From Candidatus Hodarchaeota archaeon (GTDB lineage Archaea; Asgardarchaeota; Heimdallarchaeia; Hodarchaeales; Hodarchaeaceae): DNA of 58,971 nt. Positions within the stretch are counted from its first letter, which is position 1; each line of letters begins with the position of its first letter. Both the position numbers and the translations under genes were made by a program. Shown in pieces: positions 1 through 58,971 of this stretch. The notes beneath the pieces were generated by a model. It had not been told where the DNA came from, did no database searches, and saw only the letters and a list, made by a program, of their open reading frames with translations. Location: positions 1-58,971 of the forward strand of contig JAEOSR010000107.1 of the NCBI GenBank assembly GCA_016840285.1, given 5' to 3'.

Positions 1-123
1 AAATTGTTTAGAGATGCAAAACTTTACCAGATATACGAGGGAACTAGTCAGATCCAACGAATGGTTATCGGAAGGTATATGCTTTCACAATATAGTCCTG
101 TATTTGATAAAACGTTTACGTGA
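1..123 (+). CDS. Acyl-CoA dehydrogenase, C-terminal end (partial)
   Basis: An open frame enters from the left edge and stops at 121-123. Its 40 residues contain [17 protein letters not shown], the hallmark C-terminal helix of acyl-CoA dehydrogenases. The YEGTS segment helps bind FAD across the subunit interface in that family. The protein would oxidise an acyl-CoA thioester in the cytoplasm and pass electrons to an electron-transfer flavoprotein. The substrate cannot be inferred from this fragment because most of the gene lies outside the window. Confidence 0.9.
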
Positions 124-259
124 CAGTTGAGAATGATATTAATGAATTTTAACAAGACTCGTTTGATAATTTTACGACAAAGTTGAAAACTTGATTAATA
201 GGAACTAAAAGAAAGTATTCCAACTCAATAAAATATGGTTATAAAAGGAGAATCAAAAA

Positions 260-844
260 ATGAATGAAACAATACAAAACTTGGCAAAAGCGTTTATTGG
301 TGAGAGTCAAGCGAGAAATCGCTATACCTTTTACTCCAAAATTGCTAAAAAAGAGGATTATGAACAATTAGCTGAAATCTTCCTTATCACAGCGGATAAT
401 GAAAGAGAACACGCAAAATGGTTATTTAGGATGATAAATCAGCTAAAAGAGAACCTCTCTGAGGAAATTGATAATCTCACAGTTGATGGCGTAGTTCCTC
501 TAACTCTAGGTAACACAGTTGAGAATGTAAAAGAGGCAATTTCTGGTGAGCGTTACGAAAGAGAGACAATGTATCCAGAGTTTGCAGATACTGCTGAAGA
601 AGAAGGTTTCTTTGAAATAGCAACCAGACTGAGGGCCATAGGGAAAGCCGAAGAACATCATGAAGAAAGATATACGAAGTTCCTCAAGGAAATCGAAGCT
701 GAAACAGTTTTCAAAAAGGCTGAAAAGGTTCAGTGGGTCTGTAGAAAATGTGGATATGTTCACGAAGGAGAAACTCCACCAAAATCTTGCCCCGGTTGCA
801 GTCATCCAAGAGCTTATTTTGAAATGATGTGTGAACAATATTAA
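260..844 (+). CDS. Rubrerythrin
   Basis: This 194-residue protein has an N-terminal ferritin-like four-helix domain that should carry a di-iron site. Ligand-type motifs include ESQARNRY near residue 15, EREHAKW near 50 and EEHHEERY near 130. A C-terminal rubredoxin-like knuckle (CRKCGY and CPGCSHP) should hold one iron. Rubrerythrins reduce hydrogen peroxide to water with electrons from rubredoxin or a flavoprotein. The start is the ATG after AAAAGGAGAAT at 243-253. A T-rich stretch follows the stop, so it looks monocistronic. A second rubrerythrin lies at 38105-38608 and a rubredoxin at 37302. Confidence 0.95.
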   Translation: MNETIQNLAKAFIGESQARNRYTFYSKIAKKEDYEQLAEIFLITADNEREHAKWLFRMINQLKENLSEEIDNLTVDGVVPLTLGNTVENVKEAISGERYERETMYPEFADTAEEEGFFEIATRLRAIGKAEEHHEERYTKFLKEIEAETVFKKAEKVQWVCRKCGYVHEGETPPKSCPGCSHPRAYFEMMCEQY

Positions 845-885
845 ATGATCTATAGAGAGATTCATGTAATATTTTCTATCTAAAA

Positions 886-905
886 CCTTTTTTTTCCCCT
901 TTTTC
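886..905 (+). terminator. Pyrimidine-rich terminator after rubrerythrin
   Basis: A run of Ts and Cs follows the rubrerythrin stop by about 40 bases. Archaeal RNA polymerases terminate at such T-runs without needing a hairpin. The call rests on composition and position only. Confidence 0.4.
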
Positions 906-959
906 TGGAAACCTCTTTAAAACATATCGAATATGAACGATAAGAAGGAGTAGGTTTAA

Positions 960-2045
960 GTGGCATTAGTATTTGAACAATTGAATCCTCATGCTTGCAT
1001 GTCTTATTTAGTAAGAAAAGAAGGGTCCGAAGAGTCTATCCTAATTGATCCTGTCTTAGACCATGTCGAAAATTACCTGAAAACGTTAAAAGATCAAAAT
1101 TTAAGATTAACACATATCATTGAAACACACACCCATGCGGATCACATCTCTGGTGCAGCAGCGATAAAAGACCGTACCGATTGTAAGATAATTATGCATG
1201 AAGGCGCACCTGCTAGGTGTGTTGATATTCGTGTCAAAGAGGCAGATGAGCTAGATCTCCTAGGAACATTGGTAAAAGTTATCTATACACCTGGACATAC
1301 TCAAGATTCGATATCTTTAATTTTTGAAGAATTTAATAGAATTTTCACAGGCGACGCACTATTTTTAGATGAAGGGGGAGCGGGCCGAGATGACTTACCA
1401 GGTGGGGATCCTAATAAACATTACGATAGTATTCAAAAATTTTTAAGACTCCCCGACCATCTTGTTGTCTTTCCTGCTCATGAGTATCGTGGGCGTCAAC
1501 CATCCACTCTTGCCAAACAAAAAACTAGTAACCCACACCTTGAAATACGAACCCAGGAGGATTTTGTCCATTATCTCGAAGACCTGAAACTTGGCCCTGC
1601 AGATTGGATGCGCGATGTTCTTAAATCGAATTATGCTTGTGCTCGTGATCCAGGGGGCATTTGGATACCTGTTGACTCCCCTGCGTGTGAGGTAAAAGGC
1701 ACCCTAGATATAGGTGTTAATGAACAGGTTGTTTCTTCAATATCTGTCCAAGAACTAAAGAATCGCTTAGATAGTAAACAGATTCCTTTAATGATTGATG
1801 TACGAGAAAAACATGAATTAAAGGGACCACTTGGTCACTTACAGGATATAAAGCACATCCCGTTAGGTCATCTAATATCAAATCTTGAGAAGCTATCTAA
1901 TCTAAAGGATCAAAATATTATCTTGGTTTGTCGTAGCGGGGCTAGAGCTCATACTGCCGCGCAAATTATGCAGAAGAAACAGTTCTCTAAAGTGTTTGTT
2001 TTAGAAGGTGGTATGAAAGCATGGAGAGATTTGACACCTAATTAA
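960..2045 (+). CDS. MBL-fold persulfide dioxygenase-like protein with C-terminal rhodanese domain
   Basis: The first ~250 residues are a metallo-beta-lactamase fold with the metal-binding motif THTHADH (~55-61), then TPGHT and GDALFLDEGGAGRDD. The last ~100 residues are a rhodanese domain with its sulfur-accepting cysteine in CRSGARA and a final GGMKAW. ETHE1/Blh-type enzymes with this layout oxidise persulfide sulfur to sulfite, and the rhodanese domain moves sulfur to or from thiols. The start is GTG at 960 after AAGGAG. Sulfide or persulfide detoxification is inferred from the family. The next gene, a CCG Fe-S protein, starts 24 bases downstream and may be co-transcribed. Confidence 0.85.
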   Translation: MALVFEQLNPHACMSYLVRKEGSEESILIDPVLDHVENYLKTLKDQNLRLTHIIETHTHADHISGAAAIKDRTDCKIIMHEGAPARCVDIRVKEADELDLLGTLVKVIYTPGHTQDSISLIFEEFNRIFTGDALFLDEGGAGRDDLPGGDPNKHYDSIQKFLRLPDHLVVFPAHEYRGRQPSTLAKQKTSNPHLEIRTQEDFVHYLEDLKLGPADWMRDVLKSNYACARDPGGIWIPVDSPACEVKGTLDIGVNEQVVSSISVQELKNRLDSKQIPLMIDVREKHELKGPLGHLQDIKHIPLGHLISNLEKLSNLKDQNIILVCRSGARAHTAAQIMQKKQFSKVFVLEGGMKAWRDLTPN

Positions 2046-2069
2046 TTTAATCTGAAGGATAAATTTATA

Positions 2070-3029
2070 ATGAATGATAGAAAGAACTACCCCACTGAGG
2101 AGGTTGAACCAGAGAATTTCCTAGATAATGACGAGGTTATGAGACTTTTAGAATCTCGAGAAAACTATAAATTCAAACAAGAAGACTATTTGAAATTATT
2201 GAATTGTGTCCATTGTAATGCTTGTGGAACCTCGGAGGAGAGATGTCAGCTAAATCATAAATTCTTAGAAGATGGAAATGAGATTGAGGGTCTTACTGAA
2301 ATGATTTCTAGTTTTGAAAAGTATGGTACTCCATATTCAACCGATAAAATGCGAATTAGAAGGCCTGAAGGCATTCCTGAAGAAAGTAAGACCCTGTATT
2401 TCATGGGTTGTTTATCAACTATTAGAGTTCCTCGCTATACTGAAAATTCTTTGAAATACCTCTTAAGAAATAATATAGACTTTGCAATCTTAGATAAGGA
2501 AATTTGCTGTGGTTATCCATTATATGTATCTGGGGCTTTTGATGAATATGAGGAATGCAAAAAAGAGAATGTAGAAATATTCAAACATTACGAGAAAATC
2601 ATATGCGCTTGTCCCGCATGTTACCATGTGTTTAAAGAACACTATCAAGAAGATGTTGATGTAGAATTCTCATTTGTAGCAGATTATCTCAAACCATCAC
2701 ATACAAAAAAATCTGGTAGGGTTGCTGTTCAACATCTTTGCCAACTCATGAATCGTGGACGACCTGAAGTAATGCAGTATGTCAATGATGTACTAAAGGA
2801 ATCGGGGTATGATGTTCTTGATGTTCCTCATTGGTGCTGTGGGGGTGGGATTGGATACATGCATAGATTAGATATTATTGATAAAATTGCCATGAAAAGA
2901 ATGAGTGATTTCAAGGAAGGAGATTATAGTACTACATATTGCGTTTCATGTTGGTGGATCCTTTCCCGTTTTGGACGAAAATATAAGATCACACCAAAAC
3001 CTAAGGATATATTTGATTTACTACTATAA
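2070..3029 (+). CDS. Heterodisulfide reductase-type Fe-S protein with two CCG domains
   Basis: This 319-residue protein has an N-terminal cysteine cluster, CVHCNACGTSEERC (~46-59), that could bind an iron-sulfur centre. Two cysteine-rich CCG domains follow: CCGYP (~145) with CACPACYH, and CCGGG (~257) with a later CVSCW. CCG domains in HdrB/HdrD and glycolate or lactate oxidase iron-sulfur subunits bind non-cubane clusters and handle thiol/disulfide or quinone electron transfer. The protein lacks membrane segments. It follows the MBL-rhodanese gene closely, so a sulfur-related redox role is possible. The partner subunit is not visible here. Confidence 0.8.
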   Translation: MNDRKNYPTEEVEPENFLDNDEVMRLLESRENYKFKQEDYLKLLNCVHCNACGTSEERCQLNHKFLEDGNEIEGLTEMISSFEKYGTPYSTDKMRIRRPEGIPEESKTLYFMGCLSTIRVPRYTENSLKYLLRNNIDFAILDKEICCGYPLYVSGAFDEYEECKKENVEIFKHYEKIICACPACYHVFKEHYQEDVDVEFSFVADYLKPSHTKKSGRVAVQHLCQLMNRGRPEVMQYVNDVLKESGYDVLDVPHWCCGGGIGYMHRLDIIDKIAMKRMSDFKEGDYSTTYCVSCWWILSRFGRKYKITPKPKDIFDLLL

Positions 3030-3055
3030 TTTTCTACTAAAGGATAAAATCAAGA

Positions 3056-3133
3056 ATGGAAATACTTATTCTCTTCCTCGCTCTAGTTGTAGGAATTTCT
3101 GCTGGAATCATACTTCAGAGAGGACGGGTGTAG
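3056..3133 (+). CDS. Tiny single-pass membrane peptide (25 aa)
   Basis: An ATG at 3056, preceded by an AAAGGA-type Shine-Dalgarno sequence around 3039-3043, opens a 25-codon frame ending at TAG 3131-3133. The peptide is one hydrophobic helix (MEILILFLALVVG, then ISAGIIL) followed by a basic end, QRGRV. That fits a positive-inside membrane anchor. No family is recognised and its length gives little statistical support. It sits between the CCG Fe-S gene and the glycosyltransferase. Confidence 0.35.
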   Translation: MEILILFLALVVGISAGIILQRGRV

Positions 3134-3169
3134 TAGTTTAGTTGCAATGAATAAAGTATGAAGGAGTAA

Positions 3170-3916
3170 TTAGAATTAACTCAAAGGTCTTCAAATCTAT
3201 CTGAATTAATCATAATTATTCCAGCCCGAAATGAAGAACAAGCACTATCTGAATCATTACCAAGGATTATCTCTTCAATCACGAAAAAAGTAATCGTTGT
3301 TGATAACAACTCAACTGATCGAACTGCAGAAGTTGCTCAAATCGCGGGAGCTGTCGTGGTACACCAAAAAAGGTTAGGATATGGATCTGCTTGCCAGACA
3401 GGGATGAATTACATTGAGTTAACTTGTAGAACACCTAGATACGTGTGTTTTTTTGATGGAGATGGTCAGAGTTTTGTTGAAGACATCATAAGAGTCGCTC
3501 AACCTGTTTTATCAGGCAAGGGTCAGTATTGTCAAGGCACTCGGATGATTTACCAAGCCTCAATTAACTCACTTACTTCATTAGCTCAAGCTGCGAATCG
3601 TTTTTTTTCTAGATTGCTAACTATAATGTGGCGTCAAAAAATTAGTGATCTTGGGCCTTTGCGAGTTTTGACTTGGAAAGAACTGTGTGCACTTAATATG
3701 AGATCTTCTGGATATGGGTGGACGATTGAAATGTCATCAAAAATCCTGAAATCTGGTGAAACTCATTGTGAAATACCAGTAAGATATAAACCTAGAACTT
3801 CAGGTACAAGTAAGATATCTGGGAACTTGTTTACAGCAATTCGAGCTGCTTTTGTAATGAGTCTGACCCTCTTGCGTGTAATGATGGTCTGGAGGCCTCA
3901 ATCTGAAACCCAGTAA
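3170..3916 (+). CDS. GT2 glycosyltransferase, DPM1-like (start codon unclear)
   Basis: The reading frame carries a full GT-A fold beginning IIIIPARNEE, with VVDNNSTDRT, then FFDGDGQ (DxD-type metal and nucleotide-sugar site). It ends in a basic segment and a hydrophobic helix. Such enzymes transfer a hexose from a nucleotide sugar to polyprenyl phosphate at the membrane. The conserved core starts upstream of the first standard codon (GTG 3356), so the gene must begin near 3170-3180. In that stretch there is no in-frame ATG, GTG or TTG. An ATG at 3158 is cut off by TAA at 3167. AAGGAG at 3161-3166 would fit a start just after it. A rare start codon, a nonsense mutation or a sequence error are all possible. 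Confidence 0.8.
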   Translation, partial: LELTQRSSNLSELIIIIPARNEEQALSESLPRIISSITKKVIVVDNNSTDRTAEVAQIAGAVVVHQKRLGYGSACQTGMNYIELTCRTPRYVCFFDGDGQSFVEDIIRVAQPVLSGKGQYCQGTRMIYQASINSLTSLAQAANRFFSRLLTIMWRQKISDLGPLRVLTWKELCALNMRSSGYGWTIEMSSKILKSGETHCEIPVRYKPRTSGTSKISGNLFTAIRAAFVMSLTLLRVMMVWRPQSETQ

Positions 3917-4673
3917 TAAGATTGGTGTTATTGTATTTGCTAAAGTCCCAATAGCTGGCTTGGTTAAGACCCGTCTGTATCACCCCCAGCTTGATGAAAA
4001 TTATATCAAAAATCTTCAAACTGCAATGCTAAAAGACACCTTGATAATGTTGAAAAAAATCCCAATTAATTTTGTACCAATACTTTCTTTTTTTCCTGAA
4101 GAGAAAATTAAAACGTTTGAAAAGCTCATCATCCAACCACTAAAGCCATTACATTCAACATTTCTCGATAGATTTCATATAGTGCCTCAGAGAGGGATAG
4201 ATGTAGCTGAACGTTTTTCTAATATTTTTAATTTTGCTTTTAACGAATTGAATCTTGAATCAACAATTATTATTGGATCAGACACCCCACATCTTCAACC
4301 GAATCTGATGAAGCAAAGTATTCTGCTCCTACAAAAAAATATTAAAGCCGGAGTTTTGGGCCCATCCCAAAATGGAGGATTTTACTTACTTGGCCATACT
4401 AAGCCTTTTATAGAAGATATTGGAGTAATATTCCAGAAAAAGTCCTCGTTCAATGAACTCGGTAGTGCTATGGACTTATTAAATTCAAATCACTATCTCG
4501 TACACATCTTACCTGAAGTCACTGATGTTGATACATTTGAAGATTTGAAAACAGTCCGAATAATAATCAAAATTTTATCCCTTACGTCTTCCGAATCAAT
4601 AAATTCTTATTATCCACGATTTACGTATCAAATACTAAGCTGCCTTGCAGAATCATTTTGGATTGGTACTTAA
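3903..4673 (+). CDS. DUF2064 / TIGR04282-type nucleotidyl- or glycosyltransferase
   Basis: The N-terminus reads KIGVIVFAKVPIAG followed by VKTRL, the phosphate-binding signature of the DUF2064 family. Later motifs are IIGSDTPHL (metal site) and LGPSQNGGFYLLG. The family has a GT-A-like fold related to CofC and MobA and is often encoded beside a GT2 enzyme, as here, but its reaction is poorly known. The first standard in-frame start (TTG 3960) would cut away the signature. GGAGG at 3891-3895 places CTG at 3903 as the likeliest start, overlapping the end of the GT2 gene. That start is an inference. Confidence 0.75.
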   Translation: MKPSNKIGVIVFAKVPIAGLVKTRLYHPQLDENYIKNLQTAMLKDTLIMLKKIPINFVPILSFFPEEKIKTFEKLIIQPLKPLHSTFLDRFHIVPQRGIDVAERFSNIFNFAFNELNLESTIIIGSDTPHLQPNLMKQSILLLQKNIKAGVLGPSQNGGFYLLGHTKPFIEDIGVIFQKKSSFNELGSAMDLLNSNHYLVHILPEVTDVDTFEDLKTVRIIIKILSLTSSESINSYYPRFTYQILSCLAESFWIGT

Positions 4674-4719
4674 CATTTCTAACATACCCTTCGAAAAAAT
4701 CATTTTAGAGGTTTAACTG

Positions 4720-6144
4720 GTGACACTCGATCTTGGAGTGATTTTATGGTTAATTAGTGGTTCTTTTTTCCTCTTATGCGCTTTATATTATATTTTTGAG
4801 CTTATGCCTGCATATTTTAGGCACAGAAGGAGTTATCTTAACCCTAATGTCCCATCAGACGAGGAAATCTATTCCCTTCTCCAAGCGAAAAACCTAGAGT
4901 TTCCCCGAATTAAATTTCAGATAACTACTCGTGGAAAAGAAGTCGATGTGGTACAGCGAAGTATTGATAGTATTGCCTTGCTATCTTCTGCTAGTCCTTT
5001 ATTTGAAAAGCATATTGAATTGTTAATTGTGACTGAGGAGCGGCTAGAAACAGCTACTTTCTCAGATTACTTCAAATCGAAGGAAATAACCTTTCCTGCA
5101 GAAGTTATTTGCGTTCCAAAAGAATATCAAACCCGTAATGGAACTATGTTTAAAGCTAGAAGTCTACAATATTCTCTTGAATATCGAAAGGCCAACGGAT
5201 ATGATTCCAATGGGAATTTTCCCTCATATATCTTTTATTTCGATGCTGAGTCCACTATAACTGAAACTGACTTCCGAAGGGTGATACATTCTGTAATATC
5301 GTCTCCTGAAAAGAGAATTTTTGAAGGAGCAATTGTCTATCCTCATAAGTATTTTGATGCACACATTATCAGTCGTCAAATGGAATCAGTTAGACCTTTC
5401 AATTGCCACCACTGTGCACAAGTTATGAAAAAGCCTCCTCCGATTCATTTACATGGTTCAAACTTATTAGTTGAAGAAAAATTAGTGAATTCTATTGGCT
5501 GGGACTTCGGAAAAGTCTATAACCAACCTTTACTTGCTGAAGATATTGTTTTTGGTCTAAAAGTATATTCAAAATTCGGTTCACGCCCTTTCGGTTGGCA
5601 TGGCGGGAGAATTTATGAGCAACCACCTCTCTCTGTCCGTGCTTCATTTCAAGCACGTTTGAGATGGGTTACTGGTACATGGCAGGCTTTATCTCTGATG
5701 AAAATTCAACCTGAGTATCAAAAACTCCCGTGGCGAACAAGAATTTGGCTACAATTTAGAATGCGCATAAGACTTCTTGCTCACTCTCTAAGTTTCTTTA
5801 CATTATTTTTCGTATTATTCAGCCTTTTACTGTTCCTTTTCCCTTCTATTTTTTTCATATTTGATACTCAACTTGCTTCACCAGAGTTTAGAACGCTCCA
5901 ATATGTGGTTTCTAGATTTATTCTATTCCCTGCGACATTTTTTTGGTTGTTTAGCATTTTGAATGGTTCTTCTAAGAATATAGAACCACTGAATCTCTCA
6001 AGAAAACATCGGTTACTGGAAGCATGTAAATTACTTGTTGTGACACCTATTGCTGGTGCATTAGATTCCTTTTGTGCTTTCTACGCTTCCATTAGATGGT
6101 TCTTAGGGAAACCTTATAGCTCTTGGAATGTAACTTCAAAATAG
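4720..6144 (+). CDS. Egghead-like membrane GT2 glycosyltransferase
   Basis: This 474-residue protein has an N-terminal membrane helix (~8-28), a processive-type GT2 catalytic domain and three or four C-terminal membrane helices. Visible motifs are TTRGKE, FYFDAEST (~175, DxD-like), LLAEDIVFG (~270, catalytic acid region) and QARLRW (~310, the QxxRW-type acceptor motif). The pattern resembles egghead (BRE3) beta-1,4-mannosyltransferase and cellulose-synthase-like enzymes. It probably adds a sugar to a lipid-linked acceptor at the cytoplasmic membrane. The start is GTG 4720 after AGAGG. It follows the DUF2064 gene in the same direction. The sugar specificity is unknown. Confidence 0.8.
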   Translation: MTLDLGVILWLISGSFFLLCALYYIFELMPAYFRHRRSYLNPNVPSDEEIYSLLQAKNLEFPRIKFQITTRGKEVDVVQRSIDSIALLSSASPLFEKHIELLIVTEERLETATFSDYFKSKEITFPAEVICVPKEYQTRNGTMFKARSLQYSLEYRKANGYDSNGNFPSYIFYFDAESTITETDFRRVIHSVISSPEKRIFEGAIVYPHKYFDAHIISRQMESVRPFNCHHCAQVMKKPPPIHLHGSNLLVEEKLVNSIGWDFGKVYNQPLLAEDIVFGLKVYSKFGSRPFGWHGGRIYEQPPLSVRASFQARLRWVTGTWQALSLMKIQPEYQKLPWRTRIWLQFRMRIRLLAHSLSFFTLFFVLFSLLLFLFPSIFFIFDTQLASPEFRTLQYVVSRFILFPATFFWLFSILNGSSKNIEPLNLSRKHRLLEACKLLVVTPIAGALDSFCAFYASIRWFLGKPYSSWNVTSK

Positions 6145-6198
6145 GATAGTGATGAAATTATAACAAATCACAAGGTTCCTGAGTCATTCAGCACAAAA

Positions 6199-7581
6199 AT
6201 GATATTAACAAAGTATTCATCTGAAATTATTCTTATTCTAACCGGTTTTATATTACTCATTTCAATGGAAATACTCATTCTTACTACTAATCTAAAGCGT
6301 TCTATTTTTATCTTCGAAATCCTATTTTTCTTACCTTTTTTCACTTATTTGCTTGCCATTTTTCTGTTTAGGCGCGAAAATTCAGGGTTTTCTAGAAATA
6401 CGTTACTGATCATCATTGGATTTGCAATTGTATTTCAAATAATTATTCTATCCACCAATGTCTCCTTGTCAGATGATATTTATCGTTTCTTCTATGAGGG
6501 AAAAGGATTAGTTAATGGTGTAAATCCTTATCTTACTCCAATTGAAGAGTTCCCTGATAATCTTAAGGATCAATATTATGAAAAAGTGAATAATGCTAAT
6601 GTCCCGTCTCCCTATCCTCCTTTAACCATCTTTTTATTTGCTATCCTCTATTTAGTATTTCCTAATCCTTTTATTTTTCGAATATGTTTTTCATTCTGTT
6701 TTCTTGTTTCAATGTTGGTCTCTTATAAACTGATTTCTCCACAAGCCAAATGGAAATTAATCATCTACGCCTGGAATCCGATTCTTCATATTGAAACGGC
6801 GAATGGATCTCATTTTGATGCTATTGTCATATTGATGATTGCCATTTCACTCTGGTATATGAATTCAGAACGGTTTTCTAGAGCAGGCTTTTTTCTCGTA
6901 CTAGGTTTTCTATTGAAATATTATCCAATCTTTCTTGTATTTGCCTTTTGGAAACAGCTAGGTAAGAGAGGATTAGCCATAATTTTCGCCGGAGTAATTT
7001 CATATTCTTTATTCGTTTTCTTAAACCCATCTTTGATTCAAGGTCTATTGATTTACTCGGATGATTGGTACTTCAATGCAAGTGTTTTCTGGATACTATA
7101 TGAGATCATAAATAATTTTCTCTTGTCAAAGATCTTAGTTGTAATTGTTTTCACGAGTATTCTTTCAATTATTGTGATAAGACCTCAAATTGAATGTAAC
7201 ACAACTTATAGATACGCTATAATTATTATTGGCTCATTTCTACTCCTTCAGCCAGTTTTTCATCCGTGGTATTTCTTCTGGCTATTTCCATTCCTGATTT
7301 TAGATGATAGAATGAATTTAAGCTGGATAATCCTATCTGGAACTCTAATCCTCTCGTATCATGTGTATGGTTTATACGATACCGTTGGAATCTGGGTGGA
7401 GTCCAATCTTTTTAGAGTGGTTGAATATATACCATATTATATTATTCTAATCTTCGAGATATGGGGAATAAATATAATAAACAAAAAATTCTCCCCTCTC
7501 AAATTAAGTACTACTTCTAAAAGATTATCTTCTTTGAAGAAATTAGTAGGAATAAAAAATGACAGGTATGAAACATCTTAG
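6199..7581 (+). CDS. GT-C polytopic glycosyltransferase, mannosyltransferase-like
   Basis: This 460-residue protein has about eleven hydrophobic segments. An early extracytoplasmic loop with SDDIYRFFYEGK (~90-102) carries paired acidic residues. The loops SPYPPLT and HPWYFFW follow. GT-C enzymes use the acidic loop as the catalytic site and take sugars from polyprenyl phosphates on the outer face of the membrane. The upstream DPM1-like gene could supply that lipid-linked donor, so the cluster looks like a small surface-glycan or glycolipid pathway. The exact donor and acceptor are unknown. The next gene overlaps its last 23 bases. Confidence 0.75.
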   Translation: MILTKYSSEIILILTGFILLISMEILILTTNLKRSIFIFEILFFLPFFTYLLAIFLFRRENSGFSRNTLLIIIGFAIVFQIIILSTNVSLSDDIYRFFYEGKGLVNGVNPYLTPIEEFPDNLKDQYYEKVNNANVPSPYPPLTIFLFAILYLVFPNPFIFRICFSFCFLVSMLVSYKLISPQAKWKLIIYAWNPILHIETANGSHFDAIVILMIAISLWYMNSERFSRAGFFLVLGFLLKYYPIFLVFAFWKQLGKRGLAIIFAGVISYSLFVFLNPSLIQGLLIYSDDWYFNASVFWILYEIINNFLLSKILVVIVFTSILSIIVIRPQIECNTTYRYAIIIIGSFLLLQPVFHPWYFFWLFPFLILDDRMNLSWIILSGTLILSYHVYGLYDTVGIWVESNLFRVVEYIPYYIILIFEIWGINIINKKFSPLKLSTTSKRLSSLKKLVGIKNDRYETS

Positions 7582-7864
7582 AATTAGTGTTATTCAGAAA
7601 AATGGGAAATGCCCTCATATAGTCGGAGACTCTTGGGAAATTCCATACGCTTTGATGAAACCTGAAGGTTTGTGTGATGATGCGCATTATGTTTTAATTC
7701 CCTACTTAGGGATGGCAGCAGCAGGAGGAAAGTCCTGGGAGAAAGATGGTATATGGAGAATCCATTGTCCATCAAAATCAGGTATAATATTTGAAATAGA
7801 GAGACTAGAAAAGGATCACAAATGGCCAGAGGATAACTCTTGGGCAAAAAAAAGAAAAAATTGA
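7559..7864 (+). CDS. TIGR04076-family small protein
   Basis: This 101-residue protein has the pattern GKCPHIVGDSWEI, then KPEGLCDDAHYVLIPYL and a closing CPSKSGIIFEIE. It matches the small TIGR04076 family, whose function is unknown. Conserved cysteines (three here) suggest a metal or redox role, but that is not established. The ATG at 7559, or an in-frame ATG at 7568, overlaps the end of the GT-C gene, so the two are probably translated together. It is soluble, with a lysine-rich C-terminus. Confidence 0.65.
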   Translation: MTGMKHLRISVIQKNGKCPHIVGDSWEIPYALMKPEGLCDDAHYVLIPYLGMAAAGGKSWEKDGIWRIHCPSKSGIIFEIERLEKDHKWPEDNSWAKKRKN

Positions 7865-7895
7865 TGAAATAATCTCTGAAATGATCTTGGCCTGA

Positions 7896-8411
7896 CTATA
7901 GGAGGATGTATGCAATTTTCTCGGGTATTTTATCCTTTAGCCAATAATCAATACCGTACCAACGCCCTGCACCGACCAAAGCACAAGTTACACATCCGAT
8001 AAATAGCAATGCATAAGTCCAAGGCCAATCAACTCCTAGAGCGCCGAGGCCGAGAATAATTGTGGAACCAGCTCCAATTATAGAACCAAGTCGTGTAAAT
8101 AAACCGAATGTAAGAGAGATAGATATGATAAATTCAGCTATCATCCATCCCAATGCAAATATCATCCAATTTGGAAAAATTAAATCCGTAATTATTGAAT
8201 CTACTGGAGAGGAGATGTGGTCAGGATTATCAATGAAGTATCGAATTGTTCCCTCGAAACCAAAATCAAACCCTGATGTTGTAAAAACTCCTTTAGTGAG
8301 ATTACTCAACCAAGTTGTTAGAAATGCTAACCCAAGTGTTATTCGTAGAAGAATGAGGTAGCCTCCAGAAATTTTTTGCGTGTGCATCTCTTTTATTGTT
8401 TCTCTTGCCAT
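7896..8411 (-). CDS. DoxX/DoxD-like membrane protein (1)
   Basis: This 171-residue protein has four membrane segments and the family's ending GAGRWYGIDYWL. DoxD, one subunit of thiosulfate:quinone oxidoreductase, and DoxX proteins share this fold. They pass electrons to quinones or take part in redox homeostasis. Its N-terminus (LLRITLGLAFLTTWLSNL) is typical of the family. A second copy-like gene (8525-9007) lies directly upstream on the same strand, so the two may form one transcript and one complex. The substrate cannot be told from sequence. Confidence 0.75.
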   Translation of the reverse strand: MARETIKEMHTQKISGGYLILLRITLGLAFLTTWLSNLTKGVFTTSGFDFGFEGTIRYFIDNPDHISSPVDSIITDLIFPNWMIFALGWMIAEFIISISLTFGLFTRLGSIIGAGSTIILGLGALGVDWPWTYALLFIGCVTCALVGAGRWYGIDYWLKDKIPEKIAYILL

Positions 8412-8524
8412 TATTAACCATCCTTTAGCTCATTAACGAGTTTGGAATTAATGATATATTTGTATTTATCTAATCCTCTTTTAAATGTGTAATCCTGTAT
8501 ATATCGTATAATCCTATTCTAGAA

Positions 8525-9007
8525 TTACATAAGGATTTTTATCCAGAAAGGTAGATTTTTCTCCCATAGTTTTTTATCAACCCCATAGTATAATCCTGGG
8601 TGGGAGAATAAATATAGGAATAAAGAGATTGCTGCCACAGTCCAAGGGATGATCAGATCGATTATTCCTAGGCCTACTCCAGCTAATCCAATAAAGAAAC
8701 CGTTGAAAGTGGCGAGAAAGGCTCCTCCTCTCGCAAGACTGCCAGAAAGCAAGCTTATTGAAGATATTATTTCAAGAAAAATGATTATCAAGAAAATCAA
8801 AAGCCAATTCGTGATCGCTATTTCCATAATCAGCGTTGGGTATAATGTAGGACCTTGAGCCATTTGAATTATTCTTTCTTCGAAATTACCGAGATTTGGT
8901 GTCATTAAACGACGTAAAACAGTTCCAAACCAGATTAAACCTACAATGATTCGTAAGAGGATAATTAATTCTTTTTTCTCTTCAATTCTACTTTTAATGA
9001 ATACCAT
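8525..9007 (-). CDS. DoxX/DoxD-like membrane protein (2)
   Basis: This 160-residue protein has four predicted membrane helices. It begins with LLRIIVGLIWFGTVLRRLM and ends with LYYGVDKKLWEKN, matching the layout of the neighbour at 7896-8411. The two are divergent in sequence and so look like an old duplication or two subunits. TQO uses DoxD and DoxA, but no DoxA-like gene is visible nearby. A frameshifted possible third relative lies at 13492-13689. Confidence 0.65.
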   Translation of the reverse strand: MVFIKSRIEEKKELIILLRIIVGLIWFGTVLRRLMTPNLGNFEERIIQMAQGPTLYPTLIMEIAITNWLLIFLIIIFLEIISSISLLSGSLARGGAFLATFNGFFIGLAGVGLGIIDLIIPWTVAAISLFLYLFSHPGLYYGVDKKLWEKNLPFWIKILM

Positions 9008-9143
9008 AATTTAAAATGCTCTATACAGTTTAAAAGGTTGCATCCTCGAAAATCGCCAATGTTATCTTCTTTCGAAGACATAACCTTTTATTACTAATCA
9101 ATAATTTGTAATCTAAATCAAAATTATTAGGGTTTAGATTTCT

Positions 9144-9941
9144 ATGAAACATAGATATGATTTTTCTGTAAAAGACGTTTCTGATGCTTATGATGGCCCA
9201 GTAGGACTATTATGGGAGATTCTTATGGGAGACCATATTCATGTAGGTGGTGAAGCTGAAACAAAACGTCTTGCAGAGAAGCTTGGAGTAAACAAAAACA
9301 CATATCTTCTGGATGTCTGTTCAGCACTTGGTGGTCCAGCACGATATTTAGCAAAAAACTATGGAACAGAGATTGTTGGTCTTGATATTACTGAGACTAT
9401 GCTTAGGAAGGCTCAAAAGCGTACCGAAGTAGAAGGATTAACAAATCTAATTGAATATCGTAGAGGAAATGCTCTTGATATACCAGAGAGGAGTAATACC
9501 TTTGATGTTGTCTGGGGACAAGATGCATGGTGTTACATAACCTCCAAAGAGAGACTAATAGAAGAAGTTGTACGAGTGTGTAAACCAGGCGGGAAAATTG
9601 GATTTACAGATTGGATTCTCGGCCCTACTCCCATGAGTTCTCAAGACGAAGCTGATATTCTATTTGAGTTTATGATTTTCCCAAATATGGAAACAATAGA
9701 AGGATATAAAGCTCTATTAGGGAAAAATAATTGCAGAGTCATTGAAGTTGAAGATCTCCAAGAAGATTTCACAGAACACATGCATATATATTTTAAAAAG
9801 GTTCAAAGTATAAAAGAAGATGTAGTGAAAGAATTTGGAGAAGAATTATACCAAGCTGCTGAATCTGGAGTCAAAGCATGGGTAAAAGCTGCTGATGAAG
9901 AAAAGGTCAGTAGAGGATTATGGATAGCTGAAAAATTATAA
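9144..9941 (+). CDS. Class I SAM-dependent methyltransferase
   Basis: This 265-residue protein has the Rossmann SAM-binding signature LLDVCSALGGPARYLA (~52-67) with acidic GLDIT at the end of strand 2. GNALDIP and VWGQDAWCYI follow, then FTDWILG in post-motif III. The N-terminal YDGPVGLLWEILMGDHIHVGG resembles small-molecule N-methyltransferases such as sarcosine/dimethylglycine methyltransferases. The substrate is not determined. A radical SAM/SPASM gene starts 28 bases after its stop on the same strand, so the two probably act in one pathway. Confidence 0.8.
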   Translation: MKHRYDFSVKDVSDAYDGPVGLLWEILMGDHIHVGGEAETKRLAEKLGVNKNTYLLDVCSALGGPARYLAKNYGTEIVGLDITETMLRKAQKRTEVEGLTNLIEYRRGNALDIPERSNTFDVVWGQDAWCYITSKERLIEEVVRVCKPGGKIGFTDWILGPTPMSSQDEADILFEFMIFPNMETIEGYKALLGKNNCRVIEVEDLQEDFTEHMHIYFKKVQSIKEDVVKEFGEELYQAAESGVKAWVKAADEEKVSRGLWIAEKL

Positions 9942-9968
9942 TTAAAATGTACTTGTATCGGTGTTTCT

Positions 9969-11033
9969 ATGGTTGATGAACGTAGCTCTGTTTTCCTTCA
10001 TGGAGGAATGTCTTCTGAAGCTGACATACAGAGAGAATATTATGAAAAAGGATTAATTTATACTGTTCAGATTGAATTGACATTGAAGTGTTTTCAGGGA
10101 TGTTCCTACTGTTATGCCAGTTCTAGGCCAAATAGTCCCAATGGTTTACCCACTGATGACATTAAAGCAATCTTAGATGATGCGTCAGAGATTAATGTCA
10201 GATGTATAGATTGGTTAGGTGGGGATCCTTTAGTCCGATCTGACTGGTATGATATTATGCAATATTCATATCAGAAAGGCCTTATTAACAATATTTGGAC
10301 TTCTGGATTGCCTTTGAAGAATCAAAAAATAGCGAAAAAAGCAGTTGAGGTTACAAGAAATGGAGGATTCATTTCTGTTCACTTAGATTCACTGAACCCT
10401 GAAATCTACAAACAAGTACATCAGTTACGTATCAAGGAAAACATTTCTGCAATTCTTCAAGGAGTAGATAATATCCTATCTTTAGGTAAATCTCCTAATG
10501 AAATATGGAATTGTATAACTCTAACAAAACCTGTAGCAAGCACTGACGTTTTTAATACCATGGAATGGTTTTGGAAGAATAAAGGGATTCGTACAGTCCT
10601 GACCCTTTTTAATCCAGTTTCAGACTCCGATTCTAGTGATTTTGAACCTTCGATTGAGTTGATTCAAAACTCGTACAAAGGGAGAGACGAAATAATGTAT
10701 CAAGATGATACTAGTTTCTCTACAATGGACGTTAGTAAGTTCTACTGTGGATCAATGATTTGCATTACGAGTGAGGGAAATTATACACCCTGTTCCGTGA
10801 TTCGCACAACTGAATTTGGGAATTATAAATCTTTGAGTCTTAAGGATCTTCTTAAAGAAAACCCTGGGGATATTTTGATGATGAAATTAAGAGATCCCAA
10901 AAATCTTCCAGCCCCGTGTGCTGATTGTGAGCAAAATAAGGTCTGCTTTGGCTGTCGGTCTTCAGCTTTTTATTATTCAGGGGATATGTTTGGGTGTGAC
11001 CCGAAATGTGTTAAATGTTCACCACATCAATAA
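9969..11033 (+). CDS. Radical SAM protein with SPASM-type C-terminus
   Basis: This 354-residue protein has the radical SAM cluster motif CFQGCSYC (CX3CX2C, ~40-47) and a following WLGGDPL. Its C-terminal half is cysteine-rich: YCGSMIC, TPCS, CADCEQNKVCFGC, CDPKCVKC. That is the layout of a SPASM domain carrying auxiliary Fe-S clusters. SPASM proteins often modify peptides or cofactors. No small precursor peptide was seen nearby, and the adjacent methyltransferase suggests small-molecule work instead. The start is ATG 9969. The function is left open. Confidence 0.8.
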   Translation: MVDERSSVFLHGGMSSEADIQREYYEKGLIYTVQIELTLKCFQGCSYCYASSRPNSPNGLPTDDIKAILDDASEINVRCIDWLGGDPLVRSDWYDIMQYSYQKGLINNIWTSGLPLKNQKIAKKAVEVTRNGGFISVHLDSLNPEIYKQVHQLRIKENISAILQGVDNILSLGKSPNEIWNCITLTKPVASTDVFNTMEWFWKNKGIRTVLTLFNPVSDSDSSDFEPSIELIQNSYKGRDEIMYQDDTSFSTMDVSKFYCGSMICITSEGNYTPCSVIRTTEFGNYKSLSLKDLLKENPGDILMMKLRDPKNLPAPCADCEQNKVCFGCRSSAFYYSGDMFGCDPKCVKCSPHQ

Positions 11034-11036
11034 CTA

Positions 11037-11699
11037 TCAAGGTTGATTAATACATAAGAAAAAACCAAAGTCTTTCAAGAATTTGAAATCGCGAAGAATC
11101 ACAAAATCAGCAGCACTTAGACCTTGTATGAACATATCCCAGGTAAAATGTGCCCTTTTAGGGTGGTATACTTTCAAATATCGTTCAAACCAGGTCAATG
11201 ATCTGTCATTAATTTCGTTGATCATCAATAATCCTTTCGGTTTTAGAATCCTACTAATTTCTTTTAACGCGTATTGCCATCCAATAACGTGATGGAGTAC
11301 AGTGAAAACAAAGACCACATCAAATTTATTTGAAGGAAGTTTAGTTTCCTTTACATCCGCTAAAAAAACATTAACGGGGAGATGTTTCTTTTTTACCTTA
11401 GCAAGTGATAATGAGACCATTTTTGGATCTATATCGAATGCATAATACTCTTTAGGCTTGAAACTTTCATAGATCTGGTATATTCCATATCCAGCCCCAC
11501 ATCCTACTTCCAAAATCCTCTTTCCCGTCAAATTGAAACTAATAGACTTTAGAAAATATTTGAAGATTTTTAATTCGAAGAAAGAGAGCATCAGTTTCTT
11601 AAATGGACTGACCATTAATTTCTCTTCTAAATTATGCAAATTGAATCTTTTTCTATGGATTTGGTTTAACTCTTTGTTAAAACTGTTTTCAAAGTTCAA
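11037..11699 (-). CDS. SAM-dependent methyltransferase (membrane-lipid or small-molecule type)
   Basis: This 220-residue protein has motif I RILEVGCGAGYGIYQI (~80-95), AFDIDP, then FDVVFVFTVLHHV and LKPKGLLMINE, all typical of class I methyltransferases. The C-terminus is basic and hydrophobic, which may allow membrane association. It converges with the radical SAM gene, with only four bases between the stops. UbiE-like quinone or lipid methylation is possible because a UbiA prenyltransferase follows at 11916, but they are divergently oriented and nothing proves a link. Confidence 0.75.
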   Translation of the reverse strand: MNFENSFNKELNQIHRKRFNLHNLEEKLMVSPFKKLMLSFFELKIFKYFLKSISFNLTGKRILEVGCGAGYGIYQIYESFKPKEYYAFDIDPKMVSLSLAKVKKKHLPVNVFLADVKETKLPSNKFDVVFVFTVLHHVIGWQYALKEISRILKPKGLLMINEINDRSLTWFERYLKVYHPKRAHFTWDMFIQGLSAADFVILRDFKFLKDFGFFLCINQP

Positions 11700-11915
11700 T
11701 TCGTACTATTCTCCTGGTAGAGAATAAAATTCTAGTCAGATCTAGATTGTTCAAGTTTCATTTTAATTCTTAATTGAGTGAAACTCTGAGACTACGATAA
11801 AGTGATCGAAATTATGTAAAGATTAAAAACATTGAAAGAATCATGGATTTTCCTAGGATTCGTAAAGTTGAAAGGTTTTTTCAAAATAGAAGTAATTCCC
11901 CAAAGGTGAAATCGG

Positions 11916-12674
11916 TTGGCTACTAATTTAGAGAACGTTAATGTGGAAAAGAAAGTAACTATTAACCAAAAAATCTTCGGTTTAATTAGGTTAGCTAGAC
12001 CCCAATTTCTCTTTGCTTATCTTATTGTTGGTGTTGGTGGATTGGTTGTTGGAGCTCAGCGGGGACTTGATATCGATATATTTGTAGCTTTATATTCTAT
12101 AATAGTAGTCCTTATTTCAGCAATTGGTGTCCATTATCGTGATGAAGCAGGGGACTGGGCTGCAGGGTATGACATCGAATATGGTGGAATGGGAGTCATT
12201 CGTGAAGGAACGTTAAGCGAAAATACTGTTCGACTCTTGGGGCGAATCATCAGTATTATCACGATAACAATGGGTATCATACAGGCATTATACCTTTTTA
12301 TAGCAAAAAATCAACCGATATTGCTTATCATTGGTGTTCCAATATTTATGATAATAGTCTTCGTTAATTTTTTGACTGAAGAGATCCCTCTTGGACACGA
12401 AATTATCACAGCGGGTTCATATCTCGCAACTTTTTATTGGATATACTTGGCTCAAACGTGGAACATCACAACATCCGTGCTATTCTTCTCAGTTTTCGTA
12501 TACTTAATTGTTTTCGCTCTCATCCCTTATCAAGACATTGGAGATATGGAAGTAGATGCAAAAACTGGCAAAAAAACATTGACTCGAAATCTGGGAATAG
12601 ATGGTGTTGGTCAACTATCAATTATCATTGGATTGATCTCATTAGTATTCTTATATCTCGCAATATTAACTTAA
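11916..12674 (+). CDS. UbiA-family prenyltransferase
   Basis: This 252-residue membrane protein has seven or eight helices. The two acidic loops of the UbiA fold are visible: YRDEAGDWAAGYD (~80-92) and DIGDMEVDAKTGKKT (~208-222). These loops bind Mg-diphosphate and position the prenyl donor. Archaeal members make menaquinone, heme O or ether lipids. The first Asp-rich loop is unusual compared with NxxxDxxxD, so assignment to a subfamily is unsafe. The start is TTG 11916, preceded by AAAGGTG. Quinone synthesis would fit the downstream cytochrome bd genes, by inference. Confidence 0.75.
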   Translation: MATNLENVNVEKKVTINQKIFGLIRLARPQFLFAYLIVGVGGLVVGAQRGLDIDIFVALYSIIVVLISAIGVHYRDEAGDWAAGYDIEYGGMGVIREGTLSENTVRLLGRIISIITITMGIIQALYLFIAKNQPILLIIGVPIFMIIVFVNFLTEEIPLGHEIITAGSYLATFYWIYLAQTWNITTSVLFFSVFVYLIVFALIPYQDIGDMEVDAKTGKKTLTRNLGIDGVGQLSIIIGLISLVFLYLAILT

Positions 12675-12727
12675 TAATATTTGTCAGGGATAGAGTTTAG
12701 AATACTCAATTGTAAGAGGATAAGATT

Positions 12728-13306
12728 ATGAAGAAGGAAAAAAAATATGAAATTTGTCGTGTGTGTGGATATGTCCGTCTAGTGGGGAAAGGCGGAAGAT
12801 GCCCTGCTTGTGGTGTTAAGGATACTGCTTTTGTTCCGTTTCAACATAAAGCCTCCTTTAATAGACGTACTTTTCTTAAGCTAGATGTGCATCCTGTTGC
12901 AGTTCACTTTACAATAACTTACACGGCTGTAACAGCTTTACTTTTTTTTATATTACTATTTATTGACGAATTACTTGGAGTTCCTATCCAAGGTATTTTA
13001 GATCTTCAAATTACCTTCCTTCCTTTATTAATTACATCTGGGGGAATAACTGGTCTTATCGATGGGAAAATCAGATTCCGAAAAATCAAAACACCTTACC
13101 TTTTAAGGAAAATAGTCTTGGGGTGTATTCTTCTTGTGATTTCTGTATTCCTTTTAATTTTACATATTATTAGTCAAGGTGATGCCTCTTTTCTGTTAAT
13201 TGAAGCTCTTTTGATCTCGCTTGCTTTCATACTTGCGAGTTATCTTGGATGGATTGGTGCTGAATTGATTTGCCCAATTGTTCCAATGGGAAAAATCAAG
13301 GCTTAA
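12728..13306 (+). CDS. Rubredoxin-like zinc ribbon fused to DUF2231 membrane domain
   Basis: The N-terminus carries CRVCGYVRLVGKGGRCPACG (~10-29), a CxxC...CxxC metal knuckle. After a linker, LDVHPVAVHFTITY (~52-65) is the signature that opens DUF2231 membrane proteins. Four hydrophobic helices follow. DUF2231 proteins are thought to bind heme or take part in redox reactions through the conserved histidines, but this is not proven. The attached knuckle suggests electron exchange with a soluble carrier. A 75-codon gene starts four bases after its stop. Confidence 0.65.
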   Translation: MKKEKKYEICRVCGYVRLVGKGGRCPACGVKDTAFVPFQHKASFNRRTFLKLDVHPVAVHFTITYTAVTALLFFILLFIDELLGVPIQGILDLQITFLPLLITSGGITGLIDGKIRFRKIKTPYLLRKIVLGCILLVISVFLLILHIISQGDASFLLIEALLISLAFILASYLGWIGAELICPIVPMGKIKA

Positions 13307-13309
13307 GAT

Positions 13310-13537
13310 ATGGAAGAGAGAGATATAATAAAAAAACAACCCATTCACTATAATTGGTTTGATATTGAAAAAGAAACCCCAGATGGAAAAAGAAGTTATG
13401 ATTTTGTTTTAGCAGCAAATGAAAAAGCTTCTGGGCGGCCAAAACGTAAAATTCCTGTAGTTGAGGTTATTGAACTTTCTTTCAATACCCAACATGAAGT
13501 AAGGTTCCGATTACTGGCATCAACACTACTGGAATAG
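13310..13537 (+). CDS. Hypothetical protein (75 aa), possibly truncated
   Basis: This small soluble frame starts four bases after the DUF2231 stop and has a good ATG. The sequence is polar and basic (RPKRKIP at ~43-49) and matches nothing I recognise. Its last ~15 codons overlap, on the opposite strand, a frameshifted DoxX-like relic, so the true C-terminus may have been lost and replaced by read-through into decayed DNA. It is probably translated, but whether it is functional is uncertain. Confidence 0.4.
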   Translation: MEERDIIKKQPIHYNWFDIEKETPDGKRSYDFVLAANEKASGRPKRKIPVVEVIELSFNTQHEVRFRLLASTLLE

Positions 13538-13689
13538 CATTAAGTTGTGAACTACCATAATCAACACCATAAATCACTTTTGGCCTAGCTTGGTTTTTGA
13601 TTCCCATGAAAGAAAGCTGCTACAAGATAAGCTTTAGCTAAAGCAAGAACAACTAACCCTATGCGAACATAAATTGAAAATCTGCTTGA
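13492..13689 (-). pseudogene. Frameshifted relic of a small membrane protein (DoxX-like?)
   Basis: Read on the minus strand, 13689 to 13585 gives a membrane helix RIGLVVLALAKAYLVAAFF in one frame. The text continues in another frame as GIKNQARPKVIYGVDYG. A helix followed by xxYGVDYxx is how the DoxX-like proteins at 7896 and 8525 end. No start codon or intact frame exists. An alternative is a relic of cytochrome oxidase subunit IV, whose helices also contain AKAxLVAxFF. The remainder up to 13967 shows no gene. Confidence 0.3.
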
Positions 13690-13967
13690 TCAGGTACCTT
13701 TTCACTATAAATACTGAGTTATAGCTCTATTATTGTAAAGAACGCAAGTAAAAGAACTTAGTCATGTATTTTCTTTTTCTCGTTAGTTATTTTTACTTCT
13801 TCTTACCTCAGGTAAATAGTTTTTACCTCCATAAATTCCCTTTTCACCGTATTTTTGCCTTACACACTGTTAAAGAAAGGGAAGCGTGAATATCTCCACA
13901 AAAAAATTTTAAGCATCTTTTTGTTTGTCATTCCATCCTGATCAAATATTATAGAAGGTTATTATAG
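13690..13967. other. Intergenic leader of cydAB
   Basis: No open frame with coding character was seen. The stretch is AT-rich, has several pyrimidine runs (around 13770-13860) and should hold the promoter of the cytochrome bd operon. I could not single out one convincing TATA box. Confidence 0.3.
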
Positions 13968-15305
13968 ATGGATGCTTTGAGTCTTGCCAAAATTCAGTTC
14001 TTTCTCACTATTGGGTTCCATTTTATTTTTCCTCCCCTCTCTATTGGGTTATCATGGTTCATTGTTTGGTTAATGACGAAATATATGAGAACTAAAGATG
14101 TTTTTTATAAAAATCTAACTTGGTTTTGGATTAAAGTCTTTACATTAACTGTAGCGATCGGAATTCCGACAGGAATTTTCATGGAGTTTCAATTCGGGAC
14201 AAATTGGAGTGAATTTTCTCGTTTCGTTGGAGATATTTTTGCAGCTCCACTAGCATTGGAAGTATTTTTCGCGTTTTTCCTCGAATCAGTTTTTTTAGGA
14301 GTTTTGATATCGGGCTGGAAAAGTAAACGAGTTTCTGAAAAAATTCTTTGGATGTCTTCAATTCTTATTGCTATTGGTGCAACTCTTTCAGCATTCTGGA
14401 TTCTAGTCGCAAATTCTTGGATGCATACTCCTAGAGGTTATGATTTAGTTGGTAACAAACTTGTTTTAACTGATTTATGGGCATCCATCTTTACTCCATC
14501 AATGTTTCCCCGTTTTTGGCATACTTTTAATGCATGTCTTCTCACCAGTGCTTTCTTTGTCATTGGGATAAGTTCCTATTATATATTAAAGAAAGACCAC
14601 ATTGAATACGCAAAGTATTCTCTGAAATTTGCATTAATTGTTGGGGTGGTTGCTTCACTTCTACAGGTTATTCTTGGCCATTGGCAATCTGTTACTGTGG
14701 CCTTATATCAACCTGCGAAGTTTGCCGCCCAGGAAGGCCTTTTTACAACAGAGAAAGGCGCACCATTAATTATTTTCGCTATATTAGATGAGACAGGGGT
14801 TTACTTTCAGCTGGGTATTCCCTATTTATTGAGTTTCTTAACTCATGGAGACCTGAACGCTTCTGTAATGGGTTTAGACCAATTTTTACCAGAAAACCGA
14901 CCATCAGTATTAATGACCTTTTATTCGTTTCATGCAATGGTTCTTCTTGGAGGTTTCTTAATTCTCTTTTCATTAATCGGTATTTTTCTGGTTTGGAAGA
15001 AGAAACTCTTTAACCAGGATTGGAAGTTCCAGAAGTGGTATTTAAGAGTTGGAATACTTTCAATCCCTCTTCCGATTTTAGCTAATGAGTTAGGTTGGAT
15101 GACTACTGAGGTGGGGCGTCAACCATGGATTGTTCAAGATGTTCTTAAAACTGCTGATGCTGTTTCTGTCTCAGTTCCCCCTGAACAGATTTTGTTTTCA
15201 ATAATATTATTCTGTTGTACTTTTGTACTTCTTTTTATAATATGGGTGTTAGCTACAGTTGGAGTTGTTAGAAAGGGTCCTAAACCGATGGAGGCAGAGA
15301 TTTGA
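13968..15305 (+). CDS. cydA: Cytochrome bd oxidase subunit I
   Basis: This 445-residue protein has nine or so membrane helices. FFLTIGFHFIFPP at the N-terminus holds the histidine expected to ligate heme b595, and PRFWHTFNACLLTS holds the second heme histidine. The late EVGRQPWIVQDVL is the conserved quinol-oxidase motif (GRQPW). The length fits the short Q-loop type. The enzyme oxidises quinol and reduces oxygen to water without pumping protons, with high oxygen affinity. Its stop overlaps the start of cydB by four bases (TTGA). This is direct evidence for oxygen use or scavenging. Confidence 0.95.
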   Translation: MDALSLAKIQFFLTIGFHFIFPPLSIGLSWFIVWLMTKYMRTKDVFYKNLTWFWIKVFTLTVAIGIPTGIFMEFQFGTNWSEFSRFVGDIFAAPLALEVFFAFFLESVFLGVLISGWKSKRVSEKILWMSSILIAIGATLSAFWILVANSWMHTPRGYDLVGNKLVLTDLWASIFTPSMFPRFWHTFNACLLTSAFFVIGISSYYILKKDHIEYAKYSLKFALIVGVVASLLQVILGHWQSVTVALYQPAKFAAQEGLFTTEKGAPLIIFAILDETGVYFQLGIPYLLSFLTHGDLNASVMGLDQFLPENRPSVLMTFYSFHAMVLLGGFLILFSLIGIFLVWKKKLFNQDWKFQKWYLRVGILSIPLPILANELGWMTTEVGRQPWIVQDVLKTADAVSVSVPPEQILFSIILFCCTFVLLFIIWVLATVGVVRKGPKPMEAEI

Positions 15306-16330
15306 GTTTTCTACAAGAACTTTGGTTTTTCCTTCTTGTGTTTATCATAATAATCTATACAATTTTAGATGGATTTGATTTAGGCGTGGGATTTTGGTAC
15401 TTTCTTACAAAAGATAAACAAGAGAGACAAATTATTATCAAAACAATTGGGCCCTTTTGGGATGGCAATGAAGTCTGGTTACTTGCAGCAGGCGGTGTCT
15501 TATTTGCCGTGTTTCCAGAGGCCTACGCTACAGTGTTTAGTACATTTTATTTGCCTTTAATTATCGTTGCCTTTGGTTTAATTCTAAGAGCAGTATCTAT
15601 TGAACTTAAAGATGAGTTCGATTCCCCCCTGTGGGGTAAGTTGACTGATTATGGTTTCATTTTAGGCAGTATGATTCCTGCTATTTCTTTTGGGATTTTA
15701 ATAGGGAATATAATCCAAGGAATTCCTCTTGACGAAACTAACAATTTTTCGGGAACATTACTAACTTTAATCAATCCTTACAGTCTTCTTATTGGTGTGA
15801 TGTCTTTAGTAATGATGATAGGTCACGGTGCAATTTATTTACGACTCCGAACCACAGATGAACTCGCGGAAAAGTCTACAGGATGGGCTAAAATTGGATT
15901 GATAAGTCTTATTAGCATTGCTGCAATTGTCCTGGTCATTAGTGCCTTTATACATCCTCATCTTGTAGAAAATTTTATTGACTTCCCATTTCTGATTATC
16001 ATACCATTCATTGGGTTTCTACCAATTCTACTTTCGATTTGGCTTATAATAAAAGAAAAAAATCCTGTTTTCTCTTTCATAACCTCGGCTGTATCTATTG
16101 GAATGATTATATTAGGCGTAGGATTAGCCAGTTTCCCCAATTTAGTTTTTGCTTCAAATGATTCCTCTAGAAATCTTACAGTTTATAATGCATCATCAGG
16201 TGAATTAACTTTATCTACAATTCTAGGGATCACGCTTATAGCTTTACCCCTAGTTTTAACATATACAGCTTGGACGTATAAAACTTTAAGTGAAAAGGTT
16301 GAATTAGCAGATATAAAGGAAATCTATTAA
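15302..16330 (+). CDS. cydB: Cytochrome bd oxidase subunit II
   Basis: This 342-residue, eight- to nine-helix protein begins with an N-terminal helix followed by TILDGFDLGVGFWYF, then FWDGNEVWLLAAGG, both signatures of CydB. MIGHGAIYLRLRTT (~170) is also conserved. Subunit II supports subunit I in the membrane and contains no heme ligands in short-loop enzymes. The start is TTG 15302 within the cydA stop codon region, so the two are translationally coupled. No cydX-type small subunit or cydDC exporter is visible nearby. T-rich sequence follows the stop. Confidence 0.95.
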   Translation: MSFLQELWFFLLVFIIIIYTILDGFDLGVGFWYFLTKDKQERQIIIKTIGPFWDGNEVWLLAAGGVLFAVFPEAYATVFSTFYLPLIIVAFGLILRAVSIELKDEFDSPLWGKLTDYGFILGSMIPAISFGILIGNIIQGIPLDETNNFSGTLLTLINPYSLLIGVMSLVMMIGHGAIYLRLRTTDELAEKSTGWAKIGLISLISIAAIVLVISAFIHPHLVENFIDFPFLIIIPFIGFLPILLSIWLIIKEKNPVFSFITSAVSIGMIILGVGLASFPNLVFASNDSSRNLTVYNASSGELTLSTILGITLIALPLVLTYTAWTYKTLSEKVELADIKEIY

Positions 16331-16535
16331 TTTCATTTGATTTTACATTTTTATTTGGTAAAATTTTCATTTTTATTAATCCTATAACTTTAGATTAATC
16401 TGTGATTTTGAAATTCTTAGCTATAAAGATAAAAAAGTCCAAAATGAAAATTTAGTTATACAACATATCTCAAAGAAAACAAAATTAAATTTTAGATCAA
16501 ATCATTGATATTCTCGCTTTATAAGGGTGATGATA

Positions 16536-17597
16536 ATGTCCTCGGTGGTTATGACATTAGAAGATGTTCGTGAAAAAGCAAAAGAAAAGTTAAAAGGAGT
16601 TTGTATGGTTTATAAGGATTGTGACGGGAATCCAAGCAGATTTTGTCAAGGACAACATTATGGTAGGTCATTGGGCTTTGGTGGCATTGGTAGTGGAGCT
16701 TCTTTCCATAACAATTGGTTAGCATTGAGGAAAATAAAACTAAAGATGAAATTGATTGAATCTCACTTTGAATCAGATACTTCATTTCACTTTTTCGGTA
16801 AAAAGTTATCTATGCCGATCATGGGGGCTTCTGTTACAGGTGTTAACTCATTTGGAGGTGAGAAAGTGATATCAGAAGAAGAATTTTGTCGTACAACAGT
16901 TCGGGGGTGCATTGAGGCTGGAACCATCACTTGGCGAGGAGACACCTATACATATTCATTAGAAAATTCCTATGGCCTTGATGCTATTGCGGAAGCAAAT
17001 TCTGGTGGAGTTAAAATTGTTAAACCTAGAGAGCAATCCGTCATCATTGGATTCTTTAGAAAGGCCGAAAAATGTAACGTAACAGCAGTGGGGGTGGACA
17101 CTGATGGTTGTGGCTCATATATGATGACTAAGCATAATAAACCAATATTTAAGAAGAATTCTGACGATATCCGCGAACTTGTCGATTCTACGACCCTTCC
17201 AGTAATAATAAAAGGAATTATATGTGTTGAAGATGCTTTAGAGGCAGTAAATGCTGGTGCTTCAGCTATTGTTGTTTCAAATCATGGTGGACGAGTACTT
17301 GATCATACACCTGGAACTGCTGATGTACTTCCAGAAATTGTAGAGGCGTTGAAAGATAGAAAGGTTATGATTGTTGCTGATGGTGGTATTAGAACAGGTT
17401 ATGATGTTTTAAAGATGTTAGCTCTTGGTGCTGATGCGGTTTTGATTGGACGTGACATCGTAAGAGCAGCTGTAGGGGGCGGAAGTGAAGGTGTTCGATT
17501 ACAAATGGAATATTTACGAGAAACGCTAAAAAAAGCAATGAAAATGACTGGATGTTCTTCTTTAGATAAAATAAAATCTAATATTTTAGAATCTTGA
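16536..17597 (+). CDS. FMN-dependent alpha-hydroxyacid dehydrogenase/oxidase family
   Basis: This ~353-residue TIM-barrel flavoprotein has the family active-site motif VSNHGGRVLD (~250-259) carrying the catalytic histidine and arginine. VADGGIRTGYDVLKMLALGAD (~286-305) binds the FMN phosphate and is followed by LIGRDIV. An unusual cysteine-rich N-terminus (GVCMVYKDCDGNP, FCQGQ) could hold a metal or cluster and is not typical of lactate or glycolate oxidases. The ATG at 16536 is preferred over GTG 16527 because GGGTGAT at 16525-16531 is a Shine-Dalgarno sequence. The substrate is unknown; an isopentenyl isomerase-like role is less likely. Confidence 0.75.
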   Translation: MSSVVMTLEDVREKAKEKLKGVCMVYKDCDGNPSRFCQGQHYGRSLGFGGIGSGASFHNNWLALRKIKLKMKLIESHFESDTSFHFFGKKLSMPIMGASVTGVNSFGGEKVISEEEFCRTTVRGCIEAGTITWRGDTYTYSLENSYGLDAIAEANSGGVKIVKPREQSVIIGFFRKAEKCNVTAVGVDTDGCGSYMMTKHNKPIFKKNSDDIRELVDSTTLPVIIKGIICVEDALEAVNAGASAIVVSNHGGRVLDHTPGTADVLPEIVEALKDRKVMIVADGGIRTGYDVLKMLALGADAVLIGRDIVRAAVGGGSEGVRLQMEYLRETLKKAMKMTGCSSLDKIKSNILES

Positions 17598-17680
17598 CTA
17601 AAAACATCTCTTCCAAAAATCGAGCTAATATTCAAAATTCTTCGTTCTAATTATTCTCCATTGGTCTAGAGTCAATTATC

Positions 17681-18031
17681 TTCGAATTTCACATAATAAA
17701 AGTTTTTTGTCCAAGATTAAAATCCCACAGAAATCATGATGTAGCAAAACAACAGATGCGAGGTTTTGGAGGGATGGTCTCGTTTGAACTCAATGGTGGT
17801 TTAAAAGCAGGCCGTGAATTGATAAAAAATGTTAAGGTTTGGTCATTGGCTGAATCTCTTGGTGCTGTTGAGTCAATGATTACTCATCCTGCAACAATGA
17901 CGCATGCCTCACTTCCAAACGAGGTTCGGAGAGCGCGTGGAATCAGTGATGGACTTATTCGTCTTAGTGTAGGAATTGAAGCTGTAGAAGACCTAATTTC
18001 GGATCTAGAACAAGCTCTAAGATATGCTTAA
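17681..18031 (+). pseudogene. Relic: C-terminal third of a cystathionine gamma-synthase/lyase-type enzyme
   Basis: The frame reads KVFCPRLKSHRNHDVAKQQM then RGFGGMVSFEL, and later THASLPNEVRRARGI, GLIRLSVGIE and EDLISDLEQAL. This is the C-terminal domain of Cys/Met-metabolism PLP enzymes (about 380 residues in full). The PLP lysine domain is missing and no start precedes the conserved part except an internal ATG (17756). It is best read as the 3' remnant of a deleted gene. The missing part is not seen elsewhere in the window. The preserved frame suggests recent loss or possible expression of a fragment. Confidence 0.75.
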
Positions 18032-18125
18032 ATTCTATCAGGTTTATAATAAGCATATTTCAACTAATCATTATATCGAGAACATTAAATTGAAGTGAAC
18101 TTAACAAAAGCGGAAGTTAAAAAGG

Positions 18126-19529
18126 ATGGCCGAATTTAGAATTGAAGTTGACAGCTTAGGCGAAGTGAAAGTGCCAAATGGTAGATATTGGGGAGCCCAA
18201 ACACAACGGTCTATAGAAAATTTTCCATTTGATTCAACAGGGAACATTAGGTTTCCTGCTGAATTCATACGAGCTCTGGGTATTGTCAAAAGAGCATGTG
18301 CAGAGGTTAACAGAGATCTAGATTTATTGTCATCAGAAAAAGCGGTTCTGATAGTTAAAGCTGCTCAAGAAGTCATTGATGGAAAATTTGACGAAGAGTT
18401 TCCACTTGTAATCTGGCAAACTGGATCAGGCACTCAAACAAACATGAACGCGAATGAGGTAATTTCTAACAGAGCAATAGAGATAAGTGGAGGTAAAATT
18501 GGCTCCAAAAATCCTCTCCATCCTAACGATCATGTCAACTTATCACAATCTTCAAACGATGTTATTCCCACAGCTATGCATATATCTGCTGTTGAGCAGA
18601 TAACAAACAAGTTACTACCATCTTTAACTTATTTGAAGACAATATTAGGAGAAAAAGAAAAAGAATTCAAAGATATCATAAAAACTGGAAGAACTCATTT
18701 AATGGATGCGACACCAGTAACATTAGGTCAGGAATTTTCAGGATATGTTGCTCAAATCACAAACAGTATTACTCGAATTGGAAATACATTATCCCACTTA
18801 TATGAACTGGCATTAGGAGGAACTGCTGTGGGAACAGGGTTGAATTCACATCCTGAATTCGCAGAACGAGTTGCAAAACGTATTGCAGAGCTTACAAATT
18901 ATCCTTTTATAACAGGAAGAAATAAATTCGAAGGTATAGCTGCTCATGATGCAATTGTTGAAACGAGTGGGGTTCTTAAAGTTCTAGCAGTCAGCTTGAT
19001 GAAGATAGCCAATGATATTAGATGGCTTGGTTCTGGACCACGAACTGGTCTTGGTGAACTTCTTCTCCCTGTAAACGAGCCTGGATCTTCGATTATGCCA
19101 GGGAAAGTCAATCCAACGCAACCAGAATCAGTAACTCAAGTCGTAACTCAAGTTTTAGGTAATGATGTGACGATAGGTTTTGCAGGGTCACAAGGTAACC
19201 TTGAGCTCAATGTGTTCAAGCCAGTGATGATTCATAATCTATTACAATCAATACAATTGCTTTCAGATGTTTCTATGAATTTTGCTGATCGATGTATAAA
19301 AGGTATCAAACCAAATAGAGAGAAAATTTTGGAGAATTTAGAAAAAAATCTCATGCTGGTAACAAGGTTGAGTCCAATCATAGGTTATGAGGCTGCAGCT
19401 GAAGTAGCACAAGAAGCTTTCAGAACGGGAAAAACTTTGAAGGAAGTTGTTATCGAAAAAGGGTTAATAAAATCGGAAGCGAAAATTAATAAGATTCTTG
19501 ACCCCAAAAAAATGATAGCACCAACATAA
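18126..19529 (+). CDS. fumC: Fumarate hydratase, class II
   Basis: This 467-residue, mostly helical protein has all family motifs: [15 protein letters not shown] (~100-114), [35 protein letters not shown] and [15 protein letters not shown] (the mobile loop with the catalytic serine). The enzyme reversibly hydrates fumarate to malate in the cytoplasm as a homotetramer. The length is normal for the class. An ATG at 18126 follows AAAAAGG. Together with the aconitases and KOR genes it indicates a TCA cycle. Confidence 0.95.
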
Positions 19530-19581
19530 TCACTTTTATGAATCTGTTTGAGTTAAGGATTCTAATTTTTGTCATGTTACA

Positions 19582-19785
19582 TTATCGTTTTCGATAATAT
19601 ATCATCACAATCCACCCTAATTGTAAAAAAACTCCAGTTATAAGAGAACTCCATCCAGAGAAGATCAACAATTCAGTATTAATTAATTCTCCAAGCAGAA
19701 TAATCAATATCCCACCTATAATAACAAAAATTGGAGGATTTCGAGCAATTAAATGATAAATCGCATCTATATCCGTTTCTGACAT
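19582..19785 (-). CDS. Small two-helix membrane protein (67 aa)
   Basis: Two hydrophobic segments (~19-36 and ~40-62) flank a short turn, with a basic end YYRKR. No family is recognised. It lies 18 bases downstream of the ribbon-helix-helix-like gene on the same strand, so the two are likely one transcript. A membrane partner for the ubiquitin-like system is possible only by position. Confidence 0.5.
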   Translation of the reverse strand: MSETDIDAIYHLIARNPPIFVIIGGILIILLGELINTELLIFSGWSSLITGVFLQLGWIVMIYYRKR

Positions 19786-19803
19786 CAGATTTTCCTTATT
19801 TAT

Positions 19804-20217
19804 TTATGAATCATCTATGTTGCTTTTTTTTAAACGATCAGGTAAGTTATCCCAAATAACCTTATTTTCTCTAATTAGGAATTCAATGGCATCAGAAAAA
19901 GTATAAGCTGGTTGATTGCTTTCTATTTTTAATCGATTAAGTATTTTATGAGCATCAGGCCTTAATAAGATTGTTTTAGGTTTTTCATGGAATGTACGGG
20001 AATTCCCCTCGTCGTCAGGAGTTTTTGACTTAATCCGATGCCTTTCTTCATCAAAAGTCAATAAAGCTTTTTCAAGACTTTTTGACCGATTTTTTATCTT
20101 ATTGTTCATTGAGATGATAACATCACTGTAAGACTTTGCTTCAAGCTCAAATTTTGCCCAACGGAGAAGTTCCCACGCACGATTAGAAATTTTGATGTTT
20201 TGGGCATTCTGTGGCAA
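19804..20217 (-). CDS. Two-domain ribbon-helix-helix-like protein, divergent from the ubiquitin locus
   Basis: This 137-residue protein appears to hold two similar units, NIKISNRAWELLRWAKFE (~7-24) followed by SYSDVII, and TILLRPDAHKILNRLK (~82-97) followed by TFSDAIEFLI. Each is a short strand followed by two helices, as in ribbon-helix-helix DNA-binding proteins and VapB-type antitoxins. The linker carries IKSKTP (62-67), a motif also found in the ubiquitin-like proteins. It is transcribed away from the ubiquitin gene across a shared promoter region, the usual place for a local regulator. DNA binding is inferred, not demonstrated. Confidence 0.5.
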   Translation of the reverse strand: MPQNAQNIKISNRAWELLRWAKFELEAKSYSDVIISMNNKIKNRSKSLEKALLTFDEERHRIKSKTPDDEGNSRTFHEKPKTILLRPDAHKILNRLKIESNQPAYTFSDAIEFLIRENKVIWDNLPDRLKKSNIDDS

Positions 20218-20271
20218 AATTTTAACCTCGAAAGCATTGCCTTACATTTTCAATGACTAGAGACACCTTCA

Positions 20272-20283
20272 CCTTTATATAGG
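20272..20283. promoter_or_regulatory. TATA-like element in the divergent intergenic region
   Basis: CCTTTATATAGG is nearly symmetric and can be read as a TATA box on either strand. It lies 55 bases upstream of the minus-strand start at 20217, so it most likely serves that gene. Identification is by pattern only. Confidence 0.4.
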
Positions 20284-20308
20284 TTTCGGGTGTTACGGGT
20301 ATTTCGTA

Positions 20309-20320
20309 AGCTTTAAATAG
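20309..20320 (+). promoter_or_regulatory. Candidate TATA box of the first ubiquitin-like gene
   Basis: AGCTTTAAATAG lies about 75-85 bases before the ATG at 20395. Archaeal transcription begins about 25 bases after a TATA box, which would give a leader of roughly 50 bases that includes the hairpin at 20343-20368. GTACATGTGGTAC directly follows and is partly symmetric, a possible regulator site. Confidence 0.4.
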
Positions 20321-20342
20321 TACATGTGGTACGTATATTACA

Positions 20343-20368
20343 TGAGTTTCTTATAAAGAAAGAACTCA
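20343..20368 (+). promoter_or_regulatory. Hairpin-forming repeat in the leader of the first ubiquitin-like gene
   Basis: TGAGTT pairs with AACTCA, and the inner TCTT pairs with AAGA, leaving a three-base loop and a three-base bulge. It sits 27 bases before the start codon. It may be an RNA structure or an operator half-site pair. No regulation has been shown. Confidence 0.35.
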
Positions 20369-20394
20369 CGAAAAAAGTAGAAAAGTGATAAAAA

Positions 20395-20742
20395 ATGAGT
20401 GATTTTGAAGATTTAGACTTCGATGTAGAAGAACAAAGAACAATCCAATCTAAAACCCCTACACAATCTAAGACTCCAATTGCAAGTATTACTGCAGGAC
20501 CAAAAAAGAATGTATTTTTTAAATCTACAGTTGGGCCTGAACGAACCGAAAAACTCAGTGTAGGTGAAAATACCCCTGTTAGAGATGTCAGAGACACCTT
20601 AGCCAACATATTTGGCTTGAATCCCAATGATTTTCACTTAAGTCACGCTGGTCGCACATTAGATGAATCAGCGCCCATTGGTGACTATAATATCGATAAT
20701 GGCGACGAAATTCTATTGATTCCCCATAGTACAGCGGGATGA
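20395..20742 (+). CDS. Ubiquitin-like modifier 1, already mature (ends STAG)
   Basis: This 115-residue protein has an acidic, flexible N-terminal tail (1-38) and a ubiquitin-type beta-grasp domain (39-115). The tail holds IQSKTP (17-22) and TQSKTP (23-28). The segment AGRTLDESAPIGDYNIDNGD parallels the AGKQLEDGRTLSDYNI region of eukaryotic ubiquitin. The chain ends ...LLIPHSTAG, so no processing is needed for its terminal glycine to be activated, but Ala replaces the penultimate Gly. The downstream E1, E2 and JAMM genes are the evidence for use as a protein modifier. The ATG 20395 follows AAAAGTGATA. Confidence 0.9.
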   Translation: MSDFEDLDFDVEEQRTIQSKTPTQSKTPIASITAGPKKNVFFKSTVGPERTEKLSVGENTPVRDVRDTLANIFGLNPNDFHLSHAGRTLDESAPIGDYNIDNGDEILLIPHSTAG

Positions 20743-20745
20743 ACG

Positions 20746-20780
20746 ACTTTCTTATTCAGTTTTCTGAACTGAAAGAAAGT
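20746..20780 (+). terminator. Strong hairpin after ubiquitin-like gene 1
   Basis: ACTTTCTT and TCAGTT pair with AACTGA and AAGAAAGT around a five-base loop, giving a 14-pair stem with a two-base bulge. It begins three bases after the stop and is followed by a pyrimidine-rich stretch (20785-20805). It could end or attenuate transcription or protect the 3' end of a short abundant mRNA. Confidence 0.55.
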
Positions 20781-20820
20781 ACTCATCCTTTCTTTCTCAT
20801 TCCCTAAGAGGGGTTATCCA

Positions 20821-21024
20821 ATGACAGCTGTAAATGAGAGTCTAGTCAAATCAATTGTTGATGCAATGTATGAACGTGAAAACGCGAAGAAGACAATGCG
20901 AATGCACCGAGAGTCAAGGAACGACCTAGATATTATAATCTCGTCAACCGATTATTATATACGAGCAAATCTCTGGATTCTTCAGTCCCTTGAAGCAATC
21001 TCTCCTAACGAAATCTATGTCTGA
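20821..21024 (+). CDS. Hypothetical protein (67 aa) between the two ubiquitin-like genes
   Basis: The ATG at 20821 follows AAGAGGGGTTATCC, a good Shine-Dalgarno sequence. The protein looks fully helical, with a basic middle (KKTMRMHRESRND) and a C-terminal hydrophobic helix (YYIRANLWILQSLEAI). There are no cysteines, no membrane segment and no known family. Its fixed place between two modifier genes suggests a role in the same system, for example as an adaptor or a substrate. This is inference from position. Confidence 0.6.
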   Translation: MTAVNESLVKSIVDAMYERENAKKTMRMHRESRNDLDIIISSTDYYIRANLWILQSLEAISPNEIYV

Positions 21025-21126
21025 CATCATTTCCACCATCAAAATTTCCGAATATGAAATCATACAGTTAATTAGGAATAATTAAAATGATTGAAACATG
21101 TATTTATCCACCAGTAAAGAGCCGTT

Positions 21127-21157
21127 CTATAAAGCTTTTTTATCGTATTAAATATAG
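21127..21157 (+). promoter_or_regulatory. Candidate promoter of the second ubiquitin-like gene and the E1-E2-JAMM set
   Basis: CTATAAAGC (from 21127) and TTAAATATAG (21148-21157) are TATA-like elements 44-74 bases before the ATG at 21201. They lie in a 176-base gap after the 67-residue gene. A separate promoter here would uncouple this set from modifier gene 1. Pattern match only. Confidence 0.35.
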
Positions 21158-21200
21158 TAAAATGCTTCCAACGAAAAGAATTGGAATGGAGTCTTATTCA

Positions 21201-21548
21201 ATGTCTGAAAATGAAGATTTTGATGATTTGGAAATCGAAGAAGAGGAAGAAGAGATTGTAGAAACTCAAATGAGAACCAAAGTGCCTAGTGGAAACCACA
21301 TAACACTATTTTTTAGATCGACAATAGGACCAGGTGAAAAATTGGAAAAACTCACAGTGAATCCTGAAATGGGAGTTTCAGAATTAAAGGAGACACTTGG
21401 AGGAATTTTTGGTCTTTACCCACAGGATTTTCACATTTCTATCAGTGGTCGCACTCTAGATAGTGATGATGTGTTATCTAATTATGATATTGAAAATGGC
21501 TTAGAATGCTTGATTATCCCTGTATCAACAGCAGGATTCGATTATTGA
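21201..21548 (+). CDS. Ubiquitin-like modifier 2, precursor with FDY tail
   Basis: Starting at ATG 21201 the protein is 115 residues, the same as modifier 1, with GGAG at 21188-21191 as Shine-Dalgarno sequence. An upstream ATG (21087) is open but adds 38 non-homologous basic residues and is rejected. The tail is very acidic (EIEEEEEEIVE, 11-21) and holds MRTKVP (24-29). The beta-grasp domain (~33-112) ends LIIPVSTAG, then FDY. The STAG end matches modifier 1, so the last three residues are a cap that the adjacent JAMM peptidase probably removes. The E1 gene starts 12 bases later. Confidence 0.9.
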   Translation: MSENEDFDDLEIEEEEEEIVETQMRTKVPSGNHITLFFRSTIGPGEKLEKLTVNPEMGVSELKETLGGIFGLYPQDFHISISGRTLDSDDVLSNYDIENGLECLIIPVSTAGFDY

Positions 21549-21560
21549 AGTTGAGTAAAA

Positions 21561-22805
21561 ATGTCAAATATATCAGATTTCACTAGTCTTAAATTCACTG
21601 ATGAAGAAAAACGACGCTTTGATCGTCAATTTCGCCTCCCAGGTTGGAAACAGGAAACTTTGAAGAAAAGTACTGTTTTAATTGTCGGGATTGGTGGACT
21701 TGGAGTCGAAGTTGCGAAAAACTTGGCAATGGTCAGTGTTGGAAAATTAATTCTAGTAGATCTTGATACAGTTGAATATTCTAATCTTAATAGACAAGTA
21801 CTATTTATTGGAGCACCAGAAGGAGCACCTAAGGCAGAATTTGCTGCCAAACGACTTCGAGAAATGAATCCTTTTATTACAGTTGAAGCATATAATTGTG
21901 CTCTGCAAAACCTTCCTCCCCAGCTATACCATGAAGCAGATCTCTACGTCGCGGGTTTGGATTCAATTGAGGCTCGATCCGAACTAAATCGAAGAGCTAT
22001 TCATAATCATAAACCCCTAATTGATGCAGGAACAGCAGCCTATAATGGCCATGTCTATTGCGTTTTTCCTTTCAGTAATGCTTGTTTAGAGTGTGACCCA
22101 TTAACTGAACGCGAACAAGATCAGTTGGGTGCTTGTACATTAGTTGGCGTGCCGCGTAAACCTGCACATTGTATATTAAAAGGACAATTACAATTTGAAC
22201 AGAATCATGGAAGGCCTGTTGATATATTGAGACCGAAGGAAATCAGTTCGGTTAGAGAATATGCAAACATCCTACTCAATGCCAATTTTCCTGGATCTCA
22301 ACCATTCTCTACAGATCAGGTTATTCAAATAGTTAATAATCATGAAGCTACAGTAATAACGATAAATTGTGTAATGGCCTCAATTCAATCTCAAGAAACT
22401 GTGAAAATCCTTCACCACCTATATACTCCTAAAGATGAAAAGAAACTGGGCTCTCTTCAACGCAATTATGTGATCTATAATGGACTGACTGGAAAATTCT
22501 ATGAGCTGGAAAAACCAAGGAATCCAGATTGCAATATGTGTGGTAATAATCGTACTCCTCTTTACAAAATAAAGGTTAAACCAGAATTTCAACTGAAGAA
22601 AATCATAGCGAAATTAGTAAAAGATAAAAAATTCCTAATCGATCCAGAATTTCCCCCAAATATCTTCCAAATTGACTCTTCTGAGATTAAAGAGATAGAT
22701 TGGAACTTAAGCCTTTCTGAAGCTAAACTTCGAAACTACGAGACAATCTTAGTCACAGGATTTGAGGATGGCACTCAGATCTATTTAACACTGAAAATTA
22801 AGTAA
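21561..22805 (+). CDS. Ubiquitin-activating E1 enzyme, UBA3-like
   Basis: This 414-residue protein has the adenylation site GIGGLG (43-48), then LVDLDTVEYSNLNRQ (65-79), K91 and D134, as in E1, MoeB and ThiF enzymes. ACTLVGVPRKPAHC (191-204) is the crossover loop of eukaryotic NEDD8/ubiquitin E1s and marks C192 as the thioester cysteine. Zinc pairs are C175/C178 and C324/C327. The last ~80 residues form a small beta-rich domain in the position of the UFD that recruits E2. It would adenylate the modifier's C-terminal glycine and hand it on. It is much closer to UBA3 than to MoeB. The E2 gene follows after 17 bases. Confidence 0.92.
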   Translation: MSNISDFTSLKFTDEEKRRFDRQFRLPGWKQETLKKSTVLIVGIGGLGVEVAKNLAMVSVGKLILVDLDTVEYSNLNRQVLFIGAPEGAPKAEFAAKRLREMNPFITVEAYNCALQNLPPQLYHEADLYVAGLDSIEARSELNRRAIHNHKPLIDAGTAAYNGHVYCVFPFSNACLECDPLTEREQDQLGACTLVGVPRKPAHCILKGQLQFEQNHGRPVDILRPKEISSVREYANILLNANFPGSQPFSTDQVIQIVNNHEATVITINCVMASIQSQETVKILHHLYTPKDEKKLGSLQRNYVIYNGLTGKFYELEKPRNPDCNMCGNNRTPLYKIKVKPEFQLKKIIAKLVKDKKFLIDPEFPPNIFQIDSSEIKEIDWNLSLSEAKLRNYETILVTGFEDGTQIYLTLKIK

Positions 22806-22822
22806 AAAAGAGGTTTTATTAC

Positions 22823-23350
22823 ATGTCTATACGTACTAAAAGGATTGCTGATGATTATAATCAATTAAAGAAGTTATACAAACAAAAAACCATCAAACAA
22901 CTTAAAGCATTCCCAGGTGGGAAAAAATCGGTTGAACATCTTGCTATCCTTCTAGAGGGGCCTAAAGGGACTCCGTACGAGAAAGGAAAATTCAAATTAG
23001 AGGTCAAATTTGGCCCAAATTATCCTTACTCCCCCCCATTCGTTCGTTTGTATACACCAATCTGGCATCCGAACTTCTGGCCGAAGCCTGATGAGTACAA
23101 GGGGAAACGGAACATTTGCTTAGCACTTGTTGACCCTGATCTAATCGGAAGACCAGATGGTTGGTCTCCATCAAAAAACATTGGTACAATTATATATTCA
23201 ATTCTTGCAATGTTCAATATTGATACTGCTTACACAAATCCGCATGATGTATTCAATAAAAAGGCAGCTCAAGAATATTTGAGCAACAGGAAGAATTTCA
23301 TGTCAAAGGCTCGCAAGATTACTAAAAAATATGCAAATAAGAAGTGGTGA
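22823..23350 (+). CDS. Ubiquitin-conjugating E2 enzyme
   Basis: This 175-residue protein has the UBC fold motifs in order: YPYSPPFVRLYTPIWHPN (67-84) with HPN at 82-84, catalytic cysteine C99 in NICLALVD, and WSPSKNIGTIIYSI (114-127), which matches WSPALTI of eukaryotic E2s. Fourteen residues separate HPN from the cysteine's end, about seven more than in UBC4/5-type enzymes. That lengthens the loop beside the active site. The C-terminal helices are lysine-rich. It would receive modifier from the E1 and work with the RING protein downstream. Order and spacing indicate an operon. Confidence 0.92.
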   Translation: MSIRTKRIADDYNQLKKLYKQKTIKQLKAFPGGKKSVEHLAILLEGPKGTPYEKGKFKLEVKFGPNYPYSPPFVRLYTPIWHPNFWPKPDEYKGKRNICLALVDPDLIGRPDGWSPSKNIGTIIYSILAMFNIDTAYTNPHDVFNKKAAQEYLSNRKNFMSKARKITKKYANKKW

Positions 23351-23381
23351 GAGCTAGGATCATTGAGCGATGGTTTGAAAG

Positions 23382-24299
23382 ATGTCAGAAAAGAAAAAGG
23401 ATCTACAAAATATTTTCGAATTATTGCTTAGAGATCTTGCTTTAACATTCGATCCCGAGACATTTTCTTTCACATTGAAATTTCCTGCTTTCAATTACCA
23501 GCCTAATATAGGTTTTGAAAGTTTGACAAACAAAGAAATACAAATAAATCCTTCTCATTTAATTTCTTCAAGTTCAGAAGAAAAATTTATTCCTAAATCT
23601 GAATTTATTGAAAATAATGGACATAAAAAACAGAATAAAGTCTCTGAGGGCTTAGAAAGTGTTGATTTAAGTTTGAATGACTTAAACCCCGAATCAGAAC
23701 CTTCCCGAGTGAAAATTCATCTTAAAGCCTATATAAAATTAGCTCTACACGCGTTAAAATATGCAAATCCGGATGTACCCCAAAGCGATTGGATAGAGGT
23801 GATTGGCCTCCTTACAGGCCATATAGAGAGTAATGATACGCCATTAGCTTGTCTAATTATTGAAGACGCTTTCCCGATTGGACATGGTACAAATGTGAAT
23901 ACTCAAATCAATGACCCACAATCTATGGTTAGAGTTTACAATGAGATTAAATCTCACAATAAAAACCAACTAATTCTTGGATGGTATCATTCTCATCCTT
24001 CATACGGAGCATTCATGAGTCAAACGGATTATGAGACTCAAGTTCGATATCAACGACTTGGAGCACGGAATTCACAAATTACCGCCCCCATTGCTTTGGT
24101 TATTGACCCTACAAAGATTTCAATCGGTTCTTATGGTTTTAAGATCTTTCGTTTAAAGGAAGATATGAAAACATGGGAAGAACCTCAGTATAGGGTATTG
24201 AATTGTCCCTTAGGAAGTCTTCCTGAATTGATAAATACGCTCCTTCCTCTCACAGAGGAGAAAGGCCGTATGTTTCTAGAATATGATCATGAAATGTAG
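23382..24299 (+). CDS. JAMM/MPN+ metalloprotease, Rpn11-like deubiquitinase
   Basis: Residues ~110-305 form an MPN domain with the complete zinc and catalytic set: E139 in DWIEVIGLLTG, H203 and H205 in GWYHSHPSYG, S213 and D216 in FMSQTDYETQ. This is the Rpn11/AMSH layout, so it should cleave isopeptide bonds and the FDY tail of modifier 2. About 110 residues before the domain are not recognised. They begin with a helix and hydrophobic strands and end in a polar linker, and could bind modifier. No second JAMM or cysteine protease is seen in the window. Confidence 0.92.
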   Translation: MSEKKKDLQNIFELLLRDLALTFDPETFSFTLKFPAFNYQPNIGFESLTNKEIQINPSHLISSSSEEKFIPKSEFIENNGHKKQNKVSEGLESVDLSLNDLNPESEPSRVKIHLKAYIKLALHALKYANPDVPQSDWIEVIGLLTGHIESNDTPLACLIIEDAFPIGHGTNVNTQINDPQSMVRVYNEIKSHNKNQLILGWYHSHPSYGAFMSQTDYETQVRYQRLGARNSQITAPIALVIDPTKISIGSYGFKIFRLKEDMKTWEEPQYRVLNCPLGSLPELINTLLPLTEEKGRMFLEYDHEM

Positions 24300-24317
24300 T
24301 GTGAGGTTGAAATCTAG

Positions 24318-25472
24318 TTGGTTGGGCGGAATGTATATCTTTCCATCTGTGCAGTAGGATTCGTTTTTACGGTACTCACAATAATTACTGAACAACAGAC
24401 AGAAGTCGCTCTAACCATCCTTTATATTACTTTAGTAGTGGTTCTATCTATTAAATTTATTGAAGAGTGGCGATACTTTCAACGTTTTAATGCACCAATT
24501 GCATCTGCATTATTCATCTTAATTCCTTCATTGATTGCCTTAGGGGGAACTTTCCTCGCTCAAAATGCATCATTAGGAGAAGGTCTTCTTCAGACATATC
24601 TCCTTGAAATGACTCTTGATATTAATTTTCTCAATGTAGACAGATTTTTTTTATTTTTAAATCTATTTAGCGTATTTTTTGTATTACCACCCTTCATTTT
24701 CTTGTTATTACTCATCCGACGATATTATTCTGGGCGTTATCCAGTAGTATTCGTCTTTAGAAAGAAGTATCAAAATGAATTTGTAATTCTATATAACATT
24801 GGGATGTTTTTAAGCTTGAGCTTCTATTGGATCCAAACAGGATTCATAGAACTCAGTGGATTAGGGTTTATTTCAATAAGTTCTATTCTATTTGTTCAAC
24901 ATTATGTATTAAAGATCATATTAGTACCAATACGTCGAATGCCCGTTGGTGGGGCACCCCAACGATCATCGCCTAGACAGATTAGTCGAACCAGAGCATC
25001 CCAAATATCATCACGACCAAGTAGACAACCACGTCCCTCTCGCAATTCTCTGACAACAGTAGTACGACCAAGTTCACGCGAAACGATGAACAGAGAACGA
25101 ACCTCAGCTCAAAATTCAGTGAACATTGTTCCAGGAATAGACACAGGGGTAAATATTACCCGTATAGAGAAAATATCTCCAGCAATTCTTTCAAAACTCA
25201 TACCTATAGGTCAACATTTAACAGATGATGATTTTCGTTGTATATTTTGCTATGAATTTCCTACAGAGGCAAATAAACGAGTTGTTATATGCCCCCATTG
25301 CGGACATCCAGCGCATTCGCATGAACTGGAGAAATGGTTGAGTGTAGCGAATATCTGCTCCCGCTGTAATAAACCACTTTCAACGGAGAAAATGTATCGG
25401 CTTTCAGGCAAAAGTTATGAGAAATTAATTAAAATGTATCAAAATAACCATCTAAATAGTCGTTGGAGGTAA
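24318..25472 (+). CDS. Membrane-anchored RING-type E3 ligase candidate
   Basis: Starting at TTG 24318 (GAGGT at 24303), this 384-residue protein has about six membrane helices within residues 8-203. An Arg/Ser-rich disordered linker (~205-270) follows, then a zinc finger: C308-x2-C311, C325-x2-C328, H330, H333, C347-x2-C350. CGHPAHSHELEKWL parallels the C-G-H-x-F-H...W-L of RING-H2 domains, but the sixth cysteine is absent and an additional CPHC pair is present, as in archaeal small RING proteins. It would hold E2 at the membrane. It is the most likely E3. Direct ligase activity is inferred. Confidence 0.8.
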   Translation: MVGRNVYLSICAVGFVFTVLTIITEQQTEVALTILYITLVVVLSIKFIEEWRYFQRFNAPIASALFILIPSLIALGGTFLAQNASLGEGLLQTYLLEMTLDINFLNVDRFFLFLNLFSVFFVLPPFIFLLLLIRRYYSGRYPVVFVFRKKYQNEFVILYNIGMFLSLSFYWIQTGFIELSGLGFISISSILFVQHYVLKIILVPIRRMPVGGAPQRSSPRQISRTRASQISSRPSRQPRPSRNSLTTVVRPSSRETMNRERTSAQNSVNIVPGIDTGVNITRIEKISPAILSKLIPIGQHLTDDDFRCIFCYEFPTEANKRVVICPHCGHPAHSHELEKWLSVANICSRCNKPLSTEKMYRLSGKSYEKLIKMYQNNHLNSRWR

Positions 25473-26062
25473 TCAGGATCGTTTCACGACATTCAATTGC
25501 GTATTTTGTTTTCCTCATGGGTCTTGCAGCAAGCATATTCTTTTTCATTAGAGATGAGGATAATATCGCATTAAGTCTAATATTTTTAACATTCTATACA
25601 ACAATCACAATTTTTTATTTCCTGAGACTTTTATATTATATAGACGTAAAAGCTACTTTAAATGAAATATACTTCTTTTCATTAGCAAATATCATTCCTT
25701 TATGCGTATTATTGGTTAGTCCGTTTTTTCCTCCTGGACAAGATGCTTTGTTAACATTTGATATCGAGATTTTACCCACAGAAAATTTATTTCAACTGCA
25801 AATAACGCTGGCCTCAATCTTGGCATTCCCCTACCTTACTGTATCTACAGCTCTTTTAATCCGAAGTTTTACACGATATAAATTTATTAGATTAACCTCT
25901 CAGTCTGAGAGAGGTCCATCTGCTGAATGGACAGCCTTATTCACTTTTTTTGTGTTTGGTGTCTTATTCTTCTTAACAGGATTATTTTCTACCGATTTAA
26001 TTGGAGTTCTCTATGGTATATTCTTTCTCTTTTCAGGAATAGGATTTTCACTTAGTCGTTAA
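25463..26062 (+). CDS. Polytopic membrane protein paired with the RING gene
   Basis: This 199-residue protein has about six hydrophobic helices and no recognised family. It overlaps the RING gene by ten bases. The only standard start is TTG 25463, which lies before GGAGGT (25465-25470). That Shine-Dalgarno sequence would fit a start a little downstream, where no standard codon exists, so the true start is uncertain. Similar size and helix spacing to the membrane part of the RING protein suggests they are related or form one complex in the membrane, by inference. Confidence 0.6.
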   Translation: MEVIRIVSRHSIAYFVFLMGLAASIFFFIRDEDNIALSLIFLTFYTTITIFYFLRLLYYIDVKATLNEIYFFSLANIIPLCVLLVSPFFPPGQDALLTFDIEILPTENLFQLQITLASILAFPYLTVSTALLIRSFTRYKFIRLTSQSERGPSAEWTALFTFFVFGVLFFLTGLFSTDLIGVLYGIFFLFSGIGFSLSR

Positions 26063-26127
26063 TTTTGTTCCCATTCAATTCGTTAATATTATAAGATCCT
26101 GTTATTGTAATACTTTCAAATAGAATT

Positions 26128-26811
26128 ATGACTATTTATAACTCTGTTCAGGATTCTGAGACGATATTGGCTAGACGAAAAATACGTGAGAAAAAGCCTA
26201 GGAACAATATCAAAAGTAAAATTCCCACGAGTTCTAGAGAACACGAGATCAAACAAAAGACACCTGATAGTTATGATCTTAAATCATTTGAACTTCCTCC
26301 CCCGATGGAGAGAAGAGGAATTCCAAAGGATGAGGTAAGACTACCCTCACGATATGGCAGTGCTGACCAAAATAAAAAAGAGTCTATTTCTTCAAATATT
26401 TCTCCTCCAATAAATGAATCTGTTCTTTACGAAGCGAAATCTCCCACAAAGAAAGGATCAATTCCAAAGGTTATTCGTCTTCTAGATAAGAAAACTCCAA
26501 TCCCCAAACAGATTAATAAAATTGATACTATCCCTCGTTCAACAGGAGTAGTTCATTCAAAAAAAGCGTTATCCAACACAGTCAATCAACCACCACCACC
26601 AAAAATTCAAGAAAAAATACCCAAAAAAGCCCCAATTCAACATCATTCTATGGGAGCAAAAAAGGAACAGAAAAGCGCGATCAATCAATCACCACCACCA
26701 AAAATTCACAAAAAAACCCCTGTAAAGAAAAAAATTATCCCACCGCCTATTTTTGATGATATAAAAACTAAAATCCCTAAGACAAAGTTAAAAACAAAGA
26801 AACCAAAATAA
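26128..26811 (+). CDS. Lys/Pro-rich disordered protein with repeated x-K-[TI]-P motif
   Basis: This 227-residue protein has almost no cysteine, tryptophan or long hydrophobic stretch, so it should be unfolded alone. Six motifs of one type occur: IKSKIP (28-33), IKQKTP (41-46), LDKKTP (119-124), IQEKIP (160-165), IHKKTP (193-198) and IKTKIP (212-217). Two copies of a ~33-residue unit start NQPPPPKI (153) and NQSPPPKI (186). The same motif type is found in both modifiers and in the divergent regulator-like protein. It may be a lysine-rich substrate, a scaffold or an adaptor. No known family. Confidence 0.65.
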   Translation: MTIYNSVQDSETILARRKIREKKPRNNIKSKIPTSSREHEIKQKTPDSYDLKSFELPPPMERRGIPKDEVRLPSRYGSADQNKKESISSNISPPINESVLYEAKSPTKKGSIPKVIRLLDKKTPIPKQINKIDTIPRSTGVVHSKKALSNTVNQPPPPKIQEKIPKKAPIQHHSMGAKKEQKSAINQSPPPKIHKKTPVKKKIIPPPIFDDIKTKIPKTKLKTKKPK

Positions 26812-27010
26812 TCAAAGATAGATTTGTTCGAATCGCTTCTTACAATAATACTGAAAATCCTTCTTACCAACTCTGACCATGGGAAGGAAGATCTACAGAG
26901 GATACTAAAACTAGACAAGGAGAAAAATCATCTGTCAATAAGTTTGTCAAAGATTAATTACGAAAAATGTCATCCTAACTCTTAAATCTTGGAGTTTCAT
27001 TCATTGCACT

Positions 27011-29704
27011 ATGAATGAAATAGATGAAAATATTATTATTCAAGCAAAATCTAAACAAGATTTAGGTTTAGGCGAATGTACAGTTTATAGCTTACCAACA
27101 TTAGGAAAACTTACTAATATTAATCTTGATAAACTACCTTTTTCAATTCGTGTACTTCTTGAAAATAATATACGTAACTATGATAGTAAACTTGTCACTC
27201 TTAAACATGTGAATACTATTGCGAATTGGCCTCAGTCTACTGGACAAACAATTCCGTATATGCCTTCTCGTGTCCTTTTGCAAGATTTGACAGGTGTGCC
27301 ATTGATTGTGGACATGGCAGCTATTCGAGATGTAGTCCATGAGTTAGGAGGAGATCCCACTAAAATAAATCCTTTAATCCCAACAGATTTAGTTATTGAT
27401 CATAGTGTTCAAGTGGATTTCTTTGGGGTTCATGATGCTTATACGTTAAATCTAGAGAAAGAATATGAAAGGAATAGTGAGCGGTATAAGTTAATAAAAT
27501 GGGCTCAAAATTCTTTTAATAATACGAGAATTGTACCTACTGGTTCTGGGATTTGCCATCAAGTAAATTTAGAATATTTAGCTTCAGTTGTTGATCTACG
27601 AGATTTTAAAGGAGAAAAGACCGCTGTTCCAGATACCTGTGTAGGAACGGATTCACATACTCCTATGGTAAACGGTGTTGCGGTGATTGGCTGGGGAGTT
27701 GGTGGGATAGAAGCAGAAGCAGTGATGCTAGGCCAACCATATTATATGCCGCTTCCTGAAGTCATAGGAATTAAGCTACTAGGAACCCTCCCTGAAGGGA
27801 CTACAGCGACCGATCTTGTTCTGACAATAACTGAAATTCTCCGAAAGAGAAGCTTAGTAGGACGATTTGTAGAATATTTTGGGCCAGGAGTTACGAGTCT
27901 GGCTGTTCCTGATCGTGCAACCCTTTCAAACATGTCCCCAGAACAAGCTATTACTATTGGATTCTTTCCGATAGATGATCAGACAATTTCTTATCTTAAA
28001 TTAAGTGGTAGAGATCCAGACCATATTAAATTCGTGGAAAACTATGCAAAGAAGAATAAACTCTTTCGATATCCTGATACGCCTGACCCGACATTTACAG
28101 AGGTTATTGAGGTGGACTTGAGTAAAATAAGATCATCTATTTCTGGGCCATTAAATCCTGAAGAACAGGTTGTCATTTCAGAAGCTAAAGCTAGGTTAAA
28201 CAAGTTTTTAGATGAGCATACAAGAGCTCGGGGAAGAGAACGGTTGGTCACAAACGTTGATTTAGATGGGATGTCGTGGCCCATCAAAGAGGGAGATCTG
28301 GTTATTGCTGCAATAACATCTTGTACAAATACATCGAATCCATCTGTTATGGTTGGTGCAGGCATATTAGCAAAAAAAGCTGTTGAATTAGGACTACGAG
28401 TGAGGCCATTTATTAAAACTAGTTTAGCACCAGGCTCTAAAGTTGTGACAGATTATCTTGATGATCTTGATCTTTCTCCATATTTAGAGGCTTTAGGTTT
28501 CCATCTTGTCGGATATGGCTGTACAACTTGTATCGGAAATAGTGGCCCATTAAGAACAGAAATTGAAGAAGCTATTAAGGAAAATGATTTGTATGTAACT
28601 ACCATTCTAAGTGGAAATCGGAATTATGGTGGACGAATTCATCAATTAACTCGCGGAAACTTTCTTGCGTCTCCAATGCTAGTTGTTGCATATGCTTTAG
28701 CTGGAACCATTGACATTGATATTACAACTGAGCCTGTCGGTTACACTCCAAATGGTAAACCTGTGTTTCTGAAAGAAATCTGGCCTAGTCAAGAAGAGAT
28801 TCAAGAAGCTATCAGTTGCTGTATTTCCGCTGATATTTATAAAAAGGAATATGCAAAGATAACAGAAGGTGATCCTAATTGGCAAAAATTGGAAGCACCT
28901 ACCACAACTCTCTTTGAATGGGATCCTTCTTCAACTTATATTAAAAAGCCTCCATTCTTTAATGAAAGATTCTTCTCCCCTGAACCTAAAGAACCTGAGG
29001 ATATCAAGGATGCTAATGTACTAATCTTGTTAGAAGATAAAGTGTCAACAGATCATATTTCTCCCGCAGGAGCTATTGCAACGGAAAGTCCAGCAGGGAA
29101 ATATTTGATAGACAAGGGAATACCTGAACAAGAATTTAATACATATGGTAGTCGAAGAGGGAATCATGAAGTCATGATGAGGGGAACATTCGCTAATGTA
29201 CGGGTCAGAAACCAACTGACTCCCGACAAAGAAGGATGGTGGACCAGATATCATCCTACAGGTGAAATTAGTAGTGTTTATGATGCAGCAATGAAATATA
29301 TCCAAGAAAATATCCCTACAATTATCCTAGGCTCAAATCTCTATGGTGTGGGAAGCTCAAGGGATTGGGCGGCCAAGGGGCCAGCTTTACTAGGAACTAG
29401 AGCAGTAATTGCGAAATCTTACGAAAGGATACATAGAAGTAATCTTATCGGTATGGGAGTTCTCCCATTAGAATTTGAAGTAAATCAAGGATGGCTAGAA
29501 CTTGGGATAGATGGGACCGAGAAATTTGATATCATTGGATTAAACGAAGGTTTAACTCCAAAAAAGAAAATAAAAGTAATTGCACGTAAACCAGAAGGTT
29601 CCACTGTCGAATTTTCAGTCACTGTGCGTTTAGATTCAGATATTGAAATTGAATACTATAAAAGTGGGGGTATTCTGCAATATCTGGTTTCAACCACAAG
29701 TTAA
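27011..29704 (+). CDS. acnA: Aconitate hydratase A (AcnA/IRP type)
   Basis: This 897-residue protein is full length for AcnA. The cluster cysteines are visible in AAITSCTNTSNPSVM and GYGCTTCIGNSGPL, with DSHTPMVNGVAVIGWGVGG and, in the swivel domain, GSNLYGVGSSRDWAAKG. It isomerises citrate to isocitrate using a 4Fe-4S cluster. The N-terminal half matches the bacterial and eukaryotic cytosolic form, so transfer from bacteria at some time is likely. A second aconitase of another family is at 51286-53205. The start is ATG 27011. Confidence 0.95.
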   Translation: MNEIDENIIIQAKSKQDLGLGECTVYSLPTLGKLTNINLDKLPFSIRVLLENNIRNYDSKLVTLKHVNTIANWPQSTGQTIPYMPSRVLLQDLTGVPLIVDMAAIRDVVHELGGDPTKINPLIPTDLVIDHSVQVDFFGVHDAYTLNLEKEYERNSERYKLIKWAQNSFNNTRIVPTGSGICHQVNLEYLASVVDLRDFKGEKTAVPDTCVGTDSHTPMVNGVAVIGWGVGGIEAEAVMLGQPYYMPLPEVIGIKLLGTLPEGTTATDLVLTITEILRKRSLVGRFVEYFGPGVTSLAVPDRATLSNMSPEQAITIGFFPIDDQTISYLKLSGRDPDHIKFVENYAKKNKLFRYPDTPDPTFTEVIEVDLSKIRSSISGPLNPEEQVVISEAKARLNKFLDEHTRARGRERLVTNVDLDGMSWPIKEGDLVIAAITSCTNTSNPSVMVGAGILAKKAVELGLRVRPFIKTSLAPGSKVVTDYLDDLDLSPYLEALGFHLVGYGCTTCIGNSGPLRTEIEEAIKENDLYVTTILSGNRNYGGRIHQLTRGNFLASPMLVVAYALAGTIDIDITTEPVGYTPNGKPVFLKEIWPSQEEIQEAISCCISADIYKKEYAKITEGDPNWQKLEAPTTTLFEWDPSSTYIKKPPFFNERFFSPEPKEPEDIKDANVLILLEDKVSTDHISPAGAIATESPAGKYLIDKGIPEQEFNTYGSRRGNHEVMMRGTFANVRVRNQLTPDKEGWWTRYHPTGEISSVYDAAMKYIQENIPTIILGSNLYGVGSSRDWAAKGPALLGTRAVIAKSYERIHRSNLIGMGVLPLEFEVNQGWLELGIDGTEKFDIIGLNEGLTPKKKIKVIARKPEGSTVEFSVTVRLDSDIEIEYYKSGGILQYLVSTTS

Positions 29705-29767
29705 TAGTGTATCAAGAGTATTATTACATATGTTTTAGGTTGAAATGAATATAAATGTGATTAAATT

Positions 29768-30247
29768 ATGGAATATGGAGATTCTATTCTAAATTTGTTC
29801 CGAAAGGATCGCTGTGAACGTTTGATTCGAAAACAGCTAAATGTTTTGCCCGAATCAGTAACTATTCGGGAAGCAATAATGTCAATGTTAAACAAAGAAA
29901 TTGATTATGTATGCATATTGGACGATCAAGAGAGATTCAAGGGCATTATAACAGAACAGCGTATTGTACAATGGGTGAGAAATAGCACTCTGAATGAGAA
30001 AGCTCCAGTAACTTCAATTATGTCAACAGAATTAGAGTGCTGTATAGAACGGAGTGAACCAATATCCAAACTTATTATGACAATGAGTAAGAATAATTTC
30101 ATGCATATGCCCATCACTGACCGAGGAAAAGTAAGAGGTGTCGTTTCAGTTAGAGATTTTGTTTCCTATTTAGTTGATTACTTTGCTGAGAGTATTTACA
30201 CTCTCATACCAGATCAACCAGACCAGAAAAAAAGAGAAGGAGCTTAA
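29768..30247 (+). CDS. Protein with a pair of CBS domains
   Basis: This 159-residue protein has two CBS units. The first contains SVTIREAIMSMLNKEIDYVCILD, split here as SVTIREAIM and YVCILDDQERFKG. The second contains ISKLIMTMSKNNFMHMPITD, seen as MSKNNFMHMPI and VVSVRDFVSYLV. CBS pairs bind AMP, ATP or SAM and regulate partners. It starts after the aconitase gene and ends 28 bases before korA, in one direction, so it may sense energy state for these enzymes. A related protein at 33223 flanks korB on the other side. Confidence 0.8.
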   Translation: MEYGDSILNLFRKDRCERLIRKQLNVLPESVTIREAIMSMLNKEIDYVCILDDQERFKGIITEQRIVQWVRNSTLNEKAPVTSIMSTELECCIERSEPISKLIMTMSKNNFMHMPITDRGKVRGVVSVRDFVSYLVDYFAESIYTLIPDQPDQKKREGA

Positions 30248-30274
30248 AAAAATTATTGGATTTTGGTGATTTTT

Positions 30275-32158
30275 ATGGAAGAAGTGCTCCCAGAGGAGAG
30301 GAAAACCGATCCACAGAAAGATATTTCTACTTTAGATCATGTTGTGATTCGACTCGCGGGGGATAGTGGAGATGGGATGCAACTAGCTGGATTGAAATTC
30401 ACCACGGCATCAGTTATTTTTGGTAATGACATTTCTACTTTTCCTGATTTCCCAGGAGAAATTCGGGCACCTGCAGGTACGCTTGCGGGTGTTTCAGGGT
30501 TTCAAATTCATTTTTCTTCAAAAATAATTTCAACGCCTGGTGATGATTTAGATGCCTTAGTTGTGATGAATCCTGCAGCATTACAAGTCAATCTGCCTGA
30601 TCTAAAACCAAACGGAATCCTGATTGTAAATCAAGACACTTTTACAGACAAAAATTTAGAAAAAGCTGGTTATATTCAAAATCCTTTGGATGATGATTCA
30701 TTACGAAACTATCGTGTTTATCCTGTTAGTATTACAACACTAAATCAAAAAGCTGTAGAGTCTGAGGGATTAGCTTTCAAACAAATTGATTTAACAAAGA
30801 ATTTCTTTGCTCTTGGGTTGATTTCTTGGCTGTTTGACCGTCCGCTTACCCCAACTATTGATTGGATTGATGAAAAATTCAAACATCGTCCTGCAATAGT
30901 AAAAGCAAATATTAAGACATTACAGGCAGGGTACAATTTTGGAGAAACCACTGAACTTTTTCCAATTCAATATCATGTTCCTCCAGCTAAAATGAAACCA
31001 GGGCTCTACAAATACATTTCTGGTAATGAAGCTTTGAGTTTAGGTTTAATCGCAGCAGCTAATCTTGCTAAGAAAGAATTATTTTATGGTGCTTATCCAA
31101 TAACTCCTGCTAGTGATCTTTTACATGAGCTAGTAAAGCATAAAGAATTTGGGATACGGGTTTTTCAAGCAGAGGATGAGATAGCTGCCATAGGTTCAGC
31201 CATTGGTGCCTCCTTTGGAGGAGTTATTGGAGTTGCCGGAACATCTGGACCAGGATTTGCCTTAATGACTGAAGCGTTGGGTCTCGCAGTAATTACTGAA
31301 CTACCACTTGTAGTTATTAATGTCCAGCGAGCAGGTCCTAGCACAGGAATGCCAACAAAACCTGAACAGGCAGATCTTTTACAAGCACTATTTGGTCGAA
31401 ATGGAGAGTCTCCTTTACCCGTGATTGCCCCACAAACACCTGGAGACTGTTTTGAGATTGCGATTGAAGCAGTGAGGCTTGCTACTAAATACATGACTCC
31501 TGTTGTTATCCTTAGCGATGGTTTTGTAGCAAATACCATTGATCCCTGGAGAATTCCCGATATGACTCGATACCAACAAATAGAAGTTCAACATCCATCA
31601 AAAGAAATCATTAAAAATTCTGAAAATTTCTATCCTTATACCCGTAATGAAAATTTAGTTAGGCCCTGGGCAATTCCTGGCACTGAAGGATTAGAATATC
31701 GTACTGGGGGACTTGAGAAGGAGGATGAAACTGGTAATGTAAGTTATGATCCTTTAAATCACGAAAAAATGGTTAGGATAAGAGCAGAGAAAATTAGAAA
31801 AATCGCAAGTGACATTCCTATACAAAAGGTAGATGGTCCAAAAAACGGTAAGTTACTAGTCCTCAGCTGGGGGTCAACATATGGAGCTGCTCATACAGCA
31901 GCGGAAAATATGAGGAAACAGGGATTTAGTGTTGCGAATGCGAATTTAAAATACCTAAATCCATTTCCTCAGAATTTAGGAGACATTTTACAGTCCTATG
32001 AAGAGATCTTGATTCCTGAAATGAATCTGGGTCAATTGAAATTTCTAGTTCAAGCACGGTATTCTATTGAAACTATTGGCTTAACAAAGGTACAGGGAAG
32101 GCCAATCCAAGTAGGAGAGATCCAAAATAAAATTTCAAATATTTTAGGAGTGGGTTAA
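30275..32158 (+). CDS. korA: 2-oxoglutarate:ferredoxin oxidoreductase, fused gamma-alpha subunit
   Basis: Residues ~20-220 are the gamma domain (RLAGDSGDGMQLAG, PDFPGEIRAPAGT). Residues ~245-630 are the alpha domain (YGAYPITPASDLLHEL, FQAEDEIAAIGSAIGAS and GTSGPGFALM). The complex decarboxylates 2-oxoglutarate to succinyl-CoA and reduces ferredoxin, or the reverse. The ATG at 30275 is preferred to TTG 30263 because GGTGAT at 30265-30270 is the Shine-Dalgarno sequence. The next gene, korB, begins five bases after its stop. Substrate assignment relies on the family layout; isovalerate or pyruvate types are less likely. Confidence 0.88.
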   Translation: MEEVLPEERKTDPQKDISTLDHVVIRLAGDSGDGMQLAGLKFTTASVIFGNDISTFPDFPGEIRAPAGTLAGVSGFQIHFSSKIISTPGDDLDALVVMNPAALQVNLPDLKPNGILIVNQDTFTDKNLEKAGYIQNPLDDDSLRNYRVYPVSITTLNQKAVESEGLAFKQIDLTKNFFALGLISWLFDRPLTPTIDWIDEKFKHRPAIVKANIKTLQAGYNFGETTELFPIQYHVPPAKMKPGLYKYISGNEALSLGLIAAANLAKKELFYGAYPITPASDLLHELVKHKEFGIRVFQAEDEIAAIGSAIGASFGGVIGVAGTSGPGFALMTEALGLAVITELPLVVINVQRAGPSTGMPTKPEQADLLQALFGRNGESPLPVIAPQTPGDCFEIAIEAVRLATKYMTPVVILSDGFVANTIDPWRIPDMTRYQQIEVQHPSKEIIKNSENFYPYTRNENLVRPWAIPGTEGLEYRTGGLEKEDETGNVSYDPLNHEKMVRIRAEKIRKIASDIPIQKVDGPKNGKLLVLSWGSTYGAAHTAAENMRKQGFSVANANLKYLNPFPQNLGDILQSYEEILIPEMNLGQLKFLVQARYSIETIGLTKVQGRPIQVGEIQNKISNILGVG

Positions 32159-32162
32159 ATCA

Positions 32163-33179
32163 ATGAAAAAGTCAGAACAGGTTTTGGCACCAAAAGACTT
32201 TGCAACAGATCTTGATGTTCGTTGGTGTCCTGGTTGTGGAGATTATAGTATCTTAGCTAATATCAAGAAAACTCTACCGACATTAAACATACCAAAGGAG
32301 AATATTGTATTTATAAGTGGTATTGGATGTAGTTCGCGGTTTCCCTATTATATGAACACTTATGGGATGAATACTATTCATGGTAGGGCTCCAGCAATTG
32401 CTACAGGACTTAAATGTAGTCGACCTGACCTCTCTGTCTGGGTGGTAACTGGAGATGGTGATGGGTTGAGTATTGGAGGAAACCATCTAATGCATGCAAT
32501 GAGGAGGAATGTTAACATCAAAATTCTCCTATTTAACAATCAGATTTATGGTTTAACTAAAGGACAGTATTCCCCAACCTCAATTTTTGGCAAACGTACA
32601 AAATCTTCCCCAACAGGATCTCTTGATTATGCAGTAAATCCTATCTCGTGGGCTCTTGGGGCTGAGGCAACATTCATTGCTAGAACAGTCTATTCTTATG
32701 GAGATCATATGCGAGAGATTCTTCGACGAGCAGCTAACCACAAGGGGACTGCATTTATCGAAATCTATCAAAATTGTCTGATTTTTAATGATGGTGCTTT
32801 TAATTTTGCTACGGATAAAGAATTACGATATGATAACATCCTTGAACTTAAACATGGTGAACCAATGGTTTTCGGACGGGATCGTGAGAAAGGAATTTTT
32901 CTTCATGGTTTAACCCCTAAAGTTATTAAATTCAAAGATGCAGGATTTAATGAGACAGATTTACTTCATCATGATGAATATGCCACAGAATCTACTTTAG
33001 CATTCTTTTTATCACGAATGCGGCACCCTCAATTTCCTGAACCTGTTGGTGTATTTAGAGCAATACAAAAGGAGACATACGATGATATGTTAGAACAATC
33101 AATGAAAGTAGCCAAGGAGACTCGCACCAAATCACTCCAAGAATTGCTAAACGCGGGAGAAACTTGGACTGTTACCTAA
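32163..33179 (+). CDS. korB: 2-oxoglutarate:ferredoxin oxidoreductase, beta subunit
   Basis: This 338-residue TPP-binding protein has RWCPGCGDYSILANI (20-34), GIGCSSRFPYYMNTYG and the TPP/Mg motif GDGDGLSIGGNHLMHAMRRN, followed by NNQIYGLTKGQYSPTS. CPGCG and later cysteines should bind a 4Fe-4S cluster in complexes lacking a separate delta subunit. It pairs with the fused gamma-alpha subunit directly upstream. The long C-terminal region after ~230 is conserved in this subfamily. Confidence 0.9.
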   Translation: MKKSEQVLAPKDFATDLDVRWCPGCGDYSILANIKKTLPTLNIPKENIVFISGIGCSSRFPYYMNTYGMNTIHGRAPAIATGLKCSRPDLSVWVVTGDGDGLSIGGNHLMHAMRRNVNIKILLFNNQIYGLTKGQYSPTSIFGKRTKSSPTGSLDYAVNPISWALGAEATFIARTVYSYGDHMREILRRAANHKGTAFIEIYQNCLIFNDGAFNFATDKELRYDNILELKHGEPMVFGRDREKGIFLHGLTPKVIKFKDAGFNETDLLHHDEYATESTLAFFLSRMRHPQFPEPVGVFRAIQKETYDDMLEQSMKVAKETRTKSLQELLNAGETWTVT

Positions 33180-33222
33180 TTTGAGGAAAATAATCGCTAA
33201 TTTACATAAAGAGGTAATATAG

Positions 33223-34062
33223 ATGATAAGATGTACTGTTTGTGGACATGAGAATTTGCCTGGATCATTTTACTGTGCCAATTGTAACAGTGATATTGTT
33301 ATCGAGAAAAGAAAACCATTAACGGATTCTCGAATCGAAAAAGCAATATTAGAGGATTGTTTAGAGGAAGTTGGAGGGGAAGAATCACTAGCTCTCGAAA
33401 TTCCCCCTGAAATGCCAATTAAAGAAGTAGTTAGGTTGATGACTGATCATCAGAAATGCTCAGTAGTTATCGTTGGATCAGATAGATCGATAGAAGGGAT
33501 ATTTACAGAAAGATCTCTTCTTCGAAGAGTATGCAATGAATTCCCTATAAATGTGGATAAATCAATTCATGAGGCAATGTTAAAATCACCTGTTGTTCTC
33601 AAAAAGACTGATTCAGTGGCTTATGCTCTCCATATGATGGAAGTTCAAGGTTATTCTTATGCGATTATTGAAAATGATCCGATTCGGGTAATCAATATTC
33701 GAGATATATTAAACTATATAGTTGAGCTACATCCAAGCTTGGGGGGTTTTGATAAGGTTTTAGATGGTTTCAAAGTGGCTATTCTTAAAGATAAGACATT
33801 ACCTAAAGAAGATAAAGAATTAATCAGGAACATTGGGAAAAATAAGGAGCTTTTTTACAAAGCTTTCACAGTGGCTCGTAACTCTGGAAAATTAGGGGAA
33901 ACTGAAAGAATGACCAGGGAAACATTTCTGAATAGATTTATCCCAGCAATTAAGGAAATTTCAGAGGAAGATGAGCATATTTCCCCTGATGAATCAACCA
34001 TTCTGGGAAAATTAGTTAGGTTAATTGAGGAAGAGAAGGATTATTTTTTCTTAAATGATTAA
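33223..34062 (+). CDS. Zinc ribbon plus CBS-pair regulator-like protein
   Basis: This 279-residue protein begins with CTVCGHENLPGSFYCANC (4-21), a double CxxC zinc ribbon. A CBS pair follows (~60-175; GSDRSIEGIFTERSLL, INIRDILNYIVE), then a ~90-residue helical tail that I do not recognise. It starts with ATG 33223 after GAGGT, 43 bases past korB. With the CBS protein at 29768 it brackets the korAB genes. A nucleotide-sensing role for the oxidoreductase is an inference from context. A hairpin terminator follows. Confidence 0.75.
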   Translation: MIRCTVCGHENLPGSFYCANCNSDIVIEKRKPLTDSRIEKAILEDCLEEVGGEESLALEIPPEMPIKEVVRLMTDHQKCSVVIVGSDRSIEGIFTERSLLRRVCNEFPINVDKSIHEAMLKSPVVLKKTDSVAYALHMMEVQGYSYAIIENDPIRVINIRDILNYIVELHPSLGGFDKVLDGFKVAILKDKTLPKEDKELIRNIGKNKELFYKAFTVARNSGKLGETERMTRETFLNRFIPAIKEISEEDEHISPDESTILGKLVRLIEEEKDYFFLND

Positions 34063-34069
34063 TTTTCTT

Positions 34070-34088
34070 ACTCCAACTATTTTGGAGT
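34070..34088 (+). terminator. Hairpin terminator of the acnA-kor-CBS gene group
   Basis: ACTCCAA pairs with TTGGAGT around a five-base loop, eight bases after the stop at 34062, followed by a T-rich stretch to about 34107. Position and structure fit a transcription end. Confidence 0.55.
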
Positions 34089-34109
34089 TAATTATCTACA
34101 TTTTTTCCT

Positions 34110-34280
34110 CACAACGTTTGCAGCTATCAGAATAAGATCCCAAACGGGGACAAAAGGGGAGCATAAGAAGGATCAAGCTTTTGAAGGTCGTCTATTCCCA
34201 TCTTTGCTGCAAGTGCAGTCGCGAAAACATCAATTTTCTTTGCCCAACGTACTTGGAGCAGTTATTTCAGCTCCTAAAAG
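34110..34280 (-). pseudogene. Frameshifted relic: C-terminal dimer domain of a CoA-disulfide reductase/NADH oxidase-like enzyme
   Basis: Read on the minus strand, one frame gives AKKIDVFATALAAKMGIDDL then QKLDPSYAP. After a single-base slip in a C/T run it continues as PVWDLILIAANVV. The family's end is DVFATAL...L.LSYAPPFSPVWDP...AANV, so this is an unmistakable C-terminal domain. An upstream slip and a stop also break LLGAEITA from the rest. The catalytic FAD and NAD domains are absent. It lies 15 bases beyond the stop of the flavoprotein gene at 34296 on the same strand, so the two may once have been neighbours in one operon. Confidence 0.8.
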
Positions 34281-34295
34281 TAGATGGCTTTCAGC

Positions 34296-35279
34296 TTAGA
34301 TAATCTGTCGTTTTATCTCTGATTTTGCTTTAATGTGTTCCTGTTTCCAGTATGGGTCACGGATATAAAGATAAGCACCATGAGCTGCTAGGGCGCCTTG
34401 AGCAGCTGCTAGTGTAGCTAACTGGTACGGAGTAACAATGTCTCCTGCAGCAAATACTCCTTCAATATTTGTACGTTGAAGCTCATCAGTTTTAAGGAAC
34501 TTTCCTTGGAATTCTAGTCCTAGATTGTCAAAAATCTCTGTGTTTGGTTTTAAACCTACTGCGAGAATGACTTTCTCAATATTTAGCTCGATTTTCTCTC
34601 GATTACCAACATTCTCTAGGATTGCTCCCTCTACTTTACGTTGCCCTAGAATCTCTCTTATAGTTACATTTGTTAGGATTTCTGCCATTTTTTCCTTTTT
34701 TACCAGTTCCAAGTTTGATTCTGAAGCTCTGAAATCACTCCGACGGTGTGCTAGATATATTTTCTTAGCAATTTTGTTAAGATCGATGACCGCGTCAATA
34801 GCTGTATCCCCACCCCCTACAACTAATACACGACGATTGTAAAAGATTTCAGGTTCAATTACGTAAGGATATACCCCTCTGTCTTTTTTAGAGAGTTTTG
34901 ATTCACCAGGGATCCCTAATTCATTAGGTTTCATTCCTGTAGCAATGATAACCGATTTTGCTTGATAGATTGTTCCTTCGGAAGTTTCTACTCTAAGATT
35001 CTTGTAAATCCTCGTTACTCGCTCTTTTATAAGGTGAACACCGTGATCTGCAGCTTGACGAACCCACTCTGAAACGAGATGTTCTGCACGGATACGAGGT
35101 GTACCAGGATAATTATAGATTTTCTTTTTCGGGTAGATGGTGCTTAATAATCCTCCCCATGTTCCCCCTTCAAAGACAGCTGTAACCAATCCCTTTAATG
35201 AGGAAATTATTCCAGCAGAGAGACCAGCAGGACCCCCTCCTACAACTATAACATCAAAATCACCAGTTAAACCAACCAA
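34296..35279 (-). CDS. Thioredoxin reductase-like flavoprotein without CxxC, probable ferredoxin-NADP reductase type
   Basis: This 327-residue protein has the FAD motif VVGGGPAGLSAGI (~11-23), ATGMKPNELG, the NADPH motif VVGGGDTAIDAV (~155-166) and a closing GVFAAGDIVTPYQLATLAAAQGA. Where thioredoxin reductases have CATC between these, the sequence is RGVYPYVIEPEIFYN with no cysteine. So it cannot reduce thioredoxin in the usual way. It resembles YumC-type ferredoxin-NADP reductases, which would link NADPH to the many ferredoxin enzymes here. It is adjacent to a peroxiredoxin gene on the same strand. Confidence 0.75.
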   Translation of the reverse strand: MVGLTGDFDVIVVGGGPAGLSAGIISSLKGLVTAVFEGGTWGGLLSTIYPKKKIYNYPGTPRIRAEHLVSEWVRQAADHGVHLIKERVTRIYKNLRVETSEGTIYQAKSVIIATGMKPNELGIPGESKLSKKDRGVYPYVIEPEIFYNRRVLVVGGGDTAIDAVIDLNKIAKKIYLAHRRSDFRASESNLELVKKEKMAEILTNVTIREILGQRKVEGAILENVGNREKIELNIEKVILAVGLKPNTEIFDNLGLEFQGKFLKTDELQRTNIEGVFAAGDIVTPYQLATLAAAQGALAAHGAYLYIRDPYWKQEHIKAKSEIKRQII

Positions 35280-35327
35280 AGTTCAATCATCCGATATTTT
35301 TTAAGAAATTGAGTCAAAAAATCTAAT

Positions 35328-36425
35328 TTAATCTAAATCTAAGAGTGATTGCTTAATATCAAGGGCGTGTTGTGCTAGGTTTGTTTGAGCATACTTCCCT
35401 GTTAAATTCCAAATGTTCCTGATCTTTCCTTGTTTATCTATCAAAAAGGATATTCGGTTTGCCATTCCCCATTCATCGTTTAAACAACCGTAACTTGCTG
35501 TAATTTCCTTTTTTAGATCTGATACTAGCGGAAATGGCAATTGTTGGTCATTTCTAAAGGTTTTTAGGTCAGATTTGTCATCAACTGAAATCCCAATAAC
35601 TTCCACATTTAGATCTTTCAACTCCTTGTAAGCATCACGAAATCCTTGTGCTTCAATTATACATCCAGGAGTGTTCGCTTTGGGGTAAAAAAAGAGTACT
35701 ACTTCTTTTTTGTTTTGATAATCAGAAAGAGTTATTGTTTCATTTCTATCTGTTTCCGCTACGAAGTCGGGAGCAGGATCACCTATTTGTAGAGTTCCAT
35801 TTTGTGTTTCAACTTTTGTTAGTGATTGAGTTTTTGTTGAATAACTGCTCTTGATTCTTCCCCAGACAGGGAGCTTCTTATCTTTACTTACCAATGTTGG
35901 CATACATAATGGACAATCCTCATCATGTGAGCTACCATCAATCGGTGAGGCAACATGAAACCATGGGTAGATTATATTTGAAAGCAGTTCCTTTTCAAAT
36001 GCTCGGACTTTTGGATCGTTCAATCGATCCCAGGGAGTTTCTTGATATTCCCCATCTAATAAATGGGAAATATCATCGAAGAGGTTATTTATTAATTCCA
36101 TCGATTCAGTATTGACATCTCCCTCCTTAAATGCAGCACAGATTACATTATCTGCTTTTGTATATGAAAATAACAACTTTAAAGACCCAATATTCATACT
36201 ATGGACTTTTGTGTCTGATTCAGCGAACATCCCTGGCATTGTGGAGACAGCTGACAAAAATGCGGTCATCAATTCGTCTTTTTTTCCTAACAACCCACAT
36301 ACATTCCCCCAACACCTAGAATAGATCGGTTGTCCTGAATCTTCATAGATGATTAGATACTCTAAGTTAAATCCCTTAGATTGTTTCTTTCTATTAAAGA
36401 TATTAAACACAGATTTAAGTTTCAT
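35328..36425 (-). CDS. Longin-like domain fused to a Bcp-type peroxiredoxin
   Basis: Residues ~20-125 (LEYLIIYEDSGQPIY, LMTAFLSAVSTM, SLKLLFSY) have the order typical of Asgard longin/roadblock-like small proteins. Residues 126-185 hold a conserved ETPWDRLNDPKV and a cysteine pair CPLC (171-174). Residues ~212-365 are a peroxiredoxin (GDPAPDFVAETD, NTPGC255IIEAQGF). C255 is the peroxidatic cysteine. The resolving cysteine that bacterioferritin comigratory proteins have five residues later is a glutamine, so it is a one-Cys type or uses CPLC. The free-standing paralog of the N-terminal part is the next gene upstream. The fusion is novel to me. Confidence 0.75.
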   Translation of the reverse strand: MKLKSVFNIFNRKKQSKGFNLEYLIIYEDSGQPIYSRCWGNVCGLLGKKDELMTAFLSAVSTMPGMFAESDTKVHSMNIGSLKLLFSYTKADNVICAAFKEGDVNTESMELINNLFDDISHLLDGEYQETPWDRLNDPKVRAFEKELLSNIIYPWFHVASPIDGSSHDEDCPLCMPTLVSKDKKLPVWGRIKSSYSTKTQSLTKVETQNGTLQIGDPAPDFVAETDRNETITLSDYQNKKEVVLFFYPKANTPGCIIEAQGFRDAYKELKDLNVEVIGISVDDKSDLKTFRNDQQLPFPLVSDLKKEITASYGCLNDEWGMANRISFLIDKQGKIRNIWNLTGKYAQTNLAQHALDIKQSLLDLD

Positions 36426-36497
36426 TTATTCCTCACGTAATTTAATGCGTTCTTATAATATTGTTGATTACATCAAAGTAATTTTCAGGAATAAAAA

Positions 36498-37049
36498 TTA
36501 GGAACATGATTGTAGAATCATAGGCATACATATTGGACAATTTTCTTCGTGTTTATCGTCATCAGAAGGGAAGATTTGATGAAACCAAGGGTGAATTACT
36601 TTTTTAAGTAATGCATTTTCAAATGATAGGACTTTAGGATCGTTTAATCGATCCCAGGGAGTTTCTTGAAAATCTTCGTTTAATAAATTGATTATCTCTT
36701 GAAAAAGGTTATCAATGACATCCATGGTGTCTTTATTCACGTGATCCTCTGGAAATGCTAGACATATGATGTTCTCGGGTTCTGCATAGCAGAATAGTAA
36801 TTTTAATGATCCAATGCTCATACTATGGACATTTTTATCTGATTCAGCAAACATTCTTGGCATAGTGGAGACAGCTGCTAGAAATGCGGTCATTAATTCA
36901 TCTTTTTTTCCTAACATCCCGCAGACATTTCCCCAGCATTTTGCATAGATTGGCTGACCTGAATTTTGATAGACAATAACATATTCCAAGCTAATTAGTT
37001 GAGGTTGTTTTTTTTTCCTAAAGACATCTAATAAAGCATTAATCATCAT
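36498..37049 (-). CDS. Stand-alone longin-like protein, paralog of the peroxiredoxin N-domain
   Basis: This 183-residue protein is about two-thirds identical by eye to the first 180 residues of the fusion at 35328-36425. It shares LEYVIVYQNSGQPIYAKCWG, LMTAFLAAVSTMP, ETPWDRLNDPKV and a C-terminal CPICMP. It ends right after this cysteine pair. It arose by tandem duplication, either by loss of the peroxiredoxin or before the fusion. A role as partner or sensor for the fused form is inferred. Longin assignment is by pattern and needs a structure prediction. Confidence 0.7.
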   Translation of the reverse strand: MMINALLDVFRKKKQPQLISLEYVIVYQNSGQPIYAKCWGNVCGMLGKKDELMTAFLAAVSTMPRMFAESDKNVHSMSIGSLKLLFCYAEPENIICLAFPEDHVNKDTMDVIDNLFQEIINLLNEDFQETPWDRLNDPKVLSFENALLKKVIHPWFHQIFPSDDDKHEENCPICMPMILQSCS

Positions 37050-37301
37050 TTATCCATCACTTATATCAGAGTCTTCTAATAAAATTCTGCATACTCTTCG
37101 ATAAGACGGTAATTTATTGAAATATATTTCTTTCAATATGAAATTCGTTATCTTATAGATTCACACAAAATATTCAGATAGACTGATCCGTTATTTTGAT
37201 GTCACTGATATGTGATTTAATAGACTATCTTATAGAAATAAATTTTCTTGAACCCAAAATTTTAATTTCAGTATTGATAAACGATTAATAAGGCGTAAAA
37301 A

Positions 37302-37442
37302 ATGGCTGTTTGGGAATGTAGAATGTGTGGATATACCTATAATGAGGAAGCTAAAGGAGTTCCGTTTGAAGAGCTTCCAGATGATTGGGTTTGTCCTTGG
37401 TGTAAAGCACCGAAAAAATACTTTGATAAAATTAACTACTAG
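37302..37442 (+). CDS. Rubredoxin (46 aa)
   Basis: A short frame from ATG 37302 to TAG 37440-37442 codes for a typical rubredoxin: WECRMCGYTYNEEAKGVPF, then LPDDWVCPWCKAPKKYF. The two CxxC pairs bind one iron. It is slightly shorter than the usual 52-54 residues. It would carry electrons to rubrerythrin or a peroxiredoxin. It is oriented opposite to its neighbours and has its own AT-rich upstream region (37200-37300). Confidence 0.92.
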   Translation: MAVWECRMCGYTYNEEAKGVPFEELPDDWVCPWCKAPKKYFDKINY

Positions 37443-37460
37443 CAAAAAAGATTATTTCTG

Positions 37461-38024
37461 TTATTTTTCGATATATTTATTCATGTAAATGAATTCATTT
37501 AAAGGTTTACGTGCAGGACGTTCCACTTCACTCTTCTTTTGATAATCTTTAAAAAAGTCCGGAATTTTGTTTGATTTTTTCCCAACAATTATTAAGGTTA
37601 TCAGATGCATTTCATCAGGAATATTCAAGATGTCCTTGACTTTTACAGGATCAAATCCTGCTATTGGGTGTGCAACTAAACCTTGATTAGTCAAATGTAA
37701 AATCAGAAATGCTGTTGCCATTCCTGAATCAAATAGATAATACTGTCGATCACCTATTACACAATCCATGTCGATTCTTGAAAATACTGAAATGATCATA
37801 CTAGCAGCTTTTGCCCATTTGTTTCCTTTAGAAAGACCCTCATTTTGTAATGCAGTGAGTATATTTTTTTCATAAACGAAGATGTATCTCCATGGTTGTT
37901 TATTGAAGCACGAGGGAGCTAATTGAGCTATATGTGCAGTTTCTTCAATCAAGTCGGTTGTTATTTCGACAGGTTCTAATGCTCTATATGCTCTTCTTTT
38001 GTTAACCAAGTTTTCAAATGTCAA
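37461..38024 (-). CDS. Nitroreductase-family flavoprotein
   Basis: This 187-residue protein begins NKRRAYRALEPVEI, followed by ETAHIAQLAPSCFNKQPWRY (FMN-binding region) and later LVAHPIAGFDPVKVKDIL. Members use FMN to reduce nitroaromatics, quinones or enones with NAD(P)H. It is near rubrerythrin and rubredoxin, so a role in redox stress is plausible. The substrate is not known. The T-rich stretch before 37461 may terminate both it and the converging rubredoxin. Confidence 0.85.
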   Translation of the reverse strand: MTFENLVNKRRAYRALEPVEITTDLIEETAHIAQLAPSCFNKQPWRYIFVYEKNILTALQNEGLSKGNKWAKAASMIISVFSRIDMDCVIGDRQYYLFDSGMATAFLILHLTNQGLVAHPIAGFDPVKVKDILNIPDEMHLITLIIVGKKSNKIPDFFKDYQKKSEVERPARKPLNEFIYMNKYIEK

Positions 38025-38104
38025 TTCATTATCCCCTTCTTTAAAGAATTGATACGAAGGACTCTTAAGAAAAAAAAGAAAGTAGAAAAAAGGTAGAGAT
38101 ATTC

Positions 38105-38608
38105 TTATCCCATCTTAGTAAATCTCTCGTGGGAGGCGCCACAAATGGGGCATTTATCTGGTATTTCATCCTCAACAGTCATACCACATACATCACACAC
38201 GTATATTGACTTTTCTGGAAGGTCTTTTCCCTTTTCAACCGCTTTTAGCGCACGTGAATATAGGTCATGGTGTATTTTTTCTACTTGATTGGCAAAATCA
38301 AACGTCCGCTCCGCAGCTTTCTTCTCTTCATTCTTGGCGTCTTCCAGGAATTCAGGATACATTTTGGTAAATTCATAATGTTCTCCTTCAATTGCTGCCT
38401 TAATGTTTTCAAGAGTAGCATTAATCCCACCAAATACACGTAAGTGATTATGAGCATGAACAGTCTCCGCATGAGCTACAGCACGAAAAAGACGTCCTAT
38501 TTGAGGGAATCCATCTTTTTCCGCCTTTTTTGCATATGCCAAATATTTTCGATTTGCTTGACTTTCACCAGCAAAAGCTGCCATTAAATTCTCTTCTGTT
38601 TTTCCCAT
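38105..38608 (-). CDS. Rubrerythrin (second copy)
   Basis: This 167-residue protein, from ATG 38608 (a TTG at 38617 adds three residues), has the helix motifs AGESQANRKYLAYA, AVAHAETVHAHNH and QVEKIHHDLYSRAL with di-iron ligands. It ends with the rubredoxin-like CDVCGMTVEDEIPDKCPICG. It reduces peroxide. It differs strongly from the copy at 260-844, so they are not a recent duplication. Confidence 0.95.
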   Translation of the reverse strand: MGKTEENLMAAFAGESQANRKYLAYAKKAEKDGFPQIGRLFRAVAHAETVHAHNHLRVFGGINATLENIKAAIEGEHYEFTKMYPEFLEDAKNEEKKAAERTFDFANQVEKIHHDLYSRALKAVEKGKDLPEKSIYVCDVCGMTVEDEIPDKCPICGASHERFTKMG

Positions 38609-38760
38609 AACTATCAACTCAAACCTTTCTCACAGAAATTAGAAATATTTTTATCTCTTATCAAAAAATGTTAAATTCTGAACGCTCTTTGGAAGTAGGT
38701 TTTTATTTATTAAGTGTGTTCACTCTATTTTCGAATGAAATAATATCATAAAAAGACACG

Positions 38761-38768
38761 TTTATATT
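38761..38768 (+). promoter_or_regulatory. TATA-like element upstream of the DUF547 gene
   Basis: TTTATATT lies about 75 bases before ATG 38843 in a region shared with the divergent rubrerythrin gene. Pattern match only. Confidence 0.35.
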
Positions 38769-38842
38769 TTTCTAACCAATTTTTCGAATTTTTTTCAACA
38801 GTCCTTTTAATGGAATTATTCCCAAGTGATAATTGAGTAAAA

Positions 38843-39586
38843 ATGTCCTCTACAACTCATTTAGACAATCTAAATGCAATCAAACCTTATATTGATGATA
38901 GCGGTCTTGTGAATTATGAAAATTTGAAAGGAGATAAGTGGTTAGTAGCCCAAGTTCAACGTTTGAAAACAACAGATTTACGAGGTATGAATCATAATGA
39001 AGAGTTCGCATTTTGGTTGAATGCTTACAATATACTTACCATTAAAGGGGTTTTTATTGAATTAGAACGAAATCCAAACTGGAAGGGGAATGTCTCCCTT
39101 ATTAGTAAAATAAGATTCTTTTTTTTAAGACGATTTATTGTGGCTGGAAAAAAAATTAATTTGCGCAATTTAGAGAATAAAATCTTACGAAAACGCTTCA
39201 AAGATCCCAGAATTCATTTTGCAATCAATTGTGCTTCAAAATCGTGTCCCAATTTACCTGATCGTCTTTTCCATGGAGAAACATTAGACCGTTATTTAGA
39301 TTCACTTACAATAAGCTTCATAAATGATAAAGATCATGTTTCTTTAGATAACGAGAAGGATATTTTATATTTAAATCCAATATTCAAGTGGTATGCGAAA
39401 GATTTTGAAAGGCAGGGTGGAGTGAAAAGATTCATACTAAATTATCTACATGACGATGGAAAGACACTCATTGAATCATACAAAAGTGCAACAATCGAAT
39501 ACTTAGAGTATGATTGGTCCATTAATACCCAAGATACTTCTGAAAAATTATTGAAAATTGATGTTATAAGTAAAAGTGACTACTGA
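38843..39586 (+). CDS. DUF547 family protein
   Basis: This 247-residue protein has NEEFAFWLNAYNILTIKGV (~52-70), DPRIHFAINCASKSCPNL (~117-134) and YLNPIFKWYAKDFE, all conserved in DUF547. The Cys-His-type residues suggest a papain-like fold in this family, but activity is unknown. It has no signal peptide here, while many bacterial members are secreted. The ATG 38843 follows GAGTAAAA. It stands alone between divergent rubrerythrin and a 700-base gap. Confidence 0.75.
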   Translation: MSSTTHLDNLNAIKPYIDDSGLVNYENLKGDKWLVAQVQRLKTTDLRGMNHNEEFAFWLNAYNILTIKGVFIELERNPNWKGNVSLISKIRFFFLRRFIVAGKKINLRNLENKILRKRFKDPRIHFAINCASKSCPNLPDRLFHGETLDRYLDSLTISFINDKDHVSLDNEKDILYLNPIFKWYAKDFERQGGVKRFILNYLHDDGKTLIESYKSATIEYLEYDWSINTQDTSEKLLKIDVISKSDY

Positions 39587-40294
39587 AATCACTCTGAACC
39601 GAATTACTGAATGTATCCGCACGCTATTGGGAATATACTACAGATTATAATGAGCGCGGCCTCTATAATCGAGATGAGATGAACTTTGGATGAATCAAAG
39701 AAATCTAATGTACATTTGATTCAGGAAAAGTGTAATGAAGCGGGGGAATTGATTAAAGAGATCAGAGAACTTTGAAATATCCTTTCCTGAATATAAAAGT
39801 ATATATCATTCCCTGAAGTAAGACCCACCATGATGAAATGGGATAAAATCCTCAAATAACAATTGTTTACTTCTGAACTGCGTAGAATAATTATTATAAA
39901 TAGCTAAAAGCTATAGTAGATCAAAACAGTTGGAGATATTACTCTACCTATTGATTCAAAGATTCTTTGAGTTAATTGTCAAGGTACTAGATGTAAGTAA
40001 TCAATCTAATCACTAGAATCTCATATGAAAAAATAACCCAAGATTAATTACAAGAAAAATTGCTGTGCTGTTGTTACTAAGAAGAATAGTTCATTTTAGA
40101 TAGTTAACAATTGAAAAATTGCATAAGGATTCTTAAAAGGTAATTTTACTTCTCGGAGCATGTGATTAAGAAGTAACTATAAAGTGATAACTAATCAACG
40201 AAATAAAAAACAAAGTTAAAAGCCTAGTCACTAAATTGAAGCATAACTAAGAAAAATATTAGTGGGAGTCTAAACTTCACAAAGAGGAAAGAAA
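39587..40294. other. 707-base intergenic region
   Basis: No gene was recognised. Near 39602-39777 two short frames without good starts give polar text (RYWEYTTDYNERGLYN, NVHLIQEKCNEAGELIKEI) that may be the tail of a decayed gene. ATAGCT-AAA-AGCTAT at 39900-39914 is a short inverted repeat. The rest is AT-rich and probably includes the promoter of the operon at 40295. Confidence 0.4.
40146..40176. repeat. 8-base inverted repeat upstream of the second oxoacid oxidoreductase operon
   Basis: TTACTTCT and AGAAGTAA are perfectly complementary and 15 bases apart, about 120 bases before ATG 40295. It could be an operator or a leader hairpin. It might also be chance in AT-rich DNA. Confidence 0.35.
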
Positions 40295-40579
40295 ATGTTA
40301 AGAAGCCAACGGAAGCCCATATTACCTCCTCCATCTGCCGACAAAGAGTATGTTGTGACGATATTGTCTGAACAGTGTGATGGATGTGAATTATGTGTGG
40401 AGTTCTGTCCAAGCGATATATTGGAGATTGATATGGAGGCATATAACTCTAGAATGTTGCATCCAGCAGTCGCTATTAAGCCAGATGAATGTGTGGGGTG
40501 TCAACAATGTGAGCGGATCTGCCCCTCCGTCTCAATATTTGTAACTGAAATTCAGCTACTACAGGAGGAGAGATCATGA
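40295..40579 (+). CDS. korD: 2-oxoacid:ferredoxin oxidoreductase, delta (ferredoxin) subunit
   Basis: This 94-residue protein has two 4Fe-4S motifs, CDGCELCVEFCP (~31-42) and CVGCQQCERICP (~66-77). It fits the KorD/PorD subunit that passes electrons from the TPP site to ferredoxin. The start is ATG 40295 after AGAGGAAA. Its stop overlaps the start of the alpha gene (ATGA at 40576), so translation is coupled. Confidence 0.88.
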   Translation: MLRSQRKPILPPPSADKEYVVTILSEQCDGCELCVEFCPSDILEIDMEAYNSRMLHPAVAIKPDECVGCQQCERICPSVSIFVTEIQLLQEERS

Positions 40580-41730
40580 GTAGTGATCACAATGGAAAGC
40601 TAGTATTAACTACTGGTAATTATGCGTGTGCTGAAGGAGCTATTGCGGTTGGTTGCCGATACTTTGGAGGTTATCCGATTACTCCATCCTCCGAAATTGC
40701 CCATTATATGTCAAGACGTCTTCCTCAAGTTGGTGGCACTTTTATCCAAATGGAAGACGAGCTAGCTTCGATTGTATCTGTTGTAGGAGCTTCCTATGCT
40801 GGTGCTAAGGCAATGACGGCAACATCTGGACCAGGTTTGTCCTTAATGGCTGAAACTGTCGGTTTAGGATTTATGTTGGAAGCCCCCATGGTAATTATTA
40901 CAGTGATGCGAGGAGGGCCAAGTACTGGGCAACCTACGAAAGCTGCCCAATCTGATGTCATGCAAACACGTTACCTTTCACATGGGGATTATGAAATGAT
41001 TGTACTTGCCCCAGGGTCAGTTCAAGAATGTTATAATTTCTCTATTTATGCATTTAATTTAGCAGAAAAGTATAGAACTCCTGTTATCGTTGCCACAGAT
41101 GGAATTGTAGGGCAAATGATGGAACCAGTGAGATATCATTCAAATTTTGAGGTAATTAACCGAAAATCTCCCCAAGTTCCTCCAGAAGAGTACCAACCTT
41201 TTCAAGTACTCGATGAGGATCTAATTCCAGGTATGGCAACAGCTGGATCAGAGTATAACTTTTACGTAACAGGTTTGACTCATGATGACACTGGTAGTCC
41301 AGATATGACTCCAGAGACAGCCGTGAAACTGATAACACGTCTTTGCGACAAAATTAGGAGGGCAAGAACCGAGATTCATGAATATGTTCCATGGGAGGAA
41401 CAGTATTTAGATGATGCCAAGGTTGTTATCTTATCGTATGGGATTAATTCCCGAGGTGTTCCTGAAGCAGTTGAACGTGCACGTGAACAAGGCCATAAAG
41501 TGGGATTAGTAAGACTAAGAACGCTATGGCCTTTTCCTGAGGAATTAATGGAGAAATTAGGTCATCTAGGTGTAACAAAAGTAATTGTGAATGAGATGAA
41601 CTATGGCCAAGTCATCCGAGAAGTTGAACGATTCCGGCATCTTGGATTTGAAGTTACTGGGAGTGTAATACCGACAACTATCCCCTTCAGTCCACGGTTT
41701 ATTTATGAGGAGTTGCTAAAGGAGGTTTAA
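40576..41730 (+). CDS. 2-oxoacid:ferredoxin oxidoreductase, alpha subunit
   Basis: This 384-residue protein has GCRYFGGYPITPSSEIAHYM (~27-46), FIQMEDELASIVSVVGAS and TATSGPGLSLMAE, typical of alpha subunits. It is a single-domain protein without a fused gamma part. It works with the delta and beta genes on either side. GGAGG sites precede both it and the beta gene. 2-oxoglutarate is the likely substrate from resemblance to KorA, but a branched-chain or aromatic oxoacid is not excluded. Confidence 0.88.
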   Translation: MSSDHNGKLVLTTGNYACAEGAIAVGCRYFGGYPITPSSEIAHYMSRRLPQVGGTFIQMEDELASIVSVVGASYAGAKAMTATSGPGLSLMAETVGLGFMLEAPMVIITVMRGGPSTGQPTKAAQSDVMQTRYLSHGDYEMIVLAPGSVQECYNFSIYAFNLAEKYRTPVIVATDGIVGQMMEPVRYHSNFEVINRKSPQVPPEEYQPFQVLDEDLIPGMATAGSEYNFYVTGLTHDDTGSPDMTPETAVKLITRLCDKIRRARTEIHEYVPWEEQYLDDAKVVILSYGINSRGVPEAVERAREQGHKVGLVRLRTLWPFPEELMEKLGHLGVTKVIVNEMNYGQVIREVERFRHLGFEVTGSVIPTTIPFSPRFIYEELLKEV

Positions 41731-41732
41731 AT

Positions 41733-42602
41733 ATGACAACAACAGATAAAGTTCCAGTACCAAAGAGCAATGAGGAATTTCCTGAGAATCATCCGTTACA
41801 TGAAAGATTGAATTTACACCGATTTATTTTTTGTCCAGGTTGTTTAATTGGATCAGCAATTACGTCAATTACTAATTGTTTTGTAGAAAGAGGCTTAACA
41901 TCCAAGGATTATGCAGTTGTATCAGGCATTGGTTGTACTGGACGATCTAGCGGATGTTTTAAATCACCTGCTTTTCACACAACGCACGGTAGAGCAATCC
42001 CCTTTGCCACAGGACTTAAATTAGCTAATCCAAATCTCGAGGTTGTTGTACTATCAGGAGATGGAGACCTTTTTGCAATTGGTGGAAATCATTTCATTCA
42101 TGCCTGTAGAAGAAATATAGAAATTACTGTTTTATGTATAAATAACAATGTCTACGGGATGACTGGGGGCCAATGTGCTCCAACAACTCAGGTAGGTGAT
42201 ATTACGACAACCACCCCCTATGGCAATATCGAACCTCCATTTAATTTAGTATCTTTAGCTGCTGCCTCAGGGGCTAGTTATGTTGCACGCTGGCCGGGAT
42301 ATGATACTCTCCGATTGAGAAAAAGCATTCTTAAATCATTCGATAATCAAGGTTTCAGTTTTATCGAGGTTATTTCACCTTGTTTTACCCAGTACGGTCG
42401 TAAGAACAAGCTTGGTGATGCTGTACAGATGTTAGACTGGATAAAGAACCAAGTTAAGATTATACCGAATTGTCCCCCTCACGAAGCAACATTTAACTTC
42501 AAACAGGGGAAAATAATCTGCGGGGAGTTTGTGGATGCACCGAGGGAGGGCTTTAGTCAGAAGATACAACATCTTCGTGACATGGCACAAAAGAAGAAAT
42601 AA
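41733..42602 (+). CDS. 2-oxoacid:ferredoxin oxidoreductase, beta subunit (TPP)
   Basis: This 289-residue protein has FIFCPGCLIGSAITSI (~32-47), GIGCTGRSSGCFKSP and the TPP motif SGDGDLFAIGGNHFIHACRR followed by NNNVYGMTGGQ. It begins two bases after the alpha stop. No gamma-subunit gene follows; the next gene is hdrA, 18 bases downstream. Confidence 0.88.
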   Translation: MTTTDKVPVPKSNEEFPENHPLHERLNLHRFIFCPGCLIGSAITSITNCFVERGLTSKDYAVVSGIGCTGRSSGCFKSPAFHTTHGRAIPFATGLKLANPNLEVVVLSGDGDLFAIGGNHFIHACRRNIEITVLCINNNVYGMTGGQCAPTTQVGDITTTTPYGNIEPPFNLVSLAAASGASYVARWPGYDTLRLRKSILKSFDNQGFSFIEVISPCFTQYGRKNKLGDAVQMLDWIKNQVKIIPNCPPHEATFNFKQGKIICGEFVDAPREGFSQKIQHLRDMAQKKK

Positions 42603-42620
42603 CGATAATAAGTGATAACA

Positions 42621-45011
42621 ATGACTAAAAGTGTAGATCAACCAACAACTGAACCCAAAATCGGTGTTTTTCTCTGTAAATGTGGGAAGAATATTGGTGG
42701 AACCGTCGATATCGATGAAATTGCTAAAGAAGTTGAGCAGTTACCAGGAGTAAAACTCGTACAGGTAAACACCTACACCTGTTCAGATCCAGGACAGGTT
42801 GAGATTGAGGAAGCTATTAAAGAACAAGGAATAGAAAAAGTGGTTATTTCAGCTTGTTCCCCAAGATTGCATCTTCCAACGTGGAAGAATTTATTGCGAC
42901 GTTTAGATATGAATCCAGAGGTGGTTGAGGTTGCTAACATCAGAGAACACTGTTCTTGGGTACATCTCCATGAAAAAGAGGAAGCTACAATAAAAGCTAA
43001 AGAACTAACTGAAATGGCTATAGCTAAAGCTGAGTTATTAGAAGCTGTTGATGAAATCGTAGTTCCTGTTGAAAAGAGAGTTCTAGTCATCGGTGGTGGG
43101 GTAGCGGGCATTCAGGCATCTTTAGATTTAGCTGATGATTATGAGGTCATCATGGTTGAGAAAAGTCCTACCATCGGAGGGAGAATGGCTTTAATTGATA
43201 AAACTTTCCCCACCATGGACTGTTCTATTTGTATTCTTGGTCCTAAAATGGCTGATGTGGGTAATCATCCAAATATTAACTTAATTGCTAGTGCTGAAGT
43301 TACACATATCGATGGATACGTAGGAAACTTTGAAGTTTCAATTAAGAAGGAACCCCGGTATGTTGATGAAGATCTTTGTACTGCGTGTAATGATTGCATT
43401 GATATTTGTCCTGTAAATGTCATCGATGAATATTCTGGCAACCTAGGATGGAGAAAAGCAATTTATATTCCCTATCCTCAAGCGGTTCCAGCAGCGTATC
43501 TAATAGATACAGAGAATTGTCTTGGACTTTCTCCCTTAGCATGTGGTAAATGTACAACGACATGTGAGAAGGAAGCAATCAATTACGAAGATACAGAGAA
43601 GATATATAACTTTAAGGTGGGATCTATCATCGTAGCAACTGGTTTTGAGATTTTTGATGCCTCAAAGATACCAGAATATGGATGGGGACAGTATCCGAAT
43701 GTTGTAACAACCTTTGAATTTGAGCGATTGATTAATGCTGCTGGTCCAACTTCAGGAGAGCTTGTCCGGCCTAGTGATCTTAAACCACCAAAAAGGGTTG
43801 CTTTTATTAACTGTGTTGGATCAAGAGACGTTCGATTTAATCCATACTGTAGTAATTTCTGCTGCATGGAAGTAATAAAGGATACTCTACTTATAAAAGA
43901 ACATTGGCCTGATGTAGAGATTTCCGTCTTCTATATGGATATTAGAGCCTTTGGAAAGGGTTTCGAGGAGCTTTATACCCGTTCGCGGGAAGAAGGAGTT
44001 CACTATATCCGTGGACGACCAGGTTTGATAGAAGAAAATCCTGTAAACAACAATCTCTTTATTTCCGTTGAGGATACTCAGTCAGGGAAACTTTTAACTA
44101 AAGAATTTGATCTTGCAGTTCTTTCTGTTGGTGCGGAAGGTTCTGCATATCCTATTCCATTTCCCGTCTCTAGAGATCCTAAGGGTTTCTATATTGAAGC
44201 TCATCCCAAATTAAAACCTGTTGATACTCCGACTGATGGGGTGTTCATTGCTGGTGGAGCAGAAGCTCCAAAAGACATTCGTGAATGTGTTACTCAAGCT
44301 AGTGCTGCAGCAGGAAGGGTTACAAGACTACTTACAAAAGGAGAGTTTATTGTCTCCCCCTTGTTTGCTTATGTAGATACTGAGCTATGTAATTCTTGTG
44401 GTACATGTGCAAAACGTTGCCCCTACAATGCTATTACTGTGGATACGAAGAAGAAGACTCCTGCTCATGTCAACCCCGTATTGTGCAAAGGATGCGGGAC
44501 TTGCGCTGCGGATTGTCCAAAAGACTGCATTACCATGACTAACTTTACGGATGCTATGATTCTTCGACAAGTAGACATTGCACTAAGAGATAACGCTTCG
44601 GAGAAGGTGATGATCTTTGCTTGTAACTGGTGCTCATATGGAGGGGCTGATCTTGCTGGAACAAGCCGAATACAGTACCCAACCAATTCCCGTATTGTTA
44701 GGACTATGTGTTCTGGACGTGTCGATGTCGACTTCATCAAGCGGGCTTTTGAACGAGGTGCCGGCGCTGTAATGCTGACTGGGTGTCATCCTCAAGACTG
44801 TCATTATATCTCTGGAAATGATTGGGCATTGAAACGCGAGAAGAAAGTCCGTCGTTGGATGAAGAAACAAGGAATTGCTGATGAGCGCTTTATCATCGAA
44901 TGGATGTCGGCTGCTGAAGGCAAGAAATTTGCTGATGTTGTTACAGAAATGAGCAAAATCGCTCGTAAAAACCACGAGGTCGCCCATAAAGAAGCTAAAG
45001 CAGCAGCCTAG
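42621..45011 (+). CDS. hdrA: Heterodisulfide reductase subunit A fused to MvhD
   Basis: This 796-residue protein, from ATG 42621 with Shine-Dalgarno AGTGAT just before, has an N-terminal cysteine region (FLCKCGKNIGG), the FAD motif VLVIGGGVAGIQASLDLA (~155), and CTACNDCIDICP plus CGKCTTTCEKE. Late in the chain are two ferredoxin motifs, CNSCGTCAKRCP and CKGCGTCAADCP. The last ~130 residues (FACNWCSYGGADLAGTSR, MCSGRVD, LTGCHPQDCHY) are an MvhD 2Fe-2S domain. HdrA bifurcates electrons through its FAD, and MvhD links it to a donor. Placed in the oxoacid oxidoreductase operon, it may receive or pass its low-potential electrons. HdrBC are not in this operon. Confidence 0.9.
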   Translation: MTKSVDQPTTEPKIGVFLCKCGKNIGGTVDIDEIAKEVEQLPGVKLVQVNTYTCSDPGQVEIEEAIKEQGIEKVVISACSPRLHLPTWKNLLRRLDMNPEVVEVANIREHCSWVHLHEKEEATIKAKELTEMAIAKAELLEAVDEIVVPVEKRVLVIGGGVAGIQASLDLADDYEVIMVEKSPTIGGRMALIDKTFPTMDCSICILGPKMADVGNHPNINLIASAEVTHIDGYVGNFEVSIKKEPRYVDEDLCTACNDCIDICPVNVIDEYSGNLGWRKAIYIPYPQAVPAAYLIDTENCLGLSPLACGKCTTTCEKEAINYEDTEKIYNFKVGSIIVATGFEIFDASKIPEYGWGQYPNVVTTFEFERLINAAGPTSGELVRPSDLKPPKRVAFINCVGSRDVRFNPYCSNFCCMEVIKDTLLIKEHWPDVEISVFYMDIRAFGKGFEELYTRSREEGVHYIRGRPGLIEENPVNNNLFISVEDTQSGKLLTKEFDLAVLSVGAEGSAYPIPFPVSRDPKGFYIEAHPKLKPVDTPTDGVFIAGGAEAPKDIRECVTQASAAAGRVTRLLTKGEFIVSPLFAYVDTELCNSCGTCAKRCPYNAITVDTKKKTPAHVNPVLCKGCGTCAADCPKDCITMTNFTDAMILRQVDIALRDNASEKVMIFACNWCSYGGADLAGTSRIQYPTNSRIVRTMCSGRVDVDFIKRAFERGAGAVMLTGCHPQDCHYISGNDWALKREKKVRRWMKKQGIADERFIIEWMSAAEGKKFADVVTEMSKIARKNHEVAHKEAKAAA

Positions 45012-45201
45012 AGTAAATGGTTATAATTTTAGGATGGGAGTCGGTTTTTTATTTTTCAGTGAAGGATATAACTTGGAAAGAACTAACTCCTTATTTTATC
45101 TGTTCCACGAAAAAAAAGAGAAGGAAAAAAAGAAAAGATACTGCTTTCCAAAAAAAAATGGAAGAGAGATTAGAGTACTTTGAATACTTTGATTACCTGA
45201 A

Positions 45202-47112
45202 CTAATCTTTTACCCTGTATTTTGCAACGAGTTGTGCCATATCTTCGCCGAGCTTCGTTAAATCTTGTGCTGCTGAAGTCATCTGATTCATAGCCGCAGT
45301 TTGTTCTTCTGTTGCCGCCGCTACTTCTTCACTGGAAGCACTGAATTCCTCTGACTGAGCAGCAAATCCTTGTAGGGTTTCTTGTAAGCTTGACACGCTG
45401 CTACCGATATTCGAAACAATTTCCACAGTAACTTTGCTAATCTCAGCTGAATTATTCTTAGTCTCCTCCGCTAAACGACGGACATTGTCAGCAACAACAG
45501 CAAAACCTCTGCCATATTCCCCAGCCCGAGCGGCTTCTATAGCAGCATTCAAAGCTAATATGTTAGTTTGGCCCGCAATATCTTCAATGACTCGTAAGGT
45601 GCTCTCAATTCTTGTAAGAGATTCATCAACGACCTCTGACATTTTATTTACATCTTCAATGGCTTTTGCAGACAAATCTGATTGATTTGATGAACCACGA
45701 CTGATTTGTTGAATGGTAGCGGCAATTTCTTCGCTAAGAGCGTTCACTTCTTCTGAAGTAGACGCTAATTCCTCGGCTGATGAAGCTACTGCCTCTGCAG
45801 ACGATTGTGAGCCAAGAATAAAAGAATTCATATTCTCTACCATAGTACCAAATGATTGACTAAGATTACCTATTTCATCATGCCTATCAAGGTCAAGATT
45901 CTCTGTTCCACCAGTTAAATCACCAGAAGCTATTTTCTCAGTAACTTTCGATAAATTATTGATGGGTTTTGCCATTGTAGTAGCCATGAAAACCGCACCA
46001 ATTACAGCTAATGTTATCAAGACCATAGAAAGGACAATTGAGACGAGAATTTGGTTGTATATCTTATTTTCGATAGGAGCCGCTTTTCTCCCAAAGAATA
46101 ATAAAATATCCCATTGATCTAGTGGTTCATAAGAAACAAAGTAACTAATGCCATTGACATTGATTTTTTCTCCATGACCATGATCTAATATGCCACTATT
46201 TAACATTGCAAATACAGGCTTATTTGCGGAATGAGATGATGGCATGATTTCAGTTACATTCTCGCCTACTAACGAACTGTCAAGATGAGCAAAAATCTTC
46301 GCATCATTAGTCACCATAAATACCATTACCCCTTCGTCTTCTGCTGCTGAGGTAATGAATTCTGCAGTATGCTTTACCTCCTTTCCTTCTTCCTCTAAGT
46401 GATGGAGGAGAGAAACACTCGCGATTGCTTCATTTAATGTTCCAACATTAAATCCTGCCTTAATCATCCCAGTGAAAGTTCCATCAGATGACTGGACTTC
46501 TTGAACAACGTCCATTAAGTACTGTCCAGTACTATCATCGTACCCAAACTCTATAAATTGCCCATCTGATGATCCACGAGCAGCGGTCCACCAGTCTTCA
46601 TCTTTCTGTAAAAAGTCACCTGGAACTGATTCAGTACACGTATATACGTAACCTCGAGAATCGGTTATAAAAACTTCTGAAAAGCCAAATTTAACGGCGA
46701 AAGTGTCCAAATAAGCAGAGAGTCCAGGATCGATGTCATTATCTGGATCCCAGGTTGTCGCTGTTTTATTATTCTTCATGTTCTCGTCGTTATCAAAATT
46801 TGCTCCTTCATAACTGTCCCACAGTACATTCCAATCTTGTTCAGTTGCATTTAAAGCGCTTCTTTGAATCATTGTGCTTTCAGCCAAGCTTTCAATATTC
46901 TCTACAGGATCTAAGAGCATCTCATTACTGATGTGCATAACATCAGCTGCTCTGTCAGCTAGATCACGTCTTGCATTTGAATAGAGTTCATTTTGAAGAG
47001 TTGTTGCGTTAAAAACGGTAATAACTGCTATCGGTACTAGTGCTACAACTAGAGCCAATACAGCTATTTTATATGCGATCTTATTTAGCTTAACAAGTTC
47101 TGTTAGCTTCAT
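45202..47112 (-). CDS. Methyl-accepting chemotaxis protein with dCache sensor
   Basis: This 636-residue protein has TM1 (~13-33), a long extracytoplasmic double-Cache domain (~34-350; [22 protein letters not shown]), TM2 (~355-380), a HAMP domain ([20 protein letters not shown]) and a cytoplasmic coiled coil with the hairpin tip [20 protein letters not shown]. It ends in [15 protein letters not shown]. It senses small ligands outside and controls CheA/CheW. No other chemotaxis or archaellum gene is in the window, so it is an orphan receptor. Its stop converges with the region after hdrA. Confidence 0.95.
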
Positions 47113-47373
47113 ACACCTAACCTCTTTTTAAATAATCAAATTATTTTTGAATTATTATTTAATGTGTTTCTAAATTAAATAACTAGAAAATATATGAAGC
47201 TTTTAATTTTTAAATATTCTTGAAATAATACTTTATAGAATTGTGTAATTGCATAGAATATTACAAAAGATAATTTTCACTTACAAAAGGAAAAAATTTA
47301 AAATAAGGCTATTGTGAAAAAAAGTAGTTGAGAGGGAGATTTTGAGGATAAGAGCTCGTTGAGTGCTAGCGTT

Positions 47374-47841
47374 TTATTCCCCAAAATCAAATAAACTTTC
47401 TTCAACCATTTCCCATAACTCATTTTCAGACAGAGTTAGTTTTTCAATAATCATTTTTTGAATTGTTTGTAGGAGTTTATGATGCTTTTTTTCATCATTG
47501 AGAATAGCCTTGATTATAAGTTTTTCACTCTCATTATCAGCTGTATTTAATTTTTCCTGATAACTATCTATAGCCTGTTGTTCAAGTTCAATATGTTCCG
47601 CAATGGCTTTTTTCAGATCTTCTCCAAACTCTTCAGCCACGGAGGGAGTCGGTTTCGTATACATACTCACCAGTGCATTCAACATACCTGCATGCTTTTT
47701 TGAGTCCAAAGCAATTCCAAGAATTAATTCCCGAATAAGAATATTATCCATCCCTTGAACTGCTTTTTCAGCCTTTTCTACTATTGTATTCTCTAGGTTG
47801 ATTTGTTCTTTGTAAAATTCCACTCTTTCCTGCTTACTCAT
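47374..47841 (-). CDS. Ferritin-like four-helix protein
   Basis: This 155-residue protein is helical and repeats the carboxylate/histidine pattern of di-iron helical bundles: EQINLENTIVEKAEK, DSKKHAGMLNAL (~48-59), EHIELEQQAIDSYQEK and NDEKKHHKLLQTI. It resembles rubrerythrin- and bacterioferritin-like proteins without a rubredoxin domain. Iron storage or oxygen/peroxide reduction is inferred from the fold only. Confidence 0.65.
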   Translation of the reverse strand: MSKQERVEFYKEQINLENTIVEKAEKAVQGMDNILIRELILGIALDSKKHAGMLNALVSMYTKPTPSVAEEFGEDLKKAIAEHIELEQQAIDSYQEKLNTADNESEKLIIKAILNDEKKHHKLLQTIQKMIIEKLTLSENELWEMVEESLFDFGE

Positions 47842-48009
47842 GGTATTTAATCCACCTTTCTTGATAGTGAATGTTTAACAAGAATTTTTTTTAAACATTT
47901 AGCAGAAAAAACACAGATCATTAAGCTACATACAGTAATAATAGATTAAATCTTTAAAAGGTGAAATCAAATCTCAAATTTCTTTGAGAAGTCCCTGAAA
48001 TAAAGATGA

Positions 48010-51132
<3,123 letters not shown>

Positions 51133-51285
51133 ATTATTGATACTACGCAAAATATGAGAGATTTTAAATGCTCTCTAAAGATTTATTTCGTAAAAAGAAT
51201 TTATAAATTTGAAGAAGTGTTCGTCAAATTGAGCTATATACTGAAATAACTGCTTAAAACCTGATAAGAAAAGGATGTTTGTAAA

Positions 51286-53205
51286 ATGGTATCGATAGCA
51301 AAGAAAATATTAGAAGAACATCTTGTTGAGGGAAAATTTGAGATCGGAGAAGAAATTGGTATTCGTATTGATCATACTCTGACTCAAGATGCCACTGGAA
51401 CAATGGCATACCTTCAATTTGAAGCAATGGGTCTTGATAAGGTCAAGACAGAATTATCTGTGTCAATTGTAGATCATAACACCTTACAAACGGATTTTAA
51501 AAACCCAGATGATCACCGATATCTACAATCTGTTGCAGCAAAATATGGTATCATGTTTTCTAGACCTGGTAATGGTATTTGCCATCAAGTTTTTCTTGAA
51601 CGTTTTGCGAGGCCAGGAAAGACTATGATTGGTTCTGATTCGCATACTCCAACAGCTGGAGGGATGGGTGCGATTGCAATAGGTGCTGGTGGTCTTGACG
51701 TTGCTGTAGCAATGGGAGCGGGCCCATTTTACCTTAAGACCCCTAAAATTGTTGGAGTCAAGCTAACTGGATCTTTACCAGATTATGTTACTGCCAAAGA
51801 CGTAATCCTAGAAGTTCTCAGAAGGATATCAGTAAAAGGTGGTGTTGGTAAAATCCTAGAATACTTTGGCCCAGGAGTGAAAACCCTATCAGTTCCCGAA
51901 CGCGCTACGATTACAAACATGGGGGCTGAAACTGGAGCAACAACTTCAATCTTCCCCTCTGATGAAATCACACGAGATTTCCTCAAATGGCAGAAAAGGG
52001 AAGACCAATGGGAGGAACTTCCTGAGGGAACGGATGATGATTATGATGAGATCATTGAGATCAATCTTTCAGAGCTGGAACCACTGGTTGCTAAACCCCA
52101 TTCTCCTGGTGATGTTGTTCCTCTCTCTGAAGTTGAAGGAATGAAAGTAGACCAAGTGGCAATCGGTTCCTGTACTAATAGTTCATTAAAAGACATGTTA
52201 ACTGCTGCTGCTCTCCTGAAAGGACGTAAAATTCATCCTAACACAGTTTTAGGTGTTTCTCCTGGATCACGTCAAGTGCTAATGCAACTATCAAAAGATG
52301 GTAGTTTGTCTGATATGATTACAGCAGGAGCTAGAATTCTAGAAACTGCTTGCGGACCATGTATTGGTATGGGTTTTGCTCCCATGACAAATGCAACTAT
52401 AGCCCGGACTTTCAACAGGAATTTTTATGGTAGAAGTGGAACAAAGAGTGCAAACGCATATTTGGTCAGTCCAGAAGTTGCTGTGGCTGCCGCTGTTTTT
52501 GGAGAATTCACAGATCCCCGCAAATTGGGAGATTATCCGAAGATTGAGATCCCCGCGACGATTGAAATCGATGATTCAATGATTCTAAAGCCATCTGACA
52601 AACCTGATGAAATAGAAATTATCAGAGGCCCCAACATTGCTCCATTACCAGAATTTCAAGCGCTGTCTGACGACTTCCGATTCAAAGTACTTATCAAAAC
52701 AGAAGATAACGTCACAACGGATCATATCATGCCTGCGGGTGCAAAGATTCTACCGCTAAGGTCTAATCTTCCAGAGATTAGTAAGTACGTGTTCGAACAA
52801 GTGGACCCGACATTCCCAGAAAGAGCTCTTGAAAGTAAAGGGGAAGGTGGTGGAATCATTATTGGTGGTGATAATTACGGTCAAGGCTCTAGCAGGGAAC
52901 ACGCAGCACTCGCTCCAATGTATCTAGGAATAAAGACTGTCCTTACAAAGTCTTTTGCACGTATTCATAGGGACAACTTAGTTAACTTCGGAATTCTCCC
53001 TCTGTCTTTTGCAAACATGGCAGATTATGATAAAATAAAGGAAAATGATGTCCTGGAGATTAAGGGAGTACGCAGAGCCTTAGAAGAACAACGACCACTT
53101 ATCATCCGTAATGTTACCCAGGGATTCGATATCGAAACCTCATATGATCTTTCAGAGCGTGACCGCAAAATACTACTTGCTGGTGGGAAATTAAGTTATA
53201 TATAA
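51286..53205 (+). CDS. Aconitate hydratase, Aquifex/mitochondrial-like type
   Basis: This 639-residue protein has the cluster cysteines in AIGSCTNSSLKDMLTA and ETACGPCIGMGFAP, DSHTPTAGGMGAIAIGAGG, and the swivel domain motif GGDNYGQGSSREHAALAP. Its length fits the shorter single-chain aconitases (~640-660) and not AcnA. It is different from the 897-residue AcnA at 27011, so the organism has two families. Homoaconitase or 2-methylisocitrate activity is possible. ATG 51286 follows GGATG. Confidence 0.9.
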   Translation: MVSIAKKILEEHLVEGKFEIGEEIGIRIDHTLTQDATGTMAYLQFEAMGLDKVKTELSVSIVDHNTLQTDFKNPDDHRYLQSVAAKYGIMFSRPGNGICHQVFLERFARPGKTMIGSDSHTPTAGGMGAIAIGAGGLDVAVAMGAGPFYLKTPKIVGVKLTGSLPDYVTAKDVILEVLRRISVKGGVGKILEYFGPGVKTLSVPERATITNMGAETGATTSIFPSDEITRDFLKWQKREDQWEELPEGTDDDYDEIIEINLSELEPLVAKPHSPGDVVPLSEVEGMKVDQVAIGSCTNSSLKDMLTAAALLKGRKIHPNTVLGVSPGSRQVLMQLSKDGSLSDMITAGARILETACGPCIGMGFAPMTNATIARTFNRNFYGRSGTKSANAYLVSPEVAVAAAVFGEFTDPRKLGDYPKIEIPATIEIDDSMILKPSDKPDEIEIIRGPNIAPLPEFQALSDDFRFKVLIKTEDNVTTDHIMPAGAKILPLRSNLPEISKYVFEQVDPTFPERALESKGEGGGIIIGGDNYGQGSSREHAALAPMYLGIKTVLTKSFARIHRDNLVNFGILPLSFANMADYDKIKENDVLEIKGVRRALEEQRPLIIRNVTQGFDIETSYDLSERDRKILLAGGKLSYI

Positions 53206-53681
53206 TTCCTTTCAATCTCCTATGTGTAAAGTGATGAGCGTAAAGCATGTATTGCGAGATTTTTTCAACACATGAAGGCGCCCTAAAAATATATTGGCCA
53301 TAAAAGACCGAGGTATTACTTGTAAGACACTTAGAAAAATATATTAATTCCTTTGTCCAATAATGTCGTGATAAGTATCGGGTGAAGAAGGAAATTAGTA
53401 CATAGCAGCTGAAAAATGAAAAGAGTGTAGCTGCGCTCAATATCCCCGTCAAATGCCTTGGTGATCCAACGAACCGAAAAATACTCTTTTTCTAACCGTT
53501 GGGTCACCCTCCCTCCCCCCTCATTTACAAAAGAGGCTATGACGGAATATACAATCGTATGACATATTCTTGCTTCCTATTATCTTTTAAAGTTGAAAAA
53601 AGAATTATAGAAAAATAGGTAAATTTTTGAAATCTTGGAATTCCTCCTTGAGATACAGTACTAATTAATCGGAGGTTTTTC
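53206..53681. other. 475-base intergenic region with an inverted repeat
   Basis: No gene was recognised. A 112-codon minus-strand frame (53114-53452) runs into the aconitase gene and has no coding character. The long hairpin at 53460-53508 is followed by a C-rich run (53509-53522). Confidence 0.4.
53460..53508. repeat. Twelve-pair inverted repeat
   Basis: GGTGATCCAACG pairs with CGTTGGGTCACC with one G-T wobble, around a 25-base loop. It lies 250 bases after the aconitase stop and 175 bases before the next gene. It may be a structured RNA, a terminator (a CCCTCCCTCC run follows) or an end of a small repeat element. Confidence 0.5.
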
Positions 53682-54965
53682 ATGAAAACTCTCATAGGTG
53701 TCTTAGCTAGTCATGATGGTGAAGAAAAAAATAATACATTAGCCCGATTATTTGATAAACTTGTAGTAGAAGACCCTGAAAAGCTTGAAAAATTTGCTTT
53801 TGTGTTTACTGGAGGAACATTTGATAGAATCCTATTGGGAAAAGAAGATCCTCGCTCAAAAATTGAAGTCACCAAAGTTAAGCCGAGAACAAGGAATTTC
53901 TTACTTACAAAGTGTGGAGTTATACGGTTACCTCCAGGTAGAGAGGGTGGGGTTATCATTCTATCTTATCTCGTTGTCAAGCGCGTGGTTAGCATAATTT
54001 GGCCATTTCTGACCTCCAAGACAATGCACTGGTTGAACCCTGATAACCTAGCACTAATGCGATTGTGTGATCAATGGTCTGCAAAGAGATTAATGACAAA
54101 AGGGTCAATTGAAGAGTGGTTTGAGAAAGAGGGTGATAAAGATAGTTATTTTAATCCTATAGACTGGCCCCTTGAGAGAATACCACCTCCACCAGAAGAC
54201 CACAAACAGCTTGAGAAAGAGGAAAAAGAAGAGAAGTTTATTCTCGCGATAGAAGAAGTTGATAAAGTAAGAATCTTGGCAACAGAAATAAATCGGAAAG
54301 CGGAAGAGGAACTCCAAGAAGAATGCGAAGGTGATGGGATAAGCTATAGTTTTGGTGACATATATGTTTGTCCTAAATGTGATAAGGAATATGGTACAGG
54401 AACAGTAAAGACTTACTGTACAGCTTGTCAACCTCCGAAGGGTAAAGGAGTGGAATTGGAGTTATATTTAGTACCAGGAGGCGAGAGACTTCGTGAAATT
54501 CCAGCGCTTACAGAGAAACATGATTATCCTGAAGAGGTTAAACAAAGAATAATTGCCTTGGTGGCACACGATGAAATGAAGGAACGAATGGAAGAGTTTG
54601 CTATCTATTACGGACAAGAACTAGCAAAATTCAAGTGGATCATTACTACTGGCACAACTGGTAAATGTATAAAAGATGCTGTTCCATTACTGAAGGAAAA
54701 GGTTGCACTTCAATATTCTGGGCCCAAGGGTGGAGATATTGAAATTGCAACACAGATCCTCAGCGGTACATGTCATGTTGTTATCTTCTTTATTGACCCC
54801 CTTAATCCTCACCCCCACATTGACGATATTCGAGTTGTCTTCGCTGCTTGTATGATCCAAGATCAGGTCCACATGATTTCGAATGAAATTCAAGCCCGAG
54901 AATGGATAGAGACCGTCGTGAGGAAGAGGTATTTTCACCCAGAACCCTACTCTACCAAAAAATAA
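53682..54965 (+). CDS. Tandem methylglyoxal-synthase-like domains with an inserted zinc ribbon
   Basis: This 427-residue protein has two MGS-type domains. The C-terminal one (~288-400) is complete: ALVAHDEMK, TTGTTGKCI, SGPKGGDIEIATQI and FFIDPLNPHPHIDD, with the His and Asp residues used by MgsA. The N-terminal one (~1-145) is similar (GVLASHDGEEKN, FVFTGGTFDRIL, PPGREGGVIIL) but has lost the HxxD region. Between them is an acidic coiled linker and a ribbon CPKCDKEYGTGTVKTYCTAC. MgsA makes methylglyoxal from dihydroxyacetone phosphate; here the fused form may be regulatory. ATG 53682 follows GGAGG. Confidence 0.75.
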   Translation: MKTLIGVLASHDGEEKNNTLARLFDKLVVEDPEKLEKFAFVFTGGTFDRILLGKEDPRSKIEVTKVKPRTRNFLLTKCGVIRLPPGREGGVIILSYLVVKRVVSIIWPFLTSKTMHWLNPDNLALMRLCDQWSAKRLMTKGSIEEWFEKEGDKDSYFNPIDWPLERIPPPPEDHKQLEKEEKEEKFILAIEEVDKVRILATEINRKAEEELQEECEGDGISYSFGDIYVCPKCDKEYGTGTVKTYCTACQPPKGKGVELELYLVPGGERLREIPALTEKHDYPEEVKQRIIALVAHDEMKERMEEFAIYYGQELAKFKWIITTGTTGKCIKDAVPLLKEKVALQYSGPKGGDIEIATQILSGTCHVVIFFIDPLNPHPHIDDIRVVFAACMIQDQVHMISNEIQAREWIETVVRKRYFHPEPYSTKK

Positions 54966-55085
54966 ATTATCTCCTGTCTCACCAATCAATCCTCCCACTC
55001 AATCTTTTCGGATCTGACGAAAAAAAAATTGTCACGAGAAGGAGTTTTTTGAGTTCTTAAATAACGATGAGATATCCTTATTGAA

Positions 55086-56258
55086 ATGATACTGTTTGTC
55101 AATAGACTTCTCTCACGGTTGGGTGGTTCTTACCTATCAAACAATGAGCTGATAACTGATCTAACGAAATATTTCACCGTAAGACGCATGTTATTGATAG
55201 AAAATAGTTGGAAACGAATTAATTTCAAGGACATCCCCGATATTAATAGCCATAACTTATGTTTTCACAATCTCTGGAGAAGCACATCAATCCCTAATGA
55301 AAAAGCAACCCATAATGCTTTTCAGAGTGTGAAACCAAATATAGATCCAAAATATCCTCTTATCATATTAGGTCATGAAAGTTTAGTGTGGTTAGTTCCC
55401 TTACTTAAAAATGAATTAGTGGATTCTATAATCTGTATTATTCATCATGGAACCCCTACACACAGTTTAGAGGAACTGGGAGAGATTTTCAAAAACAAGT
55501 TCTTTGAAGCATTGAATTATGCTGATTTTCTTATTACTGTATCCCCACATCTAGCGAAAATTCTCTCTGAACGTTTTTATAAAAATATAATCACAGTTCC
55601 CAATTTTCCCTGTCTTTGTGATTGTAATTCAAATTCAAAATTAAAAACATTGAGCAGTGAATTTACTATTCTGCAAATAACGACATTGAGACTTTTAAAG
55701 AGACCACTTGATGGGATTGAATTAATTAGGGAACTTTCTGATATTGGAATTACCGCTAAGATGACCATCTTAGGAAATGGGGAGTTATATCGCCAAATTA
55801 CAGAAAAGATAGAAGACAACGAAAAGATACAACTAATTCCATTTGCAACGAGGGCGCAAGTTCGAGAAATGATCCAATCACATGATTTCTTATTCCTTCC
55901 GAGTGACAAAGAGGGTCTTCCGAGGGTTCTTGGAGAAAGCATGCAATGTGGGACACCTGTAATCATTTCAGGCGATTCAAATCATTGTAACATCATAAAA
56001 CATAATGTGAACGGATTTATCTTTCCAACTGGAGATATTAAGACTGCTGCGTCAGTTATGAAGACTATATCAAATGAAGATTATGAGTTTATTATTCAAT
56101 CAGGATATCAAACAGGGGCAACCCTTCAAAAATGGCGAAAAGAAGCCCTCAAAGAAATGAAAGAAATAATGTTACACTACCTTGGAGAATGTGATAATGG
56201 TAGAATTTCAAATGGCAAAACAACTAGGTACCTCACTAAGACGACAAGTAATTGCTGA
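55086..56258 (+). CDS. GT4 family glycosyltransferase
   Basis: This 390-residue protein has a Rossmann-like C-half with LQITTLRLLKRPLDGIELI (~198-216), MTILGNGELYRQI and FLPSDKEGLPRVLGESMQCG (~276-295). The E-x7-E donor-sugar motif lies in this last segment. It transfers an activated sugar, keeping its anomeric form. It starts a four-gene cluster for a surface polysaccharide or a glycoconjugate. Its last ~60 bases overlap the next gene. Confidence 0.82.
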   Translation: MILFVNRLLSRLGGSYLSNNELITDLTKYFTVRRMLLIENSWKRINFKDIPDINSHNLCFHNLWRSTSIPNEKATHNAFQSVKPNIDPKYPLIILGHESLVWLVPLLKNELVDSIICIIHHGTPTHSLEELGEIFKNKFFEALNYADFLITVSPHLAKILSERFYKNIITVPNFPCLCDCNSNSKLKTLSSEFTILQITTLRLLKRPLDGIELIRELSDIGITAKMTILGNGELYRQITEKIEDNEKIQLIPFATRAQVREMIQSHDFLFLPSDKEGLPRVLGESMQCGTPVIISGDSNHCNIIKHNVNGFIFPTGDIKTAASVMKTISNEDYEFIIQSGYQTGATLQKWRKEALKEMKEIMLHYLGECDNGRISNGKTTRYLTKTTSNC

Positions 56259-57321
56259 AGCCTTCTCGCCTCTCCCTCGAGTTCTTCCCTATATGTATCC
56301 CAAAATTTCGGCTTTAGTTCCTACTTTTGATTGTGAGGGAACATATGGGGGAGGTACTACTTCCAGAGGGGAATCTGAAGTTGTTCCGCGAATTTTATCT
56401 CTTTTTAATAAATTCAACATTCATGGAACTTTTAATTTCGTTGGAAAAACGGCTGAGGAACACGAGGAGATTGTAAAGAAACTAGATAAGTTCAATAACG
56501 ATGTTTGGGGACATGGATATTCCCATATCTATCTAAACACCTCCGAAAAGGCCCAGAAAGAGGAAGTAAAACGAATAGCAGAAGTAATATCAAAAATAAC
56601 CAATAAACCTCTTGAAGGGTGGCGGTCTCCTTATGGAGTCGTCAATGCTAGGTTATATGAAATTCTCCAGCAGAATGGTATCAAATATGGATCAAATTGG
56701 GGGACATCAACTTGGGGATTCCTACCTTTCATACCTATTATTAACAATAAGAAATTTAACATCACTGAATTGCCCTTTGATGATTCTCATTTTGACGCGA
56801 TGGTTTTTCGAAAATTAAATCTTGACCTGGAAACTATTCTCAACCTGTACAAATCCAAGTTGCTTGCTCATATCAAGACACTAAGTATATTTACACCGCT
56901 TATCCACCCTGTGAATTTGGCCGAAGATGACCAACGAGAACAAATGTTTTTGGATTTCATTGATTTTGCTACCAAACAAAAGAATCTGTGGATTACTTCA
57001 TGTTCGCAAGTCCTTTCTCTATATAATGAACTCACGAATTTTGAAATAAACAAATTAAATTTCACTAAAAATGGAAATACTCATTCATTTAACCTAGAGG
57101 TAAAAAGAAAGAATAGAGAGCAAGTGAAAAATCAAGATACTGTAGCTAATTGCGTCAGTCTTATTTATAAAATCAGCCCTATCGAAAAGGTTGACTGTAG
57201 CTCAGAATATCAAATTATTCAGTTATCGAATCACGAAGATGTTCTTTGTATCCCCTTTGATCTCACAGAGACGCATTTTTCCATTAGGTTGACTATTCAA
57301 AGTGAAAGGGGGAATGAATAA
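56197..57321 (+). CDS. Polysaccharide deacetylase (NodB homology)
   Basis: The frame is open from TTG 56182. ATG 56197 is preferred because GGAGA at 56184-56188 is eight bases before it. It contains SALVPTFDCEGTYGGG (first acidic motif), HGYSH (metal-binding HxxxH-type), GWRSPYGV and a later LPFDDSHFD. Such enzymes remove N- or O-acetyl groups from glycans with a zinc ion. The N-terminus lacks a clear signal peptide. A ~90-residue tail follows the domain and is not recognised. It overlaps the GT4 gene and ends two bases before the acyltransferase gene. Confidence 0.82.
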   Translation: MVEFQMAKQLGTSLRRQVIAEAFSPLPRVLPYMYPKISALVPTFDCEGTYGGGTTSRGESEVVPRILSLFNKFNIHGTFNFVGKTAEEHEEIVKKLDKFNNDVWGHGYSHIYLNTSEKAQKEEVKRIAEVISKITNKPLEGWRSPYGVVNARLYEILQQNGIKYGSNWGTSTWGFLPFIPIINNKKFNITELPFDDSHFDAMVFRKLNLDLETILNLYKSKLLAHIKTLSIFTPLIHPVNLAEDDQREQMFLDFIDFATKQKNLWITSCSQVLSLYNELTNFEINKLNFTKNGNTHSFNLEVKRKNREQVKNQDTVANCVSLIYKISPIEKVDCSSEYQIIQLSNHEDVLCIPFDLTETHFSIRLTIQSERGNE

Positions 57322-57323
57322 TT

Positions 57324-57971
57324 TTGATATATGATCTACTGAAAGATAAATATGAAAAGATATTTCCAGAAGTGTTAACTCTTGGCCCTATTAAAACAAA
57401 AGGGAAGCGATCAACGATCAATGTTGCTCCTGGGGCAACCTTGGGTCATCCCTCAAAGGACTTTATGCAATTGTTTACAGGGATTCAGGACAAAGAGGAA
57501 CAAGAGAATCTTTTAAGAAGTCGTTCTCCTGTACTCATATCAGAGGAGGCTATAATAGGGCCTTACAGTATTCTCTATGAAGGGGTAAGGATAGAAGAAA
57601 ATGTCTTTTTAGAAGGAAGATGTATCATTCGGTGTCATTCGTCAATAGGAAATGGTAGTAGAATCTATTTTGGTGCTTACATCGGGAAAAATGTCAGAAT
57701 TAACAATAATTGCAAAATTGGCGGATTCATTTGTAATAGAGCATTAGTGGGAAATGGATCTGCGATATTAGGTTCTCTTATTCACGAATATTCATGTCCG
57801 AATCTTAAAAAAGAGGAACCATCTCCAAAAATTGGAACTAATGTTCTTATTGGAATGAATGCCTTGATAATTGGGGATGTCAAGGTTGGAGATAACGCAA
57901 AAGTGTCCGCAGGTGCTACTGTCTTGAAAGACGTTCCCCCTAGCCATTTAGTAATAGGTGTATGGAAATGA
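57324..57971 (+). CDS. Left-handed beta-helix acyl- or nucleotidyltransferase (hexapeptide repeats)
   Basis: This 215-residue protein consists mostly of hexapeptide repeats (EEAIIGPYSILYEGVRIEEN, GKNVRINNNCKIG, VLIGMNALIIGDVKVG), forming a trimeric beta-helix as in acetyltransferases and the GlmU C-domain. It starts at TTG 57324, two bases after the deacetylase. Its stop overlaps the next ATG. With the deacetylase next to it, N-acetylation of a sugar is a fair guess. Confidence 0.8.
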   Translation: MIYDLLKDKYEKIFPEVLTLGPIKTKGKRSTINVAPGATLGHPSKDFMQLFTGIQDKEEQENLLRSRSPVLISEEAIIGPYSILYEGVRIEENVFLEGRCIIRCHSSIGNGSRIYFGAYIGKNVRINNNCKIGGFICNRALVGNGSAILGSLIHEYSCPNLKKEEPSPKIGTNVLIGMNALIIGDVKVGDNAKVSAGATVLKDVPPSHLVIGVWK

Positions 57972-58855
57972 TGGAGGTAACAAATAAACGAAAATTACGT
58001 AATAGTTTACAAAATATCATCCTAATTTCTGGTCAAATTTATTTTCAAAATCAAGACCACCGTTATATGGCTGCTGGTGATGTGAAGTCCCTGTTATCTA
58101 TCTCTTTCACTCTGAGAGATCTTCTAGGAGTGGAAAAAGTCAATCATCGTTTTTCTAATGCCATTATTCCAGATCAAGATTTGAGACGCAATAATGTTGT
58201 TACTGTGGGAGGCCCTAAATTTAATTTTGTGACAAGAATCATGCTTGAGAAATATAATACCAATATTCCGAACTTTCCCATTGAATTCAATTCAAATAGA
58301 ATTATTATCAGCCGAATACACAATGGGAGACTTCTTATTGATGAAATAGAACGTAAGAAAAGTGGTAATGAAGTGATTCAAGACTTTGGTGTTCTTATCA
58401 GGGGGAGGAATCCTTTCAATCCCAACTATTCAGCGTGGCTTGTTACAGGTTCAGGAAATAACGGTGTTTTTGCTGCATCAGAACAATTCTCGCAACTTTC
58501 TGAACATCAACAGTTTTTCAATACGAAGGGGATGGATATTACAATCTCAGATGTGAGTTTTTATAAAGGCGAATATGTCAGTTCACAACCCATTCTTTAT
58601 GCGACCCATGACAAAAATTGGATCTTCCGACAGCTTAAACACCCCTTATCTACTACAGATGTTGTCGATGAGGAGTTCCAATATAAAGATGACAAGAAAT
58701 CTGAAAAAATTTTCTATAACCTCTCGATACCTCTTAGTAAAAAGGATAGTCATATCATAGACAAAATATCGCTGCAATATGGGTTGTCCTCTACTGAATA
58801 TTTACAAAAAACTATCGAGATCGAATTAGAACACCTAAAGAGGCATCTACTTTAA
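57962..58855 (+). CDS. Unrecognised soluble protein, 297 aa
   Basis: ATG codons at 57962, 57968 and 57971 are all in frame and overlap the acyltransferase end. The protein has no membrane helix. NNVVTVGGPKFNFVTRIM (~73-90), DFGVLIRGRNPFNPNYSAWL (~140-159) and VTGSGNNGVFAASEQFS suggest a Rossmann-like or nucleoside-hydrolase-like fold. I recall similar patterns in bacterial signalling proteins of unknown function but cannot name a family. The C-terminal 40 residues are a helix that could pair. Confidence 0.6.
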   Translation: MEMMEVTNKRKLRNSLQNIILISGQIYFQNQDHRYMAAGDVKSLLSISFTLRDLLGVEKVNHRFSNAIIPDQDLRRNNVVTVGGPKFNFVTRIMLEKYNTNIPNFPIEFNSNRIIISRIHNGRLLIDEIERKKSGNEVIQDFGVLIRGRNPFNPNYSAWLVTGSGNNGVFAASEQFSQLSEHQQFFNTKGMDITISDVSFYKGEYVSSQPILYATHDKNWIFRQLKHPLSTTDVVDEEFQYKDDKKSEKIFYNLSIPLSKKDSHIIDKISLQYGLSSTEYLQKTIEIELEHLKRHLL

Positions 58856-58919
58856 TTGACTAATATGTAACAACTTTATTTGACCTATATGTAACAATGA
58901 ATCAACAATTTGACATAAT
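58856..58919. repeat. Short direct repeats at the window end
   Basis: TTGACTAATATGTAACAA (58856-58873) and TTGACCTATATGTAACAA (58880-58897) match at 16 of 18 positions with a 24-base period. A third partial copy, TTGACATAAT, starts at 58910. They begin at the stop codon of the previous gene. Clusters of such repeats occur at the ends of IS21-like elements and at operators. No transposase is inside the window. Confidence 0.55.
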
Positions 58920-58971
58920 TGGATAGTCGATGCTGTCGTTTTTCGTTGGTTATATTAAGAAAATTATATAC

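Follow-up and report, generated by a model that had tools for sequence, protein, structure and literature searches.

Two described archaeal systems lie closest to the locus reported here. In Caldiarchaeum subterraneum, an operon for Ub, E1, E2, srfp and Rpn11 likewise encodes an E1-E2-RING-JAMM set; its Rpn11-like JAMM trims the modifier precursor, and its ubiquitin, CsUb, ends in GG followed by a 9-residue pro-tail. In the accessible portions of both reports (PMC5654768; PMC6043591) we found no mention of motif partners, of a membrane RING protein or of a second modifier in this operon. Besides the archaeal 'Cluster I and II' of Fig. 1, the accessible part of James et al. 2017 (PMC5654768) refers to a 'Cluster III' (Supplementary Fig. 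1); one of these may be the locus described below. The Asgard ubiquitin-ESCRT cluster, as far as the accessible text of its report goes (Hatano 2022, PMC9192718), comes from the same phylum and has homologous E1, E2 and RING families.

The window, i.e. the whole stretch of 58,971 nt of contig JAEOSR010000107.1 (Candidatus Hodarchaeota archaeon), contains the locus listed in Table 1. Two modifiers, an E1, an E2, an Rpn11-like JAMM peptidase, a membrane RING-like protein, a RING-less membrane partner, a Lys/Pro-rich (K/P) protein and a divergent regulator-type gene, all reported in a first-pass annotation of the sequence, are present where that annotation had placed them. On balance we find it probable that a second ubiquitin-like conjugation system is encoded here, with modifiers ending in Ala-Gly (AG) that are predicted to be attached to the lysine of a psi-x-x-K-[T/I]-P motif. 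The sequences would best be read as a second pathway, similar to that of SUMO, into which a consensus for acceptor sites or for recognition is built.

Table 1. Features of the locus, by position in the window (Pfam matches at curated cut-offs unless stated; ten cluster proteins scanned)
Feature	Position	Strand	Length (aa)	Remarks
Ribbon-helix-helix/VapB-type regulator-like protein	19804..20217	-	137	VAPB_antitox 2.2e-6; linker with RIKSKTPDDEG
Inverted repeat TTACG-N7-CGTAA	20293..20309	.		Divergent promoter; followed by TATA-like CTTTAAATAG
Modifier 1 (Ubl1)	20395..20742	+	115	Ubiquitin fold; acidic tail, disordered, carrying IQSKTPTQSKTP; end ..IPHSTAG; Pfam ubiquitin 1.6e-7
Gene between the modifiers	20821..21024	+	67	Lineage-restricted; third-position bias versus locus L003
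Modifier 2 (Ubl2)	21201..21548 (ORF open from 21087)	+	115	Variant motif MRTKVP; end ..STAGFDY; Pfam ubiquitin 6e-4, below cut-off
E1	21561..22805	+	414	Catalytic-type Cys192; GIGGLG loop; CxxC pairs 175/178 and 324/327; ThiF 3.6e-53
E2	22823..23350	+	175	HPN; catalytic-type Cys (NICL); UQ_con 1.2e-26; best PDB match UBE2T
Rpn11-like JAMM peptidase	23382..24299	+	305	HSHPSYGAFMSQTD; JAB 1.6e-15; best PDB match Caldiarchaeum Rpn11-like 6fjv
Membrane RING-like protein (E3 candidate)	24318..25472	+	384	RING-like domain joined by a disordered Arg/Ser linker to a hydrophobic N-half
RING-less membrane partner	25463..26062	+		ORF overlap of 10 bp with RING gene; no Pfam match
K/P-rich partner	26128..26811	+	227	Disorder predicted from composition; motifs IKSKIP, IKQKTP, IQEKIP, IHKKTP, IKTKIP; no Pfam match

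The two modifiers form a ubiquitin-fold pair, as had been proposed, but neither has the GG end of ubiquitin (..IPHSTAG in Ubl1, ..IPVSTAGFDY in Ubl2). The AF2 model of Ubl1 has a core with pLDDT about 90 and a tail with low values; Foldseek identified a beta-grasp ubiquitin fold with Caldiarchaeum ubiquitin as best match (6fno, E=4e-8). Caldiarchaeum provides the nearest solved structures for both the window modifier and the JAMM. For Ubl2 a start at 21087 is less likely than the ATG at 21201; its STAGFDY end corresponds to STAG with a 3-residue pro-tail. Among 81 modifier homologues, 75 end in STAG or SIAG followed by 0-12 residues (the C-terminus of the remaining six is not intact) and none ends in GG; A114 and G115 are invariant in 42 aligned modifiers. 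Another count (99 STAG, 9 SIAG and 4 SVAG, n = 112) was set aside as circular, because its genes had been selected on that ending. Head-to-tail modifier units joined at STAG occur in P0123, P0136 and P0172, and one of the two window tags likely reaches its Ala-Gly end after trimming. For Asgard modifiers, neither an AG ending nor a KTP motif came up in the accessible portions of a mainly open-access journal literature, in searches that did not use the motif letters (PMC9192718, PMC6043591, PMC5654768, PMC11354881, PMC10936438, PMC10307638 and PMC4571567 included).

The CTLVGVPR loop of the E1, noted in the first-pass annotation, reads GACTLVGVPR in the window, and its C192 aligns with the CTL cysteine of UBA1, the best PDB match; invariant columns from 16 sequences support the E1 features of Table 1, and the GxGGLG-type loop is kept in 80/80 E1s examined. 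The ThiF fold of this E1 and the presence of MoeB among its PDB matches would also suit sulfur carriage of the MoaD/ThiS/Urm1 type, or a MoeB-like system, in which E2 and RING would be decorative; a gene with a metallo-lactamase fold and a rhodanese does exist in the window, 18 kb off (960-2045). We regard such a system as barely credible, since a catalytic-type cysteine in the C-[T/S] context is present in all 80 E1s (72 by regular expression, 8 by reading), UBA3 can be aligned over residues 34-352, a canonical E2 with its cysteine and a JAMM share the operon, and the ten cluster proteins scanned contain no sulfur-transfer domain. In E2 the [HY]P[NH] motif is found in 71/71 sequences and the 'NICL' cysteine in 70/71 by regular expression; UBC9 is not among the best 60 of 267 PDB matches to the window E2. 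Of the JAMM signature, HxHP-x(n)-[S/T]-x2-D plus an upstream Glu, the HxHP motif is found in 69/69 and the upstream Glu motif in 66/69 sequences. Catalytic-type residues of E1, E2 and JAMM, whose loss the first-pass annotation had considered, are present in the window.

Sampled Asgard genomes with the AG modifier system mostly hold a GG-type ubiquitin too. In a sample of 148 genomes of the phylum, 59 carry the AG modifier, 90 GG ubiquitin and 51 both; the carriers of the AG modifier in which no GG ubiquitin was found number 8 of 59. All 14 relatives have PF00240 matches, and 12 of them have a GG-type ubiquitin elsewhere in the genome (the twelfth, in G006, was counted from a 78-aa ORF beside an E1); the 11 that were read all end in GG plus 0-3 residues. 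Since the GG ubiquitin of relatives sits elsewhere with its own E1, the AG locus is a second, parallel system there. Thus, the 'complete eukaryote-like ubiquitination locus' described earlier is indeed an Asgard E1-E2-RING-JAMM-modifier operon, most likely Hodarchaeal to judge from related loci, but not the Asgard ubiquitin locus.

In favour of the plain Asgard ubiquitin system, i.e. the ubiquitin-ESCRT machinery of Hatano et al., are the shared enzyme families, best PDB matches that include UBA1, UBA3, UBE2T and Rpn11, and a nearest solved fold in Caldiarchaeum ubiquitin. We consider this explanation very improbable, and for the relatives it is contradicted. In G001, the genome of a close relative, the ubiquitin-ESCRT cluster is a separate locus far from the AG locus; its ubiquitin ends in GG, has no N-tail and is surrounded by genes for a separate E1, E2 and RING as well as UQ_con/UEV, VPS28, EAP30, Snf7 and MIT-AAA proteins, and its E1 has 334 aa versus 414 (39% identity over 187 residues). 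Scanning of 27 flanking window proteins detected no ESCRT families. Moreover V45, the patch residue of the Heimdall ubiquitin in the accessible text of Hatano et al. (PMC9192718), fits the GG protein (L083) of G005, the genome holding the AB_125 contig L020, better than it fits AG modifiers.

The gene set recurs in Hodarchaeales, other Heimdall, Loki, Hel and Borr genomes, and 42 of the 43 loci that have 5 kb of sequence to either side contain all five core families. The combination, once called new, is therefore not private to the window locus. Comparison of gene order around E1, a check proposed with that claim, gave modifier-E1-E2-JAMM-RING for Hodarchaeales and for Loki, Hel and Borr genomes, and a permuted order, E2-JAMM-RING-membrane partner-modifier-E1, for other Heimdall loci.

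The protein taken for a RING membrane E3 in the first-pass annotation is an E3 candidate with a RING-like Cys/His pattern. An alignment of 44 sequences gives the ligands C308, C311, C325, C328, H333, C347 and C350, with E336 at the usual place of the sixth ligand, where Glu is found in 62/63 RING-like proteins. Pfam RING families scored 0.016 or worse, below cut-offs. In a Foldseek search with the AF2 model, the highest-ranking matches are RING/U-box E3s, whose probability is near 1 but whose best E is 0.19; among the best 50 of 207 matches all cover the RING end and none the membrane half. The latter has remote similarity to the membrane partner (hhalign probability 97.6, E=3e-12, a comparison made without a membrane-protein control).

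Two features are absent from the first-pass annotation: the AG ending, and a K-[T/I]-P motif by which regulator, K/P protein and modifier tails are linked. Carriers of the motif ('IKSKTP') are modifier tails, K/P proteins (the window copy has 10 K-x-P triplets), the regulator linker, a Loki coiled-coil partner and a few membrane-protein ends. The strict form, [IV].[SAT]K[TI]P, was found in 77/114 modifiers, 18/23 K/P proteins, 27/30 charged coiled coils and 5/9 regulators; it occurs in 0/229 E1, E2 and JAMM genes, 1/103 RING-family genes and 1/806 background genes of G001. Among other neighbours there were 10 matches in 880 genes, nine of them, by inspection, in further coiled-coil partners. 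Relaxed to [IV]..K[TI]P, the motif is present in 14/806 background genes, no excess over reversed or shifted controls. A motif-bearing partner accompanies 60/80 loci, and 40/43 of those with at least 5 kb on each side (the exceptions are L001, L018 and L049). A scan of 12 genomes with a strict DNA pattern produced 39 matches versus 20 in the reversed control; the ORFs at the matches listed (loci for 30 of 39) include system members, unrelated or tiny ORFs and three Heimdall membrane proteins ending in KIKSKTP or KIKSKTPASPPSQY.

With the lysine place left free, K was observed in 168/175 tails, 87/88 coils and 172 of at least 182 K/P sites, the last count being biased, as K-x-P density was the criterion for choosing the K/P proteins. 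Arg took this place once, and the place two residues earlier 59 times. In the regulator set, K is found in 7/13 anchored matches, while the other six fit a C-terminal IW..IP stretch. K-[TIVASK]-P is missing from 4/185 tails; the window Ubl2 has no more than a variant of the motif (MRTKVP), and the Ubl2 of L001 has lost the lysine (MRSNVP). These counts suggest that the motif lysine is near-obligatory. Phosphorylation as the purpose of the motif is disfavoured, because the Thr at +1 is often Ile or Val.

In an alternative view of the same second system, E2, the RING membrane protein or another receptor would recognize K-[T/I]-P for docking; acceptor lysines would lie elsewhere, and K/P and coiled-coil proteins would be scaffolds bringing modifier and enzymes together. 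Multivalent scaffolds would have the motif in multiple copies, as in K/P proteins, or at both ends, as in 32 charged genes longer than 250 aa (nine more have it at one end). A hydrophobic residue at -3 and Pro at +2 recur beside the lysine, and a docking motif would keep its lysine too; the near absence of Arg from that very place argues against docking, as does the presence of the motif in the flexible tail of the modifier itself, a part in which SUMO has an acceptor lysine. We consider docking less likely than attachment to the motif lysine.

By eye, K-[T/I/N]-P is present in the linker of 8/8 Hodarchaeal regulators showing it (window, L002, L004-L007, L009 and L010; the linker of L003 is masked and outside this count). 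The inverted repeat is the single match in the window, with 0 matches in 100 shuffles, and its footprint is seen in 9/9 aligned Hodarchaeal intergenic regions; it is the probable operator of the regulator. A longer form of the repeat was found in 17/205 loci, all retrieved around the AG modifier and some representing the same place twice, and in 0/40 background loci (L153-L192). The copy of G001 itself does not match this form; in G001, 120 kb separate the regulator-type gene from the modifiers, in a sequence that contains N runs. The interleaved 67-residue gene, detected in 2/81 loci only, looks really coding, as the first-pass annotation had it: its differences from L003 at codon positions 1/2/3 are 6/8/24.

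For attachment of AG modifiers to the motif lysine we propose the following route. The Rpn11-like JAMM would trim precursors and tandem fusions after STAG; E1 would adenylate the terminal glycine and then take the modifier on Cys192, from where E2 would receive it. Transfer of the modifier from E2 to the motif lysine would be assisted by the membrane RING-like protein, perhaps as a pair with the RING-less one. As acceptors we predict the flexible tail of the modifier itself (yielding chains, as SUMO2/3 forms chains via a lysine in its own tail), the K/P protein as a poly-acceptor or scaffold, the regulator linker (a possible feedback) and some membrane-protein ends. Only tentatively do we extend this to a pre-eukaryotic, consensus-directed Asgard SUMO-like pathway with Ala-Gly tags and a membrane E3, whose acceptor code, psi-x-x-K-[T/I]-P, would be written in the tag tail, the poly-acceptor or scaffold, the regulator and membrane-protein ends.

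In eukaryotes, several ubiquitin-like pathways operate in parallel; E1, E2 and tag ending are particular to each, and SUMO has an acceptor consensus as well. If our reading is true, two orthogonal pathways coexist in Asgard archaea, one with a short-motif code and a membrane-bound ligase; the split of the ubiquitin family would then predate eukaryogenesis, and a small, testable system with a substrate rule readable from sequence would be at hand. Mature UFM1 ends in VG, a single glycine preceded by a different residue, and the AG modifier resembles it in this; unlike the UFM1 pathway, the AG system has a canonical UQ_con E2 and a JAMM where UFM1 has the UFSP protease, and scanning of the ten cluster proteins revealed no UFL1-type ligase. 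SUMO ends in GG, uses the psi-K-x-E consensus and is processed by a cysteine protease, whereas the AG system has an AG end, the psi-x-x-K-[T/I]-P motif and a JAMM as the protease candidate. Still, SUMO combines a ubiquitin fold and precursor trimming with a flexible N-tail whose short lysine consensus is found on partners too; the AG system is like it in the N-tail lysine motif shared with partners and in the predicted trimming of precursors.

The window's modifiers end in STAG (modifier 1) and STAGFDY (modifier 2), and are encoded with E1, E2, Rpn11-like JAMM and membrane RING-like genes between two flanking metabolic genes.

Features of the AG-modifier cluster and its flanks (window coordinates)
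Feature	Position	Strand	Remark
Fumarase	18126-19529		flanks the cluster on one side
Ribbon-helix-helix (RHH)-type gene (regulator)	19804-20217	opposite to cluster	
Modifier 1	20395-20742	+	
67-aa gene	20821-21024	+	
Modifier 2	21201-21548	+	
E1	21561-22805	+	
E2	22823-23350	+	
JAMM	23382-24299	+	
Membrane RING-like protein	24318-25472	+	
Membrane protein	25463-26062	+	10-bp overlap with RING-like gene
K/P-rich protein	26128-26811	+	
Aconitase	27011-29704		flanks the cluster on the other side

The grouping noted in the first-pass annotation recurs when gene order around E1 is compared across other Asgard genomes. A genome scan with an E1 alignment gave 98 loci; 80 were retained, titled as Asgard archaea throughout, bar L018 (titled 'archaeon'). 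All five core families (modifier, E1, E2, JAMM, RING-like protein) occur in 69 of 81 loci, the window counted in, and in 42 of the 43 having at least 5 kb on either side of E1. Two orders follow lineage: modifier-E1-E2-JAMM-RING in Hodarchaeales and Loki/Hel/Borr loci, and E2-JAMM-RING-membrane partner-modifier-E1 in other Heimdall loci. Paired modifiers within a locus are common, not universal. Of 331 E1 homologues 120 were listed, and every organism named there is an Asgard, the closest named ones (87% identity) being Heimdallarchaeota and Hodarchaeota records; a Hodarchaeal source is therefore the most likely for the window. Catalytic-type residues are kept across relatives.

Behind the regulator gene, 19582-19785(-) encodes a 67-aa hydrophobic protein with no match in a Pfam search, found also at L002 and in the relative G001 (there 120 kb off the modifiers). 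Cytochrome bd oxidase subunits I and II (13968-16330) adjoin an FMN-dependent dehydrogenase (16527-17597), which suggests that the host uses oxygen. The 59-kb contig has two aconitase-family genes of unequal size (27011-29704 and 51286-53205; 897 and 639 aa).

A search of 5.8 billion proteins gave 81 homologues of the modifiers, of which 75 finish in STAG or SIAG followed by 0-12 residues. No homologue has a GG end; in six (P0166, P0170, P0172, P0176, P0182 and P0200) the C-terminus is not intact. An alignment of 42 modifiers shows no variation at Ala114 and Gly115. In the partial sequences P0123 and P0136 one unit is fused via STAG to the following unit's tail, and P0172, also partial, has a single such head-to-tail junction; this polyubiquitin-like build fits STAG as the predicted cleavage site. 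Further Ubl proteins adjoin the cluster in Loki loci, for example: one (L050:7749-8537(-)) has a C-terminal Ubl without STAG, and HerA-type ATPases with a C-terminal Ubl end in SSRAG (L072:6330-8072(+)) and STAG (L078:1910-3718(+)).

The first-pass annotation had described a complete eukaryote-like ubiquitination locus. Its inventory of modifiers, E1, E2, JAMM and RING-like genes stands; we rejected identity with the Asgard ubiquitin locus, as GG ubiquitin lies elsewhere in relatives. PF00240 searches of 14 relatives' genomes gave 1 to 5 hits per genome, with tail-less GG-type ubiquitin among the hits in 12 and none shown in G004 and G012. Eleven of these ubiquitins were read, in ORFs of 77-98 aa, and every one ends in GG plus 0-3 residues; the twelfth (G006) is a 78-aa ORF adjoining an E1. 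In G001 the studied locus is at 0.767 Mb, whereas GG ubiquitin is at 2.99 Mb beside a 334-aa E1, a 151-aa E2, a RING protein and UQ_con/UEV, VPS28, EAP30, Snf7 and MIT-AAA genes, a gene set that makes up a ubiquitin-ESCRT cluster. The studied E1 aligned with UBA3 over residues 34-352 and the ESCRT-linked E1 over 26-175, the latter's best hits including ThiF, yeast UBA1 and MoeB; the two share 39% identity over 187 residues. Of 148 genomes sampled evenly from the phylum, 59 had the AG modifier and 90 had GG ubiquitin; 51 had the two together, 8 only the AG modifier and 50 neither. Absences are soft here because genome completeness is not given.

An IKSKTP-like peptide is common to the modifier tails, where K-[TIVASK]-P occurs in 181 of 185 distinct tails, and otherwise unrelated proteins such as the regulator (in its linker). 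The window's K/P protein has five copies of [IV]..K[TI]P; other Heimdall loci have the motif in a K/P repeat protein whose gene is divergently transcribed, and Loki, Hel and Borr loci have it in a charged coiled-coil protein (charged genes >250 aa: both ends in 32, one end in 9 more). A motif-bearing partner was found in 60 of 80 loci and 40 of 43 with full flanks, the exceptions being L001, L018 and L049. By class, [IV].[SAT]K[TI]P occurs in 77/114 modifiers, 18/23 K/P proteins, 27/30 charged coiled coils and 5/9 regulators of cluster loci, 1/103 RING-family genes, 1/28 other Ubl genes and 0/229 E1, E2 and JAMM genes. Of 880 other cluster-locus genes 10 have it, nine being, by inspection, coiled-coil partners below cut-off. 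In a background of 806 genes (800 kb of G001) it occurs once and [IV].[SAT]KTP never; the loose [IV]..K[TI]P occurs in 14, on par with scrambled controls (7 to 24 genes).

Heimdall proteins L193:3364-5799(-) and L194:3241-5661(-) (811 and 806 aa, C-terminal membrane span) and the 155-aa piece L195:3507-3974(-) end in the motif of the modifier tails, as PKIKSKTP or PKIKSKTPASPPSQY; this end may be cytosolic. The L193 protein, the one scanned, had no Pfam match.

With the lysine position left free, K is found in 168 of 175 cases for the modifier tails, in 172 of at least 182 for the K/P proteins (a set chosen on K-x-P) and in 87 of 88 for the coiled coils (a set for which one copy had to have K or R). 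Arg occurs there once, and 59 times two residues earlier. An acceptor lysine would give this pattern; so would the main rival, in which the motif docks, since a strictly required docking lysine would likewise be kept.

Seven Cys/His positions of the RING-like domain are invariant across 44 aligned sequences, and Glu takes the usual sixth-ligand place of a RING in 62 of 63; the domain's model resembles RING/U-box E3s with probability near 1 but a best E of 0.19. The membrane protein without a RING shows remote similarity to the membrane half of the RING protein (by hhalign, run without a membrane-protein control: probability 97.6, E=3e-12).

The regulator and modifier 1 share a conserved divergent promoter (20218-20394) with a TTACG-N7-CGTAA inverted repeat, a TATA-like box and an GGTACGTATATTACATGAG element. 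The repeat occurs once in the window and is visible in 9/9 aligned promoter regions; its longer form, in 17 of 205 loci, is confined to those fetched around AG modifiers and absent from 40 background loci (L153-L192). It is probably the operator of the RHH gene; its conservation and confinement point to the regulator as the likely controller of the operon. In G001 the regulator gene sits away from the cluster, which may reflect assembly or real rearrangement; L001 and other G001 stretches have ~100-N runs every ~4 kb, one over a modifier tail.

From sequence, gene order, distribution and residue constraint we infer a path in which JAMM would trim modifier precursors at STAG, E1 would adenylate the trimmed modifier and form a thioester, E2 would receive it, and the membrane RING-like protein would assist ligation onto motif lysines of tails, partner and regulator.

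The literature, as far as searched and in the parts seen, nowhere mentions AG-ending modifiers or the KTP motif. More than one archaeal cluster is likely in print already, because James et al. 2017 (PMC5654768), in the part seen, mention ubiquitin genes in Clusters I-III, the third in the supplement. Hatano et al. (PMC9192718) treat Asgard ubiquitin biochemistry, and V45 of their ubiquitin, in the part seen, agrees with the GG ubiquitin that the AB_125 genome encodes. In the AlphaFold model of modifier 1 the ubiquitin core is confident and the tail of low confidence, with Caldiarchaeum ubiquitin the closest match. According to the parts seen of PMC6043591 and PMC5654768, Caldiarchaeum Rpn11 cuts its ubiquitin precursor after GG, a precedent for the trimming predicted after STAG in the studied locus.
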